Shown: piece by piece, positions 1-64,000 of the stretch | How the letters are laid out: every line of letters begins with the position of its first letter | How positions within the stretch are numbered: position 1 is the first letter of the stretch | Assembly: GCA_029550925.1 (NCBI GenBank) | Contig: JAKPGL010000130.1 | Location: 40,821 to 104,820 of the forward strand | DNA from: Planctomycetota bacterium | GTDB lineage: Bacteria; Planctomycetota; Planctomycetia; Pirellulales; Thermoguttaceae | Direction of reading: 5' to 3' | Length of the DNA: 64,000 nucleotides | Translations under genes and position numbers: made by a program | The notes under the pieces: model-generated | Database searches by the model: none | What the model saw: the letters and a program-made list of their open reading frames with translations, nothing else | What the model was told of the DNA's origin: nothing

Positions 1-1
1 G

Positions 2-25
2 CCGGCTAGCCGTCAGGCTAGCCGG
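2..25. repeat. Intergenic palindrome
   Basis: Two perfect 10-base arms, CCGGCTAGCC and GGCTAGCCGG, separated by GTCA. It resembles the GC-rich hairpins found near 4.4, 8.3 and 9.8 kb and is followed by a GGTGAGGGGG tail like the one in the 9.57-9.75 kb element. It probably belongs to a dispersed intergenic palindrome family. Confidence 0.6.
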
Positions 26-62
26 GTGAGGGGGAACAAGTGGGCAGCACAAGGAACCCTGG

Positions 63-82
63 ATTCCCGCTTGCGCGGGAAT
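63..82. repeat. REP-like hairpin
   Basis: Arms ATTCCCGC and GCGGGAAT around a TTGC loop, followed by GAC and an imperfect second GGGAATGAC at 100-108. Hairpins of this pattern are a familiar dispersed repeat in many bacterial genomes; the family assignment is from general knowledge, the hairpin is seen directly. Confidence 0.55.
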
Positions 83-127
83 GACAGTAGGGGAGGTACG
101 GGAATGACAATTCAGCAGATCCCCTCC

Positions 128-182
128 ACTGCCGCCTGCACGGCAGGGACATTCTTGGGACTGCCGCTTTCACGGCAGGGAC
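128..182. repeat. Two tandem CGGCAGGGAC hairpins
   Basis: Two copies of a small hairpin with TGCCG and CGGCA arms, each ending CACGGCAGGGAC (139-150 and 171-182). They lie downstream of the Lgt-like gene on its strand and no coding sequence is evident around them. A transcription-termination or repeat role is possible but unproven. Confidence 0.4.
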
Positions 183-239
183 CTGATAGAGTTTTTCGAG
201 AGACGCCCGTACTTGCTGCATTCGGCGGAAGTGTTTCCA

Positions 240-1031
240 TTATCCGGCCCGGCGGCGGTAGAGGAGCACTAGACAGACCAGCAGGCCGACGGCGCAAAGG
301 ATTTGGTCTTTTTGGGCCTGGAACGGTCCGATGTCGGCCCGGTAGCAATCGATCTAGCACCGCAGGCTAAGCCAGAGCAGGGCGGCCCAAAGGGCGATCA
401 AGCCTGGCCGACGCACGTATCGCTGAAGCACTAGCACCGCCGCCAGCACAACCAGGGCTGTCGCCGCCAGGTAAAGCTGGGTCGGATGCACTGGTCTCGG
501 TCCAGTAAAGAGGATCGCCAGATCGTACTGGAGTTGATAAAGATGCGACAGGCTGCCGGGCGGAAATTGGACGGCCCAGGGCGCGGTGGTTTCTTTTCCG
601 AAGCAGCAACCCGCCCCATAACAGCCGAGCCGCACGATCGCCATCGCCGCTGCGGCGGCTGGGGCCAGGGCGTCGAGCATCCGCCAGGGATCCAGGCGGA
701 GCGCACGGCTGAGGGGCCATCCGACCGCTGCCGCCGCCAAGAAACCCCCCAATAGATAAAAATGGCCGAAATCCAGAATCAGAAGCTCGTTCCATGGTTT
801 GGAGAACCCGTCCGGTCGGAGCGCGCCATAGGCAATCCGGGCGCCGACCAGCATCGAGACCGTTACTGCCAGGACATACCAGGCAGCCGACCCAACCCCG
901 CCGCCTTGCCGACGCACCCCGAACCAACCTACTAAACAGAATACAAACAATCCCGCGGTGAGGGCGGCGCTATAAGTTGGCAGATTCCAACTGCCGCCTA
1001 TCCAGGGCAGTCGCAAAAGCGTAGGATACAT
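240..1031 (-). pseudogene. Prolipoprotein diacylglyceryl transferase family (Lgt-like), interrupted by in-frame TAG
   Basis: A polytopic membrane protein of the Lgt family, which transfers diacylglycerol from phosphatidylglycerol to the lipobox cysteine of prolipoproteins. The N-terminal MYPTLLRLPWIGG, the loop LLGGFLAAAAVGW, the RLGCYGAGCCFGKE segment (the family's R-x-GN region, here a non-canonical Cys-rich variant) and RPVHPTQLYLA all fit. Translation meets TAG at 354-356 just after WLSLRC, but the same frame continues for 37 codons with IDCYRADIGPFQ and a last membrane segment ending LLYRRRAG, then TAA at 240-242. In the family this point corresponds to the hydrophobic run before the conserved E/D-x-x-R, so the stop is an intrusion. 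The start at 1031 is a choice; an in-frame ATG at 1076 also exists. Pseudogene, readthrough or consensus error cannot be separated here. Confidence 0.75.
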
Positions 1032-1092
1032 GGGGTCTATCCGCAAACCGGCGAAGTCGCCGCTGATACGTCGCACTCAGGGCGTTTTAGTT

Positions 1093-2181
1093 TTAGGGTC
1101 GCACCGGTCTTACTTGGGAGACGTTCCAGGAGTATTTCACGGTCGCGCGGGCTTCGCCCATCGGCACCGAGACATTGCCAGCACCCCGGATGGTCCACGC
1201 GCTATTGATGAACTGAAATTCACCTTCCAAGGCCCATCGTCGCCCTTGGAGAGTCATCTGACTTGAAAAGCGAGCATCCGAAAGGGAGTAGGAACCGTCG
1301 ATAGGGCCGACTGCTTGTACCTTTTCGTCTTTGGACTTTTTTTCCGGCGTTAGTTCCACGACCATTCGGCCAGCGGCTGGTCCAGTGGGCGTCAGATCCA
1401 TGGTCAACTGGAACTGAGCGCCATCGATCTGTTGGCATCGCTTGGGCGGTTGGTTTTCCGCGGAGAGGAAGGCTTCTTGGATGATCAGGCGGCCTATCCA
1501 TCGGCCCGCCACGTTTTCGGGCATATTGGCCGGTACGGTAAAGGGAATCTTGATTTCCGGATAGGCGAAAAACTCCTTTCCGTTCACATAGACGGTGCGC
1601 TGGAGCTGGGCGGTGTATTTACCGGGTTTTTCCAATGGGTACTCCTGCTCCGGTGGATCGGAGGTCCAGTCTTCGGTTTCCGGTTTGCCATCTGGTCCGG
1701 TCCAGCGGTCTTTGACGGAGATGGCGGGCCGATCGGGCGGATCGAAGATATCCTCCGCCAATTTCCGCACCCGATTGATCGCCTTGGGTAAGGAGTCGGT
1801 GGTACGGAGGGTAACGGTAACTTTATCCACCTTAGGGGCGCCGCCGCGGAAGCCGTCTTTCGGATCGAGTTCGCATGTTGCTTGCGGCGGGTGTTGGCCT
1901 AGTTGGTCCAGCACGTTTCGAAACCCGCTGCGTTTTTTTTCTCGCCAAAGTTGCGTGATCTTCGGCTGGACGTCGGCGTATAACCCATCGGGAGGCAGGT
2001 CTTTCAAGGTTGGCTCCTTGGCTGTGGCTTTCTGAGCGGCCTGCTTGAGGAAGGCAGGGTAGGGGAGGTATAGCCGGTGCAGTTCGCCCAGGGCAGGGGA
2101 GAGCAGGGCAGGGGGGCAGGAGATAAATAGAGAGAGATGTTCATGTGCCTGACTGTCCCCAATCAGCCCCTCTACCGCCAC
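1093..2181 (-). CDS. Hypothetical protein with uncertain 5' end
   Basis: The reading frame ends at TAA 1093-1095 and encodes a hydrophilic protein with no family I recognise. Recognisable protein-like sequence starts around 2052; it has a charged first half and a C-terminal beta-rich part (AGRMVVELTPEKK, SSQMTLQGRRWALEGEFQF) that may be a lipocalin-like or carbohydrate-binding-like sandwich, which is a guess. There is no in-frame ATG between 2052 and 2628. I chose GTG at 2181, overlapping the stop of the upstream DUF457 gene by 10 bases, because the longer ATG version would lie almost entirely over that gene. The first 40 residues come from a G/C-rich GGGCAGGG tract (2051-2122), so the gene may have lost its original N-terminus. 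Confidence 0.5.
   Translation of the reverse strand: MAVEGLIGDSQAHEHLSLFISCPPALLSPALGELHRLYLPYPAFLKQAAQKATAKEPTLKDLPPDGLYADVQPKITQLWREKKRSGFRNVLDQLGQHPPQATCELDPKDGFRGGAPKVDKVTVTLRTTDSLPKAINRVRKLAEDIFDPPDRPAISVKDRWTGPDGKPETEDWTSDPPEQEYPLEKPGKYTAQLQRTVYVNGKEFFAYPEIKIPFTVPANMPENVAGRWIGRLIIQEAFLSAENQPPKRCQQIDGAQFQLTMDLTPTGPAAGRMVVELTPEKKSKDEKVQAVGPIDGSYSLSDARFSSQMTLQGRRWALEGEFQFINSAWTIRGAGNVSVPMGEARATVKYSWNVSQVRPVRP
2051..2122. repeat. GGGCAGGG-rich tract at 5' end of a gene
   Basis: A run of GGCAGGG, GGGCAGGGGAG and GCAGGGCAGGGGGG units. The same motif recurs near 8.2, 10.2, 10.3, 10.9, 22.2 and 23.1 kb. Here it sits at the doubtful 5' end of the hypothetical gene. Confidence 0.55.
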
Positions 2182-3119
2182 AGGCGGAAGCGGGTGCCTT
2201 CTTCGGCCTGGGCGGTGGGCGGTTCTGAGCCGGTAGGATTCGACGGTTGGGAACCAGTGGGACGGGCCGACGGTGGAGAACCGGAAGGAGACGACGGCGC
2301 AGCGTCTGGACGGGATGGGGTTTGGCCGGAGACGCTCGATTCTGGCTGCTTCGATGGTGATTCCGGCTGCTGGCTGCTGGACCGGCTGTGCGGTTGGGTC
2401 AGGACGTTTTCCAGGGCGGCTAGGCGATCCCGCTGGGACTCCCAAAACTTTGCCTGGGCCTCCACGTAACGCCGTTGTACGCCCTCCATCCAGGCCGGCT
2501 CGAAAAAGACCACCACCACCAGAAGCCCCAACACCCCGTAGCTGAGCAGGTTCGACCAGGCGTGCGAACCCCAGAGTTTCAAGGCCGTTCCGAAGGACCG
2601 GCGCAGCTTCCATCGGCCGCGCACCCACTCCAGGCTATAAAGCTCATCCAACACCAGATGGCTTAGATACCCGAGCAGCACCCCGCCCGCCTTGTACCAC
2701 CGCAGGGCCGTCTCCTGCCCCGAAGCCAGCAAAAAGGCGATCAGGAAAAACGCCCCGGCGGCAGGCAAACTGTGGAACATCCCCCGATGCACCGTGAAAT
2801 GCTTCAAAAACCAGGCCAAGCCAAACCGGATCAGCAGATAACTGCCCGCCCCGACGAGCACCAACAGTTCCGGCGCCAGGCCGAATGTCCGGAGCCGTTC
2901 CAGCAGCATCATCGGCACGACCGCCGCTGCAAAGGCCACGCTTTCCCGAAGCGGTCGGCCAGAACCGCTGTCCAAATCCGGAAGCATCCCGCACACGCCG
3001 CACAGCCCGCCCGCCAGCAGGCTGGTCGAAAGCGGCACATCGTACCAACCATAAGCAGCCGCCCCGTAGGCGGCGCCCAGGACGCTGCTGGTGGCAATGT
3101 GAGTTACAAAATCGGCCAT
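2172..3119 (-). CDS. DUF457/YdjM-type membrane-bound metal-dependent hydrolase
   Basis: About 315 residues. The opening MADFVTHIATSSVLG, the PDLDSGSGRP metal-site-like segment, HRGMFHSLPA and GYLSHLVLDELYS are the hallmark His/Asp motifs of the YdjM/LexA-regulated DUF457 family, predicted multi-pass membrane metal-dependent hydrolases of unknown substrate. There are about five membrane segments, then a coiled RRYVEAQAKFWESQRDRLAALENVL stretch split by charge and a Ser/Pro-rich tail of roughly 70 residues that is unusual for the family. The start at 3119 is preceded by a GGAGTTG ribosome-binding site and matches the family N-terminus better than upstream alternatives. It is first in a minus-strand run leading to the hypothetical gene and the Lgt-like gene. 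Confidence 0.8.
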   Translation of the reverse strand: MADFVTHIATSSVLGAAYGAAAYGWYDVPLSTSLLAGGLCGVCGMLPDLDSGSGRPLRESVAFAAAVVPMMLLERLRTFGLAPELLVLVGAGSYLLIRFGLAWFLKHFTVHRGMFHSLPAAGAFFLIAFLLASGQETALRWYKAGGVLLGYLSHLVLDELYSLEWVRGRWKLRRSFGTALKLWGSHAWSNLLSYGVLGLLVVVVFFEPAWMEGVQRRYVEAQAKFWESQRDRLAALENVLTQPHSRSSSQQPESPSKQPESSVSGQTPSRPDAAPSSPSGSPPSARPTGSQPSNPTGSEPPTAQAEEGTRFRLWR

Positions 3120-3505
3120 TACGGCAACTCCTTTCGCGGCAGTCCCCACGAAGTAGCATGGGCGTTCCCGCCCAGGGGGGCAACCGATTGCCGCCCACCG
3201 CAGTTGCAACCGGCAGGCCCGAAAAACCAAGGCATCCTCAACACGGAATTCCTAGTGCTTTGGGAGAAAGTGTACGTGATTTTGGTCTTTTGGACCAAGA
3301 GCATTTCTTGTGGGTGATTCTCTCTTTTGCCTATTCTTTCTATTTTTACCGTCTAAAGATTCGTGGATTGCTCTTTTGGGACGGAGACCGTTGAGCTATA
3401 TTGCCGGTTGAGTTGCTCCTGTTAGGGCAGAGGCCCTCCCTCTGCCGGATTTTAGCGGCGTAGGCAGGGCCTACGCCCTACTTTTGCCAGGAGGAGCCAT
3501 TACTC
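3120..3505. other. Divergent intergenic region with two leader hairpins
   Basis: This 386-base spacer separates divergent genes, so it should hold promoters for both. Seen directly are two adjacent hairpins on the side of the cvpA-like gene: GGCAGAGG/CCTCTGCC at 3426-3446 and GTAGGC/GCCTAC at 3460-3474. An A/T-rich stretch around 3290-3370 is the likely promoter zone, but no box is convincing. No coding sequence is evident. Confidence 0.4.
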
Positions 3506-4372
3506 ATGGGCAACTTTCCGCTGCATCCGTATGACGTGGTGATGCTGGTGATTTTGGCCGCGGCGACCTTTTTTGGTCTTTGGAAGGGGTTGGCCTGGCA
3601 GGTGGCGTCGGTGGCCTCGTTTGTGTTGAGCTATTTTGTGGCCGTTCAAGGCAGTAGTTCCTTGGCCCCGCTTTTGCCGTTGCAAGCGCCTTGGAATCAT
3701 TTGGCCGCCATGCTGATTTTGTTTGTGGCCACTTCGGCGGCTGTTTGGCTGGTGTTTCGGTTGGTGGCTGGGGTGATCGACAAGATCCAACTGAAGGCGT
3801 TCGATCGGCAATTGGGGGCGCTGCTGGGGCTGTTCAAGGGAGTGTTGATTTGTTTAGTAGTTACCTTCTTTGCGGTAACCCTTTCGGAAAGCCTTCGGCA
3901 AGAGGTACTTCGCGCCCGGAGCGGCTATTACATCGCCCTGCTGATTGACCGGATTAAACCGGTCTTGCCGACGGAGGTCCGAGACCTGGTCGGCCAGTAT
4001 ATTGAAGAACTCGACCAGAAGCTGCAACAGCCTGCCGCGCCGGAGAGCAATGACCAGCAGAATCCGCAGAATCCTCTGGAGGGGCTCTTTCCGCCTGCTC
4101 GTCCCGGGAATTCCAATGGTGGTAGGGGCGAGGTCGGCTCCACGACGCCGGGATCGAACATCCCCTGGGGGACAATTCCTGGCGCAGCGGCCGAGGCGGC
4201 GGCAGGATTGTCGGACTTTTTTTCTCGGCATGGGGCTTCCGGGAGCGGCGGCTCGACTCCATCGGGCAACCCCCTGAGAAATTCTGCCCAAGCGCCGTCG
4301 GCCGAGCCTCCTTCCGGTCCATCGCAACCAAAAAGCGATGCGCCTTTGGCGCCGCTGGTTCCGATTCGGTAA
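3506..4372 (+). CDS. CvpA family inner-membrane protein
   Basis: 288 residues. The N-terminal half has four predicted membrane segments with the CvpA pattern: YDVVMLVILAAATFFGLWKG, a second helix AWQVASVASFVLSYF, the AAMLILFVATSAAVWLVFR helix, and DRQLGALLGLFKGVLICL with the family's G-x-x-x-G-x-x-x-G run. CvpA proteins act at the inner membrane in colicin V export or envelope homeostasis. The C-terminal 120 residues are a Pro/Gly/Ser-rich, probably disordered tail not typical of enterobacterial CvpA. A GGAGGAG site 7-12 bases upstream supports the ATG at 3506. It is a single gene, flanked on its 3' side by a palindrome cluster. Confidence 0.85.
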   Translation: MGNFPLHPYDVVMLVILAAATFFGLWKGLAWQVASVASFVLSYFVAVQGSSSLAPLLPLQAPWNHLAAMLILFVATSAAVWLVFRLVAGVIDKIQLKAFDRQLGALLGLFKGVLICLVVTFFAVTLSESLRQEVLRARSGYYIALLIDRIKPVLPTEVRDLVGQYIEELDQKLQQPAAPESNDQQNPQNPLEGLFPPARPGNSNGGRGEVGSTTPGSNIPWGTIPGAAAEAAAGLSDFFSRHGASGSGGSTPSGNPLRNSAQAPSAEPPSGPSQPKSDAPLAPLVPIR

Positions 4373-4387
4373 AGGCCGCCCCGTACC

Positions 4388-4512
4388 GTCGGCTGTTAGC
4401 CGGCATCTTGTAGCGCCGCCTGTTTAGGCGGCGACGTACCGCCCGCTGTTTAGCGGGCGCCATTGGCTCAGGCTGGACAGCCTAAGTTACGTACCGTCGG
4501 CTGTTAGCCGGC
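4388..4512. repeat. Cluster of intergenic palindromes
   Basis: Five hairpins in 125 bases: GTCGGCTGTTAGCCGGC (4388-4404), CGCCGCCTGTTTAGGCGGCG (4414-4433), CGCCCGCTGTTTAGCGGGCG (4440-4459), AGGCTGGACAGCCT (about 4470-4483), and a second exact GTCGGCTGTTAGCCGGC (4496-4512). Each has a short CTGTT(T)AG or GGAC centre. The same units reappear near 8.3 and 9.8 kb. No coding sequence is present between the CvpA gene and the LRR gene stop. Confidence 0.75.
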
Positions 4513-4815
4513 GAGGTAACGTTGGCGGTTAATCGTGGGCGGATTTGGGTTTTTGCGGGAATTTTGGGCTTTCTGACCGAACATAAGAAAGATTATCGGA
4601 CGTTCCCGCGGGACCGTCTTCCGTAACTTTCCGCCGATTGGAGCACGGGCTTCCAGACCGTAAAACTTCATGGGTAAAAGTTGGTTCTCTCCCGGTTATA
4701 TCTCTCTGCGGTGAGAACGAAAACATTTTACCGCGAGGGACGCTTTCGCGCAGCGGACGCAGAAAAGAAGCAGCAGAAAAGAGATTGCCCGTGCTCCCGG
4801 AACGCCCTGGATAGG
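4513..4815. other. Gene-free stretch between convergent genes
   Basis: About 300 bases lie between the palindrome cluster and the stop of the LRR gene on the other strand. Nothing coding is convincing. It includes an A/T-richer patch near 4680-4735 and no recognisable terminator with a T-run. Confidence 0.35.
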
Positions 4816-5676
4816 CTACCGATGCTCGACGTGCAAACTGGGAAGAGCTTTTTTCAGTTGGTCGATGCCGTCCTTGGTGACCCGAGTGTCCCGGAGATTC
4901 AGTTGGCCGAGCTGGGGGAGAAGTTCCAGATGTTTTAGGCCCGCATCCGTTACCGCGTCGCCGTCCAGCAGAAGCCAACGGAGGTCTTTCAGTTTGGCCA
5001 GTTCGGCCAGTCCTTGGTCCGTTACCTGGGTTTCCGACAGATCCAGGACTTTGAGATTCGGTAGGGCCGCCAAGTGGGCCAGCCCAGCGTCCGTAACGGC
5101 GGTTTTTCGTAGATGGAGCACTTCCAGTTGCTCCAACGGGGCCAGATGGGCCAAACCTCCATCGGCAATCGGCGTTTCGTTAAGGACCAAAGAAGCCAAC
5201 GACCGAACCTTGGCCACATAAACAAGCTGCTCGTCCGTAATCGGCATTCCGGTCAGGTTTAAAGAGTTAAGTCGCACCAGCATCGCCAACTGCGTCAAAC
5301 TTTCCTCAGACAATGCCTTGGGGTTTGTAAAATGGACGCTGGTTACCCCTTGCTGAGGACCTTCAAAGATGACCAGGGCGCCGGATTTTCGGAGGACCTT
5401 GGCGGCGGCTAGCTCGGCGTCCCTCTGGGACTGAGAAAGAGATGACTCTTGTAGTTGGGCGACGAGATGGGCCAGACTGTCAGAAAATCCCGGTTGGAAT
5501 CGGCTGAGAATCCAAAGCCCGATCGCCCCCGCCAAAAGGAGAAGCCAGAGACTCCACCGAAAATACTTCCAGCCGTTGACAGAAGGTCGGTCCCCGTCTG
5601 GCCTTTGCACCCCGGCGACCTCGGGCATTGAAGAATCGGCAGAAGATGACGGAGAGGCGGAGTCGTTCAGCGACAT
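4816..5676 (-). CDS. Membrane-anchored leucine-rich repeat protein
   Basis: 286 residues from the ATG at 5676, which lies two bases beyond the accA stop (TGA CG ATG), indicating an operon. An N-terminal Ser-rich segment is followed by one membrane helix (WSLWLLLLAGAIGLWILSRF) and then about six 24-residue leucine-rich repeats of the type LxxLxLxxTxVTDAGLAHLAxL. This ribonuclease-inhibitor/GALA-like repeat class is greatly expanded in planctomycetes and is thought to mediate protein binding; the partner is unknown. The repeats start after a divergent cap (ALVIFEGPQQGVTSVHFTN) also seen in related planctomycete proteins. Two other proteins in this window (27973-30786 and 49449-50873) use the same repeat. 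Linkage with a fatty-acid synthesis gene is probably only transcriptional. Confidence 0.85.
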   Translation of the reverse strand: MSLNDSASPSSSADSSMPEVAGVQRPDGDRPSVNGWKYFRWSLWLLLLAGAIGLWILSRFQPGFSDSLAHLVAQLQESSLSQSQRDAELAAAKVLRKSGALVIFEGPQQGVTSVHFTNPKALSEESLTQLAMLVRLNSLNLTGMPITDEQLVYVAKVRSLASLVLNETPIADGGLAHLAPLEQLEVLHLRKTAVTDAGLAHLAALPNLKVLDLSETQVTDQGLAELAKLKDLRWLLLDGDAVTDAGLKHLELLPQLGQLNLRDTRVTKDGIDQLKKALPSLHVEHR

Positions 5677-5678
5677 CG

Positions 5679-6830
5679 TCAAGACTCGGGAGGGATGGTG
5701 GAGGGAGTTTGCGCCACAGGGGCAGGTTGACCGTTCGAGGAAGCATCTTCCGAAGATGCGGCGATCTCCGTAGGACTTTGTACCGCAGGAGGCGTTTGTC
5801 GGCCAGGCGGTCCTTGGGGGGCCAATTCCCGAACCCCATTCCACACCAACATCCATTGGCCGGCGGCGTCTCGTTCAAAAAACATCCCCAGACGGCGGAA
5901 CTTTTGATACCTCGCCTCGAGCAATTCCGGCGTGGGAATGTGGACCAGTTCCCGGAGCGCACCCCGCAGATACATTTTCAGCCGGGCGGCCATCAGACCC
6001 GGGTCCCGATGCGCCCCGCCCAACGGCTCCGGAAGCACCTCGTCGATCAGGCCCAATCGGAGGAGGTCTTGCGAGGTGAGTTTCAGCGCCTTGGCGGCCT
6101 GTTCTTTGAAGGCGGCGCTTTTCCACAAAATGCCGGCGCATCCTTCTGGGCTGATGACCGAATAGTAGGCATACTGGAGCATGGCGATCCGGTCGCCCAC
6201 GCCGATCCCTAAGGCCCCGCCGGAACCGCCTTCGCCAATCACCACACAGATGATCGGCGTTGGCAGCCGGGCCATCTCAAACATCGACTGGGCGATCACA
6301 TAGGCCTGGCCCCGTTCCTCGGCCCCAATGCCCGGATAGGCCCCGCCGGTGTCGATCAGGCAGATGACCGGCAGATGAAACTTGGTGGCCAAATGCATTT
6401 TGGCGATGGCCTTTCGATACCCTTCCGGATGGGCACAGCCGTAATTACATACGGTCCGCTCTTTGAGGTTTTTACCCTTCTGATGGCCGACCACCATCAC
6501 TTTGAAACCGTCCAGACGCGCCCAGCCGGTCCGCAAGGCCCGATCATCGCCGAAACATTTATCGCCGTGCAGTTCGACGAACTCCTCGAAACACAAACTG
6601 AGGTAGTCGGTCAGCATGGGCCGATCGGGATGCCGGGCCACTTCCACGATCTGCCAAGGCTCCAGATGGTCGTAAATCCGGCGCGTCAGCTCCATGATCT
6701 CCCGCCGGAGCCGACGTATCTCTTCCCGGATTTCCGGTGTGGTAGGCTGCGCGCGTTCCAGCCGGTCTTTCCGGGCTTCTAGTTCGTAAATCGGCCGCTC
6801 AAAAGCTAATCGAAATTCATGCGTTGCCAT
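5679..6830 (-). CDS. accA: Acetyl-CoA carboxylase carboxyltransferase subunit alpha
   Basis: 383 residues. With AccD it forms the carboxyltransferase that moves CO2 from carboxybiotin to acetyl-CoA, making malonyl-CoA for fatty-acid synthesis. The family signatures are present: PRYxxDYL-like RPMLTDYLSLCFEEFVELHG, GDDRALRTGWAR, GHQKGKNLKERTVCNYG, GYRKAIAKMHLA, the oxyanion/CoA region DTGGAYPGIGAEERGQA, IGEGGSGGALGIGVGDR, and ISPEGCAGILWK. The usual length is about 320; the extra residues are a C-terminal extension ending in a Pro/Ser-rich tail after ELLEARYQKFRRLGMFFERD. It is immediately followed by the LRR gene. No accD is present in the window. Confidence 0.97.
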   Translation of the reverse strand: MATHEFRLAFERPIYELEARKDRLERAQPTTPEIREEIRRLRREIMELTRRIYDHLEPWQIVEVARHPDRPMLTDYLSLCFEEFVELHGDKCFGDDRALRTGWARLDGFKVMVVGHQKGKNLKERTVCNYGCAHPEGYRKAIAKMHLATKFHLPVICLIDTGGAYPGIGAEERGQAYVIAQSMFEMARLPTPIICVVIGEGGSGGALGIGVGDRIAMLQYAYYSVISPEGCAGILWKSAAFKEQAAKALKLTSQDLLRLGLIDEVLPEPLGGAHRDPGLMAARLKMYLRGALRELVHIPTPELLEARYQKFRRLGMFFERDAAGQWMLVWNGVRELAPQGPPGRQTPPAVQSPTEIAASSEDASSNGQPAPVAQTPSTIPPES

Positions 6831-7163
6831 AGCTGTTTGTAGGCAATTCGTCCCAGGACTTGAAAGAGAGGCAGATGTTTCTCCCTTTCCTGTTTTAGGG
6901 GCTGCATACCCCCCAAAGCCGCTCGTAGGTAATGCGTTGGAACCCCACTTTAACCTAGTTCTTCTCGGTCTTTTTGGAAAGACCTACCCACCTTAACTTC
7001 GACCCAAAAAGGAGTATTTCTTGGAGATATTCCTACTGGAGGAAAGCAAGCAACTTTTGCCTCCTGAAATGGTTCAAAATAGATGATTTACGCAAAATAG
7101 ATAAAAAGTTGCGGATATTTTTTGTTATGTTGGTAGTCTGTGCAACCCTCCTGGGAAGGGGGA
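6831..7163. other. Intergenic region with an A/T-rich patch
   Basis: 333 bases between the kinase stop and the accA start, both on the minus strand; the accA promoter should lie here. The patch around 7070-7135 is clearly A/T-rich compared with the surroundings. A short plus-strand frame across it shows no protein-like composition. No hairpin terminator with a T-run is obvious. Confidence 0.35.
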
Positions 7164-8063
7164 TCAAGACGATCCGGGGGCGGTTTTGCCTGCCGGTAGT
7201 TCCGGCGGGCGTGGCAATTGACGAAAAAGCTTGATGATCCGCAATTCGTCCAGGAATTCTTCCACGGATCGGGGCCGGTCTTTGGGCCGTTTGGCCATCG
7301 CCCGTTTTAATAGTTGCGCAAACTCCGGAGTCGCATTTTTCGCCACGGCGTCCAATAACGGCGGTGCCGCCTTCAAGTGCTTATTGAGCAGTTCGTTGGA
7401 GGTAACTCCGGTAAAAGGCGGTCGCCCTGCCGCCAGCTCAAACAGGGTACAGGCCAGACTGTATAAATCGGAGCGCTCATCGACGGGTTCGCCACGGATT
7501 TGTTCGGGCGACATATAACTGCGGGTTCCTTGAATCTGGCGGGATCGGGGCGCAAAAAGCCGCAACAGCAAACCGCGCCGACGCTGCGCCAAGCCAAAGT
7601 CGATCAGTTTTACCTCGCCCTGATCGTTGACCAGGAAGTTATCCGGCTTAATATCCCGGTGGATCCAGCCTTGCTGGTTGAAATAGGCGACGGCCTCCGT
7701 GGCTTGGAGAATGATTTTCGGCAGCAGAGGGGCGATCTTGTCGATCCCTTGACGGATGCGGGTTTTCATATTGGGGGCCGAAAACCATTCCATCGCCAAA
7801 TAGGGCAACCCCCGATGCGTCCCGTATTCAAAAATCCGAATCACGCGGGGATGATCGAAACGATGGCCGACTTTGTATTCCCACCGTAAAAGCCCGAGCT
7901 GTTCTCGGTTTTTCCGATACTGTTCCAAAAGCACTTTCAGCCCCACAAATTGGCCGGTCGCATCGTTGATCGCCTGCCAGATTTGCCGGGTTTGGCTGGT
8001 ATTGACCACATTCAACAGTCGGTAGGGGCCAATATAGCCAGGGGCTTCGGATGCCTTGCTCAC
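7164..8063 (-). CDS. Soluble Ser/Thr protein kinase with atypical ATP loop
   Basis: 299 residues consisting of one Hanks-type kinase domain and a short C-terminal tail, with no membrane segment. Visible motifs: the ATP-binding lysine in VGLKVLL (K43), the catalytic loop HRDIKPDN (135-142), DFG (155-157), the activation-segment SPEQ motif in place of APE, and DLYSLACTLFELAAGRPPF of subdomain IX. The expected glycine-rich loop is replaced by NVVNTSQTRQIWQA (residues 18-31), with no glycine, so nucleotide binding may be weakened or unusual. Substrates are unknown. It stands alone, preceded by a 16-base palindrome about 130 bases upstream. Confidence 0.9.
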   Translation of the reverse strand: MSKASEAPGYIGPYRLLNVVNTSQTRQIWQAINDATGQFVGLKVLLEQYRKNREQLGLLRWEYKVGHRFDHPRVIRIFEYGTHRGLPYLAMEWFSAPNMKTRIRQGIDKIAPLLPKIILQATEAVAYFNQQGWIHRDIKPDNFLVNDQGEVKLIDFGLAQRRRGLLLRLFAPRSRQIQGTRSYMSPEQIRGEPVDERSDLYSLACTLFELAAGRPPFTGVTSNELLNKHLKAAPPLLDAVAKNATPEFAQLLKRAMAKRPKDRPRSVEEFLDELRIIKLFRQLPRPPELPAGKTAPGSS

Positions 8064-8189
8064 GGTTTGCGTCTCTAGGCCAAAAGGGAAAAAGTTCTTT
8101 TTTTCTATTAAACATTCAGTTTACCAAGAATAAACATTTCGGAAAAGTCCTTTCCCCCCCGCTGGAGTGGGGCAAGAGAAGTCCTAATT

Positions 8190-8205
8190 GTAAGTGAATA
8201 CTTAC
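8190..8205. promoter_or_regulatory. Candidate operator palindrome upstream of kinase
   Basis: GTAAGT GAAT ACTTAC is a perfect 6-base inverted repeat with a 4-base centre, about 130 bases upstream of the minus-strand kinase start, in an otherwise non-coding A/T-richer stretch. It has the form of a dimeric regulator site. There is no second copy in the window that I noticed, so this is weak. Confidence 0.25.
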
Positions 8206-8213
8206 TTTCTTTG

Positions 8214-8384
8214 CCCCCCCTACCCTCCCCTGCCCCGCATCCATCCTACCGGCTGTTCGTCGGAACGCCGTCTGTCCTGCCGGCGGTGTGTAACGTCGGC
8301 TGTTAGCCGGCGAGGTAGCGCCCGCTGTTAGCGGGCGGATGACTCAGGCTAGACAGCCTAAGTTACGTAACGCCCGCTGTTAGG
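8214..8384. repeat. C-rich tract and palindrome cluster
   Basis: A C-rich tract (8214-8237, CCCTACCCTCCCCTGCCCC type) is followed by GTCGGCTGTTAGCCGGC (8295-8311), CGCCCGCTGTTAGCGGGCG (8319-8337), AGGCTAGACAGCCT (8346-8359) and a truncated CGCCCGCTGTTAG (8371-8383). The order of units copies that at 4.4-4.5 kb. The last unit runs into the stop codon of the glycosyltransferase gene. Confidence 0.7.
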
Positions 8385-9546
8385 TGCTGTTCGCTCGCAG
8401 CAGTTCCTCATACAACGCCCGCAATTGGTCTGTCATCCGTTCATGCCGAAACTGTTCCACGCATCGGCGTCGGCCTTCCTCGCCCAGTCGGGCACGAAGC
8501 TCCGGATCACCGGCTAATCGGACCACTGCCCCGGCCAATCCCTCGACATCTTTCGGCCGGACTAAGTATCCGGTCTGGTCTGGCAGGACCACCTCCCGGG
8601 CGCCGTCAATATCGAAGCTGACCACGGGCCGACCCACTAACAAAGCCTGCGGCAGCGCCCTGGCAAGCCCTTCGCGTAGGCTCCCATGCACCAGAATATC
8701 CATCGCACCGATCCACCGGGGGATTTCTTCCGGCGGCACGAGTCCCACAAGCCGAAAATAGTCGGCCAGTCCTGCTTGTCGAATTTGCTGCTCGATGTTC
8801 GGCCTGAGGATGCCGTCGCCGATCAGAAGGAACCGGACCTGCGGGTTGTGGGCGAGGATTTTCGGGGCGGCAGCCAGCAGATATTCATGGCCTTTGAGAT
8901 AGAAAAGTCGAGCGATTTTGCCCACCACGATATGTTCCGGTCCCCAGCCCAGCCGGGCCCGGTATTCCGCTCGAAACGGGTCCGCCTCCAGGAAAGGTTC
9001 TACTTCCATGCCGCTGTAAACGGTTCGGCATTTTTCCCGGGGGGCGACGTTGGCCTGGACCAATTGGTCGGCCAAGGCGTCAGCCACACAGACCAGCCGA
9101 TGGCATCGTCGGGCCGCCCACCGCTCACAAGCCTGAAAAAACCATCTCGCCAAACCCGACTGATAGGGATGAAACGGCGCTCCGTGGACCGTATGCACAA
9201 TGGCCGGTGTCCGAAGTTGCCAGGCAACGGCCCGACCCAGCAGGCCCGCTTTGGCGCTATGGGTGTGGACCACATCGGGCCGAAATCGCCGGATGATCTG
9301 CCGCAGGGCCAGGTAACTGACCACATCCCGCCACGGATGGATCGGCCGACATAGGCTCGGCAGCAGCAGCATGGGGACTCCCCCTGCCCTGGCCCGCTCC
9401 ACCAGACTTCCTTCCGGTCCTTCCGGCGGTCCGGTTACCAGAAGCACCTGGTCGCCGTATTGGCGCAGCAGGTCCTCGCAGGTGAGCAAGGTATTCTCCT
9501 GCGCTCCGCCGAGGATCAGACGTGTGATGATATGAACGACCCGCAT
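8380..9546 (-). CDS. Family 4 glycosyltransferase (GT-B fold)
   Basis: About 388 residues. An N-terminal Rossmann-like domain (MRVVHIITRLILGGAQENTL, DVVHTHSAKAGLLGR, HTVHGAPFHPYQSG) and a C-terminal nucleotide-sugar domain (VGKIARLFYLKGHEYLLAA, VRFLLIGDG, VHGSLREGLARALPQALL, GRPVVSFDIDGAREVV) place it in GT4, the retaining transferases used in polysaccharide, glycolipid or glycoprotein assembly. In the E-x7-E motif the second glutamate is replaced by glutamine (REGLARALPQA), which may affect donor binding. Donor and acceptor are unknown. The ATG at 9546 has an AAGGAA site upstream; a GTG at 9570 is an alternative. It lies directly next to a MITE-like inverted repeat. Confidence 0.9.
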   Translation of the reverse strand: MRVVHIITRLILGGAQENTLLTCEDLLRQYGDQVLLVTGPPEGPEGSLVERARAGGVPMLLLPSLCRPIHPWRDVVSYLALRQIIRRFRPDVVHTHSAKAGLLGRAVAWQLRTPAIVHTVHGAPFHPYQSGLARWFFQACERWAARRCHRLVCVADALADQLVQANVAPREKCRTVYSGMEVEPFLEADPFRAEYRARLGWGPEHIVVGKIARLFYLKGHEYLLAAAPKILAHNPQVRFLLIGDGILRPNIEQQIRQAGLADYFRLVGLVPPEEIPRWIGAMDILVHGSLREGLARALPQALLVGRPVVSFDIDGAREVVLPDQTGYLVRPKDVEGLAGAVVRLAGDPELRARLGEEGRRRCVEQFRHERMTDQLRALYEELLRANST

Positions 9547-9563
9547 AGGTTCCTTAGGATTCC

Positions 9564-9751
9564 GTAACACTTCAGCCGAGCGAGAAGATTTCGCCTCTCC
9601 CCTCCGTGGGAGAGGCCGGCGAGCGAAGCTCGCCGGGTGAGGGGGAGAAAAAGTGTTTCCTGTTTCTCTCGGTCCCCCTCACCCTTACCCTCTTGGAGCC
9701 ATGGGGAGAGGGCGAGAGAGATAGGCCCCCTCCATTCGGCTGAACTGTTAC
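9564..9751. mobile_element. MITE-like inverted-repeat element
   Basis: A 188-base non-coding segment bounded by 16-base inverted repeats with one mismatch (GTAACACTTCAGCCGA at 9564-9579; TCGGCTGAACTGTTAC at 9736-9751). Inside are CTCTCCC/GGGAGAG and GGTGAGGGGG/CCCCCTCACCC complementary blocks, so nearly the whole element can fold. AGGATTCC just outside the left end and AGGTTCC just outside the right end could be a degraded target duplication. The structure fits a miniature inverted-repeat element, but no related transposase is in the window. Confidence 0.5.
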
Positions 9752-9791
9752 AGGTTCCATTGTACCGCAGAAGAAGCAGAGACCCCAGATG

Positions 9792-9865
9792 CGCCCGCTG
9801 TTAGCGGGCGCATGACTCAGCCTGGACAGGCTAAGCTACGTGTCGCTTAGCCTGTCCAGCCTGAG
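9792..9865. repeat. Palindromes including a perfect 20-base inverted repeat
   Basis: CGCCCGCTGTTAGCGGGCG (9792-9810) is followed by CTCAGCCTGGACAGGCTAAG (9817-9836) and its exact reverse complement (9846-9865), separated by 9 bases. The units are the same families as at 4.4 and 8.3 kb. The group lies just downstream of truA on the minus strand and could act as a transcription end or mRNA-stabilising hairpin. Confidence 0.75.
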
Positions 9866-9921
9866 GAGAAAGTCCGGACATAGACATTACAACGGCGATG
9901 GGGGTTGGGGAGGCGCCGGTT

Positions 9922-10884
9922 TTATTTTTCACTTTGCCAGCTCTGCGATCTTTCCGGCGAAAAACCGGAGGGCGGATCGAACCGGACGTAGAGCAGGTAG
10001 AGGCCTTCGGGCGGAGCGGTTTTGCCGGCGGCGGAGCGGTTTCGGGCGGCCAGGACTTCGGCCAGCCACTCCGGAGGGCGTTTTCCGCGGCCTACTTCGA
10101 CCAGCGTACCGACGATGGCCCGCACCATGTGATACAAAAATCCATTTCCTTCTACTTCCACGACGACCAAGTCCCCCCCCTGCCCTGCCCTCCCCTGGGG
10201 AACGACGAAATCGCCGAAGTCGAGCGACTTTTGCTCCGGGACCGACGCTCTGCCGGACGTTTCTACGCTGGGAACTGGGCAACCCAGGCTGCAGAGCAGT
10301 ACAGGGTCTTGGAGCGGCGTCCAACGGGGGCTTCCCCTCTGCCCTGCCCCGCACCGACGCACCGAAACGTCAAACAGGGTCCGGATCGTATCCAGCCGAG
10401 GCGAACCGCGGGATTGAAAACTGGCAAAGTCATGGGTTCCCACCAGCCGTTGACCGGCCTGGTGCATGGCCCACGCATCGAGCCGATAGTCCATCTGCCA
10501 TGCATAGCGCCGCAGAAAAATATGTCGGATCGGACCGTCATAAATAAGATACCGATACCGTTTGGCCGCGGCGTCTCGGCTAGGCCGAAACCCAGCCGAC
10601 GCTTCTTCTATCTGAAGGATCGCTACATCCGCCGGCAGTAGGGCGTTCATAGCCCGGAGGAGTTCTTCGGCCGTAAACCGGGCGTCCAGCGTGAAGGCGG
10701 CTACCTGGCCGAGTGCATGGACGCCTGTATCGGTTCGGCTGGCGCCCCGGACCCGCACCGACTGGCCCGTGAGTTGCCGAAGCACCACCTCCAGCACTCC
10801 CTGCACGGTTCGTTGTCCCGGCTGAAGCTGCCAGCCTGTAAAGCAGCTCCCATCGTAGGCCAAGGTGATCTTAAAGGTGGGCAT
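9922..10884 (-). CDS. truA: tRNA pseudouridine(38-40) synthase with internal insertion
   Basis: 320 residues. TruA converts uridines 38-40 of the tRNA anticodon arm to pseudouridine. Seen are MPTFKITLAYDGSCFTGWQ, the catalytic aspartate in RGASRTDTGVHALGQ (D52), KRYRYLIYDG, GTHDFASFQ and NGFLYHMVRAIVGTLVEVGRG. Family members are usually about 245-270 residues; this one carries about 60 extra residues (roughly 178-237) between VSVRR and the LVVVEVEGNGFLYHMVR strand. The insertion is bounded in the DNA by two C-rich CCCTGCCC tracts (10173-10200 and 10334-10350) and reads in frame as a low-complexity segment ending QGRAGQGGD. The catalytic core looks intact, so activity is plausible. Confidence 0.93.
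   Translation of the reverse strand: MPTFKITLAYDGSCFTGWQLQPGQRTVQGVLEVVLRQLTGQSVRVRGASRTDTGVHALGQVAAFTLDARFTAEELLRAMNALLPADVAILQIEEASAGFRPSRDAAAKRYRYLIYDGPIRHIFLRRYAWQMDYRLDAWAMHQAGQRLVGTHDFASFQSRGSPRLDTIRTLFDVSVRRCGAGQRGSPRWTPLQDPVLLCSLGCPVPSVETSGRASVPEQKSLDFGDFVVPQGRAGQGGDLVVVEVEGNGFLYHMVRAIVGTLVEVGRGKRPPEWLAEVLAARNRSAAGKTAPPEGLYLLYVRFDPPSGFSPERSQSWQSEK
10173..10350. repeat. Insertion in truA bounded by C-rich tracts
   Basis: The C8-TGCCCTGCCCTCCCCTGGGG tract (10173-10200) and CCCCTCTGCCCTGCCCC (10334-10350) mark the two ends of the stretch that has no counterpart in usual TruA proteins. On the minus strand the first tract has four G-runs with short loops and so fits a canonical G-quadruplex motif. 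A third similar tract is at 10941-10955 upstream of truA. Confidence 0.5.
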
Positions 10885-11090
10885 CGCTCCGCCTACATCG
10901 AACAGCTTTTAGGCTTCCTTGGGATAGATTCCACTCGGCTCCCCTGCCCTGCCCCGACTTAAACCCCGTGTATGGAGGCCCCGTCCAGGTAAACCATTTG
11001 CTGGGATCGTTTGCCCAACCGTTTTTTAGGGATCGGTCCTGTCCTAGGACGTTGGACGGCCTTAGAGCGCGGCTTGGAGGCGTGGAAACC

Positions 11091-12119
11091 TTAGGATGCG
11101 GCCCTAGCCAGCACACCGGCTTCTTTCAGCAGCAGTTCCGCGATCTGCACGGCGTTGGTAGCGGCGCCTTTGCGCAGATTGTCGCTCACGCACCAGAAGA
11201 CCAGCCCGTTGGGGTGCGAAAGGTCTTCCCGCACTCGACCGATGAACACTTCATCACGCCCTGTGCATGTCATCGGCATCGGGTATTGTTTCTTGTCGAT
11301 GTCGTCGATCACCACGATGCCGGGAAACCGCCGCCAAAGTTCCCGGGCCTCTTCGACGGACAGCTTCCGCTCCGTTTCCACCACGATCGTCTCGCTGTGG
11401 CAGTTGCTAACCGGTATTCGGACCGTCGTGGCGCAGACTTGGATCGACTCGTCTTCCAGGATTTTGCGGGTCTCCAGGACCATTTTCATCTCTTCGGAGG
11501 TATAGCCCTTATGTTTCGGCGAGCCGATCTGCGGAATGCAGTTGAAGGCGATCGGATATGGGAAACATTCGTACTGATAGGCTTGACCAGCCAGGGCGGC
11601 CCGCGTGCCGCCTTCCAGGTCCCGGCTGCCGACCACGCCGGCCCCGCTGACGGCCTGATAGGTGCTGACGATCACCCGCCGTACCCGGGCCGCATCATGC
11701 AGCGGCTTTAACGCTACGACCATCTGCGTGGTCGAGCAATTGGGGCTGGCAATAATCCCCTGATGACGCCGAATGGCATGGGGATTGACTTCCGGGATCA
11801 CCAGCGGCACCTTCGGGTCCATCCGCCAATAGCCGCTTTCATCGACCACCACACAACCCCGCCGCACCGCCTCCGGGATATAATCCCTAGCTACCTCGTC
11901 CGGGGTGCTGGAGATGATCAGGTCGATGCCGTCCAGGGCTTCCGGACGAAGTTCTTCGACCACCACCTCTCGGCCGTCAAAGGGGAGTTTTTTTCCGGCG
12001 GAATTCCGAGAGGCAAAAAAGCGGATATTTTTATACGGCAAACGGCGGGCCTCGATGATTTCTCGGATCAACCTTCCTACGGCGCCTGTGGCGCCCACAA
12101 CGGCGAGTGTTTCAAACAC
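11091..12119 (-). CDS. asd: Aspartate-semialdehyde dehydrogenase
   Basis: 342 residues. It reduces aspartyl-4-phosphate to aspartate semialdehyde with NADPH, the branch point to lysine/diaminopimelate, threonine and methionine. Visible are the NADP-binding VGATGAVGR (8-16), FFASRNSAGKK, the catalytic cysteine in SPNCSTTQ (C128), the VSTYQAVSGAG loop, ENCIPQIG-like AFNCIPQIGSPKHKGYTSEE, and RIPVSNCHSETI with the substrate-binding region. Length and motifs fit the bacterial Asd family well. The gene stands alone, divergent from the aldolase gene, with about 250 bases between the starts. Confidence 0.97.
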   Translation of the reverse strand: MFETLAVVGATGAVGRLIREIIEARRLPYKNIRFFASRNSAGKKLPFDGREVVVEELRPEALDGIDLIISSTPDEVARDYIPEAVRRGCVVVDESGYWRMDPKVPLVIPEVNPHAIRRHQGIIASPNCSTTQMVVALKPLHDAARVRRVIVSTYQAVSGAGVVGSRDLEGGTRAALAGQAYQYECFPYPIAFNCIPQIGSPKHKGYTSEEMKMVLETRKILEDESIQVCATTVRIPVSNCHSETIVVETERKLSVEEARELWRRFPGIVVIDDIDKKQYPMPMTCTGRDEVFIGRVREDLSHPNGLVFWCVSDNLRKGAATNAVQIAELLLKEAGVLARAAS

Positions 12120-12209
12120 GTCTTTTCACCTCCCAGGGCAAATCATGAACATTCCAAAACAGAACCCATTTCCAATAGTGCCGGTCTGCCTGCTCTTTCT
12201 CGGAAACGG

Positions 12210-12238
12210 CTGAAAAATCCAAGACTTTTTACTATAAT
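12210..12238 (+). promoter_or_regulatory. Sigma-70-like promoter for aldolase gene
   Basis: A perfect TATAAT (12233-12238) is preceded at 17 bases by CTGAAA (12210-12215), a four-of-six match to TTGACA. Transcription would start near 12245, about 127 bases before the aldolase ATG. This is a sequence-based call only. Confidence 0.55.
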
Positions 12239-12371
12239 CCGGAGAATCACTCTCGGCAAGAGCAGAGACCAGACCAAAGCCCCCACCTTTCGGGGGATTG
12301 CGTGGCGTCGATCGTGGTTGCCATTGGACGAAACCCTCGGAGTAGAGAAAACCATAGGAGACTCACCTGCC

Positions 12372-13169
12372 ATGAAAACCAATCCGGTCAAACAGAAACT
12401 TCGTCGGGGGGAGCCCAGTTTCGGTACCTGGCTTTCGTTGGGCCAGTTGCAGGCGGCGCGGATTTTGGCCCGCAGCGGCTGGGACTGGCTCACCCTGGAC
12501 ATGGAGCATGGGCCGTTCGATTGGTCGGAGGCGGCTGCCGTGTGTGCGGCGGTGGCCGACGCCGGCTGTGTCCCCCTGATCCGGGTACCGGAAGGAAGCG
12601 TCCCCTACATCAAACGGGCTTTGGATGTCGGGGCCTGGGGCATTGTCGTGCCGATGGTCGAAACGGTCGAGCAGGCCCGGCTGGCCATCCAAGCGGCCAA
12701 ATATCCCCCCGAAGGCATCCGAAGCGCCGGCGGCGGCATGCACGCCCTGAACTTCCAAGCCGGGCTGGAAGAATATTATCGCCAGGCCAACCAGGAGATT
12801 CTCGTCATCCTCCAGATCGAAAGCCCCCTGGGCGTCCAAAACACCGAGGCCATCTGCCAACTGCCCGGTTTTGATGCCCTGTTTATCGGGCCGAACGATT
12901 TGCGATTCCGGATGCGTCGGCCTGACGGCCAATTTCCCAGCCCGGAGGAGTTGGAATCGGCCATCCAGCAGGTGGTGGACATCGGTCGAAAGACCGGTCG
13001 GCCCACCGGCATCCATGCGATGGACCCGGCCGAGGCCCAACGCCGAACCGAGCAGGGAATGCAGTTTCTGGCCGTCGGAAGCGACCTGAGGATGCTGGCC
13101 TTGCAAAACGCCGCCTGGTGCGCCGCCCTTTGGCCCACCCGCCCCTTCACCGACCTGGCCCGGTATTAA
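12372..13169 (+). CDS. HpcH/HpaI family aldolase
   Basis: 265 residues. Members are metal-dependent class II aldolases that cleave 2-keto-3-deoxy or 4-hydroxy-2-oxo acids (for example 2-dehydro-3-deoxyglucarate or 4-hydroxy-2-oxoheptanedioate) to pyruvate and an aldehyde. The pattern is clear: FGTWLSLG, WDWLTLDMEHGPFD with the catalytic His (H46), PLIRVPEG, LDVGAWGIVVPMVETVEQA, QIESPLGVQN (metal-binding Glu), and FIGPNDL (metal-binding Asp). Start at 12372 is supported by TAGGAGAC upstream; an upstream in-frame extension would run over the asd promoter region. The last 108 bp of this gene recur exactly at 17770-17877, so this end was involved in a duplication or insertion. Confidence 0.92.
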   Translation: MKTNPVKQKLRRGEPSFGTWLSLGQLQAARILARSGWDWLTLDMEHGPFDWSEAAAVCAAVADAGCVPLIRVPEGSVPYIKRALDVGAWGIVVPMVETVEQARLAIQAAKYPPEGIRSAGGGMHALNFQAGLEEYYRQANQEILVILQIESPLGVQNTEAICQLPGFDALFIGPNDLRFRMRRPDGQFPSPEELESAIQQVVDIGRKTGRPTGIHAMDPAEAQRRTEQGMQFLAVGSDLRMLALQNAAWCAALWPTRPFTDLARY

Positions 13170-13171
13170 AA
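13064..13171 (+). repeat. Left copy of 108-bp exact direct repeat
   Basis: Covers the final 35 codons and stop of the aldolase gene plus two bases. It is identical base for base to 17770-17877, offset 4706. The copies flank three genes and their spacer sequence. Confidence 0.97.
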
Positions 13172-13443
13172 GAAAAGCTTCCTTGTTTATGGTGGAGACT
13201 GCCAGGGACAGTTTACATGTTTGCATTCTTTTGGACTTTACTGGGACTGCTAGGCTTCCCTAAAAAGCCACCGTTAGGGAAAGAGAAGGAGTTTGTTTCC
13301 TTCTATCTGGAGGGGGCTATCCTAGTGCGCTGGAATGCAGACGGAAATGTCATTGGAAACAGCGGTTGAAAGGGAGTGGGTGAAATAAGATAACCGACTG
13401 GGGGTGGCAGATCTATGGACCTTTTGAACAAGGAGACATAGGA
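13172..13443. other. Spacer at left boundary of repeat-bounded block
   Basis: 272 bases between the left repeat copy and the esterase gene. No gene is convincing. The sequence is A/T-richer than the flanks and ends with AAGGAGAC, the ribosome-binding site of the next gene. A promoter for the three-gene block would be expected here. Confidence 0.35.
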
Positions 13444-14625
13444 ATGCGGAAGATGATGTTTTACAGCACACTCTTTCTGACGGCGTTCACGATAGGAATC
13501 GGTCTTTGGGCGGCCGAAGCGATTGCTCGCTGGGAGGTCAAACAACCGGCCCCCTACGACGGCAAACAGGCAGATATGTCCAAGCCCGTTAAGATATTCA
13601 TCTTCATGGGGCAGTCCAACATGCTTGGGTTTGGCCTAGTGCCGGGGATGGACGTGAAAGGATCCTTGGGATACTACTGCAAGAAGGAGAAAAAGTATCC
13701 GTTCCTGTTGGACCAGCAGGGCAACTGGGTCCTACGGAAGGATGTGCGATGTGTGCTTTGGATAACTGCCAACTCTGGGCCTGCCAAAGTGGATTGGCTT
13801 CAGCCGGGATTTGGCGCCAGGCCGCAATTTATAGGGCCTGAATTAGGGTTTGGCTATGTGGTGGGCAATGCGGTGGAGGCGCCGGTGCTTTTGATAAAAG
13901 CCTGTATTGGGAATCGGAGCTTGGGCTGGGACTATCTGCCGCCTGGCAGCCAGCGGTTTGCCAGCGTCCGAAAGGATAGAAGCGGGGTAGAGAAGACTTT
14001 TGTATATGCTGGCTATAAGGACCGGCCGCCTTTTTGGGAGATGGACAAGGCGCAAGGACTAGCTACCCCGCCCCCTCCATGGCTGGGAAAGGATGGAAAA
14101 CCGATCGATTGGTATGCCGGCAAACAGTATGACGACGATGTGGCGAAGGCCAAGGCGGTCTTGGCAGATATCGGCAAGTACTATCCTGGGGCCGATAGCT
14201 ATGAGATTGCTGGCTTTGTCTGGTTCCAGGGGCATAAGGATCAGGATCCTGTATATGCCAGCCGGTATGAACAAAATCTCGCCAACTTGATCAAGGCCCT
14301 TCGCAAGGAGTTCAATGCTCCTAAGGTTCCGTTCGTGCTGGCCACTGGTTGTGGCAATCCTGGAACCGAGGGCTTTGGGTTGAAGATTGCCGATGCTCAA
14401 CTTGCGATGAATGATGCGAATAAATACCCGGAGTTTGCGGGCAACGTAACGTGTGTGGACGCTCGGGGGTTCTGGCCCAAACCGGAAGAATCTCCCAGCA
14501 AACAGGGCTACCATTACTACTGGAATGCGGCCACTTACATGGATGTGGGGTTATCGCTCGGCTGGGCCATGGTAGAGCTATTAAATAAGGAAAGAGCTAA
14601 TATAGAAAGGGGCAAGAATGAATGA
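13444..14625 (+). CDS. Exported SASA/SGNH-type carbohydrate esterase-like protein
   Basis: 393 residues. An N-terminal signal peptide (MRKMMFYSTLFLTAFTIGIGL...AEA) is followed by the block I serine motif FIFMGQSNMLGFG, a GPELGFGYVVG segment, and FVWFQGHKDQDP, the block corresponding to WYQGE of sialate O-acetylesterases. These define the PF03629-like group that removes acetyl groups from sugars. The spread of acidic and tryptophan residues suggests a secreted polysaccharide-acting enzyme, but the substrate is unknown. A strong AAGGAGACATAGG site precedes the ATG. Its stop overlaps the next start by ATGA, so the two are translationally coupled. It lies inside the block flanked by 108-bp repeats. 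Confidence 0.85.
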   Translation: MRKMMFYSTLFLTAFTIGIGLWAAEAIARWEVKQPAPYDGKQADMSKPVKIFIFMGQSNMLGFGLVPGMDVKGSLGYYCKKEKKYPFLLDQQGNWVLRKDVRCVLWITANSGPAKVDWLQPGFGARPQFIGPELGFGYVVGNAVEAPVLLIKACIGNRSLGWDYLPPGSQRFASVRKDRSGVEKTFVYAGYKDRPPFWEMDKAQGLATPPPPWLGKDGKPIDWYAGKQYDDDVAKAKAVLADIGKYYPGADSYEIAGFVWFQGHKDQDPVYASRYEQNLANLIKALRKEFNAPKVPFVLATGCGNPGTEGFGLKIADAQLAMNDANKYPEFAGNVTCVDARGFWPKPEESPSKQGYHYYWNAATYMDVGLSLGWAMVELLNKERANIERGKNE

Positions 14626-15950
14626 TCAAAAGGTCCTTATCGGAAGAAAGGATGGAATCTATGAGTAAGCAGTCTCCCCTGAGCCGACGGCAGTTTCTCC
14701 GTAACTCTGCCTATGCTGGTGCAGGTGTGGCGGCCGGGCAATGGTTGGCTCCGGCAGTGCTATCTGCCCCCTCTCCTTCCAAGGTGCTTGGCATCGGGTG
14801 CATTGGCCTGGGTACCCGGGGCGGCGATCTGATCAATGCCGTCGTGCATATCCCCGACGTCAAAGTAACAGCAGTCTGTGATGTCTATGCACCCCATCGG
14901 CAGAAAGGGGTTCAACGCAGCCAAAATCCCGATGTAAAAGCCTATGTGGATTACCGAGAGTTGCTGGCCGATCCGAATGTCGATGCCGTCATCATCGCTA
15001 CGCCCGACCACTGGCACTGCCAGATGGTGGTGGATGCCGCCAAAGCGGGCAAACATATCTATTGCGAGAAAGGATTCTGCCGGACCCTAGACGAGGCCAA
15101 GCGGATGCGGGAGGCGCTGAAACGCAGCGGAGTGGTCTTTCAACTGAGCCACCAGGCACGTCAGTCCACTTGTGCTTTCCAGGCGAGAGAACTGCTGGCC
15201 CAAGGGATTCTCGGCCCCATCAGCTTGGTCCGCACTGGCCGATTCAAGGCTTCGGATCCTGAGCATCCCAATTGGCGATGGTACGGCTACTATGATCAAT
15301 GGGAGCGACCGGACCCAGCAAAAGTGATTAAGGAACTGAATTGGGAGCTATGGTTGGGACCGGCGCCGAAAATCCCCTGGAACGAACGCCACTTCTGGCA
15401 TTGGCGGTGTTATTGGGCCTATGGGACCGGTTATGCCGGCGACCTCTTGTCGCACGAGATGGACTTCGTGCAGTATCTTCTGGAGCATGGAATTCCAGAC
15501 ACCTGCATTTGCACGGGGATGATTTCGCTTCTTCGAGATGATCGGGAAGTGCCGGACACATGGTCTACCATCTACGAGTTTGAAAGGCTTGGCCGGACCG
15601 TCACCTTTATTGGGAGCATGAATACCGGTCAAGCCAAACAGCCTGTGGAAATCTGCGGCCGAGAGGCCACCCTTCGTTTTGACGATATTGCCCACAATGT
15701 AACTCGTTTCCAGATCATCCCTGAGGAGCATGACGCCCGGACGGATTTGCCTAAAGGATACGACTGGAAAAAGACGCCCAAGCAGCCCAATCACATGGAA
15801 GACTGGATCAATTGCATCCGAAATGGCGGCGCTCCGAAATGCTCCACCGACGAGGCGTTCGTGGAAGCGGCCACCTCTCTGATGTCGCTGATATCGTACC
15901 AACAAGGCCGCAAAGTCCGATGGGACCCCGTGCGGGAAGAAATTGTCTAA
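14622..15950 (+). CDS. Tat-exported Gfo/Idh/MocA family oxidoreductase
   Basis: 442 residues from the ATGA-overlapping start; MSKQSPL at 14661 is an alternative start with an AAGGATGG site. The twin-arginine signal SRRQFLRNSAYAGAGVAAG predicts folded export. Then comes the Rossmann domain (IGCIGLGTRGGDLINAV, VTAVCDVYAPHR, VDAVIIATPDHWHCQMVVDAAKAGK, IYCEKGF with the EKP-like lysine motif changed to EKG) and the GFO_IDH C-terminal domain (GDLLSHEMDFVQYLL). Such planctomycete enzymes are NAD(P)-dependent sugar or inositol dehydrogenases or glycosidases with bound cofactor. The proline of EKP is glycine here; the lysine is kept. Coupled to the esterase gene. Confidence 0.9.
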   Translation: MIKRSLSEERMESMSKQSPLSRRQFLRNSAYAGAGVAAGQWLAPAVLSAPSPSKVLGIGCIGLGTRGGDLINAVVHIPDVKVTAVCDVYAPHRQKGVQRSQNPDVKAYVDYRELLADPNVDAVIIATPDHWHCQMVVDAAKAGKHIYCEKGFCRTLDEAKRMREALKRSGVVFQLSHQARQSTCAFQARELLAQGILGPISLVRTGRFKASDPEHPNWRWYGYYDQWERPDPAKVIKELNWELWLGPAPKIPWNERHFWHWRCYWAYGTGYAGDLLSHEMDFVQYLLEHGIPDTCICTGMISLLRDDREVPDTWSTIYEFERLGRTVTFIGSMNTGQAKQPVEICGREATLRFDDIAHNVTRFQIIPEEHDARTDLPKGYDWKKTPKQPNHMEDWINCIRNGGAPKCSTDEAFVEAATSLMSLISYQQGRKVRWDPVREEIV

Positions 15951-16069
15951 GAACCTTTACCGAAATGAAAACCATGGGCAGATCGCCGGCTACCCTCTAC
16001 CCTTCGGAATGGGGAGGAACATTCATTTTGTTAGAGGCGATCAGCCACCGGTGAAAAGTGGAGAAAACC

Positions 16070-17746
16070 ATGAGAGTTGGAGTTCTTCTTATTGCTCTGA
16101 GTGTTCTGGTCTGCGGGGTATCGGTGGCGGAAGAAACCATACTGAAACAGGCCCCTACCGCTCAACCGGGTAAGGCAGCATATCGGTTAGAGGGATTGCA
16201 TGGGTATATTGGTTTCGGGACATCCCCTGCTCCGTCGGAGTATTGTGTGGGGATGGGATTTTATACAGCGGTTTGGCGGCTGATCGACAAGCCGCTGGCC
16301 CACTTCCAGATTGGGCTAGCCGGTTGCTGGATCCTGCCCGACAACTCCGACAATAAGGACAAGCCACTCTGCCCGGAGGGAACACTGGCGCGGCAGTGGC
16401 AGCGGCGTGGGCCTACCTGGGAAAGTGTGTTCCAAACCATCGAAGGCGGAGTGGGCTACTGGGCAGGCAACCACTTTCGTTATGGCCCCCCAAAGTTCAG
16501 CATGAACGCCACGGCCCAATGCTACGACTACGAAATCGGCTCACCCGGGTGGTCTTTCTTTTACAGCAGTCAGGCCCTACCAGACGATCGGCTCGGTATC
16601 GCCCAGTTGAGCAACCGGCTGCTGATTCCGCCCGACGGATTGACCTTTCAGGGCAACCCGAATGGGGAATTTCTGGGATATACCTGGATGGCCTTGCCCT
16701 TTAGCGATCCTACCTCGGGCGAGCCGCCCACCGGGGAGCAAAGTTGGACCTGTTTTTTGAGCACCGCGAATTTCAAGGGACCTATTGCCTATTACATTCC
16801 GGAAACTTGGAGTAAGATCGGTAAACTGTTCAAATGTCCTTTCCTTTATGGCCGGGGACTTGATACCCGGCCCGGCAAGATGCATGGCGGCGCTATGGAG
16901 ATCAATACGGTTCCCCGTTTCGATGGCCAGGATGCCCGTGGAGTCCGCTATTCGAAGATCCCGAAGCTCCAGTTTCCGGTCGATGCCCAGGGCAGATCCC
17001 TGCTCGTCCAGGAGGTTACCTACTACTCAAAAGCCGCTTTGTACGATGCCTTTAAAGCATGGCGGGACGGGGGCCCAGCGTGCCCCGGACGCTTCGACCC
17101 AAAGGGTGCCTGGAAACCTACTCTGACCACACGCAGCGTGCATCTGGACCAGGCAGGCAAGAGGATCCTCGGCCTGGAACATTTCTTCCAAACGAAAGTC
17201 TTCGAAGGGAATGTCTGGGGGTTGCAGTGGAACGATAACCCCATCAGTCCTAAAGGAGGCTTTCCAGAGTATTTCACCTGGGAGGGCGAAAAATGCCTGC
17301 CGGTCTCGGCCGCCCAGGTCCCTAAGGATACTTATTTACACCAACAAAAATTCAAACTCGCCGGGCCCGGAGAACCCTACAGTTCCCCAACAGCCGGTGC
17401 GTGGGCCCGGCCAGGCCCAAAACTCGGCCCATTCACTGTCCAGCTTGCCGATGGCTCCGTGGTTACCTACTCCTGGTACCGGTTCATCGATCAGCCCTCC
17501 TTTCAGCAATATCGCTGGAGCGAGGAAAAGAAGGCTAAATTGCAGGCCTTGGTCGAAAAAATCCATGCCTCTTGGCCTATTGACCGGGATTATATGTCGC
17601 CGCTGAAACATGGAAAACTGGCTGCTCTGGATCCAGCCCTGTTGGTCAGCCCGCCCAAAGGTCTGGAGGTGGGATATGTGCCCATCGTTACCCGCCAAGA
17701 ACATCGAAGTGGGCAACCTGCTCCAGCGACTAGGAACTTTCCATGA
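16070..17746 (+). CDS. Exported protein of unknown function
   Basis: 558 residues from ATG 16070, which has a GTGGAG site seven bases upstream; a GTG twelve bases earlier is in frame. The signal peptide is MRVGVLLIALSVLVCGVSVAEE. The mature protein is rich in Trp, Tyr, Gly and Pro (YWAGNHFRYGPPKF, WSFFYSSQALPDD, WTCFLSTANFKGP, GLQWNDNPISPKGGFPEYF) with no membrane segment, a composition typical of beta-rich carbohydrate-binding or -cleaving exported proteins. I do not recognise a family. It is the last gene in the block between the 108-bp repeats and is likely cotranscribed with the esterase and oxidoreductase. Confidence 0.75.
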   Translation: MRVGVLLIALSVLVCGVSVAEETILKQAPTAQPGKAAYRLEGLHGYIGFGTSPAPSEYCVGMGFYTAVWRLIDKPLAHFQIGLAGCWILPDNSDNKDKPLCPEGTLARQWQRRGPTWESVFQTIEGGVGYWAGNHFRYGPPKFSMNATAQCYDYEIGSPGWSFFYSSQALPDDRLGIAQLSNRLLIPPDGLTFQGNPNGEFLGYTWMALPFSDPTSGEPPTGEQSWTCFLSTANFKGPIAYYIPETWSKIGKLFKCPFLYGRGLDTRPGKMHGGAMEINTVPRFDGQDARGVRYSKIPKLQFPVDAQGRSLLVQEVTYYSKAALYDAFKAWRDGGPACPGRFDPKGAWKPTLTTRSVHLDQAGKRILGLEHFFQTKVFEGNVWGLQWNDNPISPKGGFPEYFTWEGEKCLPVSAAQVPKDTYLHQQKFKLAGPGEPYSSPTAGAWARPGPKLGPFTVQLADGSVVTYSWYRFIDQPSFQQYRWSEEKKAKLQALVEKIHASWPIDRDYMSPLKHGKLAALDPALLVSPPKGLEVGYVPIVTRQEHRSGQPAPATRNFP

Positions 17747-17769
17747 AAGAGGTTGACCCAAGAAATACC

Positions 17770-17877
17770 GTTTCTGGCCGTCGGAAGCGACCTGAGGATG
17801 CTGGCCTTGCAAAACGCCGCCTGGTGCGCCGCCCTTTGGCCCACCCGCCCCTTCACCGACCTGGCCCGGTATTAAAA
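17770..17877 (+). pseudogene. Orphan 3' fragment of the aldolase gene (right repeat copy)
   Basis: Exact copy of the last 108 bases region of the HpcH/HpaI aldolase gene (13064-13171), here without the rest of the gene. The duplicated reading frame would end ...RPFTDLARY and TAA. It begins 23 bases after the stop of the unknown exported protein gene and directly precedes the PEP-CTERM promoter region. A perfect match implies a recent event or gene conversion. Confidence 0.95.
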
Positions 17878-17903
17878 CCTTCCCCGAATTTTTCTCCACA
17901 TCC

Positions 17904-17931
17904 TTGACAGCGTCAGGGGGGTGATTATGCT
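17904..17931 (+). promoter_or_regulatory. Sigma-70-like promoter for PEP-CTERM gene
   Basis: Consensus TTGACA at 17904-17909, a 16-base spacer and TATGCT at 17926-17931. Transcription would start near 17938 and give a leader of about 145 bases. The site begins 26 bases after the right copy of the 108-bp repeat. Confidence 0.6.
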
Positions 17932-17960
17932 ACTAAAGAAGTGGTGGGGGCTTTTTAGTC

Positions 17961-18006
17961 CTCGTGGGTTTGTAAGCCCTTTCAGGCTGTCTTCGAAGCC
18001 CACAAG
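17961..18006 (+). promoter_or_regulatory. Structured 5' leader of PEP-CTERM gene
   Basis: Outer stem CTCGTGGG (17961-17968) with CCCACAAG (17999-18006), one wobble pair, encloses an inner stem AGCC/GGCT (17975-17978 and 17985-17988). A separate ACTAAA/TTTAGT pairing (17932-17937 and 17954-17959) lies just upstream. I match it to no known riboswitch class. It could be a leader control element or a stabilising structure. Confidence 0.35.
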
Positions 18007-18082
18007 GTAAAAACCGGAATTGTATCAGAGGTTCCGGGGATGTAGTTTGTATAACCCCAACCAGAAAAAGAGGGGAGAAGCG

Positions 18083-19540
18083 ATGACCAAGAGAAGTGGC
18101 CGTTTTCTGGGGCTGGTGGCTGCGGTAGCGGCTTTAGGGGGATTTTTACCCGGAGAGGTCGCCACGGGGGCCATCATCTATTCCGTGGAGACCCGGCTTC
18201 ATAGCGAGTCGGGGATCAACGTTTCCCAGCCGATAGCTCCATTTTCTACTGTTCCGAACCTTTCGGCGGTGGATTATGCCAGCCCGGCTCGAAGGAACAA
18301 TGTACAGCTTCAGATTGCCGCCGGCACTCCCCAGGCCGGCAGCGGCGGCGTAGGGAAGCTGGTCGATGGCCTTTGGCCTTGGGACGGCGATCGGGACGCG
18401 CCCAGCCAGGTGCTTTTCTCCGATAGCGGCGATTTAGCCGTCCAGTTCGACCTCCGGCAGTTAGTGGACATTTGGCGGATCAACACTTATTCCCGCCATG
18501 TGAGCAATCGCACGCCGCAGGTTTACACGGTGTACGGCAGCAGTGCGGCGGTGCCGCCCACGACCAACGGGGATCCGACCGGCTGGACGCTGATTGCTTC
18601 GGTGGATACTCGCAATAATAGCCCTGGGCCGCCCTATGGAACGACCGGCACCAGCCTGGACGGCATTGCCGGGGCAAGCATCTATGACGATGCGGGCGGG
18701 CCGCTGGGCCAGTACCAGCACCTGCTTTTTGTATTGCAACGGCCTGGGACCTACGGCACCTTCTACGGTGAGATAGACATTGTTACAGGTAGCCATCCAA
18801 TTATCACTATGGAAAGCCGATACCACGGGGACCCGGATAATGTGGGCAGCGGCCCAATTACCACCAATCCGTTCCAGTGGGTCCCCACCGTATCCAACAA
18901 GGACTATGCGGATGCTAGTCAAGGCCACGGGGTAACCGCGACGATTGTTGCCGGCGCTAAATCGTCTGGCAGTGGGGCTCCGAGCGTGCTGCTGGATGGC
19001 CAGTGGCCTTCTACCTGGGATTCGCCGGGCCAGGTCCTTTTTGATGATGGGAATTATCCTTTCCGGGTTCTGTTTGATCTAAAGGACCGGCTATCTGTGG
19101 AGATGATCAATACCTTTTCCCGCCATACCCAAGCTACCAATCCTTCCAACGGGGCTCGCACGCCCCAGGTTTATACCCTCTACGGCATTGATGCGGATAC
19201 GCCGCCCTCAGCTACCGGCGACCTAATTGCCAACGGCTGGATTCCGATCGCTGTGGTGGACACCCGGCCCTATGCCTACTCGAATGGCACAGGCACCAAT
19301 CTGCCCGGCGTGGCCGGTGTGAGCATCACTCCCTTGGATGGCATCAGCCTGGGCGTGTACCGGTATTTGCTATTCGATTTCCAGCCTTCCACCGAAACGT
19401 ACGGTACCTTCTATGCGGAGATCGACATTTTCGGCACGGTGGTGCCGGAGCCGGCCAGTTGGCTGCTAGTCCTGTTCGGCCTGACCAGCCTCGGCCTGGT
19501 GGCCCTTCGCAAACGCATCTGCGGACTAACAAAATCCTGA
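18083..19540 (+). CDS. PEP-CTERM sorted exported protein with duplicated domain
   Basis: 485 residues. A signal peptide (RFLGLVAAVAALGGFLPG) opens the protein and the C-terminus has the full PEP-CTERM sorting signal: VPEPASW, a hydrophobic helix LLVLFGLTSLGLVAL and the basic RKR cluster, recognised by an exosortase that cuts and probably transfers the protein to the cell surface or matrix. The body is an internal tandem duplication: each half has a DYA/ADAS opening, a G-x-LxDGxWPW/WPST segment, VLFDL, NTFSRH, TPQVYTxYG, GW-x-I-A-V-V-D-T-R and YGTFYxEIDI, reminiscent of discoidin-like sugar-binding domains. Start 18083 has AGGGGAG upstream. No exosortase gene is in the window. Confidence 0.88.
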   Translation: MTKRSGRFLGLVAAVAALGGFLPGEVATGAIIYSVETRLHSESGINVSQPIAPFSTVPNLSAVDYASPARRNNVQLQIAAGTPQAGSGGVGKLVDGLWPWDGDRDAPSQVLFSDSGDLAVQFDLRQLVDIWRINTYSRHVSNRTPQVYTVYGSSAAVPPTTNGDPTGWTLIASVDTRNNSPGPPYGTTGTSLDGIAGASIYDDAGGPLGQYQHLLFVLQRPGTYGTFYGEIDIVTGSHPIITMESRYHGDPDNVGSGPITTNPFQWVPTVSNKDYADASQGHGVTATIVAGAKSSGSGAPSVLLDGQWPSTWDSPGQVLFDDGNYPFRVLFDLKDRLSVEMINTFSRHTQATNPSNGARTPQVYTLYGIDADTPPSATGDLIANGWIPIAVVDTRPYAYSNGTGTNLPGVAGVSITPLDGISLGVYRYLLFDFQPSTETYGTFYAEIDIFGTVVPEPASWLLVLFGLTSLGLVALRKRICGLTKS

Positions 19541-19602
19541 TCCCCTGCCCTTCCCATCCAGGAAGGTTTCCAGGGGCCCCAGCATTGAGAGAAAGTTTCT
19601 CT

Positions 19603-19642
19603 GCCTCTGGCAAAGCTCTGGTTTTGCCAGAGGCTTTTTTTT
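19603..19642 (+). terminator. Rho-independent terminator
   Basis: GCCTCTGGCAAA pairs with TTTTGCCAGAGGC around a GCTCTGG loop and is followed by eight T residues. It ends the PEP-CTERM transcript. It is by far the cleanest intrinsic terminator in the window. Confidence 0.9.
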
Positions 19643-19651
19643 ATGCGGTTT

Positions 19652-20590
19652 TTATGCGGTCATGCCTTTGGTCAGGGCCATGAAGGCGGTTTCCAGGTTG
19701 AGTTCGTCCTGGCGGAATTCCAGCAGGTGGTAGCCGGCCTGGACCAAAAGAGCAGCCAAGGGGCTGTAATCTTCGACGCCTGCGCGCAAGGTGGCCAGAA
19801 TGGTTCCATCTCGCAGATCGACCCGCTGAACACAAGGGTCTTGTTCCAGCAGGCGAGCGGCGGCGTCGGGATGTTCGCGGAGTCGGATCCGAAGGACCAC
19901 GTGCTCCCGCACCCGGCGAATCACCTCGGACACTTCGGCCGAGACCAAAAGCACGCCCCGCTCGATGATGCCGACTTTGTTGCAGATGTCGGCCAGTTCG
20001 GGCAGGATATGGCTGGAAACCATAATGGTTTTGCCCATCTGGCGGAGTTGTTTTAGCAGTTGGCGGATTTCGATGCGGGCGCGGGGGTCCAGGCCGCTGG
20101 CCGGCTCGTCCAAAAGCAAAACCTGCGGATCGTGCAACAGCACCCGGGCCAGACCCAACCGCTGCGTCATGCCGCGCGACAGGCTGGTTACCAGGGCGTC
20201 ACGCTTGTAGCCCAGTTCCACCAGTTGGAGCACCTCTTCGCATTTTTGGCGTCGGGCCGGGCCTCGCAGCCGATACGCCGCCGCAAAGAACTCCAAATAC
20301 TCCATCACCGTCATGTCGTCATAGACGCCGAAGATGTCCGGCATGTAGCCGATCAGCCGACGGATCTCCTTGGCATGGGTGTAGATGGAATAGCCGGCCA
20401 CATACGCCTCGCCCCAGGTGGGATTCAGCAAGGTGGCCAGGATTCGCAGCGTGGTGGTCTTGCCCGAACCGTTCGGCCCGATAAAGCCGAATAGGTCCCC
20501 TTCGTGGAGCTCGAGGTTCAGGTTGTCGATGGCCCGCAGGGAACCATAGACTTTGGTGAGGTCCTGGGTTTTGATCATCACTTCGGACAT
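19652..20590 (-). CDS. ABC transporter ATP-binding protein
   Basis: 312 residues. Motifs of an ABC ATPase are complete: Walker A GPNGSGKTTT (about 38-47), Q-loop region GYMPDIFGVYDDMTVMEYL, signature SRGMTQRLGLARVLL, Walker B VLLLDEPASGLDP, and the switch histidine in VSSHILPEL. The C-terminal 85 residues form an extra domain as in drug/Na+ exporter ATPases of the ABC-2 type. The Q-loop carries MPD rather than the usual PQ. It begins 40 bases after the stop of the large membrane protein gene, so they form an operon, but no classical ABC-2 permease is adjacent. Substrate unknown. Confidence 0.93.
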   Translation of the reverse strand: MSEVMIKTQDLTKVYGSLRAIDNLNLELHEGDLFGFIGPNGSGKTTTLRILATLLNPTWGEAYVAGYSIYTHAKEIRRLIGYMPDIFGVYDDMTVMEYLEFFAAAYRLRGPARRQKCEEVLQLVELGYKRDALVTSLSRGMTQRLGLARVLLHDPQVLLLDEPASGLDPRARIEIRQLLKQLRQMGKTIMVSSHILPELADICNKVGIIERGVLLVSAEVSEVIRRVREHVVLRIRLREHPDAAARLLEQDPCVQRVDLRDGTILATLRAGVEDYSPLAALLVQAGYHLLEFRQDELNLETAFMALTKGMTA

Positions 20591-20629
20591 GGAAAGGCCC
20601 CATTGTTGTCGTTTGGGGGTTCGCTGGGT

Positions 20630-23041
20630 TTATGGATTCGGTCTATTTTCGTGCTCTACCGGATAAACAAATCGGACAAACACCAGATGTTGATCTTCGG
20701 GCGGATGGGGGAGCGGTTGGCCGTCTCGCAAAACCACAGTTCCAGGGATTCCGTCAACCGGTCGGTTTTCTACCGAGGCTGTTGGCCAGCCGGTCGGCTG
20801 CTGCACCTGGGCCACCAGCACCGCCCTGCCCTGCCGAAGCCAACCGGTTCCGTCCAGAAAACTATGATACCGATGGGTTAGCCCCGTGTAGGTTTCGCCG
20901 CCGATACTGTCGAAGAACATCATGGTCTGGAGGATTTCTACCAGGTTATGGGATTGGGGGTTATAGGGTTTTCGGCTCGAGGCGGCCCACCCGGCTGCGC
21001 CCACTTGTCCGCCGCCTCCGCCGCCTAGGAGTGTGGGAAGTTCGATCCGCTGGCGGGACATCGGCTCAATGCGGACGGTTTGGCCCGGCGCGAGTCGGCC
21101 CAAAGCATATCCCCATCGGCCATAGGCTAGGATACATTGGTCCAGTGGTATAGGCAGCGTATTGGTCAGATCGCCTTCGGGCAATTGGTCCCGATCGACC
21201 AGATGGGCCTGCGGCCAAGCGCGACAAGGCGTCCACCATCGGCCCAGGACCAATCGGCTGCTCCAGACGTGTACTGGCAGGCCCAGCAGTTGATCGGCTT
21301 CGGCGGTCCAGTGATACGGTCGGCCCCAAAGCAGATTGCCGCCCGGTCGGGTCTGCATTCCGCCCAGGCCTTCGCCGGCCAGGCCGATCGGCGAAAGAAC
21401 GGTCTGGGAGGTTTGGAGCAGCTTTCCGTCCGGACCATACTGGCGGAGAGCCAACGTGTAGGCGTCTGTCTGTGGACTGAACAAATTCACCCATGTCGCT
21501 CCCCGCACCAGGCCCGCGGCCGTATCCACATCCAACACGTCCACTTGATTGTAGCGAACTTGCCGACCTTTCAGATACACACTCAGGCCATAGGCGCCCA
21601 CGGCCGTCAGGACGACCAGGGTGGAAAACGTCAGCCAGGTCCAATGCATCCGGCCGACCACTTTTCGCAGGAAGAAATAATCCCCAGGACCGATGAGCAG
21701 AATATAGAGCACCATCAGCCCAGCCACCGGCCAGAAAGAGATCATTGGCAGCCCCTCGAACTGATCTAAGGCGGATCGCCATTGGCCGCTCAGGTCGCGG
21801 TAGCCGGTATGGAGCAAGGCCCCGCCTTCGCTGGTTTGTTCGGTTTTGGGCAGGGGCAGGGCCAGCAGTTTGCGGAGCAGCCGACCTCGGTCCGGCCAGT
21901 GAGCAAGCGGCGGCCGATCAAAGTCCCCGGCAAGGACCAGCACTTCGCCCAATCCATAAGGCCGACGGATCGCCAGCGGGGTATCGCCTTCACGGACCTC
22001 CACCAGACCTTCTATCCGGTCCCAGCGAGGGGCGGCAATCGTTGTTTCCGGTCGCCCCATGCCGGGCACAGGCCGACTGCTCTCCGCATACATTTCATAT
22101 CCGGCGGCGGAGCGGAGAGAAGCCAGGCCGACCACCCGGCCGGGCAACCATTGGGCCAATACGCCCCCCTGCCCTGCCGCCTCCTGAGCCTTGGCGCCTA
22201 AAAACACCACCAATTTCCCGCCCTGCCGAACCCACAGGTCCAGGGCGTTGGAACGCTCCGGATCGGTCCAAAGCGGCTGGAGCAGATCGGGTTGGCTGGT
22301 GGAGATGGTGATTAAATCTACTCCATCGTAGCCACACCCATTCGTCGGTAATCGACCCACCGCGTCCGGGTCGGAAAGCTGGACCACCACCGGGGCGCGG
22401 TCTTTGGGCCAATGGAGGCTGCCGATCACTTCCACCGGACGGACCGCGTCTTCCAAGCCCACAGACGCCGGGCCAATGGAGACCAGCAGAAGTTGGGCGG
22501 CCCCCATCGCTGGGAACAACTCTCCGGTCGGCGTGCTTTTGGCAGACTGGCCGGGCAATGTCTCCCCTGTCGCCCGGACGCCGATCTTTTTTTCTACGAG
22601 CCGATCGCCCGCCCGAACCTGATCGCCCTCCGAGACCGGTTCATGCAGAGCTACGGTCAGCCCCCCTTCGGTCTGGCTGAAAAGGACATACATGAAATGG
22701 CGAACTTCTTCGCCGGCCTTCCATCGCAAAAGACGTTCCGGCCGAACCCGGACGCCGAAACAGGCCGTGGTGCCTTCGCTATCGGGCGTCTGGAGCACAA
22801 CGACCGCCTGGCCCGGCGTCGAACCGCCCCGAACGATCACTTCCACCGGCGCCCAAAACCCCACCTTATACCGCCCTGCCCAGCCAACCCGTACTCCTAG
22901 GATTTCAGGCGCCGCCGAACTGGCTTGGGCCGACGGAGGAGCGGCGGTGCTCGAGGGCGGCGACTCTGCCGTGGCCGGTAGGACGCCAGAAAAGAGGAAT
23001 ACTAGCCCCGGCCAAGCCCAGTGAAAGGTTCCCCTAAGCAA
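20630..23041 (-). CDS. Large exported/membrane protein next to ABC ATPase
   Basis: About 803 residues if started at the TTG at 23041, just ahead of a signal-peptide-like segment (GTFHWAWPGLVFLFSGVLP); an ATG at 23422 would add 127 residues encoded by C-rich repeat DNA and not protein-like. The first 480 residues are extracytoplasmic and beta-rich, with a glutamine-amidotransferase-like part (VDLITISTSQ, LDLWVRQGGKLVVFLGA, RRPYGLGEVLVLAGDFD). Two membrane helices follow (FWPVAGLMVLYILLIGPGDY and WLTFSTLVVLTAVGAYGLSV), then a C-terminal beta domain. A similar layout is seen in planctomycete proteins encoded beside ABC exporters. It may be the membrane partner of the downstream ATPase. The family is not named with certainty. 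Confidence 0.6.
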   Translation of the reverse strand: MLRGTFHWAWPGLVFLFSGVLPATAESPPSSTAAPPSAQASSAAPEILGVRVGWAGRYKVGFWAPVEVIVRGGSTPGQAVVVLQTPDSEGTTACFGVRVRPERLLRWKAGEEVRHFMYVLFSQTEGGLTVALHEPVSEGDQVRAGDRLVEKKIGVRATGETLPGQSAKSTPTGELFPAMGAAQLLLVSIGPASVGLEDAVRPVEVIGSLHWPKDRAPVVVQLSDPDAVGRLPTNGCGYDGVDLITISTSQPDLLQPLWTDPERSNALDLWVRQGGKLVVFLGAKAQEAAGQGGVLAQWLPGRVVGLASLRSAAGYEMYAESSRPVPGMGRPETTIAAPRWDRIEGLVEVREGDTPLAIRRPYGLGEVLVLAGDFDRPPLAHWPDRGRLLRKLLALPLPKTEQTSEGGALLHTGYRDLSGQWRSALDQFEGLPMISFWPVAGLMVLYILLIGPGDYFFLRKVVGRMHWTWLTFSTLVVLTAVGAYGLSVYLKGRQVRYNQVDVLDVDTAAGLVRGATWVNLFSPQTDAYTLALRQYGPDGKLLQTSQTVLSPIGLAGEGLGGMQTRPGGNLLWGRPYHWTAEADQLLGLPVHVWSSRLVLGRWWTPCRAWPQAHLVDRDQLPEGDLTNTLPIPLDQCILAYGRWGYALGRLAPGQTVRIEPMSRQRIELPTLLGGGGGGQVGAAGWAASSRKPYNPQSHNLVEILQTMMFFDSIGGETYTGLTHRYHSFLDGTGWLRQGRAVLVAQVQQPTGWPTASVENRPVDGIPGTVVLRDGQPLPHPPEDQHLVFVRFVYPVEHENRPNP

Positions 23042-23075
23042 TATCGTGTTTCTGACGACCGACCCAATTGCCGGG

Positions 23076-23312
23076 CCTCCTGCCCTGCCCTGCCCTGCCT
23101 TTGCAGCATCGGCCTGTTGAGGCTTGGCCCCCCTGCCCTGCCCTACTCTACCTTTCCCGGCCAGTTTGGGTCTGCCCCCCCTGCCCTGCTCTGCCCTGCC
23201 GAGGTTCTCATGCGGCCCTTTGGTTTCCCTACCCTGCCATAGCCTGTGGGTTGGCCCATCGGATTGCCTGAGCCGACTCTGAGGCCGAGATGCCTCCCCC
23301 CCCTGCCCCGGC
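23076..23312. repeat. Array of C-rich CCCTGCCC units
   Basis: Units begin near 23076, 23128 and 23175, about 47-52 bases apart, each with C4-7 TGCCCTGCYC, and weaker ones follow near 23230 and 23296. The minus strand shows four-run G tracts fitting G-quadruplex motifs. The array lies in the doubtful N-terminal or upstream region of the large membrane protein gene and would read there as AGQGR/GQGRGG peptides. Confidence 0.6.
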
Positions 23313-23500
23313 AAACAACCTCCGCCAGGCAGAGCTTGTTTTGCCTGGGAGAAACATTTCGGAGACTCGGAGCGATTGGGGGCCACAAAACAACCTTTTT
23401 CCAGGGACAACATCAAGGGCACGTGTCTGGGGGGTGAATTACCCTATGCTGAGGGGGATCAGTTTCCCTTTAAGGTAGATTCTCTACGTCGAAAAGCCTG

Positions 23501-23899
23501 TTATGGTTTGCCCGCGTCCGGACAGATACAGACCATCTGCCCACAGCCGGGACAGCCCTGGGCGTATTTTTTCCAGACGGCCTCGGCCAAATCGACGCCC
23601 ACCACATTGGCGATGGTAACAAGCCAGGCCAATACGTCGGCGAATTCCTCGGCCTTTTGCTCCAGGGTGCCTTTACGCAAGGCGGCCGACAATTCGCCGA
23701 ACTCTTCGGCCAGCCACATGAAGGTGCCCTCTACGCCGCGGGCCACGTCTTTGCGAAGATACATTCGGCGGATAATTTCCTGGAACTCGGCCAAGGTCAA
23801 ACGTTGCGGCCCGGACCGAGCAGTGGATGAGACAGTTTCCACGGATTTTTTCTCCTCGGAGGATTGGCCCCGGCCCAGTCGCCCCAAATGGAGGGACAA
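23501..23899 (-). CDS. MazG-like nucleotide pyrophosphohydrolase
   Basis: 132 residues. The all-alpha NTP pyrophosphohydrolase motifs EEFGELSAAL and EEFADVLAWLVTIAN give the E-x2-E and E-x2-D metal ligands that hydrolyse (d)NTPs to monophosphates, a house-cleaning role. Upstream of the domain is a 30-residue charged leader. The C-terminus adds CPGCGQMVCIC, a possible zinc-binding or redox cysteine cluster uncommon in MazG itself. The start is a TTG at 23899 with GAGGG about eight bases upstream; the domain proper begins at LTLAEFQEIIRRMYL. It is divergent from the tRNA-binding gene. Confidence 0.85.
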   Translation of the reverse strand: MSLHLGRLGRGQSSEEKKSVETVSSTARSGPQRLTLAEFQEIIRRMYLRKDVARGVEGTFMWLAEEFGELSAALRKGTLEQKAEEFADVLAWLVTIANVVGVDLAEAVWKKYAQGCPGCGQMVCICPDAGKP

Positions 23900-24040
23900 G
23901 AATTGGCCCTCGCCGATGGCCTGCTTGGCCAGAGGCGTTTCTTCGGAAACTATTCCATATTAAAATAGCAACGATTCCAGGCCAAGGGGCCTGACATCGG
24001 GAACACGTTTCTCTGAAGACTCTTTCCAAGGAATCTTTCT

Positions 24041-24373
24041 ATGACGAAACCGGAAATTACGTATGACGATTTTGCGAAGTTGGACCTGCGAGTGGCGACG
24101 GTCATTTCGGCCCGGCCCCATCCGAACGCCGATAAACTGATGCTTTTGGAGATCGACGTAGGCGACCAGCGCAAACAGATCGTGGCCGGCATCCGGCAGC
24201 ACTATCAGCCGGACCAATTGGTCGGCCGACAGATCATCGTCGTCAACAACCTCCAGGAGGCGGTGCTTCGGGGAGAAGAGTCGCAAGGGATGCTCTTGGC
24301 CGCCAGCGACGGCCAACGGATCGTCCTGCTACAACCCGCCGAGCCTTGCGCCCCCGGCAGCGTGGTCAAATAG
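24041..24373 (+). CDS. tRNA-binding domain protein (MetRS C-terminal/CsaA type)
   Basis: 110 residues forming a single OB-fold tRNA-binding domain. Visible are the family hallmarks FAKLDLRVATVISARPHPNADKL split here as LDLRVATVISA and HPNADKLMLLEIDVG, QIVAGI, GRQIIVVNNLQEAVLRG and ESQGMLLAA. Such free-standing domains resemble the C-terminal dimerisation/tRNA-binding part of methionyl-tRNA synthetase and CsaA/Arc1-like factors. It may assist MetRS in trans. AAGGAA precedes the ATG. The stop is a TAG, one of several genuine TAG terminators in this window. Confidence 0.92.
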   Translation: MTKPEITYDDFAKLDLRVATVISARPHPNADKLMLLEIDVGDQRKQIVAGIRQHYQPDQLVGRQIIVVNNLQEAVLRGEESQGMLLAASDGQRIVLLQPAEPCAPGSVVK

Positions 24374-24498
24374 CCCCCTTTGCTCCCTCGAGACGGATCC
24401 TCAAACGGCGCAGGAGGTTGTTTCTGGGCCGGGGGGATGACATATTCACTAGAAGTGTACTTTTGTTTCTTTGACCGTCCATTGAGGAGGATTTACCC

Positions 24499-26106
24499 AT
24501 GCAAGCAGTGGTCAGAAGTCTCCGGCGAATGTGGCTCCTGGGGGTAAGTCTGGGCGTGGTATTGTCGCTGGTGCGGAGCGGATGGGCCGAAGTCAAATTA
24601 CCCCGGCTTTTAAGCGACAACATGGTGCTCCAACAGCAGACAGAGGTCCGAATCTGGGGGTGGGCCGATCCGAGCGAAGAAGTAACCGTCCGGTTCCGGG
24701 ATCAAAAGGCCTCCGCCAAAGCCGACCCGGATGGCCGATGGGAAGTGAAACTCCGCACTCCTGAAGCGGGCGGTCCGTATGAACTTACTGTGGCCGGCAA
24801 AACCAGCCAGATCACCCTCCGAAACGTCCTGGTGGGTGAAGTCTGGGTCTGCTCGGGACAATCGAACATGGCCTGGACGGTCGGCGCCTCGCTGAACCCG
24901 CAGCAGGAAATTGCCTCGGCCAATTATCCCAAGATCCGCCTCTTTACTGTGGGGCGGAAAGTTTCCGACAAACCCCTAGACGATTGTGAAGGCGCTTGGC
25001 AGGAGTGCAGTCCGCAGACGGTGGGCGGATTTTCCGCGGTCGCGTACTTTTTCGGCCGACATCTGCACCAGGAGCTTGGGGTCCCGGTGGGCCTGATCAA
25101 TAGCTCCTGGGGCGCCACCCCCTCGGAGTCCTGGACCAGCCGACAGACCCTCCAGTCGGAACCCTCGGTAAAACCGCTCCTGGATCAATGGGACAAGATG
25201 GTCGCCGACTGGCCGAAGGTGGATCCCCAATACCTGCGCCGATACCAACACAAACTAAAAAACTGGGAGGAGTCGCAGAACAAGCCGGGGGCCAAAAAGA
25301 CGCCGCCTCCGCCGCTTCCGAACCGATCGGCGCAGTCCAGCCATCGACCCGCCAACCTTTATAACTCCATGATCGCTCCGCTTACTCGGTACACAATCCG
25401 AGGCGCCATCTGGTATCAGGGCGAATCGAACGTAACCCGGGCCTGGCAATATCGCACCCTGTTTCCGCTTTTGATCCAGGATTGGCGGCGGGCGTGGGGC
25501 CAAGGGGATTTTCCCTTCGGCTTTGTGCTGATTGCGCCGTTTCACTACAAGCTGGACATCAACTTTACGGATATACCCCCGGACTGGTGCCCTGAGCTGC
25601 GAGAGGCCCAATTGCTCGCGCTCAAAACCACGCCGAATGTCGGCATGGCCTGTGTCATGGACCTGGACGAAGTGAATGATATCCATCCGCGGAATAAGCA
25701 GGAGATCGGTCGCCGGCTGGCCCTTTGGGCTTTGGGCGCTGTGTACGGCCGAGCAGTTGTTTATACTGGCCCGATCTATGAGTCGATGGCCGTCGAAGGC
25801 GATAAGATTCGGATTCGGTTTACCGGCGTGGGCGGCGGCCTGGTGAGCCGAGACGGCCAGCCGCTGCGGGAATTTACCATTGCCGGCCCGGACCAAGAGT
25901 TTCACCCGGCCGCGGCGGTGATCGACGGCAATACGGTCGTTGTATCCAGCCCCAAGGTGGCTCGGCCGGCGGCGGTGCGGTTTGGCTGGCGGGACGCCGC
26001 CGTGGTGAACCTGGCCAACCAAGAAGGCCTACCGGCCGCCCCGTTCCGCACCGACACCTGGAAACTGCAAACCGAAGGCCGCCTGCTGAACGAAGAACCG
26101 TATTGA
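24499..26106 (+). CDS. Sialate O-acetylesterase
   Basis: 535 residues. The signal peptide is MQAVVRSLRRMWLLGVSLGVVLS. Then come a beta-sandwich cap (LLSDNMVLQQQTEVRIWGWA, FSADPDGRWEV-like region), the nucleophile block VCSGQSNMAWTV, SSWGATPSESW, and IWYQGESNVTRAWQY, with the C-terminal D-x-x-H region in NDIHPRNKQEIGRRLALWAL. These are the standard 9-O-acetyl sialate esterase features; in environmental planctomycetes the substrates are probably acetylated algal or plant polysaccharides. GAGGAGG sits upstream of the ATG. It is convergent with the following propeller protein gene, with a 68-base gap. Confidence 0.94.
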   Translation: MQAVVRSLRRMWLLGVSLGVVLSLVRSGWAEVKLPRLLSDNMVLQQQTEVRIWGWADPSEEVTVRFRDQKASAKADPDGRWEVKLRTPEAGGPYELTVAGKTSQITLRNVLVGEVWVCSGQSNMAWTVGASLNPQQEIASANYPKIRLFTVGRKVSDKPLDDCEGAWQECSPQTVGGFSAVAYFFGRHLHQELGVPVGLINSSWGATPSESWTSRQTLQSEPSVKPLLDQWDKMVADWPKVDPQYLRRYQHKLKNWEESQNKPGAKKTPPPPLPNRSAQSSHRPANLYNSMIAPLTRYTIRGAIWYQGESNVTRAWQYRTLFPLLIQDWRRAWGQGDFPFGFVLIAPFHYKLDINFTDIPPDWCPELREAQLLALKTTPNVGMACVMDLDEVNDIHPRNKQEIGRRLALWALGAVYGRAVVYTGPIYESMAVEGDKIRIRFTGVGGGLVSRDGQPLREFTIAGPDQEFHPAAAVIDGNTVVVSSPKVARPAAVRFGWRDAAVVNLANQEGLPAAPFRTDTWKLQTEGRLLNEEPY

Positions 26107-26174
26107 AGCTCTCTTGCATCCTATCGACGCCGTTCGCCGTCGGAAAGAGTTGGCCGGAATAGATAACATGAAAT

Positions 26175-27617
26175 TTATTTCACTCCAGTAAAGGCATAAA
26201 GTTTCGACCCTCGCAGTTCAAACTTAAGCCGGATGGTTTTTCCCCGCAGATCGGCAAACTTCTTGCCGGTCTGCCACTCCACGGGAAAGCCAGAAACATC
26301 TTTGCGGATCGGCGTACAGTCGGCCAGTCCATAACCGGGCGTATCCAGGACTTCCACCCGGAGTTGGCCTCCGGCCGCATCCGCGGAAATGCATAGTTCG
26401 TCGTCGGAGGCAACCATCGGTTTGGTAACGAGCACTCCTGGACGATCCGCCTGGATGGGTTCATAGGCGGCAAAGCCGTCCAACCGAAGCCGGGCTAGGC
26501 ACAACAAACAGTGTCGTTTCCAGCCTCGATGCACCTCCCGGCTTCCGCCGTAATAGATACAAAGGCGATCCTGATGGAGAATGGGTGGGCCGGCCTGGGC
26601 GTAAATACATCCGGCGTCATAGCTTTCGGCGGGACCTCGGGGGATTAGCGGCGTACCCGGTGCGAGCCGCTCCCACCGCATCGTATCTGGGCTCCAGGCG
26701 AGTTCACAATCCACCGTCCGATCGGTCCCCGCATGATACATCATCAGGAAGCCTAAATAAATGTTTCCGTAGGGAAAAGCCGTCATGCAATAGGTCTGAT
26801 GGGCGGGCCCTTCTTCCGGCGTGGAACGGAGCACCAGGAGGGGTTTCTCCCAATGGAGAAAATCTTGGCTTTGGCTCCGGGTCACCAGACGCTCGCCCTG
26901 ATACAGCCGGGTGATCAGGATATATTTCTTACTCGCCGGGTCCCAGAAGGCGTTATTATGGGTATCGCCGCTTTGTTCGAGTCCCTTGGGTTCCAGAGGG
27001 TCCGACCATCGCAGACCATCGGCTGAGAACCGGACTCGCATCTTGCCTCGCCCCACATCGTAAATCATCTTATACCGGCGAGCCGGATCCGGATCATGGA
27101 TATCCTTCCCTACCCCCACATTGGGACAATCCCGACACACCGCATTATTCTGGGTGGAGCCGTCGAATCCGATCAGCCCCAACGATGGTTTTTCCCAATG
27201 GACGCCGTCCCGGCTTCTGGCATACAGCAGGAGCCAACCGACGTCATGGATCGTCGCCGGCGGGTTCAATTTGGCGACTGCCTCTTTATCGGCGAGCACA
27301 CATTTGTACCATAGCTTGAAACACCCTTCTTCCCGGTCGTACACGATATTGGGATACAGGTTGTTCAGGGCGTTTTCCCAGGGTTTGTCTGCGGTAAACA
27401 GAGGATTCCGAGGATCTTTTTCCACCTTGCCCAGCGTCAGGCGTACATGGTCCTTTTGGTCCCAAAGTCGGCTGTCCAGGGCGAGGTGTTTTGCCGGGTT
27501 CCAATGGTCGGCGATGGGTTCATCCCCCGGCAAGGAAGAAACAAGAACGAGAACACTGAGACCTAATGCGCCAAGGCCGAAGCAACTTCTTCGCAGTATA
27601 GATGGAAAAATAGACAT
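26175..27617 (-). CDS. Exported five-bladed beta-propeller glycosidase-like protein
   Basis: 480 residues from ATG 27617, preceded by GAAGGA. Signal peptide RSCFGLGALGLSVLVLVSS. The rest has repeated propeller blade signatures: RDGVHWEKPSLGL, VRFSADGLRWSDP, QSQDFLHWEKPLLVL, AWSPDTMRWERLAPG, and acidic positions at LYPNIVYD and NNAFWDP, as in GH32/43/68/130-type glycoside hydrolases. The last part (SGFPVEWQTGKKFADLRGKTIRLKFEL) resembles the small C-terminal beta-sandwich of the same group. Substrate unknown. The gene faces the sialate O-acetylesterase, consistent with polysaccharide breakdown. Confidence 0.85.
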   Translation of the reverse strand: MSIFPSILRRSCFGLGALGLSVLVLVSSLPGDEPIADHWNPAKHLALDSRLWDQKDHVRLTLGKVEKDPRNPLFTADKPWENALNNLYPNIVYDREEGCFKLWYKCVLADKEAVAKLNPPATIHDVGWLLLYARSRDGVHWEKPSLGLIGFDGSTQNNAVCRDCPNVGVGKDIHDPDPARRYKMIYDVGRGKMRVRFSADGLRWSDPLEPKGLEQSGDTHNNAFWDPASKKYILITRLYQGERLVTRSQSQDFLHWEKPLLVLRSTPEEGPAHQTYCMTAFPYGNIYLGFLMMYHAGTDRTVDCELAWSPDTMRWERLAPGTPLIPRGPAESYDAGCIYAQAGPPILHQDRLCIYYGGSREVHRGWKRHCLLCLARLRLDGFAAYEPIQADRPGVLVTKPMVASDDELCISADAAGGQLRVEVLDTPGYGLADCTPIRKDVSGFPVEWQTGKKFADLRGKTIRLKFELRGSKLYAFTGVK

Positions 27618-27635
27618 GTTTTTTCCTTCGGGCAA

Positions 27636-27972
27636 GGGGGATCCATTTGAACTTCTTCTGTTTTGTCATGGGGCGAGGTCCTAGTGGAGTGGGCTTCGCC
27701 CGGCGTTTGCCTTTGGACGAGCACGGCCAAGTCCTGCTCATGGTGGGCGGACTGTTGGCCCAAAGACCGGAAACCACGCCTATTTTACCCAGACGGGAAC
27801 TTCTGGGAAAACGGGCTTTGGGCCAGAAAATGTTGATACCGGAGATCGGGAGTTAGAGACTGGCCAATGATAGAAAGATAGCTCACCGCCCACCACCCAC
27901 AAGTAGGGCACCGCTACGGATAAAACACCTACACAGCATAGCAACGTCATGTTGCACAGCGTTCCGCAGTGT
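27636..27972. other. Gene-free spacer
   Basis: 337 bases between the start of the propeller gene and the stop of the large LRR gene, both on the minus strand. It should contain the propeller gene promoter. No convincing gene, terminator or repeat is seen. Confidence 0.3.
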
Positions 27973-30786
27973 TTAGAAGACCGTTGGGGCGTTAGGTTTC
28001 GGGGCTTCAGGCGCGCCGCGAATGGTTGCCTTGGGAAGGGCGGTTTGCAGAGACCGGATCGCTTGAGGAGTTACACGGGTCTGGGACAGATCGAGTTCCT
28101 CCAGCTTCGTAAGACCGCGAAGATGGACCAATCCCGCGTCGGTCACGCCCGTACCTTTCAAGCTCAGGTGGCGGAGCGAGGTCAGTTGGTTTAGGTGCGC
28201 CAGGCCGGCGTCGGTGATCCGGGTACCATCCAGATAGAGGCCTTCGAGGGATTGCAGGCGTGCAAGATGGGCCAAACCGGCGTCGCTGATCCGAGTATTC
28301 TGCAAACAGAGCGTACGCAACTCTCGGAGCTGTGCCACGTTCTCCAGTCCTGCATCGCTCACCTGGGCGCCGGCCAGACCGAGCGTCTGCACGTGGGGAA
28401 GCCGCTTGACGAGGGGCAGAGCCTCGTCGGCGACTGGGGTGTTTGTATAATCTACCATGATCACAGGTCGGCCGGGCCGCCGATCATCAAACGAGATCAT
28501 GACGTTGCCCAGCTTACGCAGCTTGGCGACGATAGCTTGCTGATCTTCTTCGGTGGGTGGGGGAGTCGGTTCGATCATCCTGGGAGCGAGCGTTACGTTG
28601 TTGGGCAGGGTCATAGGCTCGCCCAGCTTTGACGTGTCCAGGCGAAGCGCGGCCGACTCACCTTCGCGCATGGTTGCCTTATACAGCGCGATCTGTCCGG
28701 CTCCCTTGCTGGCGCAGAGATGGAACGGGCCGGTGCCGATCGCGCGGAGCGTCATCCGGTATTTTCCGTCGGGCAGCCAAACCCCCCAGGACAAGTCCTT
28801 CTTGCCCCGCGGGAACACGAATACTTGGCTTCCCCGTATGTCATTTTGCCAGGCGCCTGCCTCGGTCGCGCCAAGGCGCTCACCGCTCTCGCTGACGATT
28901 TCCACTAGGACTGGGCATCGCACGGAAAGGTGAACGCCCTTCATGGCTGGGCCGAGGATTGGGCCTCGCGGGTCTGCACGGTCGAACCCCCACTCAGGCG
29001 ACTCGGGATAGGTTTGCGGCGAGGCCGACCAATCCAAATTCCAATAGACCGAGCCTCCCAGCAGAGGAAAGGCGGATGACCAGTCGTCCACGTTCCAGCA
29101 ACTACTGCGGTCAGGCCGCGCCATACGCCCGAAAGGCCGTCCTTTCGTCTTCTTGCCCAACAACGCCTCTTCCAACCCGTAGAAATCCTCGAACATCGAG
29201 AGGAGGTACACTTCGGCCTTCTGTTGCGGCCAGGGATCAAGCACACGATTGCACCAGGTATCCTGGAACCAACGTTCCCGACGCGCCCGTGGATACAAGA
29301 GTACCGCGTAGTGTTCGCCGTCTTTCCGTTTCTGGCTGACAATGCCGCGCACGATCGGGCAGTACTCCAGCCCGATCATGAGGCTGTTCTCTCCGGAGTT
29401 CTCGCCGAAGCGCAGCCGATTCAGCAATCGCATGGTCTTAATCTGGTAACCGACACATGTGTACCCATTGAAGCCGAAAAGCTGGTTGTTCAGATCGCCC
29501 AATTCCATAGGGTACGGTTCGCCGAGGATCCATCCGCGCAAGGTCTGGTTGTACCGCTCCAGGACCTCGATCTGATGTGTGGGGATCACATCGCGGTTGG
29601 TTTTGTAATGTTGCACGACGGTCCAAAAGTGCTTCTCCAGCGTCAGGTCGTCGATTTGGGGTTGGACCGTCTGGATTTCCAGCTCGCTGACGCGCGCGAA
29701 TTCGCCTAAGCCCGGTACGCCGTCCAAAAGCGGCGCGTGCTCGGGCTTCGAAAGAAAAGCAGTGATCCGGTACTTGCCCAGCGCGTCGGGCGCAAAGGGG
29801 ATGATGCGGAACCGCCCAGCCTCGTCCGTGAAACACTGCTGACGGGGGTTGTCGGCGGACGTTCCAATGACAGCGTATCCTTCGTTGGGAAACACGATTT
29901 TCAGTGCGAAACGTTTTCTCGCCGGGTAGTCCACCAGCTTGCCTTCATTCAATCGCTTGAGTTGGCCGGTGATCACTACTCTTTGGCCCGCTACGTAGGT
30001 TGTCCGATCGCTGTGGAGTTCCAGCGTTACCGCTGGGCCGACAGCGGCGGTCGGATCGAGCAGCGGCTGGAGTTTCTTCTGCAAGTATCGCGCAACGGCT
30101 TCCACCTCCGCCACGCGCGGAGGACACTGATCCTGCTCCTCCCACCGCGGCGAGTCGAGAGGAATAATGTTATTGGAGCAGCCCACGGCCGCCAGGTACG
30201 GACCCATGCGGAACGCGACTATGACATCGCGGCGCCCTGCCACACGGTAAGACTTCACGTAGAACGCGCCTTCGCCCAACGCCGACTCGCCCATTTGCAT
30301 GGTCACCTTCTCTGGGTTGGCGCGGGTAGCCTCTTTTTGTCTCTGAAGCGCGGCCGTGGCCTCCTCCGCCGAGCCGAACCGTTGGTAGGATATACGCAAC
30401 TCGCCCGCATGCAAATCGCGGACTCGCCCAAATCGGGCCGTTTCGGAGTCGGCAGGATAGCCAGGCGGGATCGGTTGGTCCGGAGGCCGTTTCGTCAACA
30501 CGCGCACAATCCCGCCTTGCACGTTGGTTTCCCCGCCAAACTGCGTGATTGTCCAACCCCGGACGATGCGGCCCAGAACGGTCTCGATCTCTTCTCGGGA
30601 AAAGTAAACTTTTTGCTCTTTAGGCGCTCCAGACGCGCCGGCGCTCGGCCCTTCCGCTAACGCAATCTGGCAAGCGGCCAGCAGCAGGCACCAGCAGCCC
30701 AGACGCCAGATCATCGAAGCCAGAACGTCCGTCCCTAACGCCCCGACGCCCACCACACGCAACTCTGCTCCCCTAAGACGTTTCAT
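27973..30786 (-). CDS. Large exported protein with C-terminal leucine-rich repeats
   Basis: 937 residues. AGGAG about ten bases upstream supports the ATG at 30786, giving a long n-region before the signal core MIWRLGCWCLLLAACQIALA. Residues about 50-240 contain a domain with GESALGEGAFYV and repeated hydrophobic strands; about 255-370 is an Ig-like beta domain (VTLELHSDRTTYVAGQRVVITGQL); the middle (about 390-600) carries an N-x-x-x-GFNGYTCVGYQ segment reminiscent of cysteine-peptidase or transglutaminase-like folds, an uncertain reading. The last 200 residues are six LRRs of TDAGLAHL type. The protein probably acts at or outside the cell envelope. Function unknown. Confidence 0.82.
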   Translation of the reverse strand: MKRLRGAELRVVGVGALGTDVLASMIWRLGCWCLLLAACQIALAEGPSAGASGAPKEQKVYFSREEIETVLGRIVRGWTITQFGGETNVQGGIVRVLTKRPPDQPIPPGYPADSETARFGRVRDLHAGELRISYQRFGSAEEATAALQRQKEATRANPEKVTMQMGESALGEGAFYVKSYRVAGRRDVIVAFRMGPYLAAVGCSNNIIPLDSPRWEEQDQCPPRVAEVEAVARYLQKKLQPLLDPTAAVGPAVTLELHSDRTTYVAGQRVVITGQLKRLNEGKLVDYPARKRFALKIVFPNEGYAVIGTSADNPRQQCFTDEAGRFRIIPFAPDALGKYRITAFLSKPEHAPLLDGVPGLGEFARVSELEIQTVQPQIDDLTLEKHFWTVVQHYKTNRDVIPTHQIEVLERYNQTLRGWILGEPYPMELGDLNNQLFGFNGYTCVGYQIKTMRLLNRLRFGENSGENSLMIGLEYCPIVRGIVSQKRKDGEHYAVLLYPRARRERWFQDTWCNRVLDPWPQQKAEVYLLSMFEDFYGLEEALLGKKTKGRPFGRMARPDRSSCWNVDDWSSAFPLLGGSVYWNLDWSASPQTYPESPEWGFDRADPRGPILGPAMKGVHLSVRCPVLVEIVSESGERLGATEAGAWQNDIRGSQVFVFPRGKKDLSWGVWLPDGKYRMTLRAIGTGPFHLCASKGAGQIALYKATMREGESAALRLDTSKLGEPMTLPNNVTLAPRMIEPTPPPTEEDQQAIVAKLRKLGNVMISFDDRRPGRPVIMVDYTNTPVADEALPLVKRLPHVQTLGLAGAQVSDAGLENVAQLRELRTLCLQNTRISDAGLAHLARLQSLEGLYLDGTRITDAGLAHLNQLTSLRHLSLKGTGVTDAGLVHLRGLTKLEELDLSQTRVTPQAIRSLQTALPKATIRGAPEAPKPNAPTVF

Positions 30787-31204
30787 GATGGGAAACTCCT
30801 ATGCAGCCTGGAGAGGATCGAATCCTGCTCAATTATAACCCGGCGCTAGGAAGAGCTAGTAAAAGATTGTCTAAAATGCCTGTACTTTCTAAAGATTCTC
30901 CTGAGGGTTTCCCGAAATTAAGACCCTCTACCAAAATAAACCTCTTAGGCGAGGTGGGGGTAGGCGTTGCCGCCGGTGGGGTGGACTTGCTGGAGACGCG
31001 ATCAATCGCTCTTGGCCTGGATCGCTTTTTTTGGGAAAATCGGAGGGCTGCTGGAACTGAGGGGAACGAGATGGCTAAAAGGCCCTCTTTCTGGGGGGGC
31101 TTTTGGAAATTCCGTAGCATGAAGGAGAAGCCCTTCTCGAAGGAACTTCCCAAACGAGGGACACCAGAGGAGGTGCGAGTCGGCGCACGGAGGAGGTTCA
31201 CCAG
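30787..31204. other. Divergent intergenic region
   Basis: 418 bases between the large LRR gene and the acyltransferase gene, which diverge. It should hold both promoters. Part of it is covered by a possible 47-residue frame (31071-31214). A/T-rich patches occur near 30820-30950; no box is convincing. Confidence 0.35.
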
Positions 31205-31214
31205 ATGCGGCTAG
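31071..31214 (+). CDS. Possible small basic protein upstream of acyltransferase
   Basis: A 47-codon frame begins MAKRPSFWGGFWKFR, has GAGGGG eight bases upstream, and ends in TAG that overlaps the acyltransferase start by ten bases. The product would be strongly basic (ending VGARRRFTRCG). Overlap and ribosome-binding site are in its favour; low information content and lack of any recognisable domain are against. It might also be a coupling leader. Confidence 0.3.
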   Translation: MAKRPSFWGGFWKFRSMKEKPFSKELPKRGTPEEVRVGARRRFTRCG

Positions 31215-32131
31215 GACGGGTGATGGATTGGGGCGTCTATTTGGTGGTCCGGATATTTATCTGTCTGGTGCAAGCCATGCGGATGGAGACGGCCCAAGGG
31301 ATAGCCCAGTTTTTAGCTTGGCTTGCGCATCGGGTGTTTCGGATACGGCGGCGCGTGGTGGAGGAGAACTTGCGGTGTGCGTTTCCGCATCTCGGGGCGG
31401 CGGAACGGGAACGGTTGGCCCGCCGGATGTGGGAACATCTTTTCTTGTTGGTGGTCGAAGTGGCCCATGCACCGCGAAAAATCCACCAGACCAATTGGCG
31501 CGATTACATTCAGTTGGGCAATAAAGATGTTTTGGTGCGGCTTTTGCTTTCGGACCGGCCGGTCATTATTGTTACCGGCCATTTTGGCAATTTTGAGTTG
31601 GCGGGGGTGATGCTCGGGCTTCTGGGCTTTCCTACCTATACGGTGGCCAGGGCGCTGGACAATCCCTATCTGGATCGGTTTGTGAATCGGTTTCGGGGCC
31701 TGAGCGGGCAGTTCATCATTCCCAAAAAAGGCGGTTATGATCAGATCGTCGAGGTGATGGCTCACGGCGGGGCGATGACCTTCCTGGCCGACCAACACGC
31801 CGGCGACAAAGGCTGTTGGGTGGAGTTTTTTGGTCGGCCCGCCTCGGCCCACAAAGCGATTGCGCTGTTGGCGATGACGTATAACGCCCCGATGGTGGTC
31901 GGGTATTGTCGGCGTTTGGACCGGCCGCTCCGCTTTGAGATGCGGGTCCATGCTACAGCCGACCCCCAACAGACGCCGCCGGAAACCGCCTCGGTCAAAG
32001 CGTTGACCCAATGGTACACCACTCGGTTGGAGGAGATCATCCGCTCTTGGCCGGAGCAGTACTGGTGGCTGCACCGTCGATGGCGCACGCCGCCGGCCCG
32101 CCAAACCAAGCTCGATAAGAAAGCCGCCTGA
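31205..32131 (+). CDS. Lipid A biosynthesis lauroyl/myristoyl acyltransferase family (LpxL/HtrB)
   Basis: 308 residues. An N-terminal membrane-associated helix region is followed by RRRVVEENLRCAFPHL, the catalytic H-x4-E/D motif in TGHFGNFELAG (H126, E131), the second block ALDNPYLDRFVNRFRG, QHAGDKGCWVEFFGRPA (substrate-binding, corresponding to DQ-x-x) and the C-terminal RSWPEQYWWLHRRWR, all hallmarks of the LpxL/LpxM family. These enzymes add secondary acyl chains to lipid A or related glycolipids on the inner face of the inner membrane. A GGAGG site precedes the ATG. This supports a lipid A-type outer membrane in the host. Confidence 0.93.
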   Translation: MRLGRVMDWGVYLVVRIFICLVQAMRMETAQGIAQFLAWLAHRVFRIRRRVVEENLRCAFPHLGAAERERLARRMWEHLFLLVVEVAHAPRKIHQTNWRDYIQLGNKDVLVRLLLSDRPVIIVTGHFGNFELAGVMLGLLGFPTYTVARALDNPYLDRFVNRFRGLSGQFIIPKKGGYDQIVEVMAHGGAMTFLADQHAGDKGCWVEFFGRPASAHKAIALLAMTYNAPMVVGYCRRLDRPLRFEMRVHATADPQQTPPETASVKALTQWYTTRLEEIIRSWPEQYWWLHRRWRTPPARQTKLDKKAA

Positions 32132-32247
32132 CAGACGCCCCCAGCCCAGCAAGCTGACAAAAGGGAAAATGGCCGGTCGTTGCCCCGGTCTTGGATGGTC
32201 GATGGCCGCTGTCGGCGGGATTCTTTACCAGACGGGGCGAACATCGG

Positions 32248-33108
32248 TTAGACGCCCAATTCTTTTCGGAGCCAGGCCAGGGTTTCTGCGTGTTGTCGGC
32301 TTGTTTCGGCCAGGGACTGGACCTGTTGCTGCAGCTCGGCCAATTGGCGGCGGAGGTCTTGCAGATCGGCCTGGAGAGAGGGCGAACCAGAAGGCGGGAA
32401 GGAGACCATTTCCCTCGGTTGGACGCCGTCGGCAACTCCTTCGGAGGTCGGGCTGGGCAACGAGCCGGTTGCCGGCGAGGAAAGCGATTCAGGCCGGATC
32501 GGCTGGACGGTCTGTTGATATTGCGCCTGGATCCGTTCCATTTCCCGCGGAGGATACAGGGCGTGGCCGACCACATGGCCTCGACCTTCGGGCGTGAGCG
32601 AAACAAGAAGCCCCTTCGCCTTGAGCGAAGCGAGCACTTGTCGGAGGGCGGCCAGATCGGCCAGCGGCTCCATACGGCTGGCATGGGCGCGGAGTTCGCC
32701 TTCGGTTTGCGGCCCGCGGAGCAAAAGTTCGGCCATGACCGCTGCTTCGACTTTATCGACGCCCAACCATTCGTAGAAGTAATGTCGATATTTGGGCACT
32801 CGGCCATAGCCTTCGACCAGCCCTACAGCGCCGATCGCCCGGAGCCGGTCCAAGGCGGCCTCTACGTCTTCAGGTTCCAGTTGCATGACGGGGGCCCGAT
32901 TGCTTTTCTGATTGGCCCCGGTCGTAACGGCGTTGAGCGAAAGCGGATACACATCGGGGGTGGTCTTAGCCTTTTCGACCAGCACGCCCAGGACCCGGCG
33001 TTCTACCGGTCCGATCGGCTGCCACCGGCGTGGGGCCGCCGCAGGTTCTGAACCATCCGGCCCAGAACCGGCTGGTGGATGGAGCGGCTGGTCCGAAAAA
33101 CTTGCCAT
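32248..33108 (-). CDS. YceH/DUF480 family protein with C-terminal coiled coil
   Basis: 286 residues. The DUF480 double winged-helix core is unmistakable: ERRVLGVLVEKAKTTPDVYPLSLNAV, GANQKSNRAPVM, AALDRLRAIGAV, VPKYRHYFYEWLGVD, AELLLRGPQTEGELRAHASRM. Its role is unknown; winged helices suggest DNA or protein binding. Unlike E. coli YceH (about 215 residues) this one has a Pro/Ser linker and a C-terminal coiled coil (LQADLQDLRRQL, VQSLAETSRQHAETLAW). AAGGAGG precedes the ATG. It follows the kinase-caspase gene by about 96 bases on the same strand and may be cotranscribed. Confidence 0.92.
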   Translation of the reverse strand: MASFSDQPLHPPAGSGPDGSEPAAAPRRWQPIGPVERRVLGVLVEKAKTTPDVYPLSLNAVTTGANQKSNRAPVMQLEPEDVEAALDRLRAIGAVGLVEGYGRVPKYRHYFYEWLGVDKVEAAVMAELLLRGPQTEGELRAHASRMEPLADLAALRQVLASLKAKGLLVSLTPEGRGHVVGHALYPPREMERIQAQYQQTVQPIRPESLSSPATGSLPSPTSEGVADGVQPREMVSFPPSGSPSLQADLQDLRRQLAELQQQVQSLAETSRQHAETLAWLRKELGV

Positions 33109-33204
33109 GGTTGTTCCTCCTTGGTTGAAAACTTCCTAACATTTCCGTTCAACCCTCGCCCTGGCGGGCGAGGTTCAGATGGCTTTCCGATACGGTAGAA
33201 ATGT

Positions 33205-36200
33205 TTAGTCCTTTTCCATGCTGGCCTGGATTTGTTGGGCGGAGAGGTCGAAGGGGAAGGCGGCATAGTGGGACAGTTGGCGGCGTTCGATCTTTAATCG
33301 GATTCGGGTGGCTTCATCGGTGTTGGGGTCGGCCATCTGTTGATCGAACTGTTGGACTGTGGAACGGGTTTTGGATCGGCCTTGTTCATAGGCTTGGATG
33401 GCCGAGGCGCCCCATTGGGCCGCTGCGGCGTCCAATTGGGGGAACAATTCGGGTTTGGGCCGCGAAGGCCCTTCGGGCGCCAGCTCGGCAAACTCCCGAA
33501 GCTGGCCGATCCAGGAGAGCATCCCCTGCCAATCTGCGGAAAGCGATTGGCCGGGTTTGGGTTTCGGCCCCGTTGTCAGCATCCCGATCAATTCTTCGAG
33601 GCCCCGGTTGTAGGATTGCCGCTCGAAAAACGTCCAAGCAATCGCCATGCGCGGCAGAGGCAGTTCGGAATGCTCCAGTTTCAGGCGTTCAAAATGTTGC
33701 TGGGCTTCCTCTCGGTCTTTGCGGTCTTTGGATTTCAGCAAACACAGGCCGTAGGCCAATTCCGGCTCCAGTTCACTGCCAGCCAACTTCTTGGCTTCCG
33801 AATAGGCCTGGCTGACGGCGTCCATGTCGATCTTCTCCTGTCGCACGAGCGAAAGTAACCGACGGATGGAGCGTTTGGCGTTTTCGGAAAGCCGGGGCGG
33901 CTCCAGATTGGGCAGAAACAGCTCCGGGGTTTGGGTCTTGGCCAATGCCTTGCTAGCTTCGGACATGGCGGCTTGCAAGAATTCCGAAAGTTCGGTCGCC
34001 TCCAGTTGGCCGTCCCGGTTCTTGTCCGCTTTGCCGGAAAATCCCTCCGCCAATGCGTAGGCAAAGACCGAATGGCCTTTGTCAGGCCAATAGTATCCCT
34101 TCTGGCCTTCTCGACAACTGGCAATGGCGGTTACCGTGCGGAGGATGCCTCGGGTTTGAGGCGTTTTGATCGTGCGGATCATTTCTGCGGTGGACGGCTG
34201 GTTCAGCCCATGGGCGGCCGTATCCTGCGAGCAGTCTAAAAGCAGCCATTTCTCTTTGGCCGAACATTTCTCCAATTCATCCACCAGCCATTGCAACGGC
34301 AAACCAGTAAGGGGAATCCGCCGGGAGTCGAAATTTTTGGGCGCCAGATATACCTTCCCTTCCGAATCCTTAAAGGCATGGCCGGCGAAATAGACGATCA
34401 CCGAACTGTCGGCCCCCGTCCGGTCCAAAAAACCAGGAATGCCCTGTTCCAGACGAACCAGATTCTCGTCCACCAGCAGTAAGACCTGTTCCGGGGGCAC
34501 GGCAAACCGGCGAACCAGAACATCGCGAAGATATTGCACATCCTGAGTGGGCCAGCGGAGCCCGGTCAACAATTTGTCTTCGTAATTTTGGACGCCGATC
34601 AAGATGGCCCACCGCTTTGGGTCCGGCGGCCGACGAGCGGCAATCTGTTTGGCCTCCGGCGTGCGCGCGGGATCGGGCGTATCGTGCTGGATATCGACAA
34701 TATCGCCGCGGCGCAGGTCGGTCCACTCGACCGGTTCGCCGCCCAGGGTGATCTTGCAATCGGGGCGAACCAGAAACTTTTTCTCTTTGCCGTCCACTTG
34801 GACATCCATCGTACGGGCGTCGTACTCGATCCGGACAATTGGCCCGCCCTCGCCGATGGTCCGATAGGCGTGGATGCGGAGGATTTGCAGATCATGATAG
34901 ACGGTGGCCTTATCGCCCGGCTGCAAATCGGCCGGGGTGAGCCGTCGCTCTTGAAGCACCGCCTGGTCGTTGAGCGTTACTTCGCAGTTGGGCGCGATGG
35001 GCAACGAAAGCACTTCCGAAGAGGCCGTTTCGCCTCGGTCGAGAGTCAAGATTTTCTTCTTCGGGTCATAATCCCGAACCACCCCCTCGAAGGAGACCAC
35101 CCGTTGGATGTCCAGTTGCGTAGCTTCCCGACCGGTTTCGGTCCCCCGATGTTTCACCACCACCCGGTCATCCACTCGCAAGTCGGCCAGTTGGACGGCG
35201 CGACCGTCGATCTCGGTTCGACCGTTGATGGTGATCTTCTTGTTTTGGCTGAGGTCCTGAGGAACTTGAATACAAAGGGGCGGAGTTCCCTCGGGACTGT
35301 TTTCAATGGCGAGCCAGAATTGGCCCAATTCCGGCTCCACCTTGGCCGCCACCCCGCGATGTTCCTCCGGGCGATAAATGTGGTATTCGGTGAATCGCCG
35401 TTTGGTTTCCACATCGTCGAGCACTTTGACGATCATTTCGTCGCCTTCGCGGAGATCGCGCAAGGTGGCGGCTTTTTCATTGATAAAAAAGCGATCGTAT
35501 CTGCCGACAGAGCGTTCCACCGCCCGCCCCTTTTGGTCTCCCTCCAAGTATTCTACCGAGATAAGATGTTCGTCCGAATAAACATGTCGAACCACCGCAC
35601 GGGTGGGCGGAGGCGGACCTTCCGGCGGCGGCGTGGGTCTGGGCAGAATCATCCAGATCGACAGCAAGAGCGATACCAATATCGCCGCAATCGCCCCGAT
35701 CCGAGTGAGCTTCTTTTGCCGGGCTTCGCGCTCCCGGGCGGCGATCTGTTCGGGCGTCTCCTCTGGCGGCGGCGGGGGCATGGCCACCAACCGAGGGTCG
35801 GTCCGCAAATCCCGCAGCGCCTCGGCCGCCGAATGATACCGACGTTGGGGGTCTTTGGTCGCCATCCGTTGGATGACGGCGGCCAAATCGGGCGGCACCC
35901 CTTCCAGGACCCGATGGATTTCCGGCAAATGCAAATCCGCCGCCGCATGCCACATCATCCAGGCGATCTGCGGGTCGCGGCCATAGGCGCTCAGACCGGG
36001 GAAAAGGTTCTCGAACTGCCGACCGCACATCAACTCGTAACAAACGAATCCTAACGAATACAAATCGCTGGCAGGACCGACCGGCCCGAACTGCGGATTG
36101 ATAAGCTCCGGGGCCATGTATTTGGTAGTACCTTTGAGCAGGCTGCCCTCTTCATTGGCGGCCCGCCGGGCCAGGCCAAAATCGCCCAACTTCACCCGCC

Positions 36201-36618
36201 CCTGAGCGTCAACCAGCAGATTGCTGGGTTTAATGTCCCCGTGAATAACCCCGCGAGAGTGCAAAAAGTCCAATGCACTCAAGCCACCTGCCAGCACAAT
36301 GCGAAGATAATCCAGATCGATCGGGCCGGCCTCCAACGCCTGTTTCAGGCTGCCCCGCATCAGCTCCAGGATCAGCCAGCCCCGGCTCCGGTCGATGTCG
36401 TAAATGGTCAGAATGTGCGGATGCTGGAGGTTGGCCAGTAGTTGCGCTTCCCGCCAGTACCGCTCCAGTTGCCGGGGGTCGATCAGATATTGCTGATGGA
36501 TCTGTTTGATGGCCACTTCCCGGCCAAGTTCTCGGTCCCTGGCCCGATAGACAATAGCAAAATCCCCGGCGGCGATGGTATCGACGATTTCATAACGGGC
36601 GGTCGCTGCCATGGACAT
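33205..36618 (-). CDS. Transmembrane Ser/Thr kinase fused to caspase-like (C14) domain
   Basis: 1137 residues. Residues about 9-272 are a Hanks kinase: lysine K38 in VAIKQI, HGDIKPSN (126-133, with HGD for HRD), DFG 146-148, APE 169-171. A Pro/charged linker leads to one membrane helix at about 308-325 (AIAAILVSLLLSIWMILP). Then come four beta-rich repeats (about 343-402, 423-491, 510-576, 593-646), each ending in an L-x-x-L-R/Q-x-G-D module. Residues about 668-885 are a C14 caspase fold with RWAILIGVQNYED, catalytic-type histidine H747 in VIVYFAGHAF and cysteine C795 in WLLLDCSQD. Inside it, D865-K-N867-R-D869-G-Q-L-E-A-T-E876 is a perfect EF-hand loop. A helical, possibly TPR-like C-terminal region follows. 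It lies downstream of the Tad genes on the same strand. Confidence 0.93.
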   Translation of the reverse strand: MSMAATARYEIVDTIAAGDFAIVYRARDRELGREVAIKQIHQQYLIDPRQLERYWREAQLLANLQHPHILTIYDIDRSRGWLILELMRGSLKQALEAGPIDLDYLRIVLAGGLSALDFLHSRGVIHGDIKPSNLLVDAQGRVKLGDFGLARRAANEEGSLLKGTTKYMAPELINPQFGPVGPASDLYSLGFVCYELMCGRQFENLFPGLSAYGRDPQIAWMMWHAAADLHLPEIHRVLEGVPPDLAAVIQRMATKDPQRRYHSAAEALRDLRTDPRLVAMPPPPPEETPEQIAAREREARQKKLTRIGAIAAILVSLLLSIWMILPRPTPPPEGPPPPTRAVVRHVYSDEHLISVEYLEGDQKGRAVERSVGRYDRFFINEKAATLRDLREGDEMIVKVLDDVETKRRFTEYHIYRPEEHRGVAAKVEPELGQFWLAIENSPEGTPPLCIQVPQDLSQNKKITINGRTEIDGRAVQLADLRVDDRVVVKHRGTETGREATQLDIQRVVSFEGVVRDYDPKKKILTLDRGETASSEVLSLPIAPNCEVTLNDQAVLQERRLTPADLQPGDKATVYHDLQILRIHAYRTIGEGGPIVRIEYDARTMDVQVDGKEKKFLVRPDCKITLGGEPVEWTDLRRGDIVDIQHDTPDPARTPEAKQIAARRPPDPKRWAILIGVQNYEDKLLTGLRWPTQDVQYLRDVLVRRFAVPPEQVLLLVDENLVRLEQGIPGFLDRTGADSSVIVYFAGHAFKDSEGKVYLAPKNFDSRRIPLTGLPLQWLVDELEKCSAKEKWLLLDCSQDTAAHGLNQPSTAEMIRTIKTPQTRGILRTVTAIASCREGQKGYYWPDKGHSVFAYALAEGFSGKADKNRDGQLEATELSEFLQAAMSEASKALAKTQTPELFLPNLEPPRLSENAKRSIRRLLSLVRQEKIDMDAVSQAYSEAKKLAGSELEPELAYGLCLLKSKDRKDREEAQQHFERLKLEHSELPLPRMAIAWTFFERQSYNRGLEELIGMLTTGPKPKPGQSLSADWQGMLSWIGQLREFAELAPEGPSRPKPELFPQLDAAAAQWGASAIQAYEQGRSKTRSTVQQFDQQMADPNTDEATRIRLKIERRQLSHYAAFPFDLSAQQIQASMEKD

Positions 36619-36767
36619 GTCCTTATGGAGTTCCTTGGAGAAGATTCACCTTCTTTGTTATGGTACCAGAAAGAGAGCTGCTTGCTCTAGGCCCCCAAAC
36701 CATCGAGGGAAAAACCGACAGGAAAACCTGTCCCTTCGAGAAGCTCCCGTGGTGGAATCCACGGACC

Positions 36768-37964
36768 TTACGGAGGACCGCTCAACAGGGTGATTAGACA
36801 TTTCTCCAACTCGCGATCTCGTTTGGGGCTGCCCGTCAGCCCACGGGCCGGGTCCAATCGCTCCGCCCGAAGCATATCCAAAACTCTCTGGTAGTATTGG
36901 CGTTCTTTGCGATAATCTCCCTGGGCGTAAGCGATCAAGGCTTCCCGAAGATAGATTTGATAGCGTTCCAATTCTTTGCCTTCCGGATTGCCAGTATATT
37001 CCGCCTCGATCTTCTGGCGAACTTCCCGCTTCTCTTGTTCCAACGAGGTGTTTTTGGGGGCGACATCCATAAGAATCAACACCACCGAAAGCCCCAGACT
37101 CAGACAGACGGCGGCCAACAGGAGAAAGGGATTCATGGAACGACTCTCTTGAGCCGCCGGTTGGTCTGCGTCGGTTTCTTTGAGCCGAAGTTCCGGTAAT
37201 TTGCCGTCGCTTCCTAAGGGCATGGTGGAAGGAGCGGCCTGGGTGGCGATGAATCGGGCCACCTTTCGGCCCGCCGCCCCAGAAGTGGGAAGGGTAGCCA
37301 CTACTCCCGCTCGGCCAGAACGCGCTGGCGGTGCGACTGGGGAGACAGTCGGGGAACCTTTTCCTGACGGCGGTGCGGGCGGCAAGCCAGCGGTCGTCCC
37401 CGGCGCCACAGCTCCTGGGGCGGGCGGGGGGACATTGGGCGGCGCCGGCGGCGGGCCCCCTGGTAACCCCGAAGGAGGAACGCTCGGCGGCGCCGGCGGC
37501 GGGCCTCCTGCTACCCTCATGCCCGGTGTAAGACCACCGGGGGGAGGCGGAGGAACCGAAGGGACGACTCCGCCTGGAAGCGGCGGCGAAGACGCCGTTC
37601 GGACCGGCGGCGCTCCGCTGCTCGGCGGGGCCGAACCGCCCAGCGGCGGCGGAGGCGGCGGCGAAGCAGGCAATGGTCCTCGCCCTGGAGCAACCGTCCC
37701 CGGGGGAAGCGGGCTGGACGACGCCGGAGGAACGCCTCCGGCGGTCGGAGACGGCAAACCCGCCGACGCCCCTGCCGCCACACCCGCGCTAACGCCCGGA
37801 TTGAGAGCGACAATCTCGGCAGGTTCTGGGCTGGGGTCTATTGGGGCGGTGCTGGGAACCCAAAACCGGCCCCCACACTGAGGGCAATGTGCGTAACTAT
37901 TGGCCATCTTGCGAGGCGCCAATAAATGCTGCCGACACCGTGGACATTGCAACTGGAAAGGCAT
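36768..37964 (-). CDS. Zinc-ribbon single-pass membrane protein with Pro-rich linker
   Basis: 398 residues. An N-terminal MJ0042/DUF-type zinc ribbon (CPRCRQHLL and CPQCGGRFWVP, spaced about 21 residues) is followed by about 200 residues dominated by Pro, Gly and Ala (PPPPPGG-type repeats), one membrane helix (PFLLLAAVCLSLGLSVVLIL), and a charged helical tail of about 90 residues (EQEKREVRQKIEAEY, DYRKERQYYQRVLDML). The same ribbon-linker-helix plan occurs in the interrupted protease at 51.8 kb. Function unknown; the ribbon would be cytoplasmic. It sits between TadC and the kinase-caspase gene on the same strand. Confidence 0.8.
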   Translation of the reverse strand: MPFQLQCPRCRQHLLAPRKMANSYAHCPQCGGRFWVPSTAPIDPSPEPAEIVALNPGVSAGVAAGASAGLPSPTAGGVPPASSSPLPPGTVAPGRGPLPASPPPPPPLGGSAPPSSGAPPVRTASSPPLPGGVVPSVPPPPPGGLTPGMRVAGGPPPAPPSVPPSGLPGGPPPAPPNVPPPAPGAVAPGTTAGLPPAPPSGKGSPTVSPVAPPARSGRAGVVATLPTSGAAGRKVARFIATQAAPSTMPLGSDGKLPELRLKETDADQPAAQESRSMNPFLLLAAVCLSLGLSVVLILMDVAPKNTSLEQEKREVRQKIEAEYTGNPEGKELERYQIYLREALIAYAQGDYRKERQYYQRVLDMLRAERLDPARGLTGSPKRDRELEKCLITLLSGPP

Positions 37965-38055
37965 GGATCACCTACCGTCAAAACGTTCTCAATCCTGGGT
38001 AGTCGCCGCCCTGTCGGGCTAACATTGCGGCTTTCGTTCTCCTTTTCCTATTGGC

Positions 38056-39000
38056 CTACATGGTTAACCCGAATTGCAGATAATTCATTAAAAATGGCCC
38101 GATGATGATCAGCACCGTGGCCACCATGATCAGCACACCAGGCAGCAGCATGTTGACGCCGGCTTCGCCGGCGACGGTTTCGGCCCGTTGGGTGCGTTTC
38201 AGTCGGAGCAGGTCCGCCTGGGTGCGGAAGATGTGGGCCAACGGCGTGCCTAGTTCTTCGCCCTGCAGAATAGCGCCGATGATGCTGGTGATTTCGTCGT
38301 CGCTGAGTCGATCCCGCATGGCCGAAAACGCCTCATATCGGGTTTTCCCCAGGTTCATATCCGTCAGGACTCGTCCGAACTCCTCGGCCACCGGATGTCC
38401 GTGAAACTCTTTGACCCCTTGGGTCAGGGCGTTGAGGAACGAGGCGCCGGCTTCCATGAGCAGGGTCAATAGGTCCAGCAAGAAGGGCATCCTGCGTTTG
38501 ATCATCAACAATCGCCATCGGGCGCGTGCGGCCAAGCGCCGACGCAAAAAATAGGCCGTCAGGATCGTCATCCCCGCCGCGGCCAAAAGGCCGGCCATCC
38601 CCAACGCATTGAAAAAGAAATAGCCATACAGCGGCGACAGGGCCAACGCAAACAGCTCGGCACGGGCCAGATATTCCTCGGCCAGCCAGAAGCGCGGCAA
38701 CCCGGCCGCCTGAATTTCTCGATGGATTTCTGGCAACGCCTCTCGGAAAGCGGCCCGATTGAAGGCCGCCAACAGTTGGATCAGCGGTTGGAAGACCCGA
38801 TAAAAAATGTCGATCCGCCGCAGTTCGTTGATGCGGGTTACGTCGTAGCGCCATTCTCTGTCTTGCGGCAGGTCTTCGGTGTGCAAGACCTGATAAAGCC
38901 AATAGATAAACACGGCGACGGCCAACCCCATCACCCCGCTCGCCGTGATCAACAACCCAGGGATGTCCGTTGCAATAAGCAGCGTTATCGTCGTTTCCAT
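38056..39000 (-). CDS. tadC: Tad pilus/type II secretion inner-membrane protein TadC
   Basis: 314 residues. Type II secretion system F-domain protein: membrane helices at the N-terminus (LLITASGVMGLAVAVFIYW), a central pair (YGYFFFNALGMAGLLAAAGMTIL), the conserved RMPFLLDLLTLLMEAGASFLNALTQGVKEF and GRVLTDMNLGKTRYEAFSAM, the QGEELGTPLAHIFRTQADLLRLKRTQRAE amphipathic segment, and C-terminal membrane helices (VLIMVATVLIIIGPFLMNYL). TadC and TadB form the inner-membrane platform acted on by the CpaF ATPase. It starts about 34 bases after the TadB stop. Confidence 0.92.
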   Translation of the reverse strand: METTITLLIATDIPGLLITASGVMGLAVAVFIYWLYQVLHTEDLPQDREWRYDVTRINELRRIDIFYRVFQPLIQLLAAFNRAAFREALPEIHREIQAAGLPRFWLAEEYLARAELFALALSPLYGYFFFNALGMAGLLAAAGMTILTAYFLRRRLAARARWRLLMIKRRMPFLLDLLTLLMEAGASFLNALTQGVKEFHGHPVAEEFGRVLTDMNLGKTRYEAFSAMRDRLSDDEITSIIGAILQGEELGTPLAHIFRTQADLLRLKRTQRAETVAGEAGVNMLLPGVLIMVATVLIIIGPFLMNYLQFGLTM

Positions 39001-39033
39001 GAAAGTCTCTTCAGGGATATTTTTTCCACATGC

Positions 39034-39882
39034 TCAAATATCCGGACTGAGAATCTTCCGGGCCCAAAAATAGGCCAGGATATTCAACAGCATGGCCGTC
39101 GCCAAAATGAATTGGCCGAAGGCCGTTACAAATAGCAGCCGGGTATTTTCCGGGTCCACAAAATAATACACCACCAAGACAAACACGGGCACAATGGCCA
39201 TATAGACGGCCGATTTGCGGGCCTGGGCGGTTTCCGACAGGACCTTTCGTTCCAGGCGTTGAAGTTCCAGAACCGATTGGGCGATCCGTTCGACGGTTTC
39301 GTTCAGCCGTCCGCCGCTTTCATGACTGGCCAACATGGCGGCGGCAAACAGGGCAAAGTTTTCGCTCTTGAGCCGTTCCTTCGCTTCCAATAGCGTTCGT
39401 TCCAATGGCTTGCCCAGTTTATACTCTCCGATAATCTGGTGAAATTCAGTGCTGATGGGTTTGGGAGATTGGGCCGCCAACATTTCCAGCGCTTGCGGCA
39501 ACGAAAGCCCCGCGCGAATCGCATTGGCCAGCGTAACCATGGCGTCGGCCAATTGGTCCTCGATCTTCTGACGCCGATACTCCGCCAGCCGACGAATCAC
39601 ATACCACGGCACGCCGATCAGCAGGACCGTAATCACGATCGCAAAAATCCAACTCTCTAGTACCAGCCAAAACCCAAAAAACGACGCGATCATCGCCGCC
39701 AACCAAAGCGTCAAATAGGTGCGCAATCGCCGGGTCGGGTACCGCAGGCGGGTGAGTTTGTCGGCCAAGTCCTCTTCCACGTAGCGGAACGCGGCGGCCG
39801 CATAATCTTGGCAGAACAAGCCCAACGCAGCCCCGGCCAACCCTATCATCAGCGTACCAAGCCACATCATCTCGTTGCCCAT
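39034..39882 (-). CDS. tadB: Tad pilus/type II secretion inner-membrane protein TadB
   Basis: 282 residues from ATG 39882; a TTG six codons upstream is the alternative. The F-domain is clear: membrane helices MWLGTLMIGLAGAALGLF and WLAAMIASFFGFWLVL, then QLADAMVTLANAIRAGLSLPQALEMLA, HQIIGEYKLGKPLERTLLEA, FALFAAAMLASHESGGRLNETVERIAQSVLE split over two helices, and RKSAVYMAIVPVFVLVVYYFV. It is the second platform protein. It follows the CpaF gene by about 150 bases and precedes TadC closely. Confidence 0.92.
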   Translation of the reverse strand: MGNEMMWLGTLMIGLAGAALGLFCQDYAAAAFRYVEEDLADKLTRLRYPTRRLRTYLTLWLAAMIASFFGFWLVLESWIFAIVITVLLIGVPWYVIRRLAEYRRQKIEDQLADAMVTLANAIRAGLSLPQALEMLAAQSPKPISTEFHQIIGEYKLGKPLERTLLEAKERLKSENFALFAAAMLASHESGGRLNETVERIAQSVLELQRLERKVLSETAQARKSAVYMAIVPVFVLVVYYFVDPENTRLLFVTAFGQFILATAMLLNILAYFWARKILSPDI

Positions 39883-40034
39883 AGGTTGCTCTCGCTCCAA
39901 AGGTATCCTACTGGGAAGATACGCAACGGTAGCTCCCCTCCAACGGATCGCGCCAAAATCGGCGGCTCGGAATCCCAGGCGGCAGCCATCGCACCAACTG
40001 CCTCCTCGGGTTTTGAGGAGGCAAAGGGACCGGT

Positions 40035-41981
40035 TTACCGGTTTGTGCGTCGGGGTTCGCCGCGAGCCGCCGGAGCGCCGTCGCCGCCGCCTCGTGTGCC
40101 GTACAAAAATTCAATGTCCAACAAGTCCTTTTCAATCAGGGAGTCGATAAACGTAGGCAAATAGCCCGTCGGCTGAAGCGAGACGCCGTTGCGGAAATTG
40201 AAAATATCGGTAAGCACAATTCGCTGCAATTGGGCGTCGTATCGGGTTACTTCGGAGACTTGGGTAACCGCCCGGCGTCCGCCCGGAAGCCGACTGAGAT
40301 GGACGATCACGTTCAAGGCCGAGGCGATCTGCCGATGGATGGCGGTTACCGGCAAATTGGCTCCCATGAGCATCAGCACCTCCAAACGCTCGATCACTTC
40401 TTCGGCGCTATTGGCGTGTACGGTGGTCATGGAGCCGTCGTGTCCGGTGTTCATCGCCTGGATCATATCGACGGCCTCGCCGCCGCGGCATTCGCCCACG
40501 ATGATCCGATCGGGCCGCATACGCAAGGAGTTGCGGACCAGATCGCGGATCGTATAGGCGCCCGTGCCTTCCACGTTGGGCGGCTTGGACTCCAGGGTAA
40601 CCACATGCTCCTGGTGCAACCGAAGCTCCGTGGTGTCCTCGATGGTGACGATCCGCTCTTTATAGGGAATAAAGCTGGAGAGAATGTTCAGCATGGTGGT
40701 CTTCCCGGAGCCGGTGCCGCCGCTTACTAAGATGTTCTTCCGGTCGATCACACAGGCCCGCAGGAATTGGGCGGCGGCCTCGGTGATGCTGCCCATTTCC
40801 ACCAGGTCGTCCATCGTCCACCGCTGCACCGGGAATTTTCGGATCGTCAGGCACGGCCCACGCACCGCAAGCGGCGGAATAATGGCGTTCACACGCGATC
40901 CGTCCGGAAGCCGCGCGTCCACCAAAGGCTGGCTCTTGTCGATGCGGCGTCCCACCTGGGCCACGATCCGCTCGATGATCGCCTCGGTAACTTTATCGGA
41001 AATGAAGCGTCGGCCGGACTTTTCAATCACCCCGTTCCGCTCCACATAAATCTGGTCGCTTTTGACGACCATGATTTCCGTAACCGTCGGCGCCCGGATC
41101 AAATCCTGCAACGGGCCGAACCCAAAGATCGTGTCCTTCAGGTCTTTTTTCAAAATCCGCAGAAGGATGTATTTCCGAAGTTCTTCGTGCAAATGGGGGC
41201 GAACCAGCGGGAAAAACTCGTGAAACCGTTCTTCCACCCGTTGGACCTGCTCGGTGGAATCCCGACATTCGTGCAGAGACAGCCGCTCCCGCAAAAACCG
41301 CAATAGCCCGTGCAATTCCGCCTCGCGTTCCGGCACCAGCATGGCGGGCACATCGAATTCGTTCGTAGCCAGGACGGCCAGATCGAAATACTGTTCCCGG
41401 CCTCCTTCCATGATCAGTTGATTCACCAGAAGGTCGCGCAACACCAGGCCGGCCAGCTCTTCCAAAATCGGAGCGTTCCCCTTGTTGAAAACGTCCAACT
41501 CCCGGCAGATGTCTTCGATGTTGTTTTCCAGCAGGAGGATGGCTTGGGTGTCGGCGGCGGCCCCAGCCTTTTTTTCAAATTCCATCAGGTCTAGCCGTTC
41601 GAGGAGTTTTTTGTGGATTCGCAGTTCCAGGTCGGCCAATTGGCTGCGAAGATGGGCCTCCAGCTCGGCCCGGGTAACCGAAGGCGGTTTTTCGGCCTCA
41701 AAGGTGAGCGTATAGGGCCAAATGCGCACCTTCACCCCCGGATCAAACGCCGCCGTCTGTCCGCCCAGTATCTCCTCCTCGCCCACCACGCAACTGTTCA
41801 GACCGACGTTCTCCAAATAGAGCCGACCGTCGTGGATCCGCACGACCGCATGACGACGGGAAACCAACGGACTGGGCAACACCACATGGTTCGTTGGGTC
41901 CCGACCGATCGTGATCTCATTGGTCTGGACCTCGACCATCGAGCGGCGACTTTCGTTGATCTTGTTGAACCAAATCTTCAT
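40035..41981 (-). CDS. cpaF: CpaF/TadA secretion ATPase with N-terminal FHA domain
   Basis: 648 residues. The first about 95 residues are a forkhead-associated domain: EITIGRDPTNHVVL, SRRHAVVRI and a terminal VRIWPYTLTFE strand, giving the GR, S-x-x-H and N phosphothreonine-binding signature. The rest is a complete type II/IV secretion ATPase: FGPLQDLIRAPTVTEIMV, RRIDKSQPLVDARLPDGSRVNA, Walker A GGTGSGKTTML (about residue 418), Asp-box IVTIEDTTELRL, Walker-B/His region RPDRIIVGECRGGEAVDMIQAMNTGHDGSMTTVHAN. It powers Tad pilus assembly or retraction. Start overlaps the CpaB stop (TCAT). An FHA fusion is uncommon in well-studied CpaF proteins. Confidence 0.95.
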   Translation of the reverse strand: MKIWFNKINESRRSMVEVQTNEITIGRDPTNHVVLPSPLVSRRHAVVRIHDGRLYLENVGLNSCVVGEEEILGGQTAAFDPGVKVRIWPYTLTFEAEKPPSVTRAELEAHLRSQLADLELRIHKKLLERLDLMEFEKKAGAAADTQAILLLENNIEDICRELDVFNKGNAPILEELAGLVLRDLLVNQLIMEGGREQYFDLAVLATNEFDVPAMLVPEREAELHGLLRFLRERLSLHECRDSTEQVQRVEERFHEFFPLVRPHLHEELRKYILLRILKKDLKDTIFGFGPLQDLIRAPTVTEIMVVKSDQIYVERNGVIEKSGRRFISDKVTEAIIERIVAQVGRRIDKSQPLVDARLPDGSRVNAIIPPLAVRGPCLTIRKFPVQRWTMDDLVEMGSITEAAAQFLRACVIDRKNILVSGGTGSGKTTMLNILSSFIPYKERIVTIEDTTELRLHQEHVVTLESKPPNVEGTGAYTIRDLVRNSLRMRPDRIIVGECRGGEAVDMIQAMNTGHDGSMTTVHANSAEEVIERLEVLMLMGANLPVTAIHRQIASALNVIVHLSRLPGGRRAVTQVSEVTRYDAQLQRIVLTDIFNFRNGVSLQPTGYLPTFIDSLIEKDLLDIEFLYGTRGGGDGAPAARGEPRRTNR

Positions 41982-42787
41982 GGCGCCTTCCCCGCCTCTT
42001 TCTTTTTAGAAGGACATAACATGACAAGCACGTTCCGGAAACCAGTCTGGTGCAAGAGGTTCACCAACGCTTTGCCTTTGGGTTCTAACTGGCCGTCTGG
42101 TTGGACCCGAACCACGACGCCAATAACGTTCTCATTGGCGGGCTGTTTGCCCCAGGCTTGCCAGACTTCCGGAGAACTCAGTCGATTGCCCAACGAAAGG
42201 ATCTTAAAAGGCCCCAGAATCTGCGGATCGCCTTTTCCGGATCGGACCGCCAGAGAAGAGACAGGTTTCGGCTGGGGCGACGCCGAACCTTCCTCTGCGG
42301 CGGAGTCGGACGAAGAACTGCTCGGCGCCATATAAGCGGGCGTGGGCCCTTCATACGAAATGGCAAACTCTACCTCGTTCCCAGGCGAAACCAAACTCGG
42401 CACAAAACTACTCGACGCCACCGGCACCCACACCAGTCGTTCGTCCGGCTGCAACGTCAGGTTAGGCGGCGGAGTTTTTAAGTCGTCCTTCAGTAACAGC
42501 GAACCTCCCGTCAACGTCCGACATACCGGACGCCCCACCACGCTGGAAGATGCCTCCCAGAGATACGCAAAATCATTCAAATTGCCGACGTTTCCTTTAG
42601 GGATATTAATGGGAACCAAGTTTTCTTCCGTGAGCTTATCGCCCGCATTCACCGTTACATCCGGCCGGATGCCGATAAATCTTACCAGCTCTAGTTCTTT
42701 GGACTTCTGAACCAAATAGGCATAGCTAAACAGCGCCCCGGCAATTCCCAACCCTAACGCCACTATCAACCCCTGAATTCCTTTCAT
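41978..42787 (-). CDS. cpaB: CpaB-like SAF-domain pilus assembly protein
   Basis: About 269 residues from ATG 42787. One N-terminal membrane helix (GLIVALGLGIAGALFSYAYL) is followed by a SAF domain in VNAGDKLTEENLVPINIPKG, and then a second beta region (LQPDERLVWVPVASSSFVPSLVSPGNEVEF), as in CpaB/RcpC, which lies in the periplasm and is thought to bind peptidoglycan or organise the secretin. The C-terminal part has a Ser-rich linker (SSSSSDSAAEEGSAS). The stop overlaps the CpaF start by four bases, proving tight coupling. A CpaC secretin is not in the window. Confidence 0.82.
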   Translation of the reverse strand: MKGIQGLIVALGLGIAGALFSYAYLVQKSKELELVRFIGIRPDVTVNAGDKLTEENLVPINIPKGNVGNLNDFAYLWEASSSVVGRPVCRTLTGGSLLLKDDLKTPPPNLTLQPDERLVWVPVASSSFVPSLVSPGNEVEFAISYEGPTPAYMAPSSSSSDSAAEEGSASPQPKPVSSLAVRSGKGDPQILGPFKILSLGNRLSSPEVWQAWGKQPANENVIGVVVRVQPDGQLEPKGKALVNLLHQTGFRNVLVMLCPSKKKEAGKAP

Positions 42788-42976
42788 ACGCTTTGCCTTT
42801 CCGAAAAACGAGAAACAAATCAACGCCCTAGAATCGATGCCCTAAAAGAAAACGGACTCTTTCGCCCTATGGATGCTGGATCGCAGTCCGCCTGGGCCAG
42901 GCAAACCAGATATTCTTTTGAGCAGATCGATTAGGATTTCTAAGGATTCCATAATTCCATGAACAAGGCGATGCGG

Positions 42977-44191
42977 TTAGGGCCCCGTCGCTGGGGTGGC
43001 AGCGGATGGGCCCTCCGCCCATATCCATATTAAACCCGTCCAAGTGTCGGCGGCGTCCGGTCCGAAGGAGATTTCCACGATTTTTTCCCTGGACGAGCCA
43101 GCCTGGGCGGCCTCTGGTTCAGACGCCCCAGGCCATAAGAACCGACTCCTCCATCGGACGCCCTGCTGCTGCCAAACGCCTAGCTGTCGGCCTCCATGAG
43201 TGCGAAAATAGGTTTCGTAAAAACTCTTCCAGGTTTCCGGCCGAGGAGGGCCTCGAAACAAGGTCAAAGCGGGGCCTTGAATCAGTCCTAAGGAGTACAT
43301 CAATGTACTCTCTGGAGGTATTGGTATGCCTTCCCCCACTCCCTGGGGGCCGCCTCCAACCGAGGAAACCGCTACCAAAGTATATAATGTCCACCGCCCC
43401 TCCCCGCTGGGAATCCCAAAACCCCAGCTTACCACGTTCAGGGGTTGCTGGGCAACCTCCGATTCCGAGGGGGAAGGCAGCGGGGGGGCCTTCTCCCCAG
43501 TTTTTCCTTTTGGATTCTCAGTTTTTGTTGGTAAAGGGATATTTGGTGTTAAGGCAGAAGACGCGGGGAAAGAGGGGTTTTTTTCTTCCTTTCTGGCTGG
43601 CTGGTTTTTTTCCTCAGAGGGGGGGGTAGAGAAATGATCTCTTTCTCGTACCCCCACCACAAGGGGAACGCTCTCATAGAATGCATACACAGCCCATCCC
43701 GTACCCTTGGCAACCGGCGCTCGGTCCTTCAGTCTCTCCAAAAATTGCCGCTGCTGGGCGCTGGGTTCTGGGCCGGAAGTTTGGCAGGCCGCGGTAGCCT
43801 GAGCGCACTCGGTCTTTAGCCGATCGAAGGCCCTTCGGGTGTCCCCTAAAATCACCTGCCGACGAAACTCCCAAGGGGCGTCGCCGAATCGAAATACATG
43901 GACCCGTTCCTCTTCGCCCAGCCCGGCCAAGGGGTCGGTCAGGAAGGCGGCCTTGCCGGACTCTGGAGTCTCTTCATACCACCACCGGAGCACCTGCCGA
44001 CCAAATCCCACACTGGCCGCCGCAATGATCGCACAGAGCAGTCCCCGGGTGGTCCACTGGGCGATCCTCGCCGCCAACCGACCCCATCCCAGCGGTTCCG
44101 CCGACTTTTCAGGGGTTTCCGCACGGGCAACTTCTGTCCGGTCCCCTTTTGGTTCCGTCGGCAGTGGCGGGTGATCCAAAAGATTGGCCAT
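42977..44191 (-). CDS. Single-pass membrane protein of unknown function
   Basis: 404 residues from MANLLDHPP with AAAGGG upstream; an ATG at 44233 is also possible. A charged cytoplasmic head and one membrane helix (GLLCAIIAAASVGFGRQVL) are followed by an extracytoplasmic region with LGEEERVHVFRFGDAPWEF, a Pro/Glu/Lys-rich linker, and a beta-rich C-terminal part with Trp/Gly (WTLYTLVAVSSVGGGPQG, WTGLIWIWAEG). I recognise no family. It is between the giant TPR gene and CpaB on the same strand, suggesting a link to the pilus or the envelope. Confidence 0.75.
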   Translation of the reverse strand: MANLLDHPPLPTEPKGDRTEVARAETPEKSAEPLGWGRLAARIAQWTTRGLLCAIIAAASVGFGRQVLRWWYEETPESGKAAFLTDPLAGLGEEERVHVFRFGDAPWEFRRQVILGDTRRAFDRLKTECAQATAACQTSGPEPSAQQRQFLERLKDRAPVAKGTGWAVYAFYESVPLVVGVRERDHFSTPPSEEKNQPARKEEKNPSFPASSALTPNIPLPTKTENPKGKTGEKAPPLPSPSESEVAQQPLNVVSWGFGIPSGEGRWTLYTLVAVSSVGGGPQGVGEGIPIPPESTLMYSLGLIQGPALTLFRGPPRPETWKSFYETYFRTHGGRQLGVWQQQGVRWRSRFLWPGASEPEAAQAGSSREKIVEISFGPDAADTWTGLIWIWAEGPSAATPATGP

Positions 44192-44252
44192 TTGTTTCGG
44201 CCCTTTCGATCCACGGTCCCACCGGGCCAACACCCGTTGCTATATAGATATT

Positions 44253-47200
44253 CTATCCGCCCAGGGCCTGAATACGCTGTTTGGCCAAGGGGACTTTATC
44301 GCTTTGTGGGTGTTTTTCGAGGAGTTCTTTATATTGGCCGACGGCTTTCTCTTTCATCCCAAGGACTTCAAAGCAACGGGCGGCCTCGTACATGGCGTCG
44401 GCCTGCCATTTCGGATAGCCGTACCCGGCAATGACCCGATAAAAACTCCGGATAGCTTCTTTGTGGTTTTTTTGGTCGAATTGGATTTCGCCGATCATAA
44501 ATTGGGCGCGAGCCGCTATCTCTTGGTTGCCCCCTTGGGCAACGACCGTTTCGTAGATTTTCATGGCTTCGTCGAGTCGGCCCATGTTCTGCAAGGCCCA
44601 GCCCTGTTCATAAAGGGCCTGGGGCAGATACGGGGAATTGGGGTGTTCGGCAGCGCACTGCTTGGCCAGTTGGAGGGCCTGATCCCATTGCTTCAACTGA
44701 GCGGCGGCCTGGGCCGAGTGCAACAGGGCCAATACGGGAAACTCCTTATTGGACGGTTTTTTGACCAGTCCATAGGCGGCGAGGGCTTCTTGCCATTTTT
44801 CTTGTTTAAACAGGCACTCGGCTTCCATGAAGGCGGCGTCGTCGGCCAATTCGCCCTGGGGCCAACCTTGGCGCTGAAAATGGAATGTCTGCGCCGCCTT
44901 GGCAAAGTCGTTCATTCGGAAATACGCCCATCCCAGTTTATAAGAGGCCTTTTCCGCCAGCGGCGAAGTGCCTGCTTTTTGGGCCGAGTTGTAATAGGCG
45001 CCGGCGGCGGCCAAAAAGTCGCCCTGTTGGTAGGCCGATTCCCCTTGGCGAAACAGGGCTTCGGCGGCCAACGGGCTATCAGGATGTTCCTTTGCCAATC
45101 GAGCGAATATCGCCGCCGATTCCTTCTCCTGGCCCGCCGACTGCAACGCCCACGCCCATTCATAGAGCACCTTATCTTTCGCCGAGTAGTTCGGATCGGC
45201 TTGGAGGAGTTTTTCAAAGGCGGCGGCGGCCTCTTGATGGCGTTTAAGCCCTGCCAAGCAAAGCCCCACGGCATACTGGGCGTCCGAGCGTTCGGCGGGC
45301 GTCGGGTTGGCTTGGAAGAGGGCCTGGATGTCTTCCAGAGCAGGAGCAAATTGCCCTTGCTGTTGGCGCGCCAAGCCTCGACCATACCGGGCGCGCACCG
45401 CCAACGGGTCCTGGGGATATTTTTCTAGGAACTGGTTGAAGGCCGCCTCCGCCTCGGCATACTGCCCCGCCATGAGCCGAGACCATCCCAATCCAAATAG
45501 CGCCGCCGAAGCGATCGGCCCCTGAGGTTGTTTCTCGATGGCCTTTTGGTACTCTCCGGCGGCTGGGCCATACTGCTTTTCTGCATAGAGATATTCGCCC
45601 AACCAGTAATGGGCGCGGTCCAGAATTCGGCTTTGGGGAAAATCGGTCAGCAGTTTTTGCAACGTCTGTTTGGCCGCCGGGTGTTTATCGGCCAACCAAT
45701 AGGCGTGGGCCAGGCAGAGGAGGGTTTCATCGGCCTGTCGCCACTGGGGATCGGCCTGGAGGGCGGCTTCCAATGCCTGGATCGCCGGGGCCGGTTGTTT
45801 GAGTTCCAACAGACAGGCCCCCAGGACATACTGCGCCTCGGCCAAAAGGGGCTTCTCTTGAATCTCTCGGACGAGGGGCTGAACCACACCGACGGATTCC
45901 TGGTACTTCTTGGCCAATAAGAGCGTCAACCCATACCGGACCTTCCATAGCAGCGGCGCTTTGGCCCCGGCCTTTGCTAATGCTTGGCTGTAGAACTTTT
46001 CCGCCTCCGCATACTGCTGGAGCTGAAGCTGGCTTTCGGCGGCCAGTTGTAGGACCTCGCCGGCTAACTCGTGTTGGGCGAATCGTTCGGAAAAAGTTTT
46101 TGCATAATTCAAGGCGGCCGGGAAATCGCCCACCTCCACCGCAGTAAAGGCGGCCATATAGAGCGCTTGCGGGGCCACGGTGTGCCGAGGATATTTGGCC
46201 GCCGCTGCCGCATATAACGCCGCCGATTCCTTTCGACGGTTCGGAATTTCATACAGGATGTCGGCCTGGTCCAGGGCCAATTGGGCCGCCCATTCACTTT
46301 GACCGGCCTGGGGCAAGGTCTTTTCCACTAGCGCCAAGGCTTCCGCGGCTTTGCCCTGTTTGAGCAGCGTCCGGGCAAGCCAATGGGCGCTTTCCAGCCC
46401 CGCCTCGCCGCCCACCGAAACCGACTTTTCCAACACCGCTTGCGCCTGAGCATACTGGCCGGCCAGGTAGAAACATCTGCCGCCCAACGCCAACGCCTGG
46501 CCAAGGTATTTCGATTGCGGGAATCGTTCTGGGAACTGCGAATAGAGAGCGGCGGCTTCCGGGTATTTTTTCTGTTGGGCCAACACGGCGGCCTGACGAA
46601 AGACGGCGTAATCGGCCAAAGGGAAATCCTTGGTCTGTGCGGCGGCGGCAAACCACTTTTCCGCCGCCTCGTATTGCCCCTGGGCAAACAGGGTTTCGCC
46701 CCTTCGGAGGGTGATCTCCGGGACCAGCGGGTGCCCTTTGAACCGTTGTAAAAAGAGGTCGTAGGTTTTTCCGGCGGCTTCGTGTTGATCCAACTCTTGT
46801 TGGGCTGCGCCCAAGGCGTATAAGGCGTCCGGAACCAGAGGGTGTTCTGGATAGTTGGCGGTCAGGGTTTGGTAACTTTCGGCGGCCTCTTTCTTTTGCC
46901 CCAAGGCGTAGAAGCATTCGCCGCGATAATAGAGGGCCTCGGCGGCTTGGGGCGATTTCGGATATTGGTCCAGATACCGGCGCAAGGTTTCCGCGGCGGC
47001 TTTGAGGAGTTCTGGTTTGCCGGCCCGGCCTGCCGTGTACTGGGCCAGCCCCAAAAACCGAAGCGACTCTTGGGCGATCTCCGCTTTAGGATGTTTTTGG
47101 AGCACCTGCTCAAAGGCGGCGATCGCCTCGGCGGGTTTCTCGAGCTTCAGATAGCAGACGCCCAGGTAATGCGTCGCCCGATCAGTGCGGGAATCGTTCG

Positions 47201-47498
47201 GATAGGCTTGGAGGAACTTGGTCCATTCTTCGGCGGCCAGGTCGAAAAGCCCGCGGTTTTGCATGGCCACGGCCGCTGCATACTGCCGAGTGGCCAGCTC
47301 CTCTCCGGCGCCTTGAGAGGAAGCCGGCGCCGTCGGCTGGGAAGCCGGCGCCGCCGCTTGAGCGGCCTGGACCTCAAGCCCCTCAAGGAAAAGAGATTCT
47401 GGGAAACCATCTTCCCACAGCGTCCCTGCCGCGCCTAACCAGCCTCCTAACCCAACTACCGCCGATCCTACCAGCCGCCGCCAAAAGGCTGTCTTCAT
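44253..47498 (-). CDS. Very large exported tetratricopeptide repeat protein
   Basis: 1081 residues from MKTAFWRRLVGSAVVGLGGW (AGAGGTG upstream). After the signal peptide and a Pro/Ala linker, the rest is almost wholly TPR/Sel1-like helix pairs, each about 34-40 residues, with the pattern W/LxxLGxxYxxxGxYxxAxxxFxxxLxxxPx (for example LGVCYLKLEKPAEAIAAFEQVLQKHPK split over the pair); I count about 25 repeats. Such periplasmic TPR scaffolds hold multiprotein machines, for example Tad accessory protein TadD or BamD/YbgF-like proteins. Its place just upstream of CpaB suggests a pilus scaffold, an inference. Confidence 0.88.
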   Translation of the reverse strand: MKTAFWRRLVGSAVVGLGGWLGAAGTLWEDGFPESLFLEGLEVQAAQAAAPASQPTAPASSQGAGEELATRQYAAAVAMQNRGLFDLAAEEWTKFLQAYPNDSRTDRATHYLGVCYLKLEKPAEAIAAFEQVLQKHPKAEIAQESLRFLGLAQYTAGRAGKPELLKAAAETLRRYLDQYPKSPQAAEALYYRGECFYALGQKKEAAESYQTLTANYPEHPLVPDALYALGAAQQELDQHEAAGKTYDLFLQRFKGHPLVPEITLRRGETLFAQGQYEAAEKWFAAAAQTKDFPLADYAVFRQAAVLAQQKKYPEAAALYSQFPERFPQSKYLGQALALGGRCFYLAGQYAQAQAVLEKSVSVGGEAGLESAHWLARTLLKQGKAAEALALVEKTLPQAGQSEWAAQLALDQADILYEIPNRRKESAALYAAAAAKYPRHTVAPQALYMAAFTAVEVGDFPAALNYAKTFSERFAQHELAGEVLQLAAESQLQLQQYAEAEKFYSQALAKAGAKAPLLWKVRYGLTLLLAKKYQESVGVVQPLVREIQEKPLLAEAQYVLGACLLELKQPAPAIQALEAALQADPQWRQADETLLCLAHAYWLADKHPAAKQTLQKLLTDFPQSRILDRAHYWLGEYLYAEKQYGPAAGEYQKAIEKQPQGPIASAALFGLGWSRLMAGQYAEAEAAFNQFLEKYPQDPLAVRARYGRGLARQQQGQFAPALEDIQALFQANPTPAERSDAQYAVGLCLAGLKRHQEAAAAFEKLLQADPNYSAKDKVLYEWAWALQSAGQEKESAAIFARLAKEHPDSPLAAEALFRQGESAYQQGDFLAAAGAYYNSAQKAGTSPLAEKASYKLGWAYFRMNDFAKAAQTFHFQRQGWPQGELADDAAFMEAECLFKQEKWQEALAAYGLVKKPSNKEFPVLALLHSAQAAAQLKQWDQALQLAKQCAAEHPNSPYLPQALYEQGWALQNMGRLDEAMKIYETVVAQGGNQEIAARAQFMIGEIQFDQKNHKEAIRSFYRVIAGYGYPKWQADAMYEAARCFEVLGMKEKAVGQYKELLEKHPQSDKVPLAKQRIQALGG

Positions 47499-47786
47499 GG
47501 CACGCACCTCTTCTGCAGAGTTCCGGAACCTATTCCTTATTATTTCCAGTTTCCGCCCCAATTACCAGTTGGCCTGCGGGCCGGTTCCGGAGAATCTTAT
47601 CTAAGAAGAGAAGAGTAGTCCGCTGCTTCCGATGGCCTCCAGCGGGCCACCATTCCCCCCGTCGGGGCCTTTATCCTTGGAGAAGAAAAGCAACGCGCAG
47701 CAAGATCGCTTTTTCCAGGGAAAAAGGGAACCTAGAAAAATGCGATTGGCAGTAGCGGAATGGAAAAAGGGACTTTTTGGTCCGTT

Positions 47787-49316
47787 TTACCCGGCTTGGT
47801 GGATGGGTTGTTTGGCGGGGGATTTTTCCCGACTTTCTCGGCCGATTTCTCGAGAAGGAGGTTCCGTAACGCAACGCCGGGCCGCAGACTCGCCTGCGCA
47901 GGCAGGGAAACAGACCGACGGTTTCGAAGAAGGACCGGGGCCAAGATCGCTTTTAGACGGCGGAAGTAATGGTTCCGCCGCCGCTTGATCCACTCGCACC
48001 CTGGCAGGCTGAGCTTTCGCACGGCGGATACCTCGCCGAGACGAGGGTACGGTTTGCTCTCGTGCAGCAATTCCTCGATACACCACCGCCGTCCCGCCCA
48101 AAAGGACCCCCATCAGCACAAACAAACTGGGATATCCTGGCAGTCCCCACTCTGGAGCGCGATGGAGGACCGTCCCCACTAACGGGGAACCTACCATAGT
48201 CCCTAGATCAAAGGCCGACATGATCAGCATGGTTCCCAAACCCCGATACCGTTCGGGAAACGTTCGACACCCCGTAGCTACCACCGTAGGGAATAGAATG
48301 GCGTGGCCGATCCCATACGTAAAACCCGGCAGCATGAAAGTCCATTCATTCTGCACGAAGAGAAATAGCAATTGGCTGCCGCCAATAATGGCCAAGCCGA
48401 TCAGCACCAGGGGCGTCAGACCGAAGGATTCCGGCCAGCGGCGGGTCAGCACGCGGGTAATGACCGCCGTGATGGAATAGATGGTAAAAAAGGCGCCGAT
48501 TCGGGGAATACCCAGTTCCGCCGCATAGGTAGCTAAAAAGGTGGAGGGCCAACCCAATCCTGCCCCGGCCACGAGAGCCACTCCGAGGATCGCCCCCGGT
48601 TGGTACCGCCGCAATAGATACCCCATCGGCGGCTGCCGATGCCGAACCTGCGGCGGAGGACTCTGGCCGGTGGCCAAGGCGGCAAACAACATCGCCCCCA
48701 GCCCGATCAGTCCCGCCGCCGTAAACAACCGATCGACATGGGCACGGGTCAACTGCTCGGCGCCGCACAACCAATCGCCCACCTGGGCGCCGACCACCAT
48801 CCCCATAAAGCCGGCCGTGCCCAACATGCCGATCATCTCCGCCATCCGTACCACTGGCATCCGGCCAGAGACAAACGTCATGGCCGCCCCAAAAACTCCG
48901 GCCACCGCCAAACAATAAGCCACCCGCAATAGGTAGATCACCGGCGTGTCCGGCCGGGTAAGCCCCAGATGAGCAAAACAGATCACACAGAAGGCCGCCA
49001 GCGAGACCAACCAAATGGCTTTCGGCCCCCGACGGTCGATCCCACTGCCCAAGGTGAGCCGAGCCGTCAGACTCCCGATCATCCCCACCCCAACGATCCA
49101 CCCCAGTTGATATTCGCTGCCGCCCAGAAGCCGGACAAAATCGGCATACCGGTACAGGATCGACACCGCCACGGAGATCAAGAAATTAGAAAGGTAGGCC
49201 AGCCAGAACGCTCGGCCATAGCCTCTTCTCGGCTGCCCCCTTAAAAGATTTATCTGAAGGTCCTCTACGGGAGGGGGTGCTTCCAAGGACCGCTCTTTTT
49301 TCAATAAGACGTTCAT
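47787..49316 (-). CDS. Major facilitator superfamily transporter
   Basis: About 509 residues from MNVLLKKERS. Twelve membrane helices are visible, with the MFS motif A-like loop SGIDRRGPKAIWL between helices 2 and 3 and a second similar motif TRRWPESFGLTPLVL. The helix YGRAFWLAYLSNFLISVAVS starts the first half, and GYLLRRYQPGAILGVALVAG the second. There is a long basic, disordered C-terminal tail of roughly 80 residues (SRRGIRRAKAQPARVRVDQ). The substrate is unknown; the layout resembles sugar or drug transporters. It is a single-gene transcription unit followed by the TPR gene. Confidence 0.88.
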   Translation of the reverse strand: MNVLLKKERSLEAPPPVEDLQINLLRGQPRRGYGRAFWLAYLSNFLISVAVSILYRYADFVRLLGGSEYQLGWIVGVGMIGSLTARLTLGSGIDRRGPKAIWLVSLAAFCVICFAHLGLTRPDTPVIYLLRVAYCLAVAGVFGAAMTFVSGRMPVVRMAEMIGMLGTAGFMGMVVGAQVGDWLCGAEQLTRAHVDRLFTAAGLIGLGAMLFAALATGQSPPPQVRHRQPPMGYLLRRYQPGAILGVALVAGAGLGWPSTFLATYAAELGIPRIGAFFTIYSITAVITRVLTRRWPESFGLTPLVLIGLAIIGGSQLLFLFVQNEWTFMLPGFTYGIGHAILFPTVVATGCRTFPERYRGLGTMLIMSAFDLGTMVGSPLVGTVLHRAPEWGLPGYPSLFVLMGVLLGGTAVVYRGIAAREQTVPSSRRGIRRAKAQPARVRVDQAAAEPLLPPSKSDLGPGPSSKPSVCFPACAGESAARRCVTEPPSREIGRESREKSPAKQPIHQAG

Positions 49317-49448
49317 GGAACCAAAGTCGGCTATCCGGAACAAAAGAATCTGTATTTTACCTCCCCATCCGCCGAGAGGCTAGAGGAGATTTTTCCGGAA
49401 GGACGGAAAAGAACCTCGGACGCTACTCCGGGGGGCCACCGACGCTTT

Positions 49449-50873
49449 CTACTGTTGCACATTGCATTGGGGTATGGCTTTGCGGAACTCGTCAATCCCC
49501 TGGCTGGTGACTTTGGTTCCTTGGACGAAGACCTGCCGGAGTTTTTTAGCCTCTTTCAATTGTTGCAGGCCGGCGTCGGTAATTTGGGTATTTATCAGCC
49601 AAAGGGAGACCAAGTTGGGCATTTTGGCTAAGTGCGCCAACCCGGCATCGGTAATCGGCGTATCGTTGAGCATGAGGGACTGAATCGGGCTTGCCTCGGC
49701 CAGCACCTTGGCGCCCTCGTCATTGAACTGCGTGCTGTTGAGCACCAGATGGGTCAATGTCCCGGCCTCCTGGAGCCTTTGGAAGCCCACGCCTCGGATC
49801 GAAGCACCCGTGAGGTCCACGTTCCTGAGATTTTTGCACTTGGCCAGATGGACCAGATGTTCGTCGGCCAGTTTGGTTTTTTGCAAGCTCAGTTGCATTA
49901 ACTGCGGCAGATCGGCCAGATGCACCAGCCCTGAGCCTTGCACCCCGGTTTCATTGAGCTGCAAATGCATCAGATTAGGAAACCGTTTCAGATGTTCCAG
50001 CCCGGCGTCGGTAATGGCAGTTCGGTTTAGGTTCAACATACGGAGGCTGGGCAACTCTTTGATCTGAGCCAACCCGGCGTCCGTCAGCCGAGTGTCCTCG
50101 AAGACGAGCGTTTGAAGGCGAGAGAGACCGGAAAGATGTTCGAGGGCCTCCGGCTGGAGTTGAAGGCCGCGCAGCACGAGCGCACTCAATTGGGGGCATT
50201 TTCGGAGCACTTTGAGTCCCGGCCCTCGAATCGGGCAATTGCTCACCTGGAGATTCACTAGCGTCGGCATTTCCTCCACGGAAACCAATCCGGCGTCGCT
50301 GACCGGGGCGTTGTCGAGCTGAAGACTCTGCAAGCCGGTCAATTCCCGGAGTAACGAAAGATCATCGCCGCCTTTCCAACCAGGCCCGATCTGCACCAGA
50401 TGGACCACCTGGCCGTTATGATGGACCGTAGCCCCCTGTTGTTGCAGACGGGCGATCAGACGCTGATAAATCCACGTCTTGTGCCACGCCAGCGCGTTCT
50501 GTGCCCGCCAAACCGCCGAGGGATTCGTGGAGGCGGCGATCTGTTTCAAGGCGGCCACCGCGTCGGACTCCAATTTGGGGTCGTCGGAGAAGGCGAATTG
50601 CATGAGCAATTGGATGGCCCGGCTGGTAACTTCCAGATTGCCTTTTTGGGCCGCCTCGACCAACGGGGGAATTGCCGCCGACTTGGCCTCCGTTAAGCCC
50701 CGCATCGCACGCTGTCGGACCTCAAACTGATCGCTGTTTAACTGGGCAATCCATTCGGCCAACGAGGGATTAGGCTGGGCCGATGGCTCGGAACTTGCCT
50801 CCCCTGCCGTCCGTTCCATGAGTATCCCGACGGCCAACAATGCGGCCAAACCTATTTCCCACGCCAGTTTCAT
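49449..50873 (-). CDS. Exported HEAT/leucine-rich repeat protein
   Basis: 474 residues. An N-terminal signal or anchor (LAWEIGLAALLAVGILM) is followed by HEAT-like helical pairs (LNSDQFEVRQRAMRGLTEAK, AAIPPLVEAAQKGNLEV) that begin with the widespread planctomycete DSDSFAVRE-like pattern, and then about twelve LRRs, mostly 24 residues (LTGLQSLQLDNAPVSDAGLV, MLNLNRTAITDAGLEHLKRF). The third TDAGL-type LRR protein in this window. Probably a periplasmic or surface binding scaffold; the ligand is unknown. Confidence 0.86.
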   Translation of the reverse strand: MKLAWEIGLAALLAVGILMERTAGEASSEPSAQPNPSLAEWIAQLNSDQFEVRQRAMRGLTEAKSAAIPPLVEAAQKGNLEVTSRAIQLLMQFAFSDDPKLESDAVAALKQIAASTNPSAVWRAQNALAWHKTWIYQRLIARLQQQGATVHHNGQVVHLVQIGPGWKGGDDLSLLRELTGLQSLQLDNAPVSDAGLVSVEEMPTLVNLQVSNCPIRGPGLKVLRKCPQLSALVLRGLQLQPEALEHLSGLSRLQTLVFEDTRLTDAGLAQIKELPSLRMLNLNRTAITDAGLEHLKRFPNLMHLQLNETGVQGSGLVHLADLPQLMQLSLQKTKLADEHLVHLAKCKNLRNVDLTGASIRGVGFQRLQEAGTLTHLVLNSTQFNDEGAKVLAEASPIQSLMLNDTPITDAGLAHLAKMPNLVSLWLINTQITDAGLQQLKEAKKLRQVFVQGTKVTSQGIDEFRKAIPQCNVQQ

Positions 50874-51361
50874 GCCCTTTCCCCTGACACATCAGCCATG
50901 GTGGTCTTGGCCCCTGGGAACCTTTCTATCCTTTCTATTGTCTTCCGGACCCTACTGCTTCGCAAGGAATTTCAAAAGCTTTTTCTCACCCCAGACCTCA
51001 ATCCCCCAAAATAGGCGGGATCACCCCAACTAAAGGAGAATCGCACTCTCCTGGACGACCTTTGTATGGAACGCCCTCTTAGATCGAACGCCGCCTGTCA
51101 GACGATAAGAGATGGTCTCCCCGCAGTACGCAAGCCAGTCGAACGGACTGGGTTCCAAGCCCAGTATTCTCTTCCCGCAAGGACGAATATCGTGGGAACT
51201 CTTGTAAGAAAGAAAAATCCATTTTAAACTATTTTGAGAGCTTTCCTCAGGTAGAACCTATCGTCCAGAAAGATAATTTGGGAAAAATGGGATTTTTGGG
51301 AAAATTGGATAAAATAAATTCTTGGTGAACTTTTTTCCATAGAAATCACTCAAGGTGTACA
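50874..51361. other. Gene-free stretch with small hairpins
   Basis: About 490 bases. Seen are CTGGG/CCCAG hairpin at 51148-51164 and an A/T-rich zone from about 51210 to 51360 that should include the promoter for the small zinc-ribbon gene and that differs clearly in base composition from its surroundings. No convincing protein-coding frame and no tRNA cloverleaf was found. Confidence 0.35.
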
Positions 51362-51511
51362 ATGAGGACTAGACCACGCACGAAGTTTGTCAAAAAACTC
51401 AAGGATCGCAGGTGCCCCAAATGTGGGACTAAACTCCACCCGGCACGTAAACGGTGTAAACGTTGCGCCGCCCTTACTGGCCGACCTAAAAAGAGCATAA
51501 AAAAACATTAA
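51362..51511 (+). CDS. Small basic zinc-ribbon protein
   Basis: A 49-residue protein, MRTRPRTKFVKKLKDRR followed by CPKCG, an 8-residue basic stretch and CKRC, then GRPKKSIKKH. Two CxxC knuckles spaced about 11 residues form a zinc ribbon; the net charge is very high and positive, as in small ribosome-associated or nucleic-acid-binding proteins. AAGGTG lies upstream of the ATG at a suitable distance. Similar short ribbon proteins are conserved in some planctomycetes as far as I recall. It is too short to be found by length alone. Confidence 0.6.
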   Translation: MRTRPRTKFVKKLKDRRCPKCGTKLHPARKRCKRCAALTGRPKKSIKKH

Positions 51512-51778
51512 CCAATCCGCCACGATCGGGCTGTGGTTGCCTCTTTGCAAGATTGGAACCGATCAGGCAGGGAGTGCGCCGTCCCGAGTCGGCGACGGGG
51601 AAGGCGTTCCGTACACGACGATTTCCGCAGATTTCCGCCTGTTCGACGAGGACGCCGACAGATCGAGAAGAATCACGCGCCGTCGGCTACGGAGGGGATG
51701 CCGAGGAACCTTTTGGGGGAAAGGATAGACGGCGGAGGTGTTCGCTTGCTGGCCGGGTAAGCTGCAAAGGGGAAAACT

Positions 51779-53740
51779 ATGGCGATTCTCGCTCAATGCC
51801 CGTTGTGTGGGGCGTGTTTTAAGGCCCGAGACGAGTATGCGGGCAAACGGGTGAAATGCCCCCAGTGTCAGGGCGTGATTCAAATTCCCCTGCCTGAACC
51901 TTCGCCCCAGGCGGTCGTTCCGATCGCCGCGAAGAAAAGCCCCTCCGAAGGAAAATCCTCCAGGGAAACTCTAGGGGAGGAAGAATTCGTCTCCGCCTCG
52001 GATCAGGACGCCTCGGAGGTCCAAAGCGGGCCGGTTCCTGTGGTAAAACCTGCGCCGGTATTTGTCTCGACCGTTCCGCCGGTTCAACCGGCCTCTTTTT
52101 CGCCGCCTCTCCGCCCGGAAGGCAAAGCAGCGGTTCGGGGCGTTCCAGCGGTTCCTGTGTGGGCGTGGATTGTGTTGGCTTCGGCGGTGAGCGGGTTGTT
52201 AGTGGGCGCTGTGGTCTATGCCGCTTTGAAATCCTCAGGTTCGGATCAGACCAGAGGCCCCGTCGCACAGACCGAAGGGCCGAAAGCTTCCGCCAAACAG
52301 ACCCCGACCGACAAAAAAAAGCCCCAGGAGCCGTCTAGTTCTGCCGGCCAGGTCGGTCCTTCCCCGCAAACAGGACAATCGAAACCCTCCCTAACCATCC
52401 GCGAAGTCTTGGACGCCGTGGTGAAGATCGAGATGCCTGCCGGTGAGGGCAGAATGAGCATTGGCGCCGGGTTTTTCATTGATCCCCGCGGTTGGGTGGC
52501 CACCAATTACCATGTCATTTCGCAGGGCACGTCGGCGACTCGGGTTCGGCTTTTCGACGGAACCCAGTGCAAAGTAGCTGGTATTTTGGCCCAGGAACAG
52601 AGCATGGACTTGGCCATCCTGAAACTGGCCGATCCTCCTTCTCGGTTGCGGGTACTGGACATCAATTTTTCTGGAGAACCGGAATTGGGGGAGGAGATCC
52701 GAGTTTGCGGCCATCCGCACAATTTGAGTTTTACTTTTGTGGAAGGCACGGTAGGCCGGGTGGTTACCACGATGGAGCTGTTGAAAGAACGGCCCAATCC
52801 GCTGCTTTTGCAGATGAAAGCGCCCCTGGACATGATATAGATTCAGCATAGCGCCCGGATCGCCCAGGGCAATAGCGGCGGCCCGGTGGTCAATAAACAG
52901 GGACAGGTCCTAGGAATCAATTCCTTTGTCAATGAGCTTTCCTTTGGGTATGCGATTCCGGTGCGATATTTGCGGGCCTTGATGGCGTTGTGCAACGACA
53001 GCCAAGTTACGCCGTTGCCGGACCAACTTCCTTCTCAGCCGTCGGCCAAGCCGAAGGAGTCGCCGGGGCCTTCGCAGCCGCCTCCGTCGGCGGAGCCGTC
53101 CCCAGAGTCTCCCCCGACGCCCAAAGAAGCGCCCCCGTCCCAACCTCCGCCTCAACAGCCGCCCGCGCCTCCTCCGCCGCGTCCGGGCGGTGTGGGCCTG
53201 TCGCCGGAGGAACTCCAAAAGCTTTACGACGCCTGTTGCCAGTTCTTTTGGAAACCGGAGACGGCGGAACAATATAACACCCTACAACTCTTTGCCCGGG
53301 TGGTTTCCATCGTGAAACACATTCAAGCCCATCCCGAAGCCGCTCCTCAAGCGCCAAAAGAGGCCGTGGCCGCCTGCGCCCAAAAGGCCGACCAACTGAT
53401 CGCCGAACTCCAGAAATCTCCATGGACAAAAGAACATTGGCAAAAAATCCACGCCCAGGCCGCCAACCAACTCCAGCCGGATCAAGGCGCCCTCCTGCAG
53501 GGCAGCGTCGTGATGAACGCTGAACAAATCCGCGCCAATCAGCCTGCTATTCTTTTGGCCGCCGAGGGGATCGATCGAAAACTCCTCCTCTTGGTCAGTC
53601 AAGACCATGCGAAACTGCCCATCTCCACCAAGCTATGGTTTATTGGCCGCGTGGTCGGGACGGCCCAACTGAGCAACAACCAAGGCCAATCCGAAACCTG
53701 CCCCTTGATCCAAGTCGCCTATCTGATCAAAGAAGAGTAG
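51779..53740 (+). pseudogene. Zinc-ribbon membrane trypsin-like serine protease, interrupted by in-frame TAG
   Basis: A 653-codon frame. It opens with a ribbon (CPLCGACFKA and CPQCQGVIQIP), a Pro/Ser linker and one membrane helix (WAWIVLASAVSGLLVGAVVYA). A trypsin-like domain follows: catalytic His in GWVATNYHV, Asp in SMDLAILKLAD. The frame then meets TAG at 52838-52840 (codon 354) and continues without any frame change as IQHSARIAQGNSGGPVVN, the catalytic serine region, then a Pro-rich linker and a helical C-terminal domain. The truncated product would lack the nucleophile. The second half alone begins at an internal start near 52886, but that would be only a fragment. Mutation, readthrough or consensus error are all possible. 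Confidence 0.85.
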
Positions 53741-53856
53741 CCGGGGGATAACAGAATAAAAGAGCGTTTCGTCTGGATGGCTGGTCCGGCCGGGTCGGAA
53801 GAAATCGGTTTCTCCGCCCCTTCGTTCAGACAGGCAGGGGCAATCTATGGGGTCCT

Positions 53857-54555
53857 CTAAGGGGTGCAGACTGCCTGCCCCATCCGTACGGCTTCGACCA
53901 GATCATGAACCGCCGCTTCCAAACGCCGAAAAGATCGCATCTTCTGCCGAACCAGACTTAAATCCACCAGCTCTGCCAGCTTCGCCTGATCCCGAGGCGG
54001 GTTGTAGCCGGTAGGAATCTTTTGCCTTATCCAACCCTTCGCATCCCGGGGCGACGTTTCTGGATCCGCCGGAATCTCCTGAGGTAGTTTGGAAACTACA
54101 ATCCGGCCATCCGGAAAGCGTTTTCCTACCAATGAGTCGGCTGCGGCAATGAACCAGGATTCAAATTCTTTACAAGCGAACACCACGGCCACAGAAAACT
54201 GGCTGCCAGCACCAACTCGTTGCGCTTCCTTAGCAAGCATCCGGGCTGCTCGCATCGCACAAAAATCCTCCCCCTCCACCGGCCCACGGCCATCCCAAAG
54301 AAAATCGCTATCGCCATCCAACAGAAGAAGGGCAGCGCCAAAGTCCTTCCGTGTTTTGGCAACTTTCAAATAACGATGCCAATCAGCAAATTGATTTTTG
54401 CAAACTTTGCTATACCCTCCTACTCGGATTGGAAATTCGTCGAGAATGATCACGTCGAAAGCGGCCTGTTGTGCCAGGAGGCGTTTGACCAGCACGCACG
54501 TCGCCTCTGCGTCGCCGTGGCCTTCGACCATCAGCACAAGCCGCTTCCGACTCAT
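53857..54555 (-). CDS. DUF4276-like TOPRIM-fold protein
   Basis: 232 residues. TOPRIM signatures are visible: MVEGHGDAEA (Glu at residue 11), LLLLDGDSDF (D80-x-D82), and FACKEFESWFIAAADSL. Such DUF4276/TOPRIM proteins are predicted nucleases or nucleotidyl effectors and commonly pair with an ABC-like AAA ATPase. Here the start overlaps the stop of the ATPase gene by four bases (ATGA), a strong link. The C-terminal half is an all-helical charged region. By analogy with PARIS, OLD and similar defence pairs it may be the effector of a phage-defence module; that is inference. Confidence 0.82.
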   Translation of the reverse strand: MSRKRLVLMVEGHGDAEATCVLVKRLLAQQAAFDVIILDEFPIRVGGYSKVCKNQFADWHRYLKVAKTRKDFGAALLLLDGDSDFLWDGRGPVEGEDFCAMRAARMLAKEAQRVGAGSQFSVAVVFACKEFESWFIAAADSLVGKRFPDGRIVVSKLPQEIPADPETSPRDAKGWIRQKIPTGYNPPRDQAKLAELVDLSLVRQKMRSFRRLEAAVHDLVEAVRMGQAVCTP

Positions 54556-55724
54556 CCGGCCGTCTCCACCTCGCCAGCCGCCATTCGAGGAGTCTCTACC
54601 GTAAACAGTTCGCCGGGATGCAACAACTGTTCACGCAAAGCCTCCCGTTGATCCTGGGCCAGGGGACCTATCCGAGTCTCCAAATCCACCAACTCCACCA
54701 CCCGGATCTGCTCGTCGGAAAACTCGTCCAGAAGCATAGGGCTGTGCGTGGTCAGCAGCACCTGCCCCCGGCCCGCATCCGGCGCCGCTTTGAACTCACC
54801 ACCCAGTAGCTTTAATGCGGCCGGATAAATCCCATTCTCCGGCTCCTCAAAAACAAGCGTTTGCTTCGAAGGCTTCTGATACAGGGCAAGCAGGTGGGCA
54901 AAGAACCGACGAAAACCGTCCGACTCCTGATCCAAGTCCAAAGGCAAAATTTTCTCTCCCAACCGATGGCCAACAATCACTCGCTGCGGTTGTTGAATAG
55001 AATTCGGCTGGATGGTGGCGATGGTGGGATTGAGACACTGAAGGGTAGCTACCATCGCCTTCGGCGTCTCGATGTCCTGCAGATCGGTAAGGAGTTGCCG
55101 AAGAACCTGGAGATAATTTTCGCCTTTGTCGGCCAACCCGAAGTTAGAAGAGACAGTTTCGCTTTTTCGGAGCACGTCATAGGGGAAATTATACACGCCG
55201 ATTCCGGCCGTCAGTGCCGTATACGCTAGCACTGCTTCCTCCAAACCCGGCAGTCGGCCCAAAGCCAACGCTCCAGGCTCAGGAGGCGATATTAAAGAAG
55301 GAGGGACCTGCCAGATGACAGAAGGAGAGACCTGCAGGGGCGAGGAGCTTGGGGGGCGGGGCTTCGCTTGGGAAAAAATTATCTTTTGCCCTGTTTCTGT
55401 TTCGCAACTCAACTCTTCCAAGAGAAGATAGTCCCTCTCAGAGCTCAATCGTAATGTGTAATGAAAAGGGGTATTCATTCCGGAAATGGTAAATTCTACA
55501 CTAAACTCGGGGGGCCCCTTGGGATTCGTAGCACAGCGCCAATTTTGTTGGTTGGCGTATGGGGGAACTCCTCCTTGGATTAGGTAATCTCGCAGAAACC
55601 GGATGGCGGAGACGAAGTTGGTTTTTCCCGTGCCGCTTTTGCCGATAAACACGGTAACCGGCGAGAGTTCCACGGTTACGTCCCGAAGACTTTTGAAATT
55701 TTGGATCCTGATACGGTGGATCAT
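54552..55724 (-). CDS. AAA15/AAA21-type SMC-like ATPase
   Basis: 390 residues. N-terminal IHRIRIQNFKSLRDVTVEL and Walker A IGKSGTGKTNF (28-35) begin an SMC/RecF/OLD-type ATPase. Later are a D-loop/Walker B LVFEEPENGIYP, the VLLTTHSPMLLDEF switch region with histidine, and a large helical insertion. The family includes ATPase sensors of two-gene defence systems (PARIS AriA, OLD, Gabija GajA-like) and RloC-like proteins. GGGGAG precedes the start. The stop overlaps the TOPRIM-like gene (ATGA) and the start overlaps a 61-codon frame (ATGA). Confidence 0.87.
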   Translation of the reverse strand: MIHRIRIQNFKSLRDVTVELSPVTVFIGKSGTGKTNFVSAIRFLRDYLIQGGVPPYANQQNWRCATNPKGPPEFSVEFTISGMNTPFHYTLRLSSERDYLLLEELSCETETGQKIIFSQAKPRPPSSSPLQVSPSVIWQVPPSLISPPEPGALALGRLPGLEEAVLAYTALTAGIGVYNFPYDVLRKSETVSSNFGLADKGENYLQVLRQLLTDLQDIETPKAMVATLQCLNPTIATIQPNSIQQPQRVIVGHRLGEKILPLDLDQESDGFRRFFAHLLALYQKPSKQTLVFEEPENGIYPAALKLLGGEFKAAPDAGRGQVLLTTHSPMLLDEFSDEQIRVVELVDLETRIGPLAQDQREALREQLLHPGELFTVETPRMAAGEVETAG

Positions 55725-55906
55725 GGGCAGACTCCCCGGGAAATGAGAGCGAATACAGGATCATTGTCCGGCAACCGGGCATATCCGTCAAGACGAGGGC
55801 CGATTTGGTTCTCCGCCCAATAGGAGTCGGCAATCTGGGGAGGCCAGCCGAGAACCCCATCCTGGGCGTCTGAGCTTGGACTATCGAAGCGTAGCTTTAC
55901 CACCAC
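55721..55906 (-). CDS. Possible small protein coupled to the ATPase gene
   Basis: A 61-codon frame from GTG 55906 to TGA 55721-55723, which overlaps the ATPase start in an ATGA arrangement identical to that of the next gene pair. The predicted product includes ADSYWAENQIGPRLDGYARL and ends ALISRGVCP. No strong ribosome-binding site is visible. The overlap raises its credibility, but the lack of a recognisable domain and the GTG start keep it uncertain. It might be a truncated remnant of a longer gene. Confidence 0.35.
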   Translation of the reverse strand: MVVKLRFDSPSSDAQDGVLGWPPQIADSYWAENQIGPRLDGYARLPDNDPVFALISRGVCP

Positions 55907-55953
55907 CTGGACTATTGGAGTTTACGCCCGATAGGGATGTGTTGGCCAGAAGT

Positions 55954-56940
55954 TTAGTATTTGCTGGCGTCGAGGGCTTGGCCGTCCTTGCGGTTGGCTA
56001 GATAGACAAAGGTCTGCGGATCGATCGAATAGCTGATCATCCGCACCGACCCGTCGCAAAAGACAAAGTACAACCCGGCCGCATGCGCACTACCAAACCG
56101 ATAGGAATCCCCATAGGCTGGTCGGTCTTGCATAGGCAGTTTATTGTTGCCCGAATTGGCCGGGTCGTAGTACGCCACCCGGGCGTTATCGTTGTCGTTG
56201 CCAGCGTACATGCTTTCGTTGTCCCCGCCGTCGCCGCCGGTATTGTAATGGTCTGGATTAAGGTATTTTTCCCCGGCCAGGAAGGTATTGCTGGAGCCGT
56301 CTTTGATGTCGGCCATAGCAATCTCGCTGCATTGGTGGGCGATGCCATTATAGTCCAGGGTGGGCCAATTAGCCCCGCCCGCCAGATCACCCGGTCCTTT
56401 ACTGTGCTCGACCCAGGTGGCTACCCCCGCGTTGACGGCGTAATCGCTCCGGGCGATTTGCAACGTGCTGGCGTTATCCACATTGATCCAGTTTAAGTCA
56501 TAAATGCTTTGCACCGGCCAGGGCGCCGCACGCCGACGCGATGGACAGGTAAAGACCACCAGCGGCGTGGAAACCAGGGTGCGGTTGAGAACCTTCTTTT
56601 CGGCGAACGTTTTTCCCCGACCAAGGTTATAGAGGGCCTCTTGTTCCAGGTAGGGGAGGATGTGGTAGATCCAGCCGCCCGGTTGTCGCCGGCCCGCCCC
56701 CTGGTCCGGGTCGCCGACCCACCCCCAGCCCCAACCGTTGCTGGGAAAGATACGGTAGGCGCTTTCATGGTTCAGGCAGGCCAGGCCGATCTGTTTGAGA
56801 TTGTTTTGGCACTGCGCCCGCCGGGCCGCCTCCCGAGCCGACTGCACCGCCGGCAACAAAAGCGCAATCAAAATCCCAATGATCGTAATGACCACCAACA
56901 ATTCTACCAGCGTAAACCCCCACCGACGGTTAGGAGACAT
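55954..56940 (-). CDS. DUF1559 family type IV pilin-like protein
   Basis: 328 residues from ATG 56940, which has a near-perfect AAGGAGG ribosome-binding site. A prepilin-type N-terminus (RRWGFTLVELLVVITIIGIL) with the G-FTLVE cleavage site precedes the planctomycete pattern LLPAVQSAREAARRAQCQNNLKQIGLA, and C-terminal H-x-G-G-x-x-FxFxDGSVR occurs as HAAGLYFVFCDGSVRMIS. DUF1559 proteins are massively expanded in planctomycetes and are probably surface pseudopilins. Gly/Asp-rich region GGDGGDNES may bind metal. It is a single gene. Confidence 0.95.
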   Translation of the reverse strand: MSPNRRWGFTLVELLVVITIIGILIALLLPAVQSAREAARRAQCQNNLKQIGLACLNHESAYRIFPSNGWGWGWVGDPDQGAGRRQPGGWIYHILPYLEQEALYNLGRGKTFAEKKVLNRTLVSTPLVVFTCPSRRRAAPWPVQSIYDLNWINVDNASTLQIARSDYAVNAGVATWVEHSKGPGDLAGGANWPTLDYNGIAHQCSEIAMADIKDGSSNTFLAGEKYLNPDHYNTGGDGGDNESMYAGNDNDNARVAYYDPANSGNNKLPMQDRPAYGDSYRFGSAHAAGLYFVFCDGSVRMISYSIDPQTFVYLANRKDGQALDASKY

Positions 56941-57186
56941 ACCCCACCTCCTTTCGAGCTTGGATTTTGGCCAATCCAGCAAGTTCCCGAAAATGCTAAT
57001 CGACCAATTTACCTATCGGCATTTTAATCTACGCCTTTTTTTCTTTCAACTGAACGGTATCCACTATAAGGCCTTTGAGACGAACCGGCTTCCTTAATAC
57101 CGCGCGGCTCAGCGATTTGCCGTTGGACGAGGGCCCACGGGCTTGGGTCCGAGGATTTTTTGCGTCCTCCACTCCTCCCCTACTAC

Positions 57187-58740
57187 TCACGTCCACAGGG
57201 TTCGGTCGAGCATCCGGTATTGGATGGCTTCGCTCAGATGATGGGGTTCGATGGAGGCCGAGCCGTCCAGATCGGCGATAGTGCGGGCGACCCGAAGTAT
57301 CCGATCATGTGCGCGGGCCGACAGACCCAGCTCTTGCATGGCCATTTTGAGCAGGTTTCTGCCCTCCTCCGACAATCGGCAGTATTGCCGGATTTGCCGG
57401 GGTGTCATGTCCGCGTTATAGCGGATTTTTGTGGCGGCGAACCGTTGGGACTGAATTTGCCGGGCGGCAGCCACCTGACTGCGCATTTCGGCGCTGGAGA
57501 CGCCCGTCGGCCCGTCAGCCAGGTCCCGGTACGGCACCGCCGGCACTTCAAGGTGGATGTCGATCCGATCCACCAGCGGCCCGCTGATCTTGGACATATA
57601 GCGTTCGATCTGCGGGATGGTGCAATGGCAGGGCCGACGGGGATCGTTCCGATAGCCGCACGGACACGGATTCATGGCCGCGATCAGCATAAAATTAGCC
57701 GGGAAGGTGGTGCTGTTCAAGGCCCGGGCGATGGTTACGGCGCCGTCTTCCAGTGGCTGGCGCAGGAGTTCCAGGGTATGGCGGTTGAACTCAGGCAATT
57801 CGTCCAGGAAGAGCACTCCGTTATGGGCCAGGGAGATTTCGCCGGGAGCGGGCGGGGAGCCGCCGCCCACAAGACCAGGGTCGCTGATCGTATGATGGGG
57901 CGCTCGGAAAGGCCGGACTGCCAGCAGCGGTTGGCCCGGCTTCAGGCGGCCCAGGGCGCTATAAATCCGGGTCGTTTCGATCGACTCGGCCGGGGTAAGT
58001 TCGGGCAGGATCGTGGGCACCCGTTTGGCGAGCATGGTTTTGCCCGATCCGGGCGGACCGATCATCAGCAGGTTATGCCCGCCGGCAGCCGCCACGGTGA
58101 TGGCCCGTTTGGCCATCTCCTGCCCCCGCACCTCCGAAAAATCCACATCATACCCGGCCAATTGGCCGAACCATTCCTCCAGCCGGGATGCGGTCGGCTC
58201 GATGTCCAGTTGTCCGGTGAAAAAACCTACCGCCTGAGTGAGGCTGGAAACCGCAATGACTTCAATCTGTTCGACCACGGCGGCTTCGGCGGCGCTGGCC
58301 TGCGGAACCACCAATCCCCGAAGCCGTTGGCCGGAAGCGTCCGTTTGAGCCGCGGCGGCCATGGCCATCGACAAAGCCCCCTTGGTTGGCCTGGTCGCCC
58401 CGTCCAACGCTAACTCCCCTACCACCGCATATTCCTGGAGCCTGTCCGAGGCGATCTGGCCGCTGCCCAGCAAAATCCCCAAAGCAATCGGCAGGTCGAA
58501 CGAGGCGGCGTCTTTTGGTAGATCGGCTGGGGCCAGGTTGATTACCACTCGGTTTTGCGGCCGCTCAAAGCCGCTGTTGACCAAGGCCCGCTCCACCCGA
58601 TGCTGACTTTCCCGCACGGCCGCCTCCGGCAGCCCCACCAACACCGTCTTCGGTACCCCGGCCGGCGAGACATCCACTTCCACCTCCACCGGCGCCGCCT
58701 CGATACCCAGCAGGGAAAATGTCTTCAGCTTGGCTAACAT
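57187..58740 (-). CDS. comM: YifB/ComM family magnesium-chelatase-like AAA ATPase
   Basis: 517 residues. Domains in order: an N-terminal Lon-protease-like ChlI domain (VEVDVSPAGVPKTVLVGLPEAAVRES, NLAPADLPKDAASFDLPIALGIL), the AAA+ ATPase (Walker A IGPPGSGKTMLAKR, Walker B GVLFLDELPEF, FRAPHHTISDPGL) and the C-terminal Mg-chelatase C domain (CPCGYRNDPRRPCHC cysteine cluster, SGPLVDRIDIHLEV). ComM is a branch-migration helicase that helps integrate incoming DNA in natural transformation. All key residues are visible. It starts with a typical MLAKLKTFSLLGIEA. Confidence 0.95.
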   Translation of the reverse strand: MLAKLKTFSLLGIEAAPVEVEVDVSPAGVPKTVLVGLPEAAVRESQHRVERALVNSGFERPQNRVVINLAPADLPKDAASFDLPIALGILLGSGQIASDRLQEYAVVGELALDGATRPTKGALSMAMAAAAQTDASGQRLRGLVVPQASAAEAAVVEQIEVIAVSSLTQAVGFFTGQLDIEPTASRLEEWFGQLAGYDVDFSEVRGQEMAKRAITVAAAGGHNLLMIGPPGSGKTMLAKRVPTILPELTPAESIETTRIYSALGRLKPGQPLLAVRPFRAPHHTISDPGLVGGGSPPAPGEISLAHNGVLFLDELPEFNRHTLELLRQPLEDGAVTIARALNSTTFPANFMLIAAMNPCPCGYRNDPRRPCHCTIPQIERYMSKISGPLVDRIDIHLEVPAVPYRDLADGPTGVSSAEMRSQVAAARQIQSQRFAATKIRYNADMTPRQIRQYCRLSEEGRNLLKMAMQELGLSARAHDRILRVARTIADLDGSASIEPHHLSEAIQYRMLDRTLWT

Positions 58741-59143
58741 ATTGCTCTCTCTGCTTATAGAAACATTTCAACCCGGACCAGCTCAGCCATCCATTGGAAA
58801 CTTTCAGGCCTTTTTTATTTTCTTTGGCCTGCTTGTAGCCTACAAGTCCCAGCGCTGCTGGTTTTCTCCTGGTGTATCTTTCCTGAAAGGCGTCGGCGGC
58901 AAAAGTGATATTTTATTCATTCTATTTGGAAAGCCGCCCCAAACGGGCATGGCCAAACAAGGTAAAACCGTTGCGTGGTTGAAAAAGCTGTTTCCGAGTA
59001 GTACATTGAAGGCGTGTGAAAGGCCGGTTTCCAGAGGAAAACTAGAAATCGCCTAGGGACCGGCGGAATTACCTCGTGCCCCAGTACCCCTCTCCAAGCC
59101 AGGGCGACAAGTTAGCCAATCGGACACCTTAGGAGGCCGAACC
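58741..59143. other. Divergent intergenic region
   Basis: 403 bases between comM and the sulfatase gene, which diverge. It should contain promoters for both. A CTTGTA GCC TACAAG palindrome lies near 58833-58848. Short frames here are not convincing as genes. The sulfatase ribosome-binding site TAGGAGG is at its right end. Confidence 0.35.
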
Positions 59144-60727
59144 ATGCGAACTGTTTTGGCTCTGTTAACAGGTTTTGGCGTCTTTTCTACTCTGGCGGCG
59201 GCAGAACCGGAGAGGAACCAGTCGGCCTTTTCCAGGCCGAATATCCTGTTTATCTTCTCCGACGATCATGCCTGGCAGGCCATTAGTTGCTATGGAGAAA
59301 AGCGTCGGTTGATCCAGACGCCCCACATCGACCGCCTGGCCGCCGAGGGGATGAAGTTCACCCGGTGCCTTGTGCCCAACTCCATTTGCGGCCCAAGCCG
59401 GGCTACCGTGCTCACCGGTAAATATTCCCACCTGAACGCAGTGTATCGGAACGATCCACGGCGTCCGTTCGACGGCTCGCAGACCACCTTTCCGAAACTC
59501 TTGCAACAGGCAGGCTACCAGACGGCCCTAGTGGGCAAATGGCATCTGGAAAGCGATCCGACCGGATTCGACTATTGGGAGATCCTGCCGGGCCAGGGCG
59601 TCTATTATAATCCGCCGATGATTCGCAACGGCCAGCGGGTCCAACACCAGGGTTATGTAACCGATATAATCACGGATTTGAGTATCGAGTGGCTCAAAAA
59701 GCGGGATCGGTCTAGGCCGTTTCTTTTGCTCTGCCAGCACAAAGCCCCGCACCGACGGTGGGAGCCGGCCCTTCGGCATCTGGGCTGGGACAACGACCGG
59801 GTCTATCCGGAACCGGATACCCTTTTCGACGAGTATGGCAATGGCCGGGGACTAGCATGGCGGGATCAGGATATGAGCCTGGAGAAGACATTTGACGTCC
59901 AGGATGCCAAGCTCGTTCCGCCCTCGGACCTCAACCCAGAGCAACGTAAACTCTGGGACGCCTATTATGAACCGCGCAATCAGAAGTTCCGAGAGGCCAA
60001 CCTGCAAGGCAAAGACCTGATCCGCTGGCGCTACCAGCGGTATATGCATGATTATCTTGGCTGCATCAAAGGGATCGACGAAAGCGTCGGCCGGCTGCTT
60101 CGGTTTTTGGACGAAGAGGGACTGGCTGAAAATACGGTAGTCGTTTATTCGAGCGATCAGGGGTTTTTCCTTGGGGAGCACGGCTGGTTTGACAAGCGAT
60201 GGATTTTGGAGCCGTCGCTGCGCACACCTCTTCTGGTTCGTTGGCCGGGGGTGGTCAGGCCAGGCAGTGAGTGCTCGAAGATTGTGTCGGTGTTGGATTT
60301 TGCCCAGACGTTTCTGGATATTGCGGGGGCGCCGCAGCCGGCTGACATGCAGGGGCGGAGTTTGGCGCCGCTTTTGCGGGGCCAAGAGCCGCCGGATTGG
60401 CGAACCAGTTTCTACTACCATTACTACGAATATCCCCAGCCGCACCGGGTCCGGCCGCATTATGGCGTAGTGACGGATAGATATAAATTAGTTCATTACT
60501 ATCGGCCCGACCTGGATGAGTGGGAACTTTACGACCTAAAGGTCGATCCGGAGGAGACGAAAAACTTTATCAACGACCCGGCCTATGCGAAGGTGGTCGA
60601 AGAGCTGCGGGCAGAACTCCGGCGTCTGCAACAACAGTATAACGTACCGCCGCTTCGAGAAATACCGCCTTACGCCTATGATATGCCGCCTGCCTTCAAA
60701 CGAAAAAAGCCTGAGCCGCGCCGGTGA
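59144..60727 (+). CDS. Secreted type I sulfatase
   Basis: 527 residues. Signal peptide VLALLTGFGVFSTLAAA. The formylglycine motif CGPSR (C82-R86, C-x-P-S-R) within NSICGPSRATVLTGK requires a formylglycine-generating enzyme. Metal ligands occur in FIFSDDHAW (D40, D41) and VVYSSDQGFFLGEHGWFDKRW. The G-x-Y-x-T-x-x-x-GKWH pattern appears as GYQTALVGKWHL. These define the alkaline-phosphatase-fold sulfatases (S1 family), which remove sulfate from polysaccharides such as fucoidan or heparinoids. TAGGAGG precedes the start. It is convergent with the DUF1080 gene. Confidence 0.95.
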   Translation: MRTVLALLTGFGVFSTLAAAEPERNQSAFSRPNILFIFSDDHAWQAISCYGEKRRLIQTPHIDRLAAEGMKFTRCLVPNSICGPSRATVLTGKYSHLNAVYRNDPRRPFDGSQTTFPKLLQQAGYQTALVGKWHLESDPTGFDYWEILPGQGVYYNPPMIRNGQRVQHQGYVTDIITDLSIEWLKKRDRSRPFLLLCQHKAPHRRWEPALRHLGWDNDRVYPEPDTLFDEYGNGRGLAWRDQDMSLEKTFDVQDAKLVPPSDLNPEQRKLWDAYYEPRNQKFREANLQGKDLIRWRYQRYMHDYLGCIKGIDESVGRLLRFLDEEGLAENTVVVYSSDQGFFLGEHGWFDKRWILEPSLRTPLLVRWPGVVRPGSECSKIVSVLDFAQTFLDIAGAPQPADMQGRSLAPLLRGQEPPDWRTSFYYHYYEYPQPHRVRPHYGVVTDRYKLVHYYRPDLDEWELYDLKVDPEETKNFINDPAYAKVVEELRAELRRLQQQYNVPPLREIPPYAYDMPPAFKRKKPEPRR

Positions 60728-60865
60728 GAAAACAGAACTCTCGTTTTCCCGTCGGAGACCCATCGCCCGCACCGTCTTTCCGCCCAAGCAGATTATCCGA
60801 CGGCGAGGCGTCTGCGAAATGCGGCCGACGGTTTTCGCCCATCCAGCGGACGACAGGACCGGGGT

Positions 60866-61522
60866 TTACTGGCTGGGCAGTTCTTGGATGAAGATGTTTT
60901 TGAACTCGATCGGGTTGCCGTGGCGCTGGAGGGCGATCTCGCCTTCGGGCGGTACCCCTGGCAATTGGGCGTCTTTGATGACCACTTCGCCGTTTAGCTC
61001 CACGGTGAGCCGATCGCCCCGCATAGTGATCTTGAAGGTGTTCCACTGGCCGACAGGCCGGTCAGCTCGTTTGAGCGGCGTGCATGCCTTTTGGACTTCC
61101 TCGGGCATGGACTTGTCGGTTCGATAGCCCCAGACTTCGCCGGAACCCAACGGATTGCACCAGATGTTTACTTGGCTTTTGGATTGCCCCCGCAAATAGA
61201 CGCCGCTATCGCCCGGCTTGGGGAATCGCCAATCCAGCAGGAGAATGAAGTCTTTGTATTTTTTGGTGGTCCAGAGGTCGGGGCCTTGGCCGTCGAAGCG
61301 AATCACGCCGTCTTCGACCTTCCAATGCTCCTGCCATTTGGCCCGCTCCTCCGGTGTTTCTGTTCTGCCGCGGGCTGCTTGCCAGCCGGCCAAATCCTTC
61401 CCGTTAAACAGGGCGGTAAAGCCTTCCGGCGGCGTGTTGTCGGCCGCCATCCCAGTCCAACCTGCCATACCATACACCAGTCCCACCCCAACAACCACCA
61501 ACATCGCTCGTACGGCACGCAT
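60866..61522 (-). CDS. Exported DUF1080 (3-keto-disaccharide hydrolase-like) protein
   Basis: 218 residues from ATG 61522 with AAGGAGG upstream. A signal peptide (AMLVVVGVGLVYGMAGW) precedes the DUF1080 concanavalin/laminarinase-like beta-sandwich: FTALFNGKDLAGW, WKVEDGVIRFDGQG, FILLLDWRFPKPGDSGVYLRG, GQWNTFKITMRGDRLTVELNGEVV and EIALQRHGNPIEFKNIFIQEL. Proteins of this group hydrolyse 3-ketoglycosides or bind sugars and are common beside Gfo/Idh/MocA enzymes in planctomycetes. Converges with the sulfatase gene. Confidence 0.92.
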   Translation of the reverse strand: MRAVRAMLVVVGVGLVYGMAGWTGMAADNTPPEGFTALFNGKDLAGWQAARGRTETPEERAKWQEHWKVEDGVIRFDGQGPDLWTTKKYKDFILLLDWRFPKPGDSGVYLRGQSKSQVNIWCNPLGSGEVWGYRTDKSMPEEVQKACTPLKRADRPVGQWNTFKITMRGDRLTVELNGEVVIKDAQLPGVPPEGEIALQRHGNPIEFKNIFIQELPSQ

Positions 61523-61587
61523 CGCACCATCCTCCTTTGAAAAAAGGCCAAGGAAAAACTTCTGAATCTGCGCCTTTAACAAAATGA

Positions 61588-61712
61588 CTGGAGTTTTGCA
61601 AAATGGGCTAGTTCAGGTGTTCGTACACGGAACAGGTCCCTCAAAAATCCTGTGATTTTTGAGGGTAGGTAGTGTACAAGTTGGTGGAAATCCCAAATTT
61701 GCAAAACTCCAG
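61588..61712. mobile_element. MITE-like element with target duplication
   Basis: A 125-base element with perfect 15-base terminal inverted repeats, CTGGAGTTTTGCAAA (61588-61602) and TTTGCAAAACTCCAG (61698-61712), flanked by a 7-base direct repeat AAAATGA (61581-61587 and 61713-61719). Inside is a strong hairpin CCCTCAAAAATC/GATTTTTGAGGG near 61668. It has no coding capacity. The arrangement is typical of a miniature transposable element mobilised in trans; the parent transposase is not in the window. Confidence 0.85.
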
Positions 61713-61836
61713 AAAATGACCTTTTCCGCAACCTACGCCGGGTAGGGGGACCCGTCTAGTCTTTGGGGTGGCTTCATTTTGTTAGAGGCTCGTTATTCTT
61801 CTCCACAAAGAGAAACTACTCGATTCGTGGATTTGT

Positions 61837-64000
61837 CTATCGCTCTTCCAACAAGGGCTGCCACTGTTGCCGAAGTCGCACCAGTTCGGCCTCCTGCTGG
61901 TCGCTGAAGTGGCCCATTCGGTGGGCGTAGGCGTCCATCCAGGTTTGCAGCCGTTCCACGGCGTCCGGGTCGGAGCGTAGTTCGGGGTGGTTGTCCAGAA
62001 TCCGGCGGAGCAATTTGCTCTGTCGGGCGGGCATCTGGCCGACGACCGATCGGGCGCGTTCAAACGCCAGTTTGTGTAAATCGCGGTCCGCGTAGTTCAG
62101 AAGATTTTCATAGGATTTGGCCGGGGTAAGGTCGAAGTGGACAGCCTTCGGCTCCGGGCTATCGGGCCGATGGCACCGGACGCAATACTTGTCCAGGACC
62201 GGCTGCACCAGCCGATCGTACCGCAGCGGCCAAGAACCTTCCGGTCCCGGCCGCAACCGGCTGGGCGGGCGCCGGGCCGCCATCGGCAGGCTGCCCGCAG
62301 GCGGCGCGGTATCCCGATGCTCATGGCATCCGATGCAACTGAGCGTTGTTCCCGGCTGAACATAAGTTAGTGTCCGCATCGTTTGCACAGCATACCCTTG
62401 GGCGTCTAAGGCCTGGAAAAACACCGGTACCCCGGCGGGCGCCTGAAAATAAGCCGATCCGTCCAGCTCCACCGGCACGGTACCTAATATGAATTTTCCA
62501 GGGTCTTGGTGGGTGATGCCCAAGTTCGGTTGGTTCATGTGGGGCTGTAGTTTAGGGATAACGGCCACCAGGCGCAATCGCCGGATCGACCCACGCTCCA
62601 CCCCCTCCATGCCGCGATACACATCCTGCAAGAGGAAATAGCCCACGTCGGGCTTTTTGGGCGGAGGCGTGTTCGCGGCGGCTGTTTGATCGGCGATCAC
62701 CGGCGGCCTAGGTCGAGCCTGAATCGGAATCGGGTCCCAACTGCCAATCGATGGGTCCCTATATAAAAGTTCCAAATTGCCGAACACATCCAGTAGATAA
62801 ATCCCCGTGGGATTGGGCGGATTGCGATCGTCGGTAACATACGTATGCGGCGGCAGACCTTTATCGCTCCAGACGACCAGGAAAAACTCCTCGCTCAGCG
62901 GCCAAGGATCGGCGTAATAATGCCGGGGCCACCCTTCGGTCTCCGGAAAGACCACTTCCGGCGTGATGCGGCGGATCGGACGGTCGCCTTCGGTTCCCAA
63001 ACTGCGATCCAAAAGCACCAGCGACCCGCCCACATTCGAGTGATGCGCCGAGGCGGTAAAAACGAACTTCGTCGAACCCGGAATCGGACGGGCCTCAAAC
63101 ACGCACTGCGGTCGATGCGTAAAATTGCCATAGACCAGTTGCGAATTCGTCCCGTCCGGATTGGTGCTCCAGAGGCTCAGGAAGTCGCCGTTAGGCCGGT
63201 CGATGTAATCCCACCGGGCGTATAAAATCCGGCCATCCCAAGCAACCGCTGGATACCACTCGAAGTTTTCAAACGCCGAAATGGGCCGGAGGTTGCCGCC
63301 GTCGGCGTCCATGACGTGCAACGTATAAACAGGCACCGGCCGAGCGTTGTCCCCGCCGCACCGAACGTAGCTATCCGGCCGGGCGGAAGCCTCGGAAAGC
63401 GGTTCCCATTTGCTGGCCGGTGTCTGCACCGCCTGCCCTTTGCGGGTCGAAAGCAGCACAATGCGACCGTCGGGCAGATACCGACCGTCAAAATGATCGT
63501 ATTTCCCCTTGGTCAACCGACGCACCCCGCCGCCGTCCAGACGCATCTCGTACAGATGGTAAAACGCATCCTCCGGCAAATTGTCCTTGTTGACCTTGTC
63601 GGGAATCGCATGGACATGGGGATAATACTTCGCATAGGCAAAAAGCACTTTCGTTCCGTCATAGGAGAGGTCAGGCCGAACGAAACTCCCGACCGGCCAA
63701 CCTTCGGTAATACAGCGGATCCGAGGCCCGCTGGCCGAAGTTTGATTCCCCGCTGCCTGAGGGTCCTTCGCCCCGGACTGGGCAGTTCCAGCGACGTCTG
63801 ACCGGGTCGGCTCCTGGCGGAATCCTTCCAAAATGTAAATCCCGCCGCCGCCCCGGGACCACCAGCCGTAGTATTGATCCGACATGTGCGGAAAGGACGG
63901 AGGAACACGTTGGACCAGTAGAATCTGATCGAAATTCAACAGCGGATTCGCCAAGGCCATTCGCCGGACCGCCCACCGGGCCTGGAAATAAATCCGCCTG
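61837..64000 (-). CDS. HzsA-like dihaem cytochrome-type protein, 5' end beyond window
   Basis: At least 721 residues; the frame is open to the right edge (RRIYFQARWAVRR before MALANPLLNF), so the start is outside. It has PLLNFDQILLVQR and SDQYYGWWSRGGGGIYIL, TolB-like propeller blades (RPDLSYDGTKVLFAYAKY, DGRYLPDGRIVLLSTRKG), the HZS-alpha middle domain and two CxxCH haem motifs (CIGCHEH and CVRCHRP). Hydrazine synthase subunit A-like proteins are widespread in non-anammox planctomycetes, where hydrazine synthesis is not implied. Probably exported and redox-linked; the reaction is unknown. Confidence 0.88.
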   Translation of the reverse strand, partial: RRIYFQARWAVRRMALANPLLNFDQILLVQRVPPSFPHMSDQYYGWWSRGGGGIYILEGFRQEPTRSDVAGTAQSGAKDPQAAGNQTSASGPRIRCITEGWPVGSFVRPDLSYDGTKVLFAYAKYYPHVHAIPDKVNKDNLPEDAFYHLYEMRLDGGGVRRLTKGKYDHFDGRYLPDGRIVLLSTRKGQAVQTPASKWEPLSEASARPDSYVRCGGDNARPVPVYTLHVMDADGGNLRPISAFENFEWYPAVAWDGRILYARWDYIDRPNGDFLSLWSTNPDGTNSQLVYGNFTHRPQCVFEARPIPGSTKFVFTASAHHSNVGGSLVLLDRSLGTEGDRPIRRITPEVVFPETEGWPRHYYADPWPLSEEFFLVVWSDKGLPPHTYVTDDRNPPNPTGIYLLDVFGNLELLYRDPSIGSWDPIPIQARPRPPVIADQTAAANTPPPKKPDVGYFLLQDVYRGMEGVERGSIRRLRLVAVIPKLQPHMNQPNLGITHQDPGKFILGTVPVELDGSAYFQAPAGVPVFFQALDAQGYAVQTMRTLTYVQPGTTLSCIGCHEHRDTAPPAGSLPMAARRPPSRLRPGPEGSWPLRYDRLVQPVLDKYCVRCHRPDSPEPKAVHFDLTPAKSYENLLNYADRDLHKLAFERARSVVGQMPARQSKLLRRILDNHPELRSDPDAVERLQTWMDAYAHRMGHFSDQQEAELVRLRQQWQPLLEER

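Follow-up and report, generated by a model that had tools for sequence, protein, structure and literature searches.

The threonine-phosphorylation pathway of the T6SS, PpkA-Fha-PppA, places a membrane Hanks kinase and an FHA protein beside a secretion machine. CpaF motors that carry an FHA domain of their own are known as class III CpaF and occur mostly in betaproteobacteria (PMC12019362). Like the CpaF described here, they have an N-terminal FHA domain on the motor, followed by a helical region and an ATPase domain (PMC12019362). The Kil system of Myxococcus likewise has a Tad-like core, accompanied by an FHA-CpaF (KilF) and several FHA proteins; its authors proposed a signalling cascade by analogy with the T6SS, and the word kinase does not appear in the main text (PMC8460266). 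In the literature searched, no paper was found that names a kinase or a phosphothreonine read by FHA-CpaF motors, and none in the open literature searched described a planctomycete operon combining FHA, Tad and kinase genes. FHA-CpaF itself is already known, and the kinase-linked operon is what is added here.

Gene content of the run and its place in a Tad operon

The window, the whole 64-kb stretch of DNA that was analysed, belongs to a 4.9 Mb genome in 233 contigs whose close relatives are Thermoguttaceae (Planctomycetota). The initial annotation had described a run of nine genes on the minus strand. All nine ORFs were open and lay in the order it gave (Table 1), and its domain calls were backed by Pfam (T2SSE with FHA, two T2SSF proteins with E-values of 1e-14 and 5e-22, Pkinase with Peptidase_C14, TPR and DUF480). 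A CpaB-like gene, which it had not named, overlapped the CpaF gene by 4 bases and was co-located with it in relatives. In the window, the TIGR03177 match of this gene (E 6e-7) covered the N-terminal half and was below the family cut-off, which the gene at the corresponding position in L160 exceeded. The order U-CpaB-CpaF-TadB-TadC-X-kinase recurred across many genera, and the run therefore exceeds chance. Both of its ends were local, since TPR was joined to it only in the window's genus and the adjacency of YceH and the kinase was seen only in some Thermoguttaceae.

Table 1. Features of the minus-strand run, with positions in the window
Feature	Position	Strand	Evidence or remark
YceH (DUF480)	32248..33108	-	Pfam DUF480 9e-48; tail neighbour of kinase
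KC kinase-caspase	33205..36618	-	Pfam Pkinase 8e-47, C14 5e-10
LKGTTK codons, KC residues 161-166, kinase activation loop	36121..36138	-	T164 40/41, T165 41/41
X/ZnP	36768..37964	-	CxxC pairs + TM
TadC platform protein (T2SSF)	38056..39000	-	Pfam
TadB platform protein (T2SSF)	39034..39900	-	Pfam
FHA-CpaF	40035..41981	-	Pfam FHA 2.8e-11, T2SSE 1e-63
CpaB/RcpC-like	41978..42823	-	TIGR03177 6.1e-7
U, single-TM protein	42977..44233	-	alignment of homologues
giant TPR protein	44253..47561 (alternative bound 47498)	-	Pfam TPR

Protein U had no family match but was conserved, with one TM helix and two tandem domains (AlphaFold AF2 pLDDT 76), and a Foldseek search of its fold gave a weak Mog1/PsbP-like resemblance (best E 0.037). 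X/ZnP consisted of a zinc ribbon, a Pro/Gly-rich linker, a TM helix and a conserved C-terminus. In other lineages, Planctomycetales among them, the place between TadC and the kinase was taken by a protein with an FHA domain and a membrane helix. The zinc ribbon replaces this FHA domain in the window's clade, and the C-terminal part is still similar to that of the FHA-type X. A terminator-like stem lay between ZnP and KC, and such stems were not above chance in the region. YceH adjoined the kinase in several Thermoguttaceae family members only (L085, L137, L144). It was rejected as a component because this adjacency is sporadic, and it probably stands outside the pilus-kinase system.

Several other genes of the window were recorded. 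Two leucine-rich-repeat proteins, one with HEAT repeats, were encoded on the minus strand on either side of the run (27973-30786 and 49449-50873), and an LRR gene was also a neighbour of KC in L054 and L087. A second Ser/Thr kinase, at 7164-8063 (minus strand), was of the stand-alone type; it was 299 aa long and had the canonical HRD and DFG motifs. At 53857-55724 (minus strand), a DUF4276 protein and an AAA_21 ATPase overlapped by 4 bases, and PADLOC matched the pair to the candidate defence system HEC-01.

The complete operon was found in relatives (e.g. G009, G012, G149 and G098) as one same-strand run in the order cpaF2, flp, A24, tadE, tadG, tadE2, U, cpaB, FHA-cpaF, tadB, tadC, X and kinase, where cpaF2 encodes a short CpaF without FHA and tadE2 is a tadE-like gene. 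The first six of these genes, cpaF2 to tadE2, were located on contig C37 (L058) of the window's own genome and were followed by ExbB and ExbD. Pfam matches on C37 included Peptidase_A24 (3e-15), TadE (4e-6) and Tad (7e-8). A pilin candidate of 68–71 aa was encoded in relatives between cpaF2 and the A24 peptidase gene. The candidate on C37 was 68 aa long, was in the expected place and had a G/A...E5-like processing site by eye, without a Pfam Flp match. As the initial annotation had said, no secretin, pilin or CpaE was present within the window. The genome encoded five secretins elsewhere and none on the operon contigs C161 and C37, and no CpaE/TadZ ParA-like localiser was seen in the operon. 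The predicted products include components of a Tad pilus, namely the CpaF/TadA ATPase, TadB, TadC, prepilin peptidase, TadE/TadG and CpaB/RcpC.

Outside the window's genus, TPR adjoined ExbB in 18 of 19 relatives, with ExbD following in all but one short locus; loci L055, L058, L063 and L064 also bore on the placement of the TPR gene. In all three genus members tadE2 was adjacent to ExbB-ExbD, and TPR headed U-cpaB-cpaF in the window and preceded cpaB-cpaF in G001. The simplest reading of these gene orders is a single genus-level rearrangement with an unrelated TPR-ExbB-ExbD operon, with breakpoints between tadE2 and U and between TPR and ExbB. The half with the pilin candidate would then lie on another contig because this exchange cut the Tad operon between tadE2 and U. 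Since the giant TPR protein belongs to the TPR-ExbB-ExbD operon of relatives, it was rejected as a machine part, and the machine appears to be split rather than incomplete. The description of the machine as partial therefore held for the window, from which secretin, pilin and CpaE were missing, but not for the genome, where the run is one half of a complete operon and the half with the pilin candidate and the peptidase is on C37. Each operon half is now behind the upstream genes of the other (G000 C37 16339-17719 and window 44253-47561), which constitutes a natural promoter-swap case.

Co-inheritance and site states of the kinase and FHA-CpaF

In the order survey, full-length FHA-CpaF was detected in 63 of 397 genomes; 44 genomes had the close form, at an identity of at least about 64%. 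A search with the kinase domain detected KC orthologues in 43 of these 44 genomes versus 2 of the 353 others (Fisher 5e-54, ignoring phylogeny). In 25 genomes KC followed CpaF within a run on one strand; the simple gene finder left X or TadB/TadC uncalled in a few of these. Contig ends truncated the locus in 12 genomes, and the case of G020 was ambiguous. KC was missing from this position in five testable genomes (G040, G058, G084, G138 and G368), all of which encoded KC elsewhere, and in G138, G368, G040 and G084 KC was present though unlinked to FHA-CpaF. The order CpaF-TadB-TadC-X-kinase also occurred in other Planctomycetota classes (L160, L170, L172, L173), and in L161-L165 the kinase was near tadE/tadG instead. 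The kinase, predicted to span the membrane, is inherited with the FHA-CpaF pilus machine across much of the phylum.

The FHA-CpaF of the window was composed of an FHA domain (residues 23-82), a helical region and a T2SSE ATPase. The residues of the phosphothreonine site, R27, S41, R42, H44 and N62, were present in the window and invariant across clade A, the window's clade. At all 53 clade A loci with both genes read, an intact FHA site (R/S/R/H/N) was accompanied by the kinase residues K, D, K, N and D. In the sister clade, also within the Pirellulales (18 rows, monophyletic, bootstrap 99 / SH-aLRT 98), the SRxH motif of the FHA domain was lost. Every kinase-like gene identified as its partner there encoded a pseudokinase with at least one catalytic residue missing; some of these loci had active-type kinases nearby too, which were treated as unrelated. 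The lesions varied (HGK, HGA, HGT, HGE, HGN, HGR, or loss of both Lys and DFG). Joint loss is the simpler direction, because other-class sequences with active-type kinases fall outside both clades. The loss of the FHA site and the kinase residues is one event on the tree and hence a single observation, to which a more distant rhizobial case is added. Pseudokinase and degenerate FHA were retained in the Tad operon throughout L043, L106, L108, L044, L105 and other sister-clade loci; the pair suggests a scaffold that persisted after phosphorylation was lost.

The CpaF FHA domain of Planctomycetales was eroded (RSKQN, RGKQN, RAKQN) while most of the kinases were intact. An active kinase is thus not always paired with an intact CpaF FHA domain, and a universal coupling of FHA and kinase was weakened by this group. 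Several other-class CpaFs had A or N at the Ser position of the FHA site. Other classes also combined an active-type kinase with a second FHA protein in the place where the window's clade has the zinc-ribbon gene.

Architecture of the kinase and its far-side domain

KC consisted of a kinase domain (residues 9-268), a TM helix (307-325), a barrel-repeat region (about 330-650), a pseudocaspase (about 668-901) and a helical C-terminus. By hydropathy scan, from which the topology was derived, each of the 41 homologues was predicted to have a single membrane helix, at about 305-325. The catalytic Lys, Asp and Asn and the DFG motif of the kinase were likewise conserved in 41/41, the window included. 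In the activation loop, Thr164 was conserved in 40 and Thr165 in all 41 of the homologues, and the pair was altered in the pseudokinases. Because it is conserved in active KCs and altered in pseudokinases, Thr164/Thr165 is the best candidate phosphosite. In mycobacterial kinases, an FHA domain docks on the phosphothreonine of the activation loop. By sequence conservation, the Thr164-Thr165 pair is a candidate phosphothreonine ligand of the CpaF FHA domain.

The part of KC beyond the membrane (residues 330-1137) was modelled by AF2 with a pLDDT of 90, and Foldseek matched its caspase-like domain to the MALT1 paracaspase (1.6e-9). The canonical Cys was missing in 32 of the 41 homologues and the His in 16; both were present in six, one of them from a congener. 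The window's domain kept the His (GHA) and had D-C-S, in LLLDCSQD, where D-x-C was expected. Barrel repeats and the caspase-like domain formed the far side in clade A. Distant homologues had other domains there (Ig and FGE-sulfatase in L160, FGE-sulfatase in L044, Ig and TPR in L043 and L106), and the kinases of G040 and G058, of about 570 aa, had no caspase domain. A uniform C-terminus of KC was accordingly rejected, the far-side part being exchangeable. The caspase part is, as predicted from these sequences, a mostly dead, sensor-side pseudocaspase module beyond the TM helix and not a cell-death enzyme. The caspase response proposed in the initial annotation was not borne out, with the domain predicted to be extracytoplasmic, the Cys-His dyad usually missing and two relatives keeping the kinase after losing the domain.

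Proposed control of the Tad motor and comparison with known systems

We consider it probable that these genes form the second half of an operon for a Tad-type pilus, or for secretion, and that a co-inherited receptor kinase controls its motor. Because the motor has an FHA domain and the kinase is inherited with the machine, the pilus is probably switched by phosphorylation. In the proposed sequence of events, the outer part of KC would sense an envelope or contact signal, and KC would autophosphorylate, with Thr164/Thr165 as the best candidate, or phosphorylate a Tad protein. The resulting phosphothreonine would be bound by the FHA domain of CpaF; binding would recruit the hexameric motor to the platform formed by TadB/TadC, or re-set it there, and so switch pilus extension or secretion. 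The short second CpaF, without FHA, may be an unregulated partner motor. Phosphorylation control of a Tad machine had been suggested in the initial annotation, and this part gained strong comparative support from the conserved gene order, the co-inheritance, the intact sites and their joint loss in one sister clade; a lack of conserved gene order, named there as grounds for refutation, was not what the relatives showed. The link to a caspase response was dropped. From the comparisons made, kinase-to-FHA control of the Tad motor appears well supported but is not proven.

Alternatively, the CpaF FHA domain might read a phosphoprotein of another planctomycete kinase, or serve as a plain protein-protein contact, while KC is co-transcribed and acts in another process. 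Planctomycetes are rich in kinases, as the second one in the window (7164-8063) illustrates, and in Planctomycetales an eroded FHA domain stands next to an intact KC. KC is nevertheless co-inherited with this particular CpaF even where the two are unlinked, and the sister clade within the Pirellulales lost the FHA site along with the kinase residues, so that we regard this alternative as unlikely. It seems rather improbable that the operon encodes, in place of an adhesive pilus, a device for secretion or predation of the kind represented by Kil in Myxococcus. Such a device would fit the lack of a secretin in the operon, although the genome has five, and both KilF, an FHA-CpaF, and the wealth of FHA proteins in Kil (PMC8460266) are in its favour; Kil, however, comes with a short secretin of its own and without TadG (PMC8460266), whereas the operon here has a Flp-like pilin candidate, a prepilin peptidase, TadE and TadG. 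That KC links the Tad machine to a response by proteolysis or cell death, as initially suggested, is highly improbable. The caspase fold is real (Pfam C14, MALT1), the window retains the His, and Cys and His coexist in 6/41 homologues including a congener; but the canonical Cys is missing in the window and in most homologues (32/41), and the domain lies beyond a conserved TM helix, is absent from the kinases of G040 and G058 and is replaced by other domains in distant homologues.

Returning to control of the motor by KC, a broader form of this reading can be put forward only tentatively. A dedicated receptor-kinase pathway may gate the Tad motor across the Planctomycetota, leading from exchangeable far-side sensors (pseudocaspase, Ig/FGE-sulfatase, Ig/TPR) through a Hanks kinase to a phosphothreonine read by FHA on CpaF and on a second operon protein, and in one branch pseudokinase and degenerate FHA may now form a scaffold that works without phosphorylation. 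The locus offers one kinase, one reader and one candidate site in a single operon, and relatives lacking both are natural controls. A caspase-like domain in planctomycetes would also be given a non-death role.

Among the known systems, class III CpaF has been described without a kinase (PMC12019362), unlike the planctomycete motor with its co-inherited receptor kinase and second short CpaF, and the FHA part of the query matched no betaproteobacterial class III plasmid. In Kil the short secretin is linked and TadG is lacking (PMC8460266), whereas the planctomycete operon includes TadG and a pilin candidate and has no linked secretin. The Tad locus of Rhizobium plasmid pRL11 (NC_008384) shares the order of a pilin-sized gene, A24, TadE/G, Tad, CpaB, CpaF, TadB, TadC and an FHA protein, and a second CpaF-like ATPase, but its CpaF has no recognisable FHA domain and the stretch read contains no gene for a kinase. 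A nucleotide-cyclase gene lies alongside the two CpaF-like ATPases and the FHA protein there (L276, 2328-14521). Planctomycete metacaspases show low Cys-His conservation, at 64% (PMC3501461). They and the pseudo-orthocaspases have the caspase fold with an often lost Cys-His dyad in common with KC (PMC6426788, PMC3501461), where the domain instead lies beyond the membrane helix of a kinase encoded in a Tad operon. The T6SS pathway PpkA-Fha-PppA (see also PMC3224232) combines, as does this operon, a membrane Hanks kinase with an FHA protein, and by analogy the working principle is likely the same. The operon had neither T6SS genes nor a phosphatase, only its FHA part resembles TagH, and FHA is fused to the motor. 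If the proposed control is true, the kinase-FHA control known for the T6SS extends to the motors of type IV family pili.

Follow-up and report, generated by a model that had tools for sequence, protein, structure and literature searches.

The window analysed here, a stretch of 64,000 nucleotides, carries on its minus strand a gene for a receptor kinase with a pseudo-orthocaspase domain (33205..36618). The gene is a single open reading frame of 1137 amino acids running from 36618 to 33205, and a plus-strand reading of the same interval is interrupted by stops. The encoded protein consists of a Hanks-type kinase domain (aa 9-268), a transmembrane (TM) helix (aa 307-325), four beta repeats, a caspase fold (aa 668-903) and a helical C-terminal domain. 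Its full-length orthologues are 44-83% identical. A Ser/Thr kinase fused to a caspase-like domain in this order had been proposed in the original prediction, and the Pfam matches to Pkinase and Peptidase_C14 within one reading frame bear this out. The C-terminal helical domain (aa 912-1137) and the Tad neighbours were both missing from that account. At the loci L021 and L051, the frame of the kinase region is broken by a frameshift and an in-frame TAG, possibly through assembly error.

Read along the minus strand, the neighbourhood comprises a CpaB-like gene, an FHA-bearing tadA, tadB, tadC, a gene for a Zn-ribbon, Pro-rich and TM protein, and then the receptor kinase. The CpaB-like gene (41978..42823), conserved upstream of TadA, has no Pfam match and is named from its position and a reading of its sequence alone. 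The TadA/CpaF ATPase (40035..41981) combines an N-terminal FHA domain (2.8e-11) with a T2SSE domain (1.1e-63), which is the architecture of class III CpaF, and the FHA signature (GR, SRxH, Asn) is kept in 11 of 11 aligned sequences. Two T2SSF platform proteins were assigned by Pfam and synteny, one TadB-like (39034..39900; 5.1e-22) and one TadC-like (38056..39000; 1.2e-14). The Zn-ribbon/Pro-rich/TM protein (36768..37964) is the conserved upstream neighbour of the receptor kinase. TadA, TadB and TadC, as in a Tad/Flp pilus locus, are encoded together, and a secretin and a TadE/pilin gene are missing from the same locus; searches for secretin and TadE-type genes gave matches on other contigs and none on the contig of the window. 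Beside the CpaB-like gene, a further gene without a Pfam family (42977-44233) is conserved. Elsewhere in the window (53857-55724), an AAA-type ATPase-like gene is accompanied by a small one on the same strand; the two are possibly a defence pair.

The one-strand order from the CpaB-like gene to the kinase is kept in the Thermoguttaceae/Pirellulales loci that have enough flank. It is also kept in L092, from another family of the order, in L119, L122, L124 and L126, and in part of the Planctomycetaceae. At L055, TadC lies on the opposite strand. In two Planctomycetaceae loci (L055:6984-7928 and L056:6914-7840), the counterpart of the Zn-ribbon gene carries an N-terminal FHA domain instead. The link to Tad genes is not universal, since many of the fetched Planctomycetaceae homologues have no detectable Tad genes within about 8 kb.

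The kinase domain (35815..36594, minus strand; Pfam Pkinase, E 7.7e-47) has the catalytic residues K38, E57, D128, N133 and D146, all invariant in 15 orthologues. H126-G127-D128 stands where HRD would be expected. The protein shows every mark of a Hanks-type receptor kinase, i.e., the Lys, the Glu, the Asp and Asn of the catalytic loop, DFG, APE, a TM helix and an ectodomain. Matches to the PADLOC defence models were confined to the kinase domain and gave nothing specific. The single TM helix (35644..35700, minus strand) has a hydropathy of 2.64 and positive-inside flanks, with six Lys/Arg residues in the N-terminal flank and two in the C-terminal flank; the direction of this bias is shared by 15 of 15 orthologues. 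Judging from the flank charges, the kinase would be cytoplasmic and the remainder of the protein, including the caspase fold, would lie outside. The caspase-like part had been placed across the membrane from the kinase, and the bias agrees with that placement.

The ectodomain begins with four beta-barrel-like repeats (about aa 338-664; 34627..35607, minus strand). They match no Pfam family; the strand pattern in the AlphaFold2 (AF2) model agrees with the four repeats named in the original prediction. For the whole ectodomain, AF2 gave a mean pLDDT of 89.4 and a pTM of 0.54. The model contains about four beta repeats followed by the caspase fold and a C-terminal domain of helices, and because of the pTM the relative placement of these domains is unsure. 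Foldseek matches of the whole ectodomain were chiefly to caspases, with a weak match to the proteasomal ATPase Mpa. The C-terminal domain (33208..33885, minus strand) is a set of predicted helices of TPR-like appearance. Its TPR match in Pfam is weak and under the cut-off, and the domain is missing from several Planctomycetaceae orthologues.

The caspase/p20 fold of the ectodomain (33910..34617, minus strand) is supported by sequence and structure prediction. Pfam Peptidase_C14 matches aa 668-901 with an E-value of 4.6e-10, exceeding the gathering score. Structure prediction had been suggested as a check, and the AF2 model of aa 655-912 with 15 orthologues is a caspase fold with a pLDDT of 90.5 and a pTM of 0.90. 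In a Foldseek search of the PDB with this domain, the MALT1 paracaspase (3v4o) came top (E 1.4e-12, TM 0.65-0.71), followed by metacaspases and caspases. MALT1 is the closest solved fold; the identity is 17%, however, and MALT1 is an active protease in animal immune signaling. A search by sequence for a solved bacterial C14 relative found none and returned just a weak EF match to calerythrin. The best-scoring curated caspase model was NCBIfam NF047832 (caspase EACC1-associated type), with 84.6 bits over aa 670-887. This is below the model's cut-off of 140 bits, the catalytic Cys is missing, and the EACC1 association was not seen. The same genome encodes two further C14 proteins, both of which have H and C motifs.

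The original prediction named a His/Cys dyad, H747 and C795. His747 (34378..34380, minus strand), in an FAGHA motif, does stand at the catalytic-His position. The Cys is in fact residue 796 (34231..34233, minus strand); it precedes the catalytic column by one residue and is not conserved. In C14 domains whose His-Cys (HC) dyad is intact, a strand ends in an Asp and the nucleophile follows two residues later (D-x-C). D795-C796-S797 aligns without gaps with D-V-C, D-A-C and D-C-C of such domains, so that C796 is in the wrong position and Ser797 (TCG; 34228..34230, minus strand) occupies the catalytic one. A sequencing error at Ser797 is unlikely because Ser is found in the close relative L034 as well; L035, of the same genus, has Cys. 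Over 45 orthologues, the catalytic-Cys column holds Ser in 16, Cys in 9, Thr in 8, Gly in 6, Val in 2, and Ala, Asn, Pro and a gap in one each. The His747 column holds His in 34, Arg in 6, Gln in 3, and Ile and Ser in one each. Ser797 is unlikely to be a stand-in nucleophile, since Gly, Val, Ala, Pro and Asn occur in the same column, which ranks 151 of 236 in conservation (28-sequence alignment). The complete dyad is found in eight of the 45 orthologues, scattered over the tree. Mapped onto a quick maximum-likelihood tree, the label of an intact HC dyad required seven changes, and well-supported branches force five of them; with shuffled labels the figure was 7.5. The dyad is not under consistent selection in this family, given that the label is no more clustered than when shuffled.

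These columns bear on the calcium- or phosphorylation-gated protease that was originally thought plausible. Such a protease, active, facing away from the cytoplasm and serving cell death or processing, would fit with the caspase fold, the presence of His747, the conserved EF-type loop described below, and the eight orthologues with both H and C, one of them of the same genus. It is contradicted by the Ser at the catalytic-Cys position, here and in L034, by the occurrence of Gly, Thr, Val, Ala, Pro and Asn in that column and Cys in only nine of 45, by the loss of His to Arg, Gln, Ile or Ser in 11 orthologues of the 45, and by the original Cys being one position off. The protease was rejected as a candidate on the catalytic-Cys column, and we regard it as very improbable for this protein. 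The domain has the fold of an active orthocaspase (Peptidase C14) and lacks the His plus D-x-C pair; it corresponds to a pseudo-orthocaspase, i.e., a p20-type domain with a substituted dyad. Some family members may be proteases, as eight orthologues, L035 included, retain the HC dyad. Sister genes with and without the dyad offer material for comparing proteases with pseudo-proteases.

The caspase domain also contains an EF-hand-type loop, DKNRDGQLEATE (aa 865-876; 33991..34026, minus strand), between two of its helices. In the loop, D865-K-N867-R-D869-G-Q-L872-E-A-T-E876, the ligand positions 1, 3, 5 and 12 are occupied, and AF2 predicts a helix-loop-helix. In 15 full-length orthologues, D865, N867, D869 and E876 do not vary at all, which is far above chance. 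In the set of 45, D865 (position 1) and E876 (position 12) are each retained in 44; Asn or Asp fills position 3 in 44 and position 5 in 43. The four ligand columns rank 4, 5, 25 and 36 of 236 in conservation (28-sequence alignment). The loop had been called a perfect EF-hand ending in E876. Its sequence is as described and its ligands are kept; the word perfect goes too far, as the Gly at position 6 is kept in six of 28 orthologues (rank 158 of 236) and the Pfam EF-hand match at aa 863-882 scores 13.5 bits against a gathering score of 25.9. The loop is also single, where EF-hands are paired.

C14 domains with an intact dyad from other bacteria, both other Planctomycetota and records titled Bryobacterales, Nitrospirae and Bacteroidetes, have an equivalent loop in the corresponding position. 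Examples of caspase domains with the loop and with retained catalytic residues are L079, L084, L057, L088, L083, L059, L058 and L089. This recurrence rules out a loop unique to the receptor kinase. This C14 subclass may have the EF-type loop as a general calcium-type element. The common position of the loop marks it as an inherited feature, and the retention of the ligand positions in nearly all 45 orthologues indicates that it outlasts the active site. No report of EF loops inside bacterial caspases was found in the open-access literature; the nearest was a mention of EF-hand motifs as additional domains of archaeal caspases.

Because the loop is so strongly conserved, a calcium-related role of the ectodomain, as sensor or scaffold, is plausible. 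The loop may, alternatively, be a structural helix cap. The protein would then still be a receptor kinase of the Tad machine, and the loop a conserved structural turn passed down from bacterial C14 domains with no part in calcium binding. Its recurrence in HC-intact domains, the frequent loss of the position-6 Gly, the missing EF partner and the score under the Pfam cut-off are all compatible with a plain turn. However, a plain turn needs none of the oxygen ligands at positions 1, 3, 5 and 12, which are specifically the ones kept. We consider this explanation possible, if somewhat unlikely.

Of greater interest than the protease question is what surrounds the gene. Among 60 genomes, 18 have the kinase together with its cognate FHA-TadA, 2 the kinase alone, 2 TadA alone and 38 neither (Fisher p 3.6e-11, a statistic that ignores the shared ancestry of these related genomes). 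The two kinase-only genomes (G025 and G032) are both fragmentary. Both TadA-only genomes have a kinase-TM-repeat relative that lacks the caspase domain. Four genomes have a divergent FHA-TadA, and the nearest kinase relatives, 3-14 kb away, bear other ectodomains, namely PEGA, FGE-sulfatase and Ig/TPR. For this reason, the kinase and the FHA motor look like a pair with exchangeable sensors. The kinases in question lie at L094:7161-9401, L095:3130-5739, L096:5114-7957 and L097:2005-5904; the L096 kinase has no DFG and may be a pseudokinase.

The conserved linkage to FHA-TadA points to signaling from outside to inside. Since the gene lies beside a pilus motor gene with a phosphothreonine-reading domain, its product is probably a sensor for the pilus machine and not a death protease. 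A different role is conceivable, in which the pseudo-caspase serves as a structural module or a docking site, for instance for pilins, peptidoglycan or a genuine protease partner such as the C14 protein at L001, and the kinase targets the cell envelope without a special tie to Tad. The Planctomycetaceae orthologues away from Tad genes would suit such a role, as would the kinase-TM-repeat relative of family f5, which has no caspase domain and lies outside the Tad operon, and the genome's two additional C14 proteins, in which H and C motifs are present. It is harder to reconcile with the strict gene order throughout the Thermoguttaceae/Pirellulales, the tight co-occurrence with FHA-TadA, and the kinases near divergent FHA-TadA genes, and we think it unlikely.

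The reading we prefer is that of a receptor kinase with a periplasmic pseudo-orthocaspase sensor, which signals by phosphothreonine to an FHA-bearing Tad motor; we give it an even chance (about 50%). A signal from a peptide, the envelope or surface contact, perhaps with calcium on the EF-type loop, would alter the ectodomain with its repeats, pseudo-caspase and helical domain. The caspase fold would act as a ligand-binding and possibly calcium-binding sensor instead of a protease. The change outside would alter the pairing or activity of the kinase inside, which would phosphorylate threonines on itself, on the Zn-ribbon/Pro-rich membrane neighbour or on a platform protein. The FHA domain of the operon's TadA would read the phosphothreonine and switch or localise the Tad-like machine, by which pilus or secretion activity might be controlled. 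A more specific relay, in which the sensor is calcium-loaded, the motor ATPase reads the mark via FHA, and lineages swap the sensor while keeping the kinase-motor pair, is tentative and, taken as a whole, rather doubtful.

No kinase-pseudocaspase receptor tied to a Tad operon was found in the open-access papers searched, and several described systems share parts of its design. Pseudo-orthocaspases are bacterial C14 p20 domains without the His-Cys dyad; Ser is the commonest reported replacement of the Cys, and HC conservation is low (64%) in Planctomycetes (PMC6426788, PMC3501461). The receptor kinase resembles them in having a caspase/p20 fold with dyad substitutions. In contrast to the described examples, its family mostly keeps the His while the Cys position drifts over S, T, G and C, and the domain is fused to a membrane kinase, predicted to lie outside, equipped with a conserved EF-type loop and linked to Tad genes. 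A fusion of this kind did not turn up in the papers searched. The caspase fold has apparently been given a new use, as the outward-facing sensor of a bacterial receptor kinase, in which a calcium-type loop outlasts the active site.

In type VI secretion (T6SS) clusters, the kinase PpkA and FHA proteins relay threonine phosphorylation, of Fha or TssL, and PppA is the phosphatase (PMC5995506). Here too, the gene of a TM kinase accompanies that of an FHA-bearing component of a cell-envelope machine. Unlike the T6SS pathway, the machine is Tad/T2SF-like, the FHA domain is on the motor ATPase itself, the sensor is a pseudo-caspase, and a scan of neighbouring proteins revealed no cognate PP2C phosphatase.

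FHA-bearing TadA of the class III type, as at window positions 40035-41981, is common in these planctomycetes. In one study, class III CpaF is reported to carry an FHA domain and to occur mostly in betaproteobacteria (PMC12019362). The Kil apparatus of Myxococcus, a Tad-like system, has an FHA-KilF, for which the authors suggest a signaling cascade (PMC8460266). The locus shares with both the fusion of FHA to a TadA/CpaF ATPase. Whereas those accounts, as far as their accessible text goes, name no partner kinase, the kinase here is linked to the motor by gene order. A kinase can be proposed for the FHA-bearing Tad motors of class III CpaF, which makes the control of Tad-like machines by phosphorylation directly testable.
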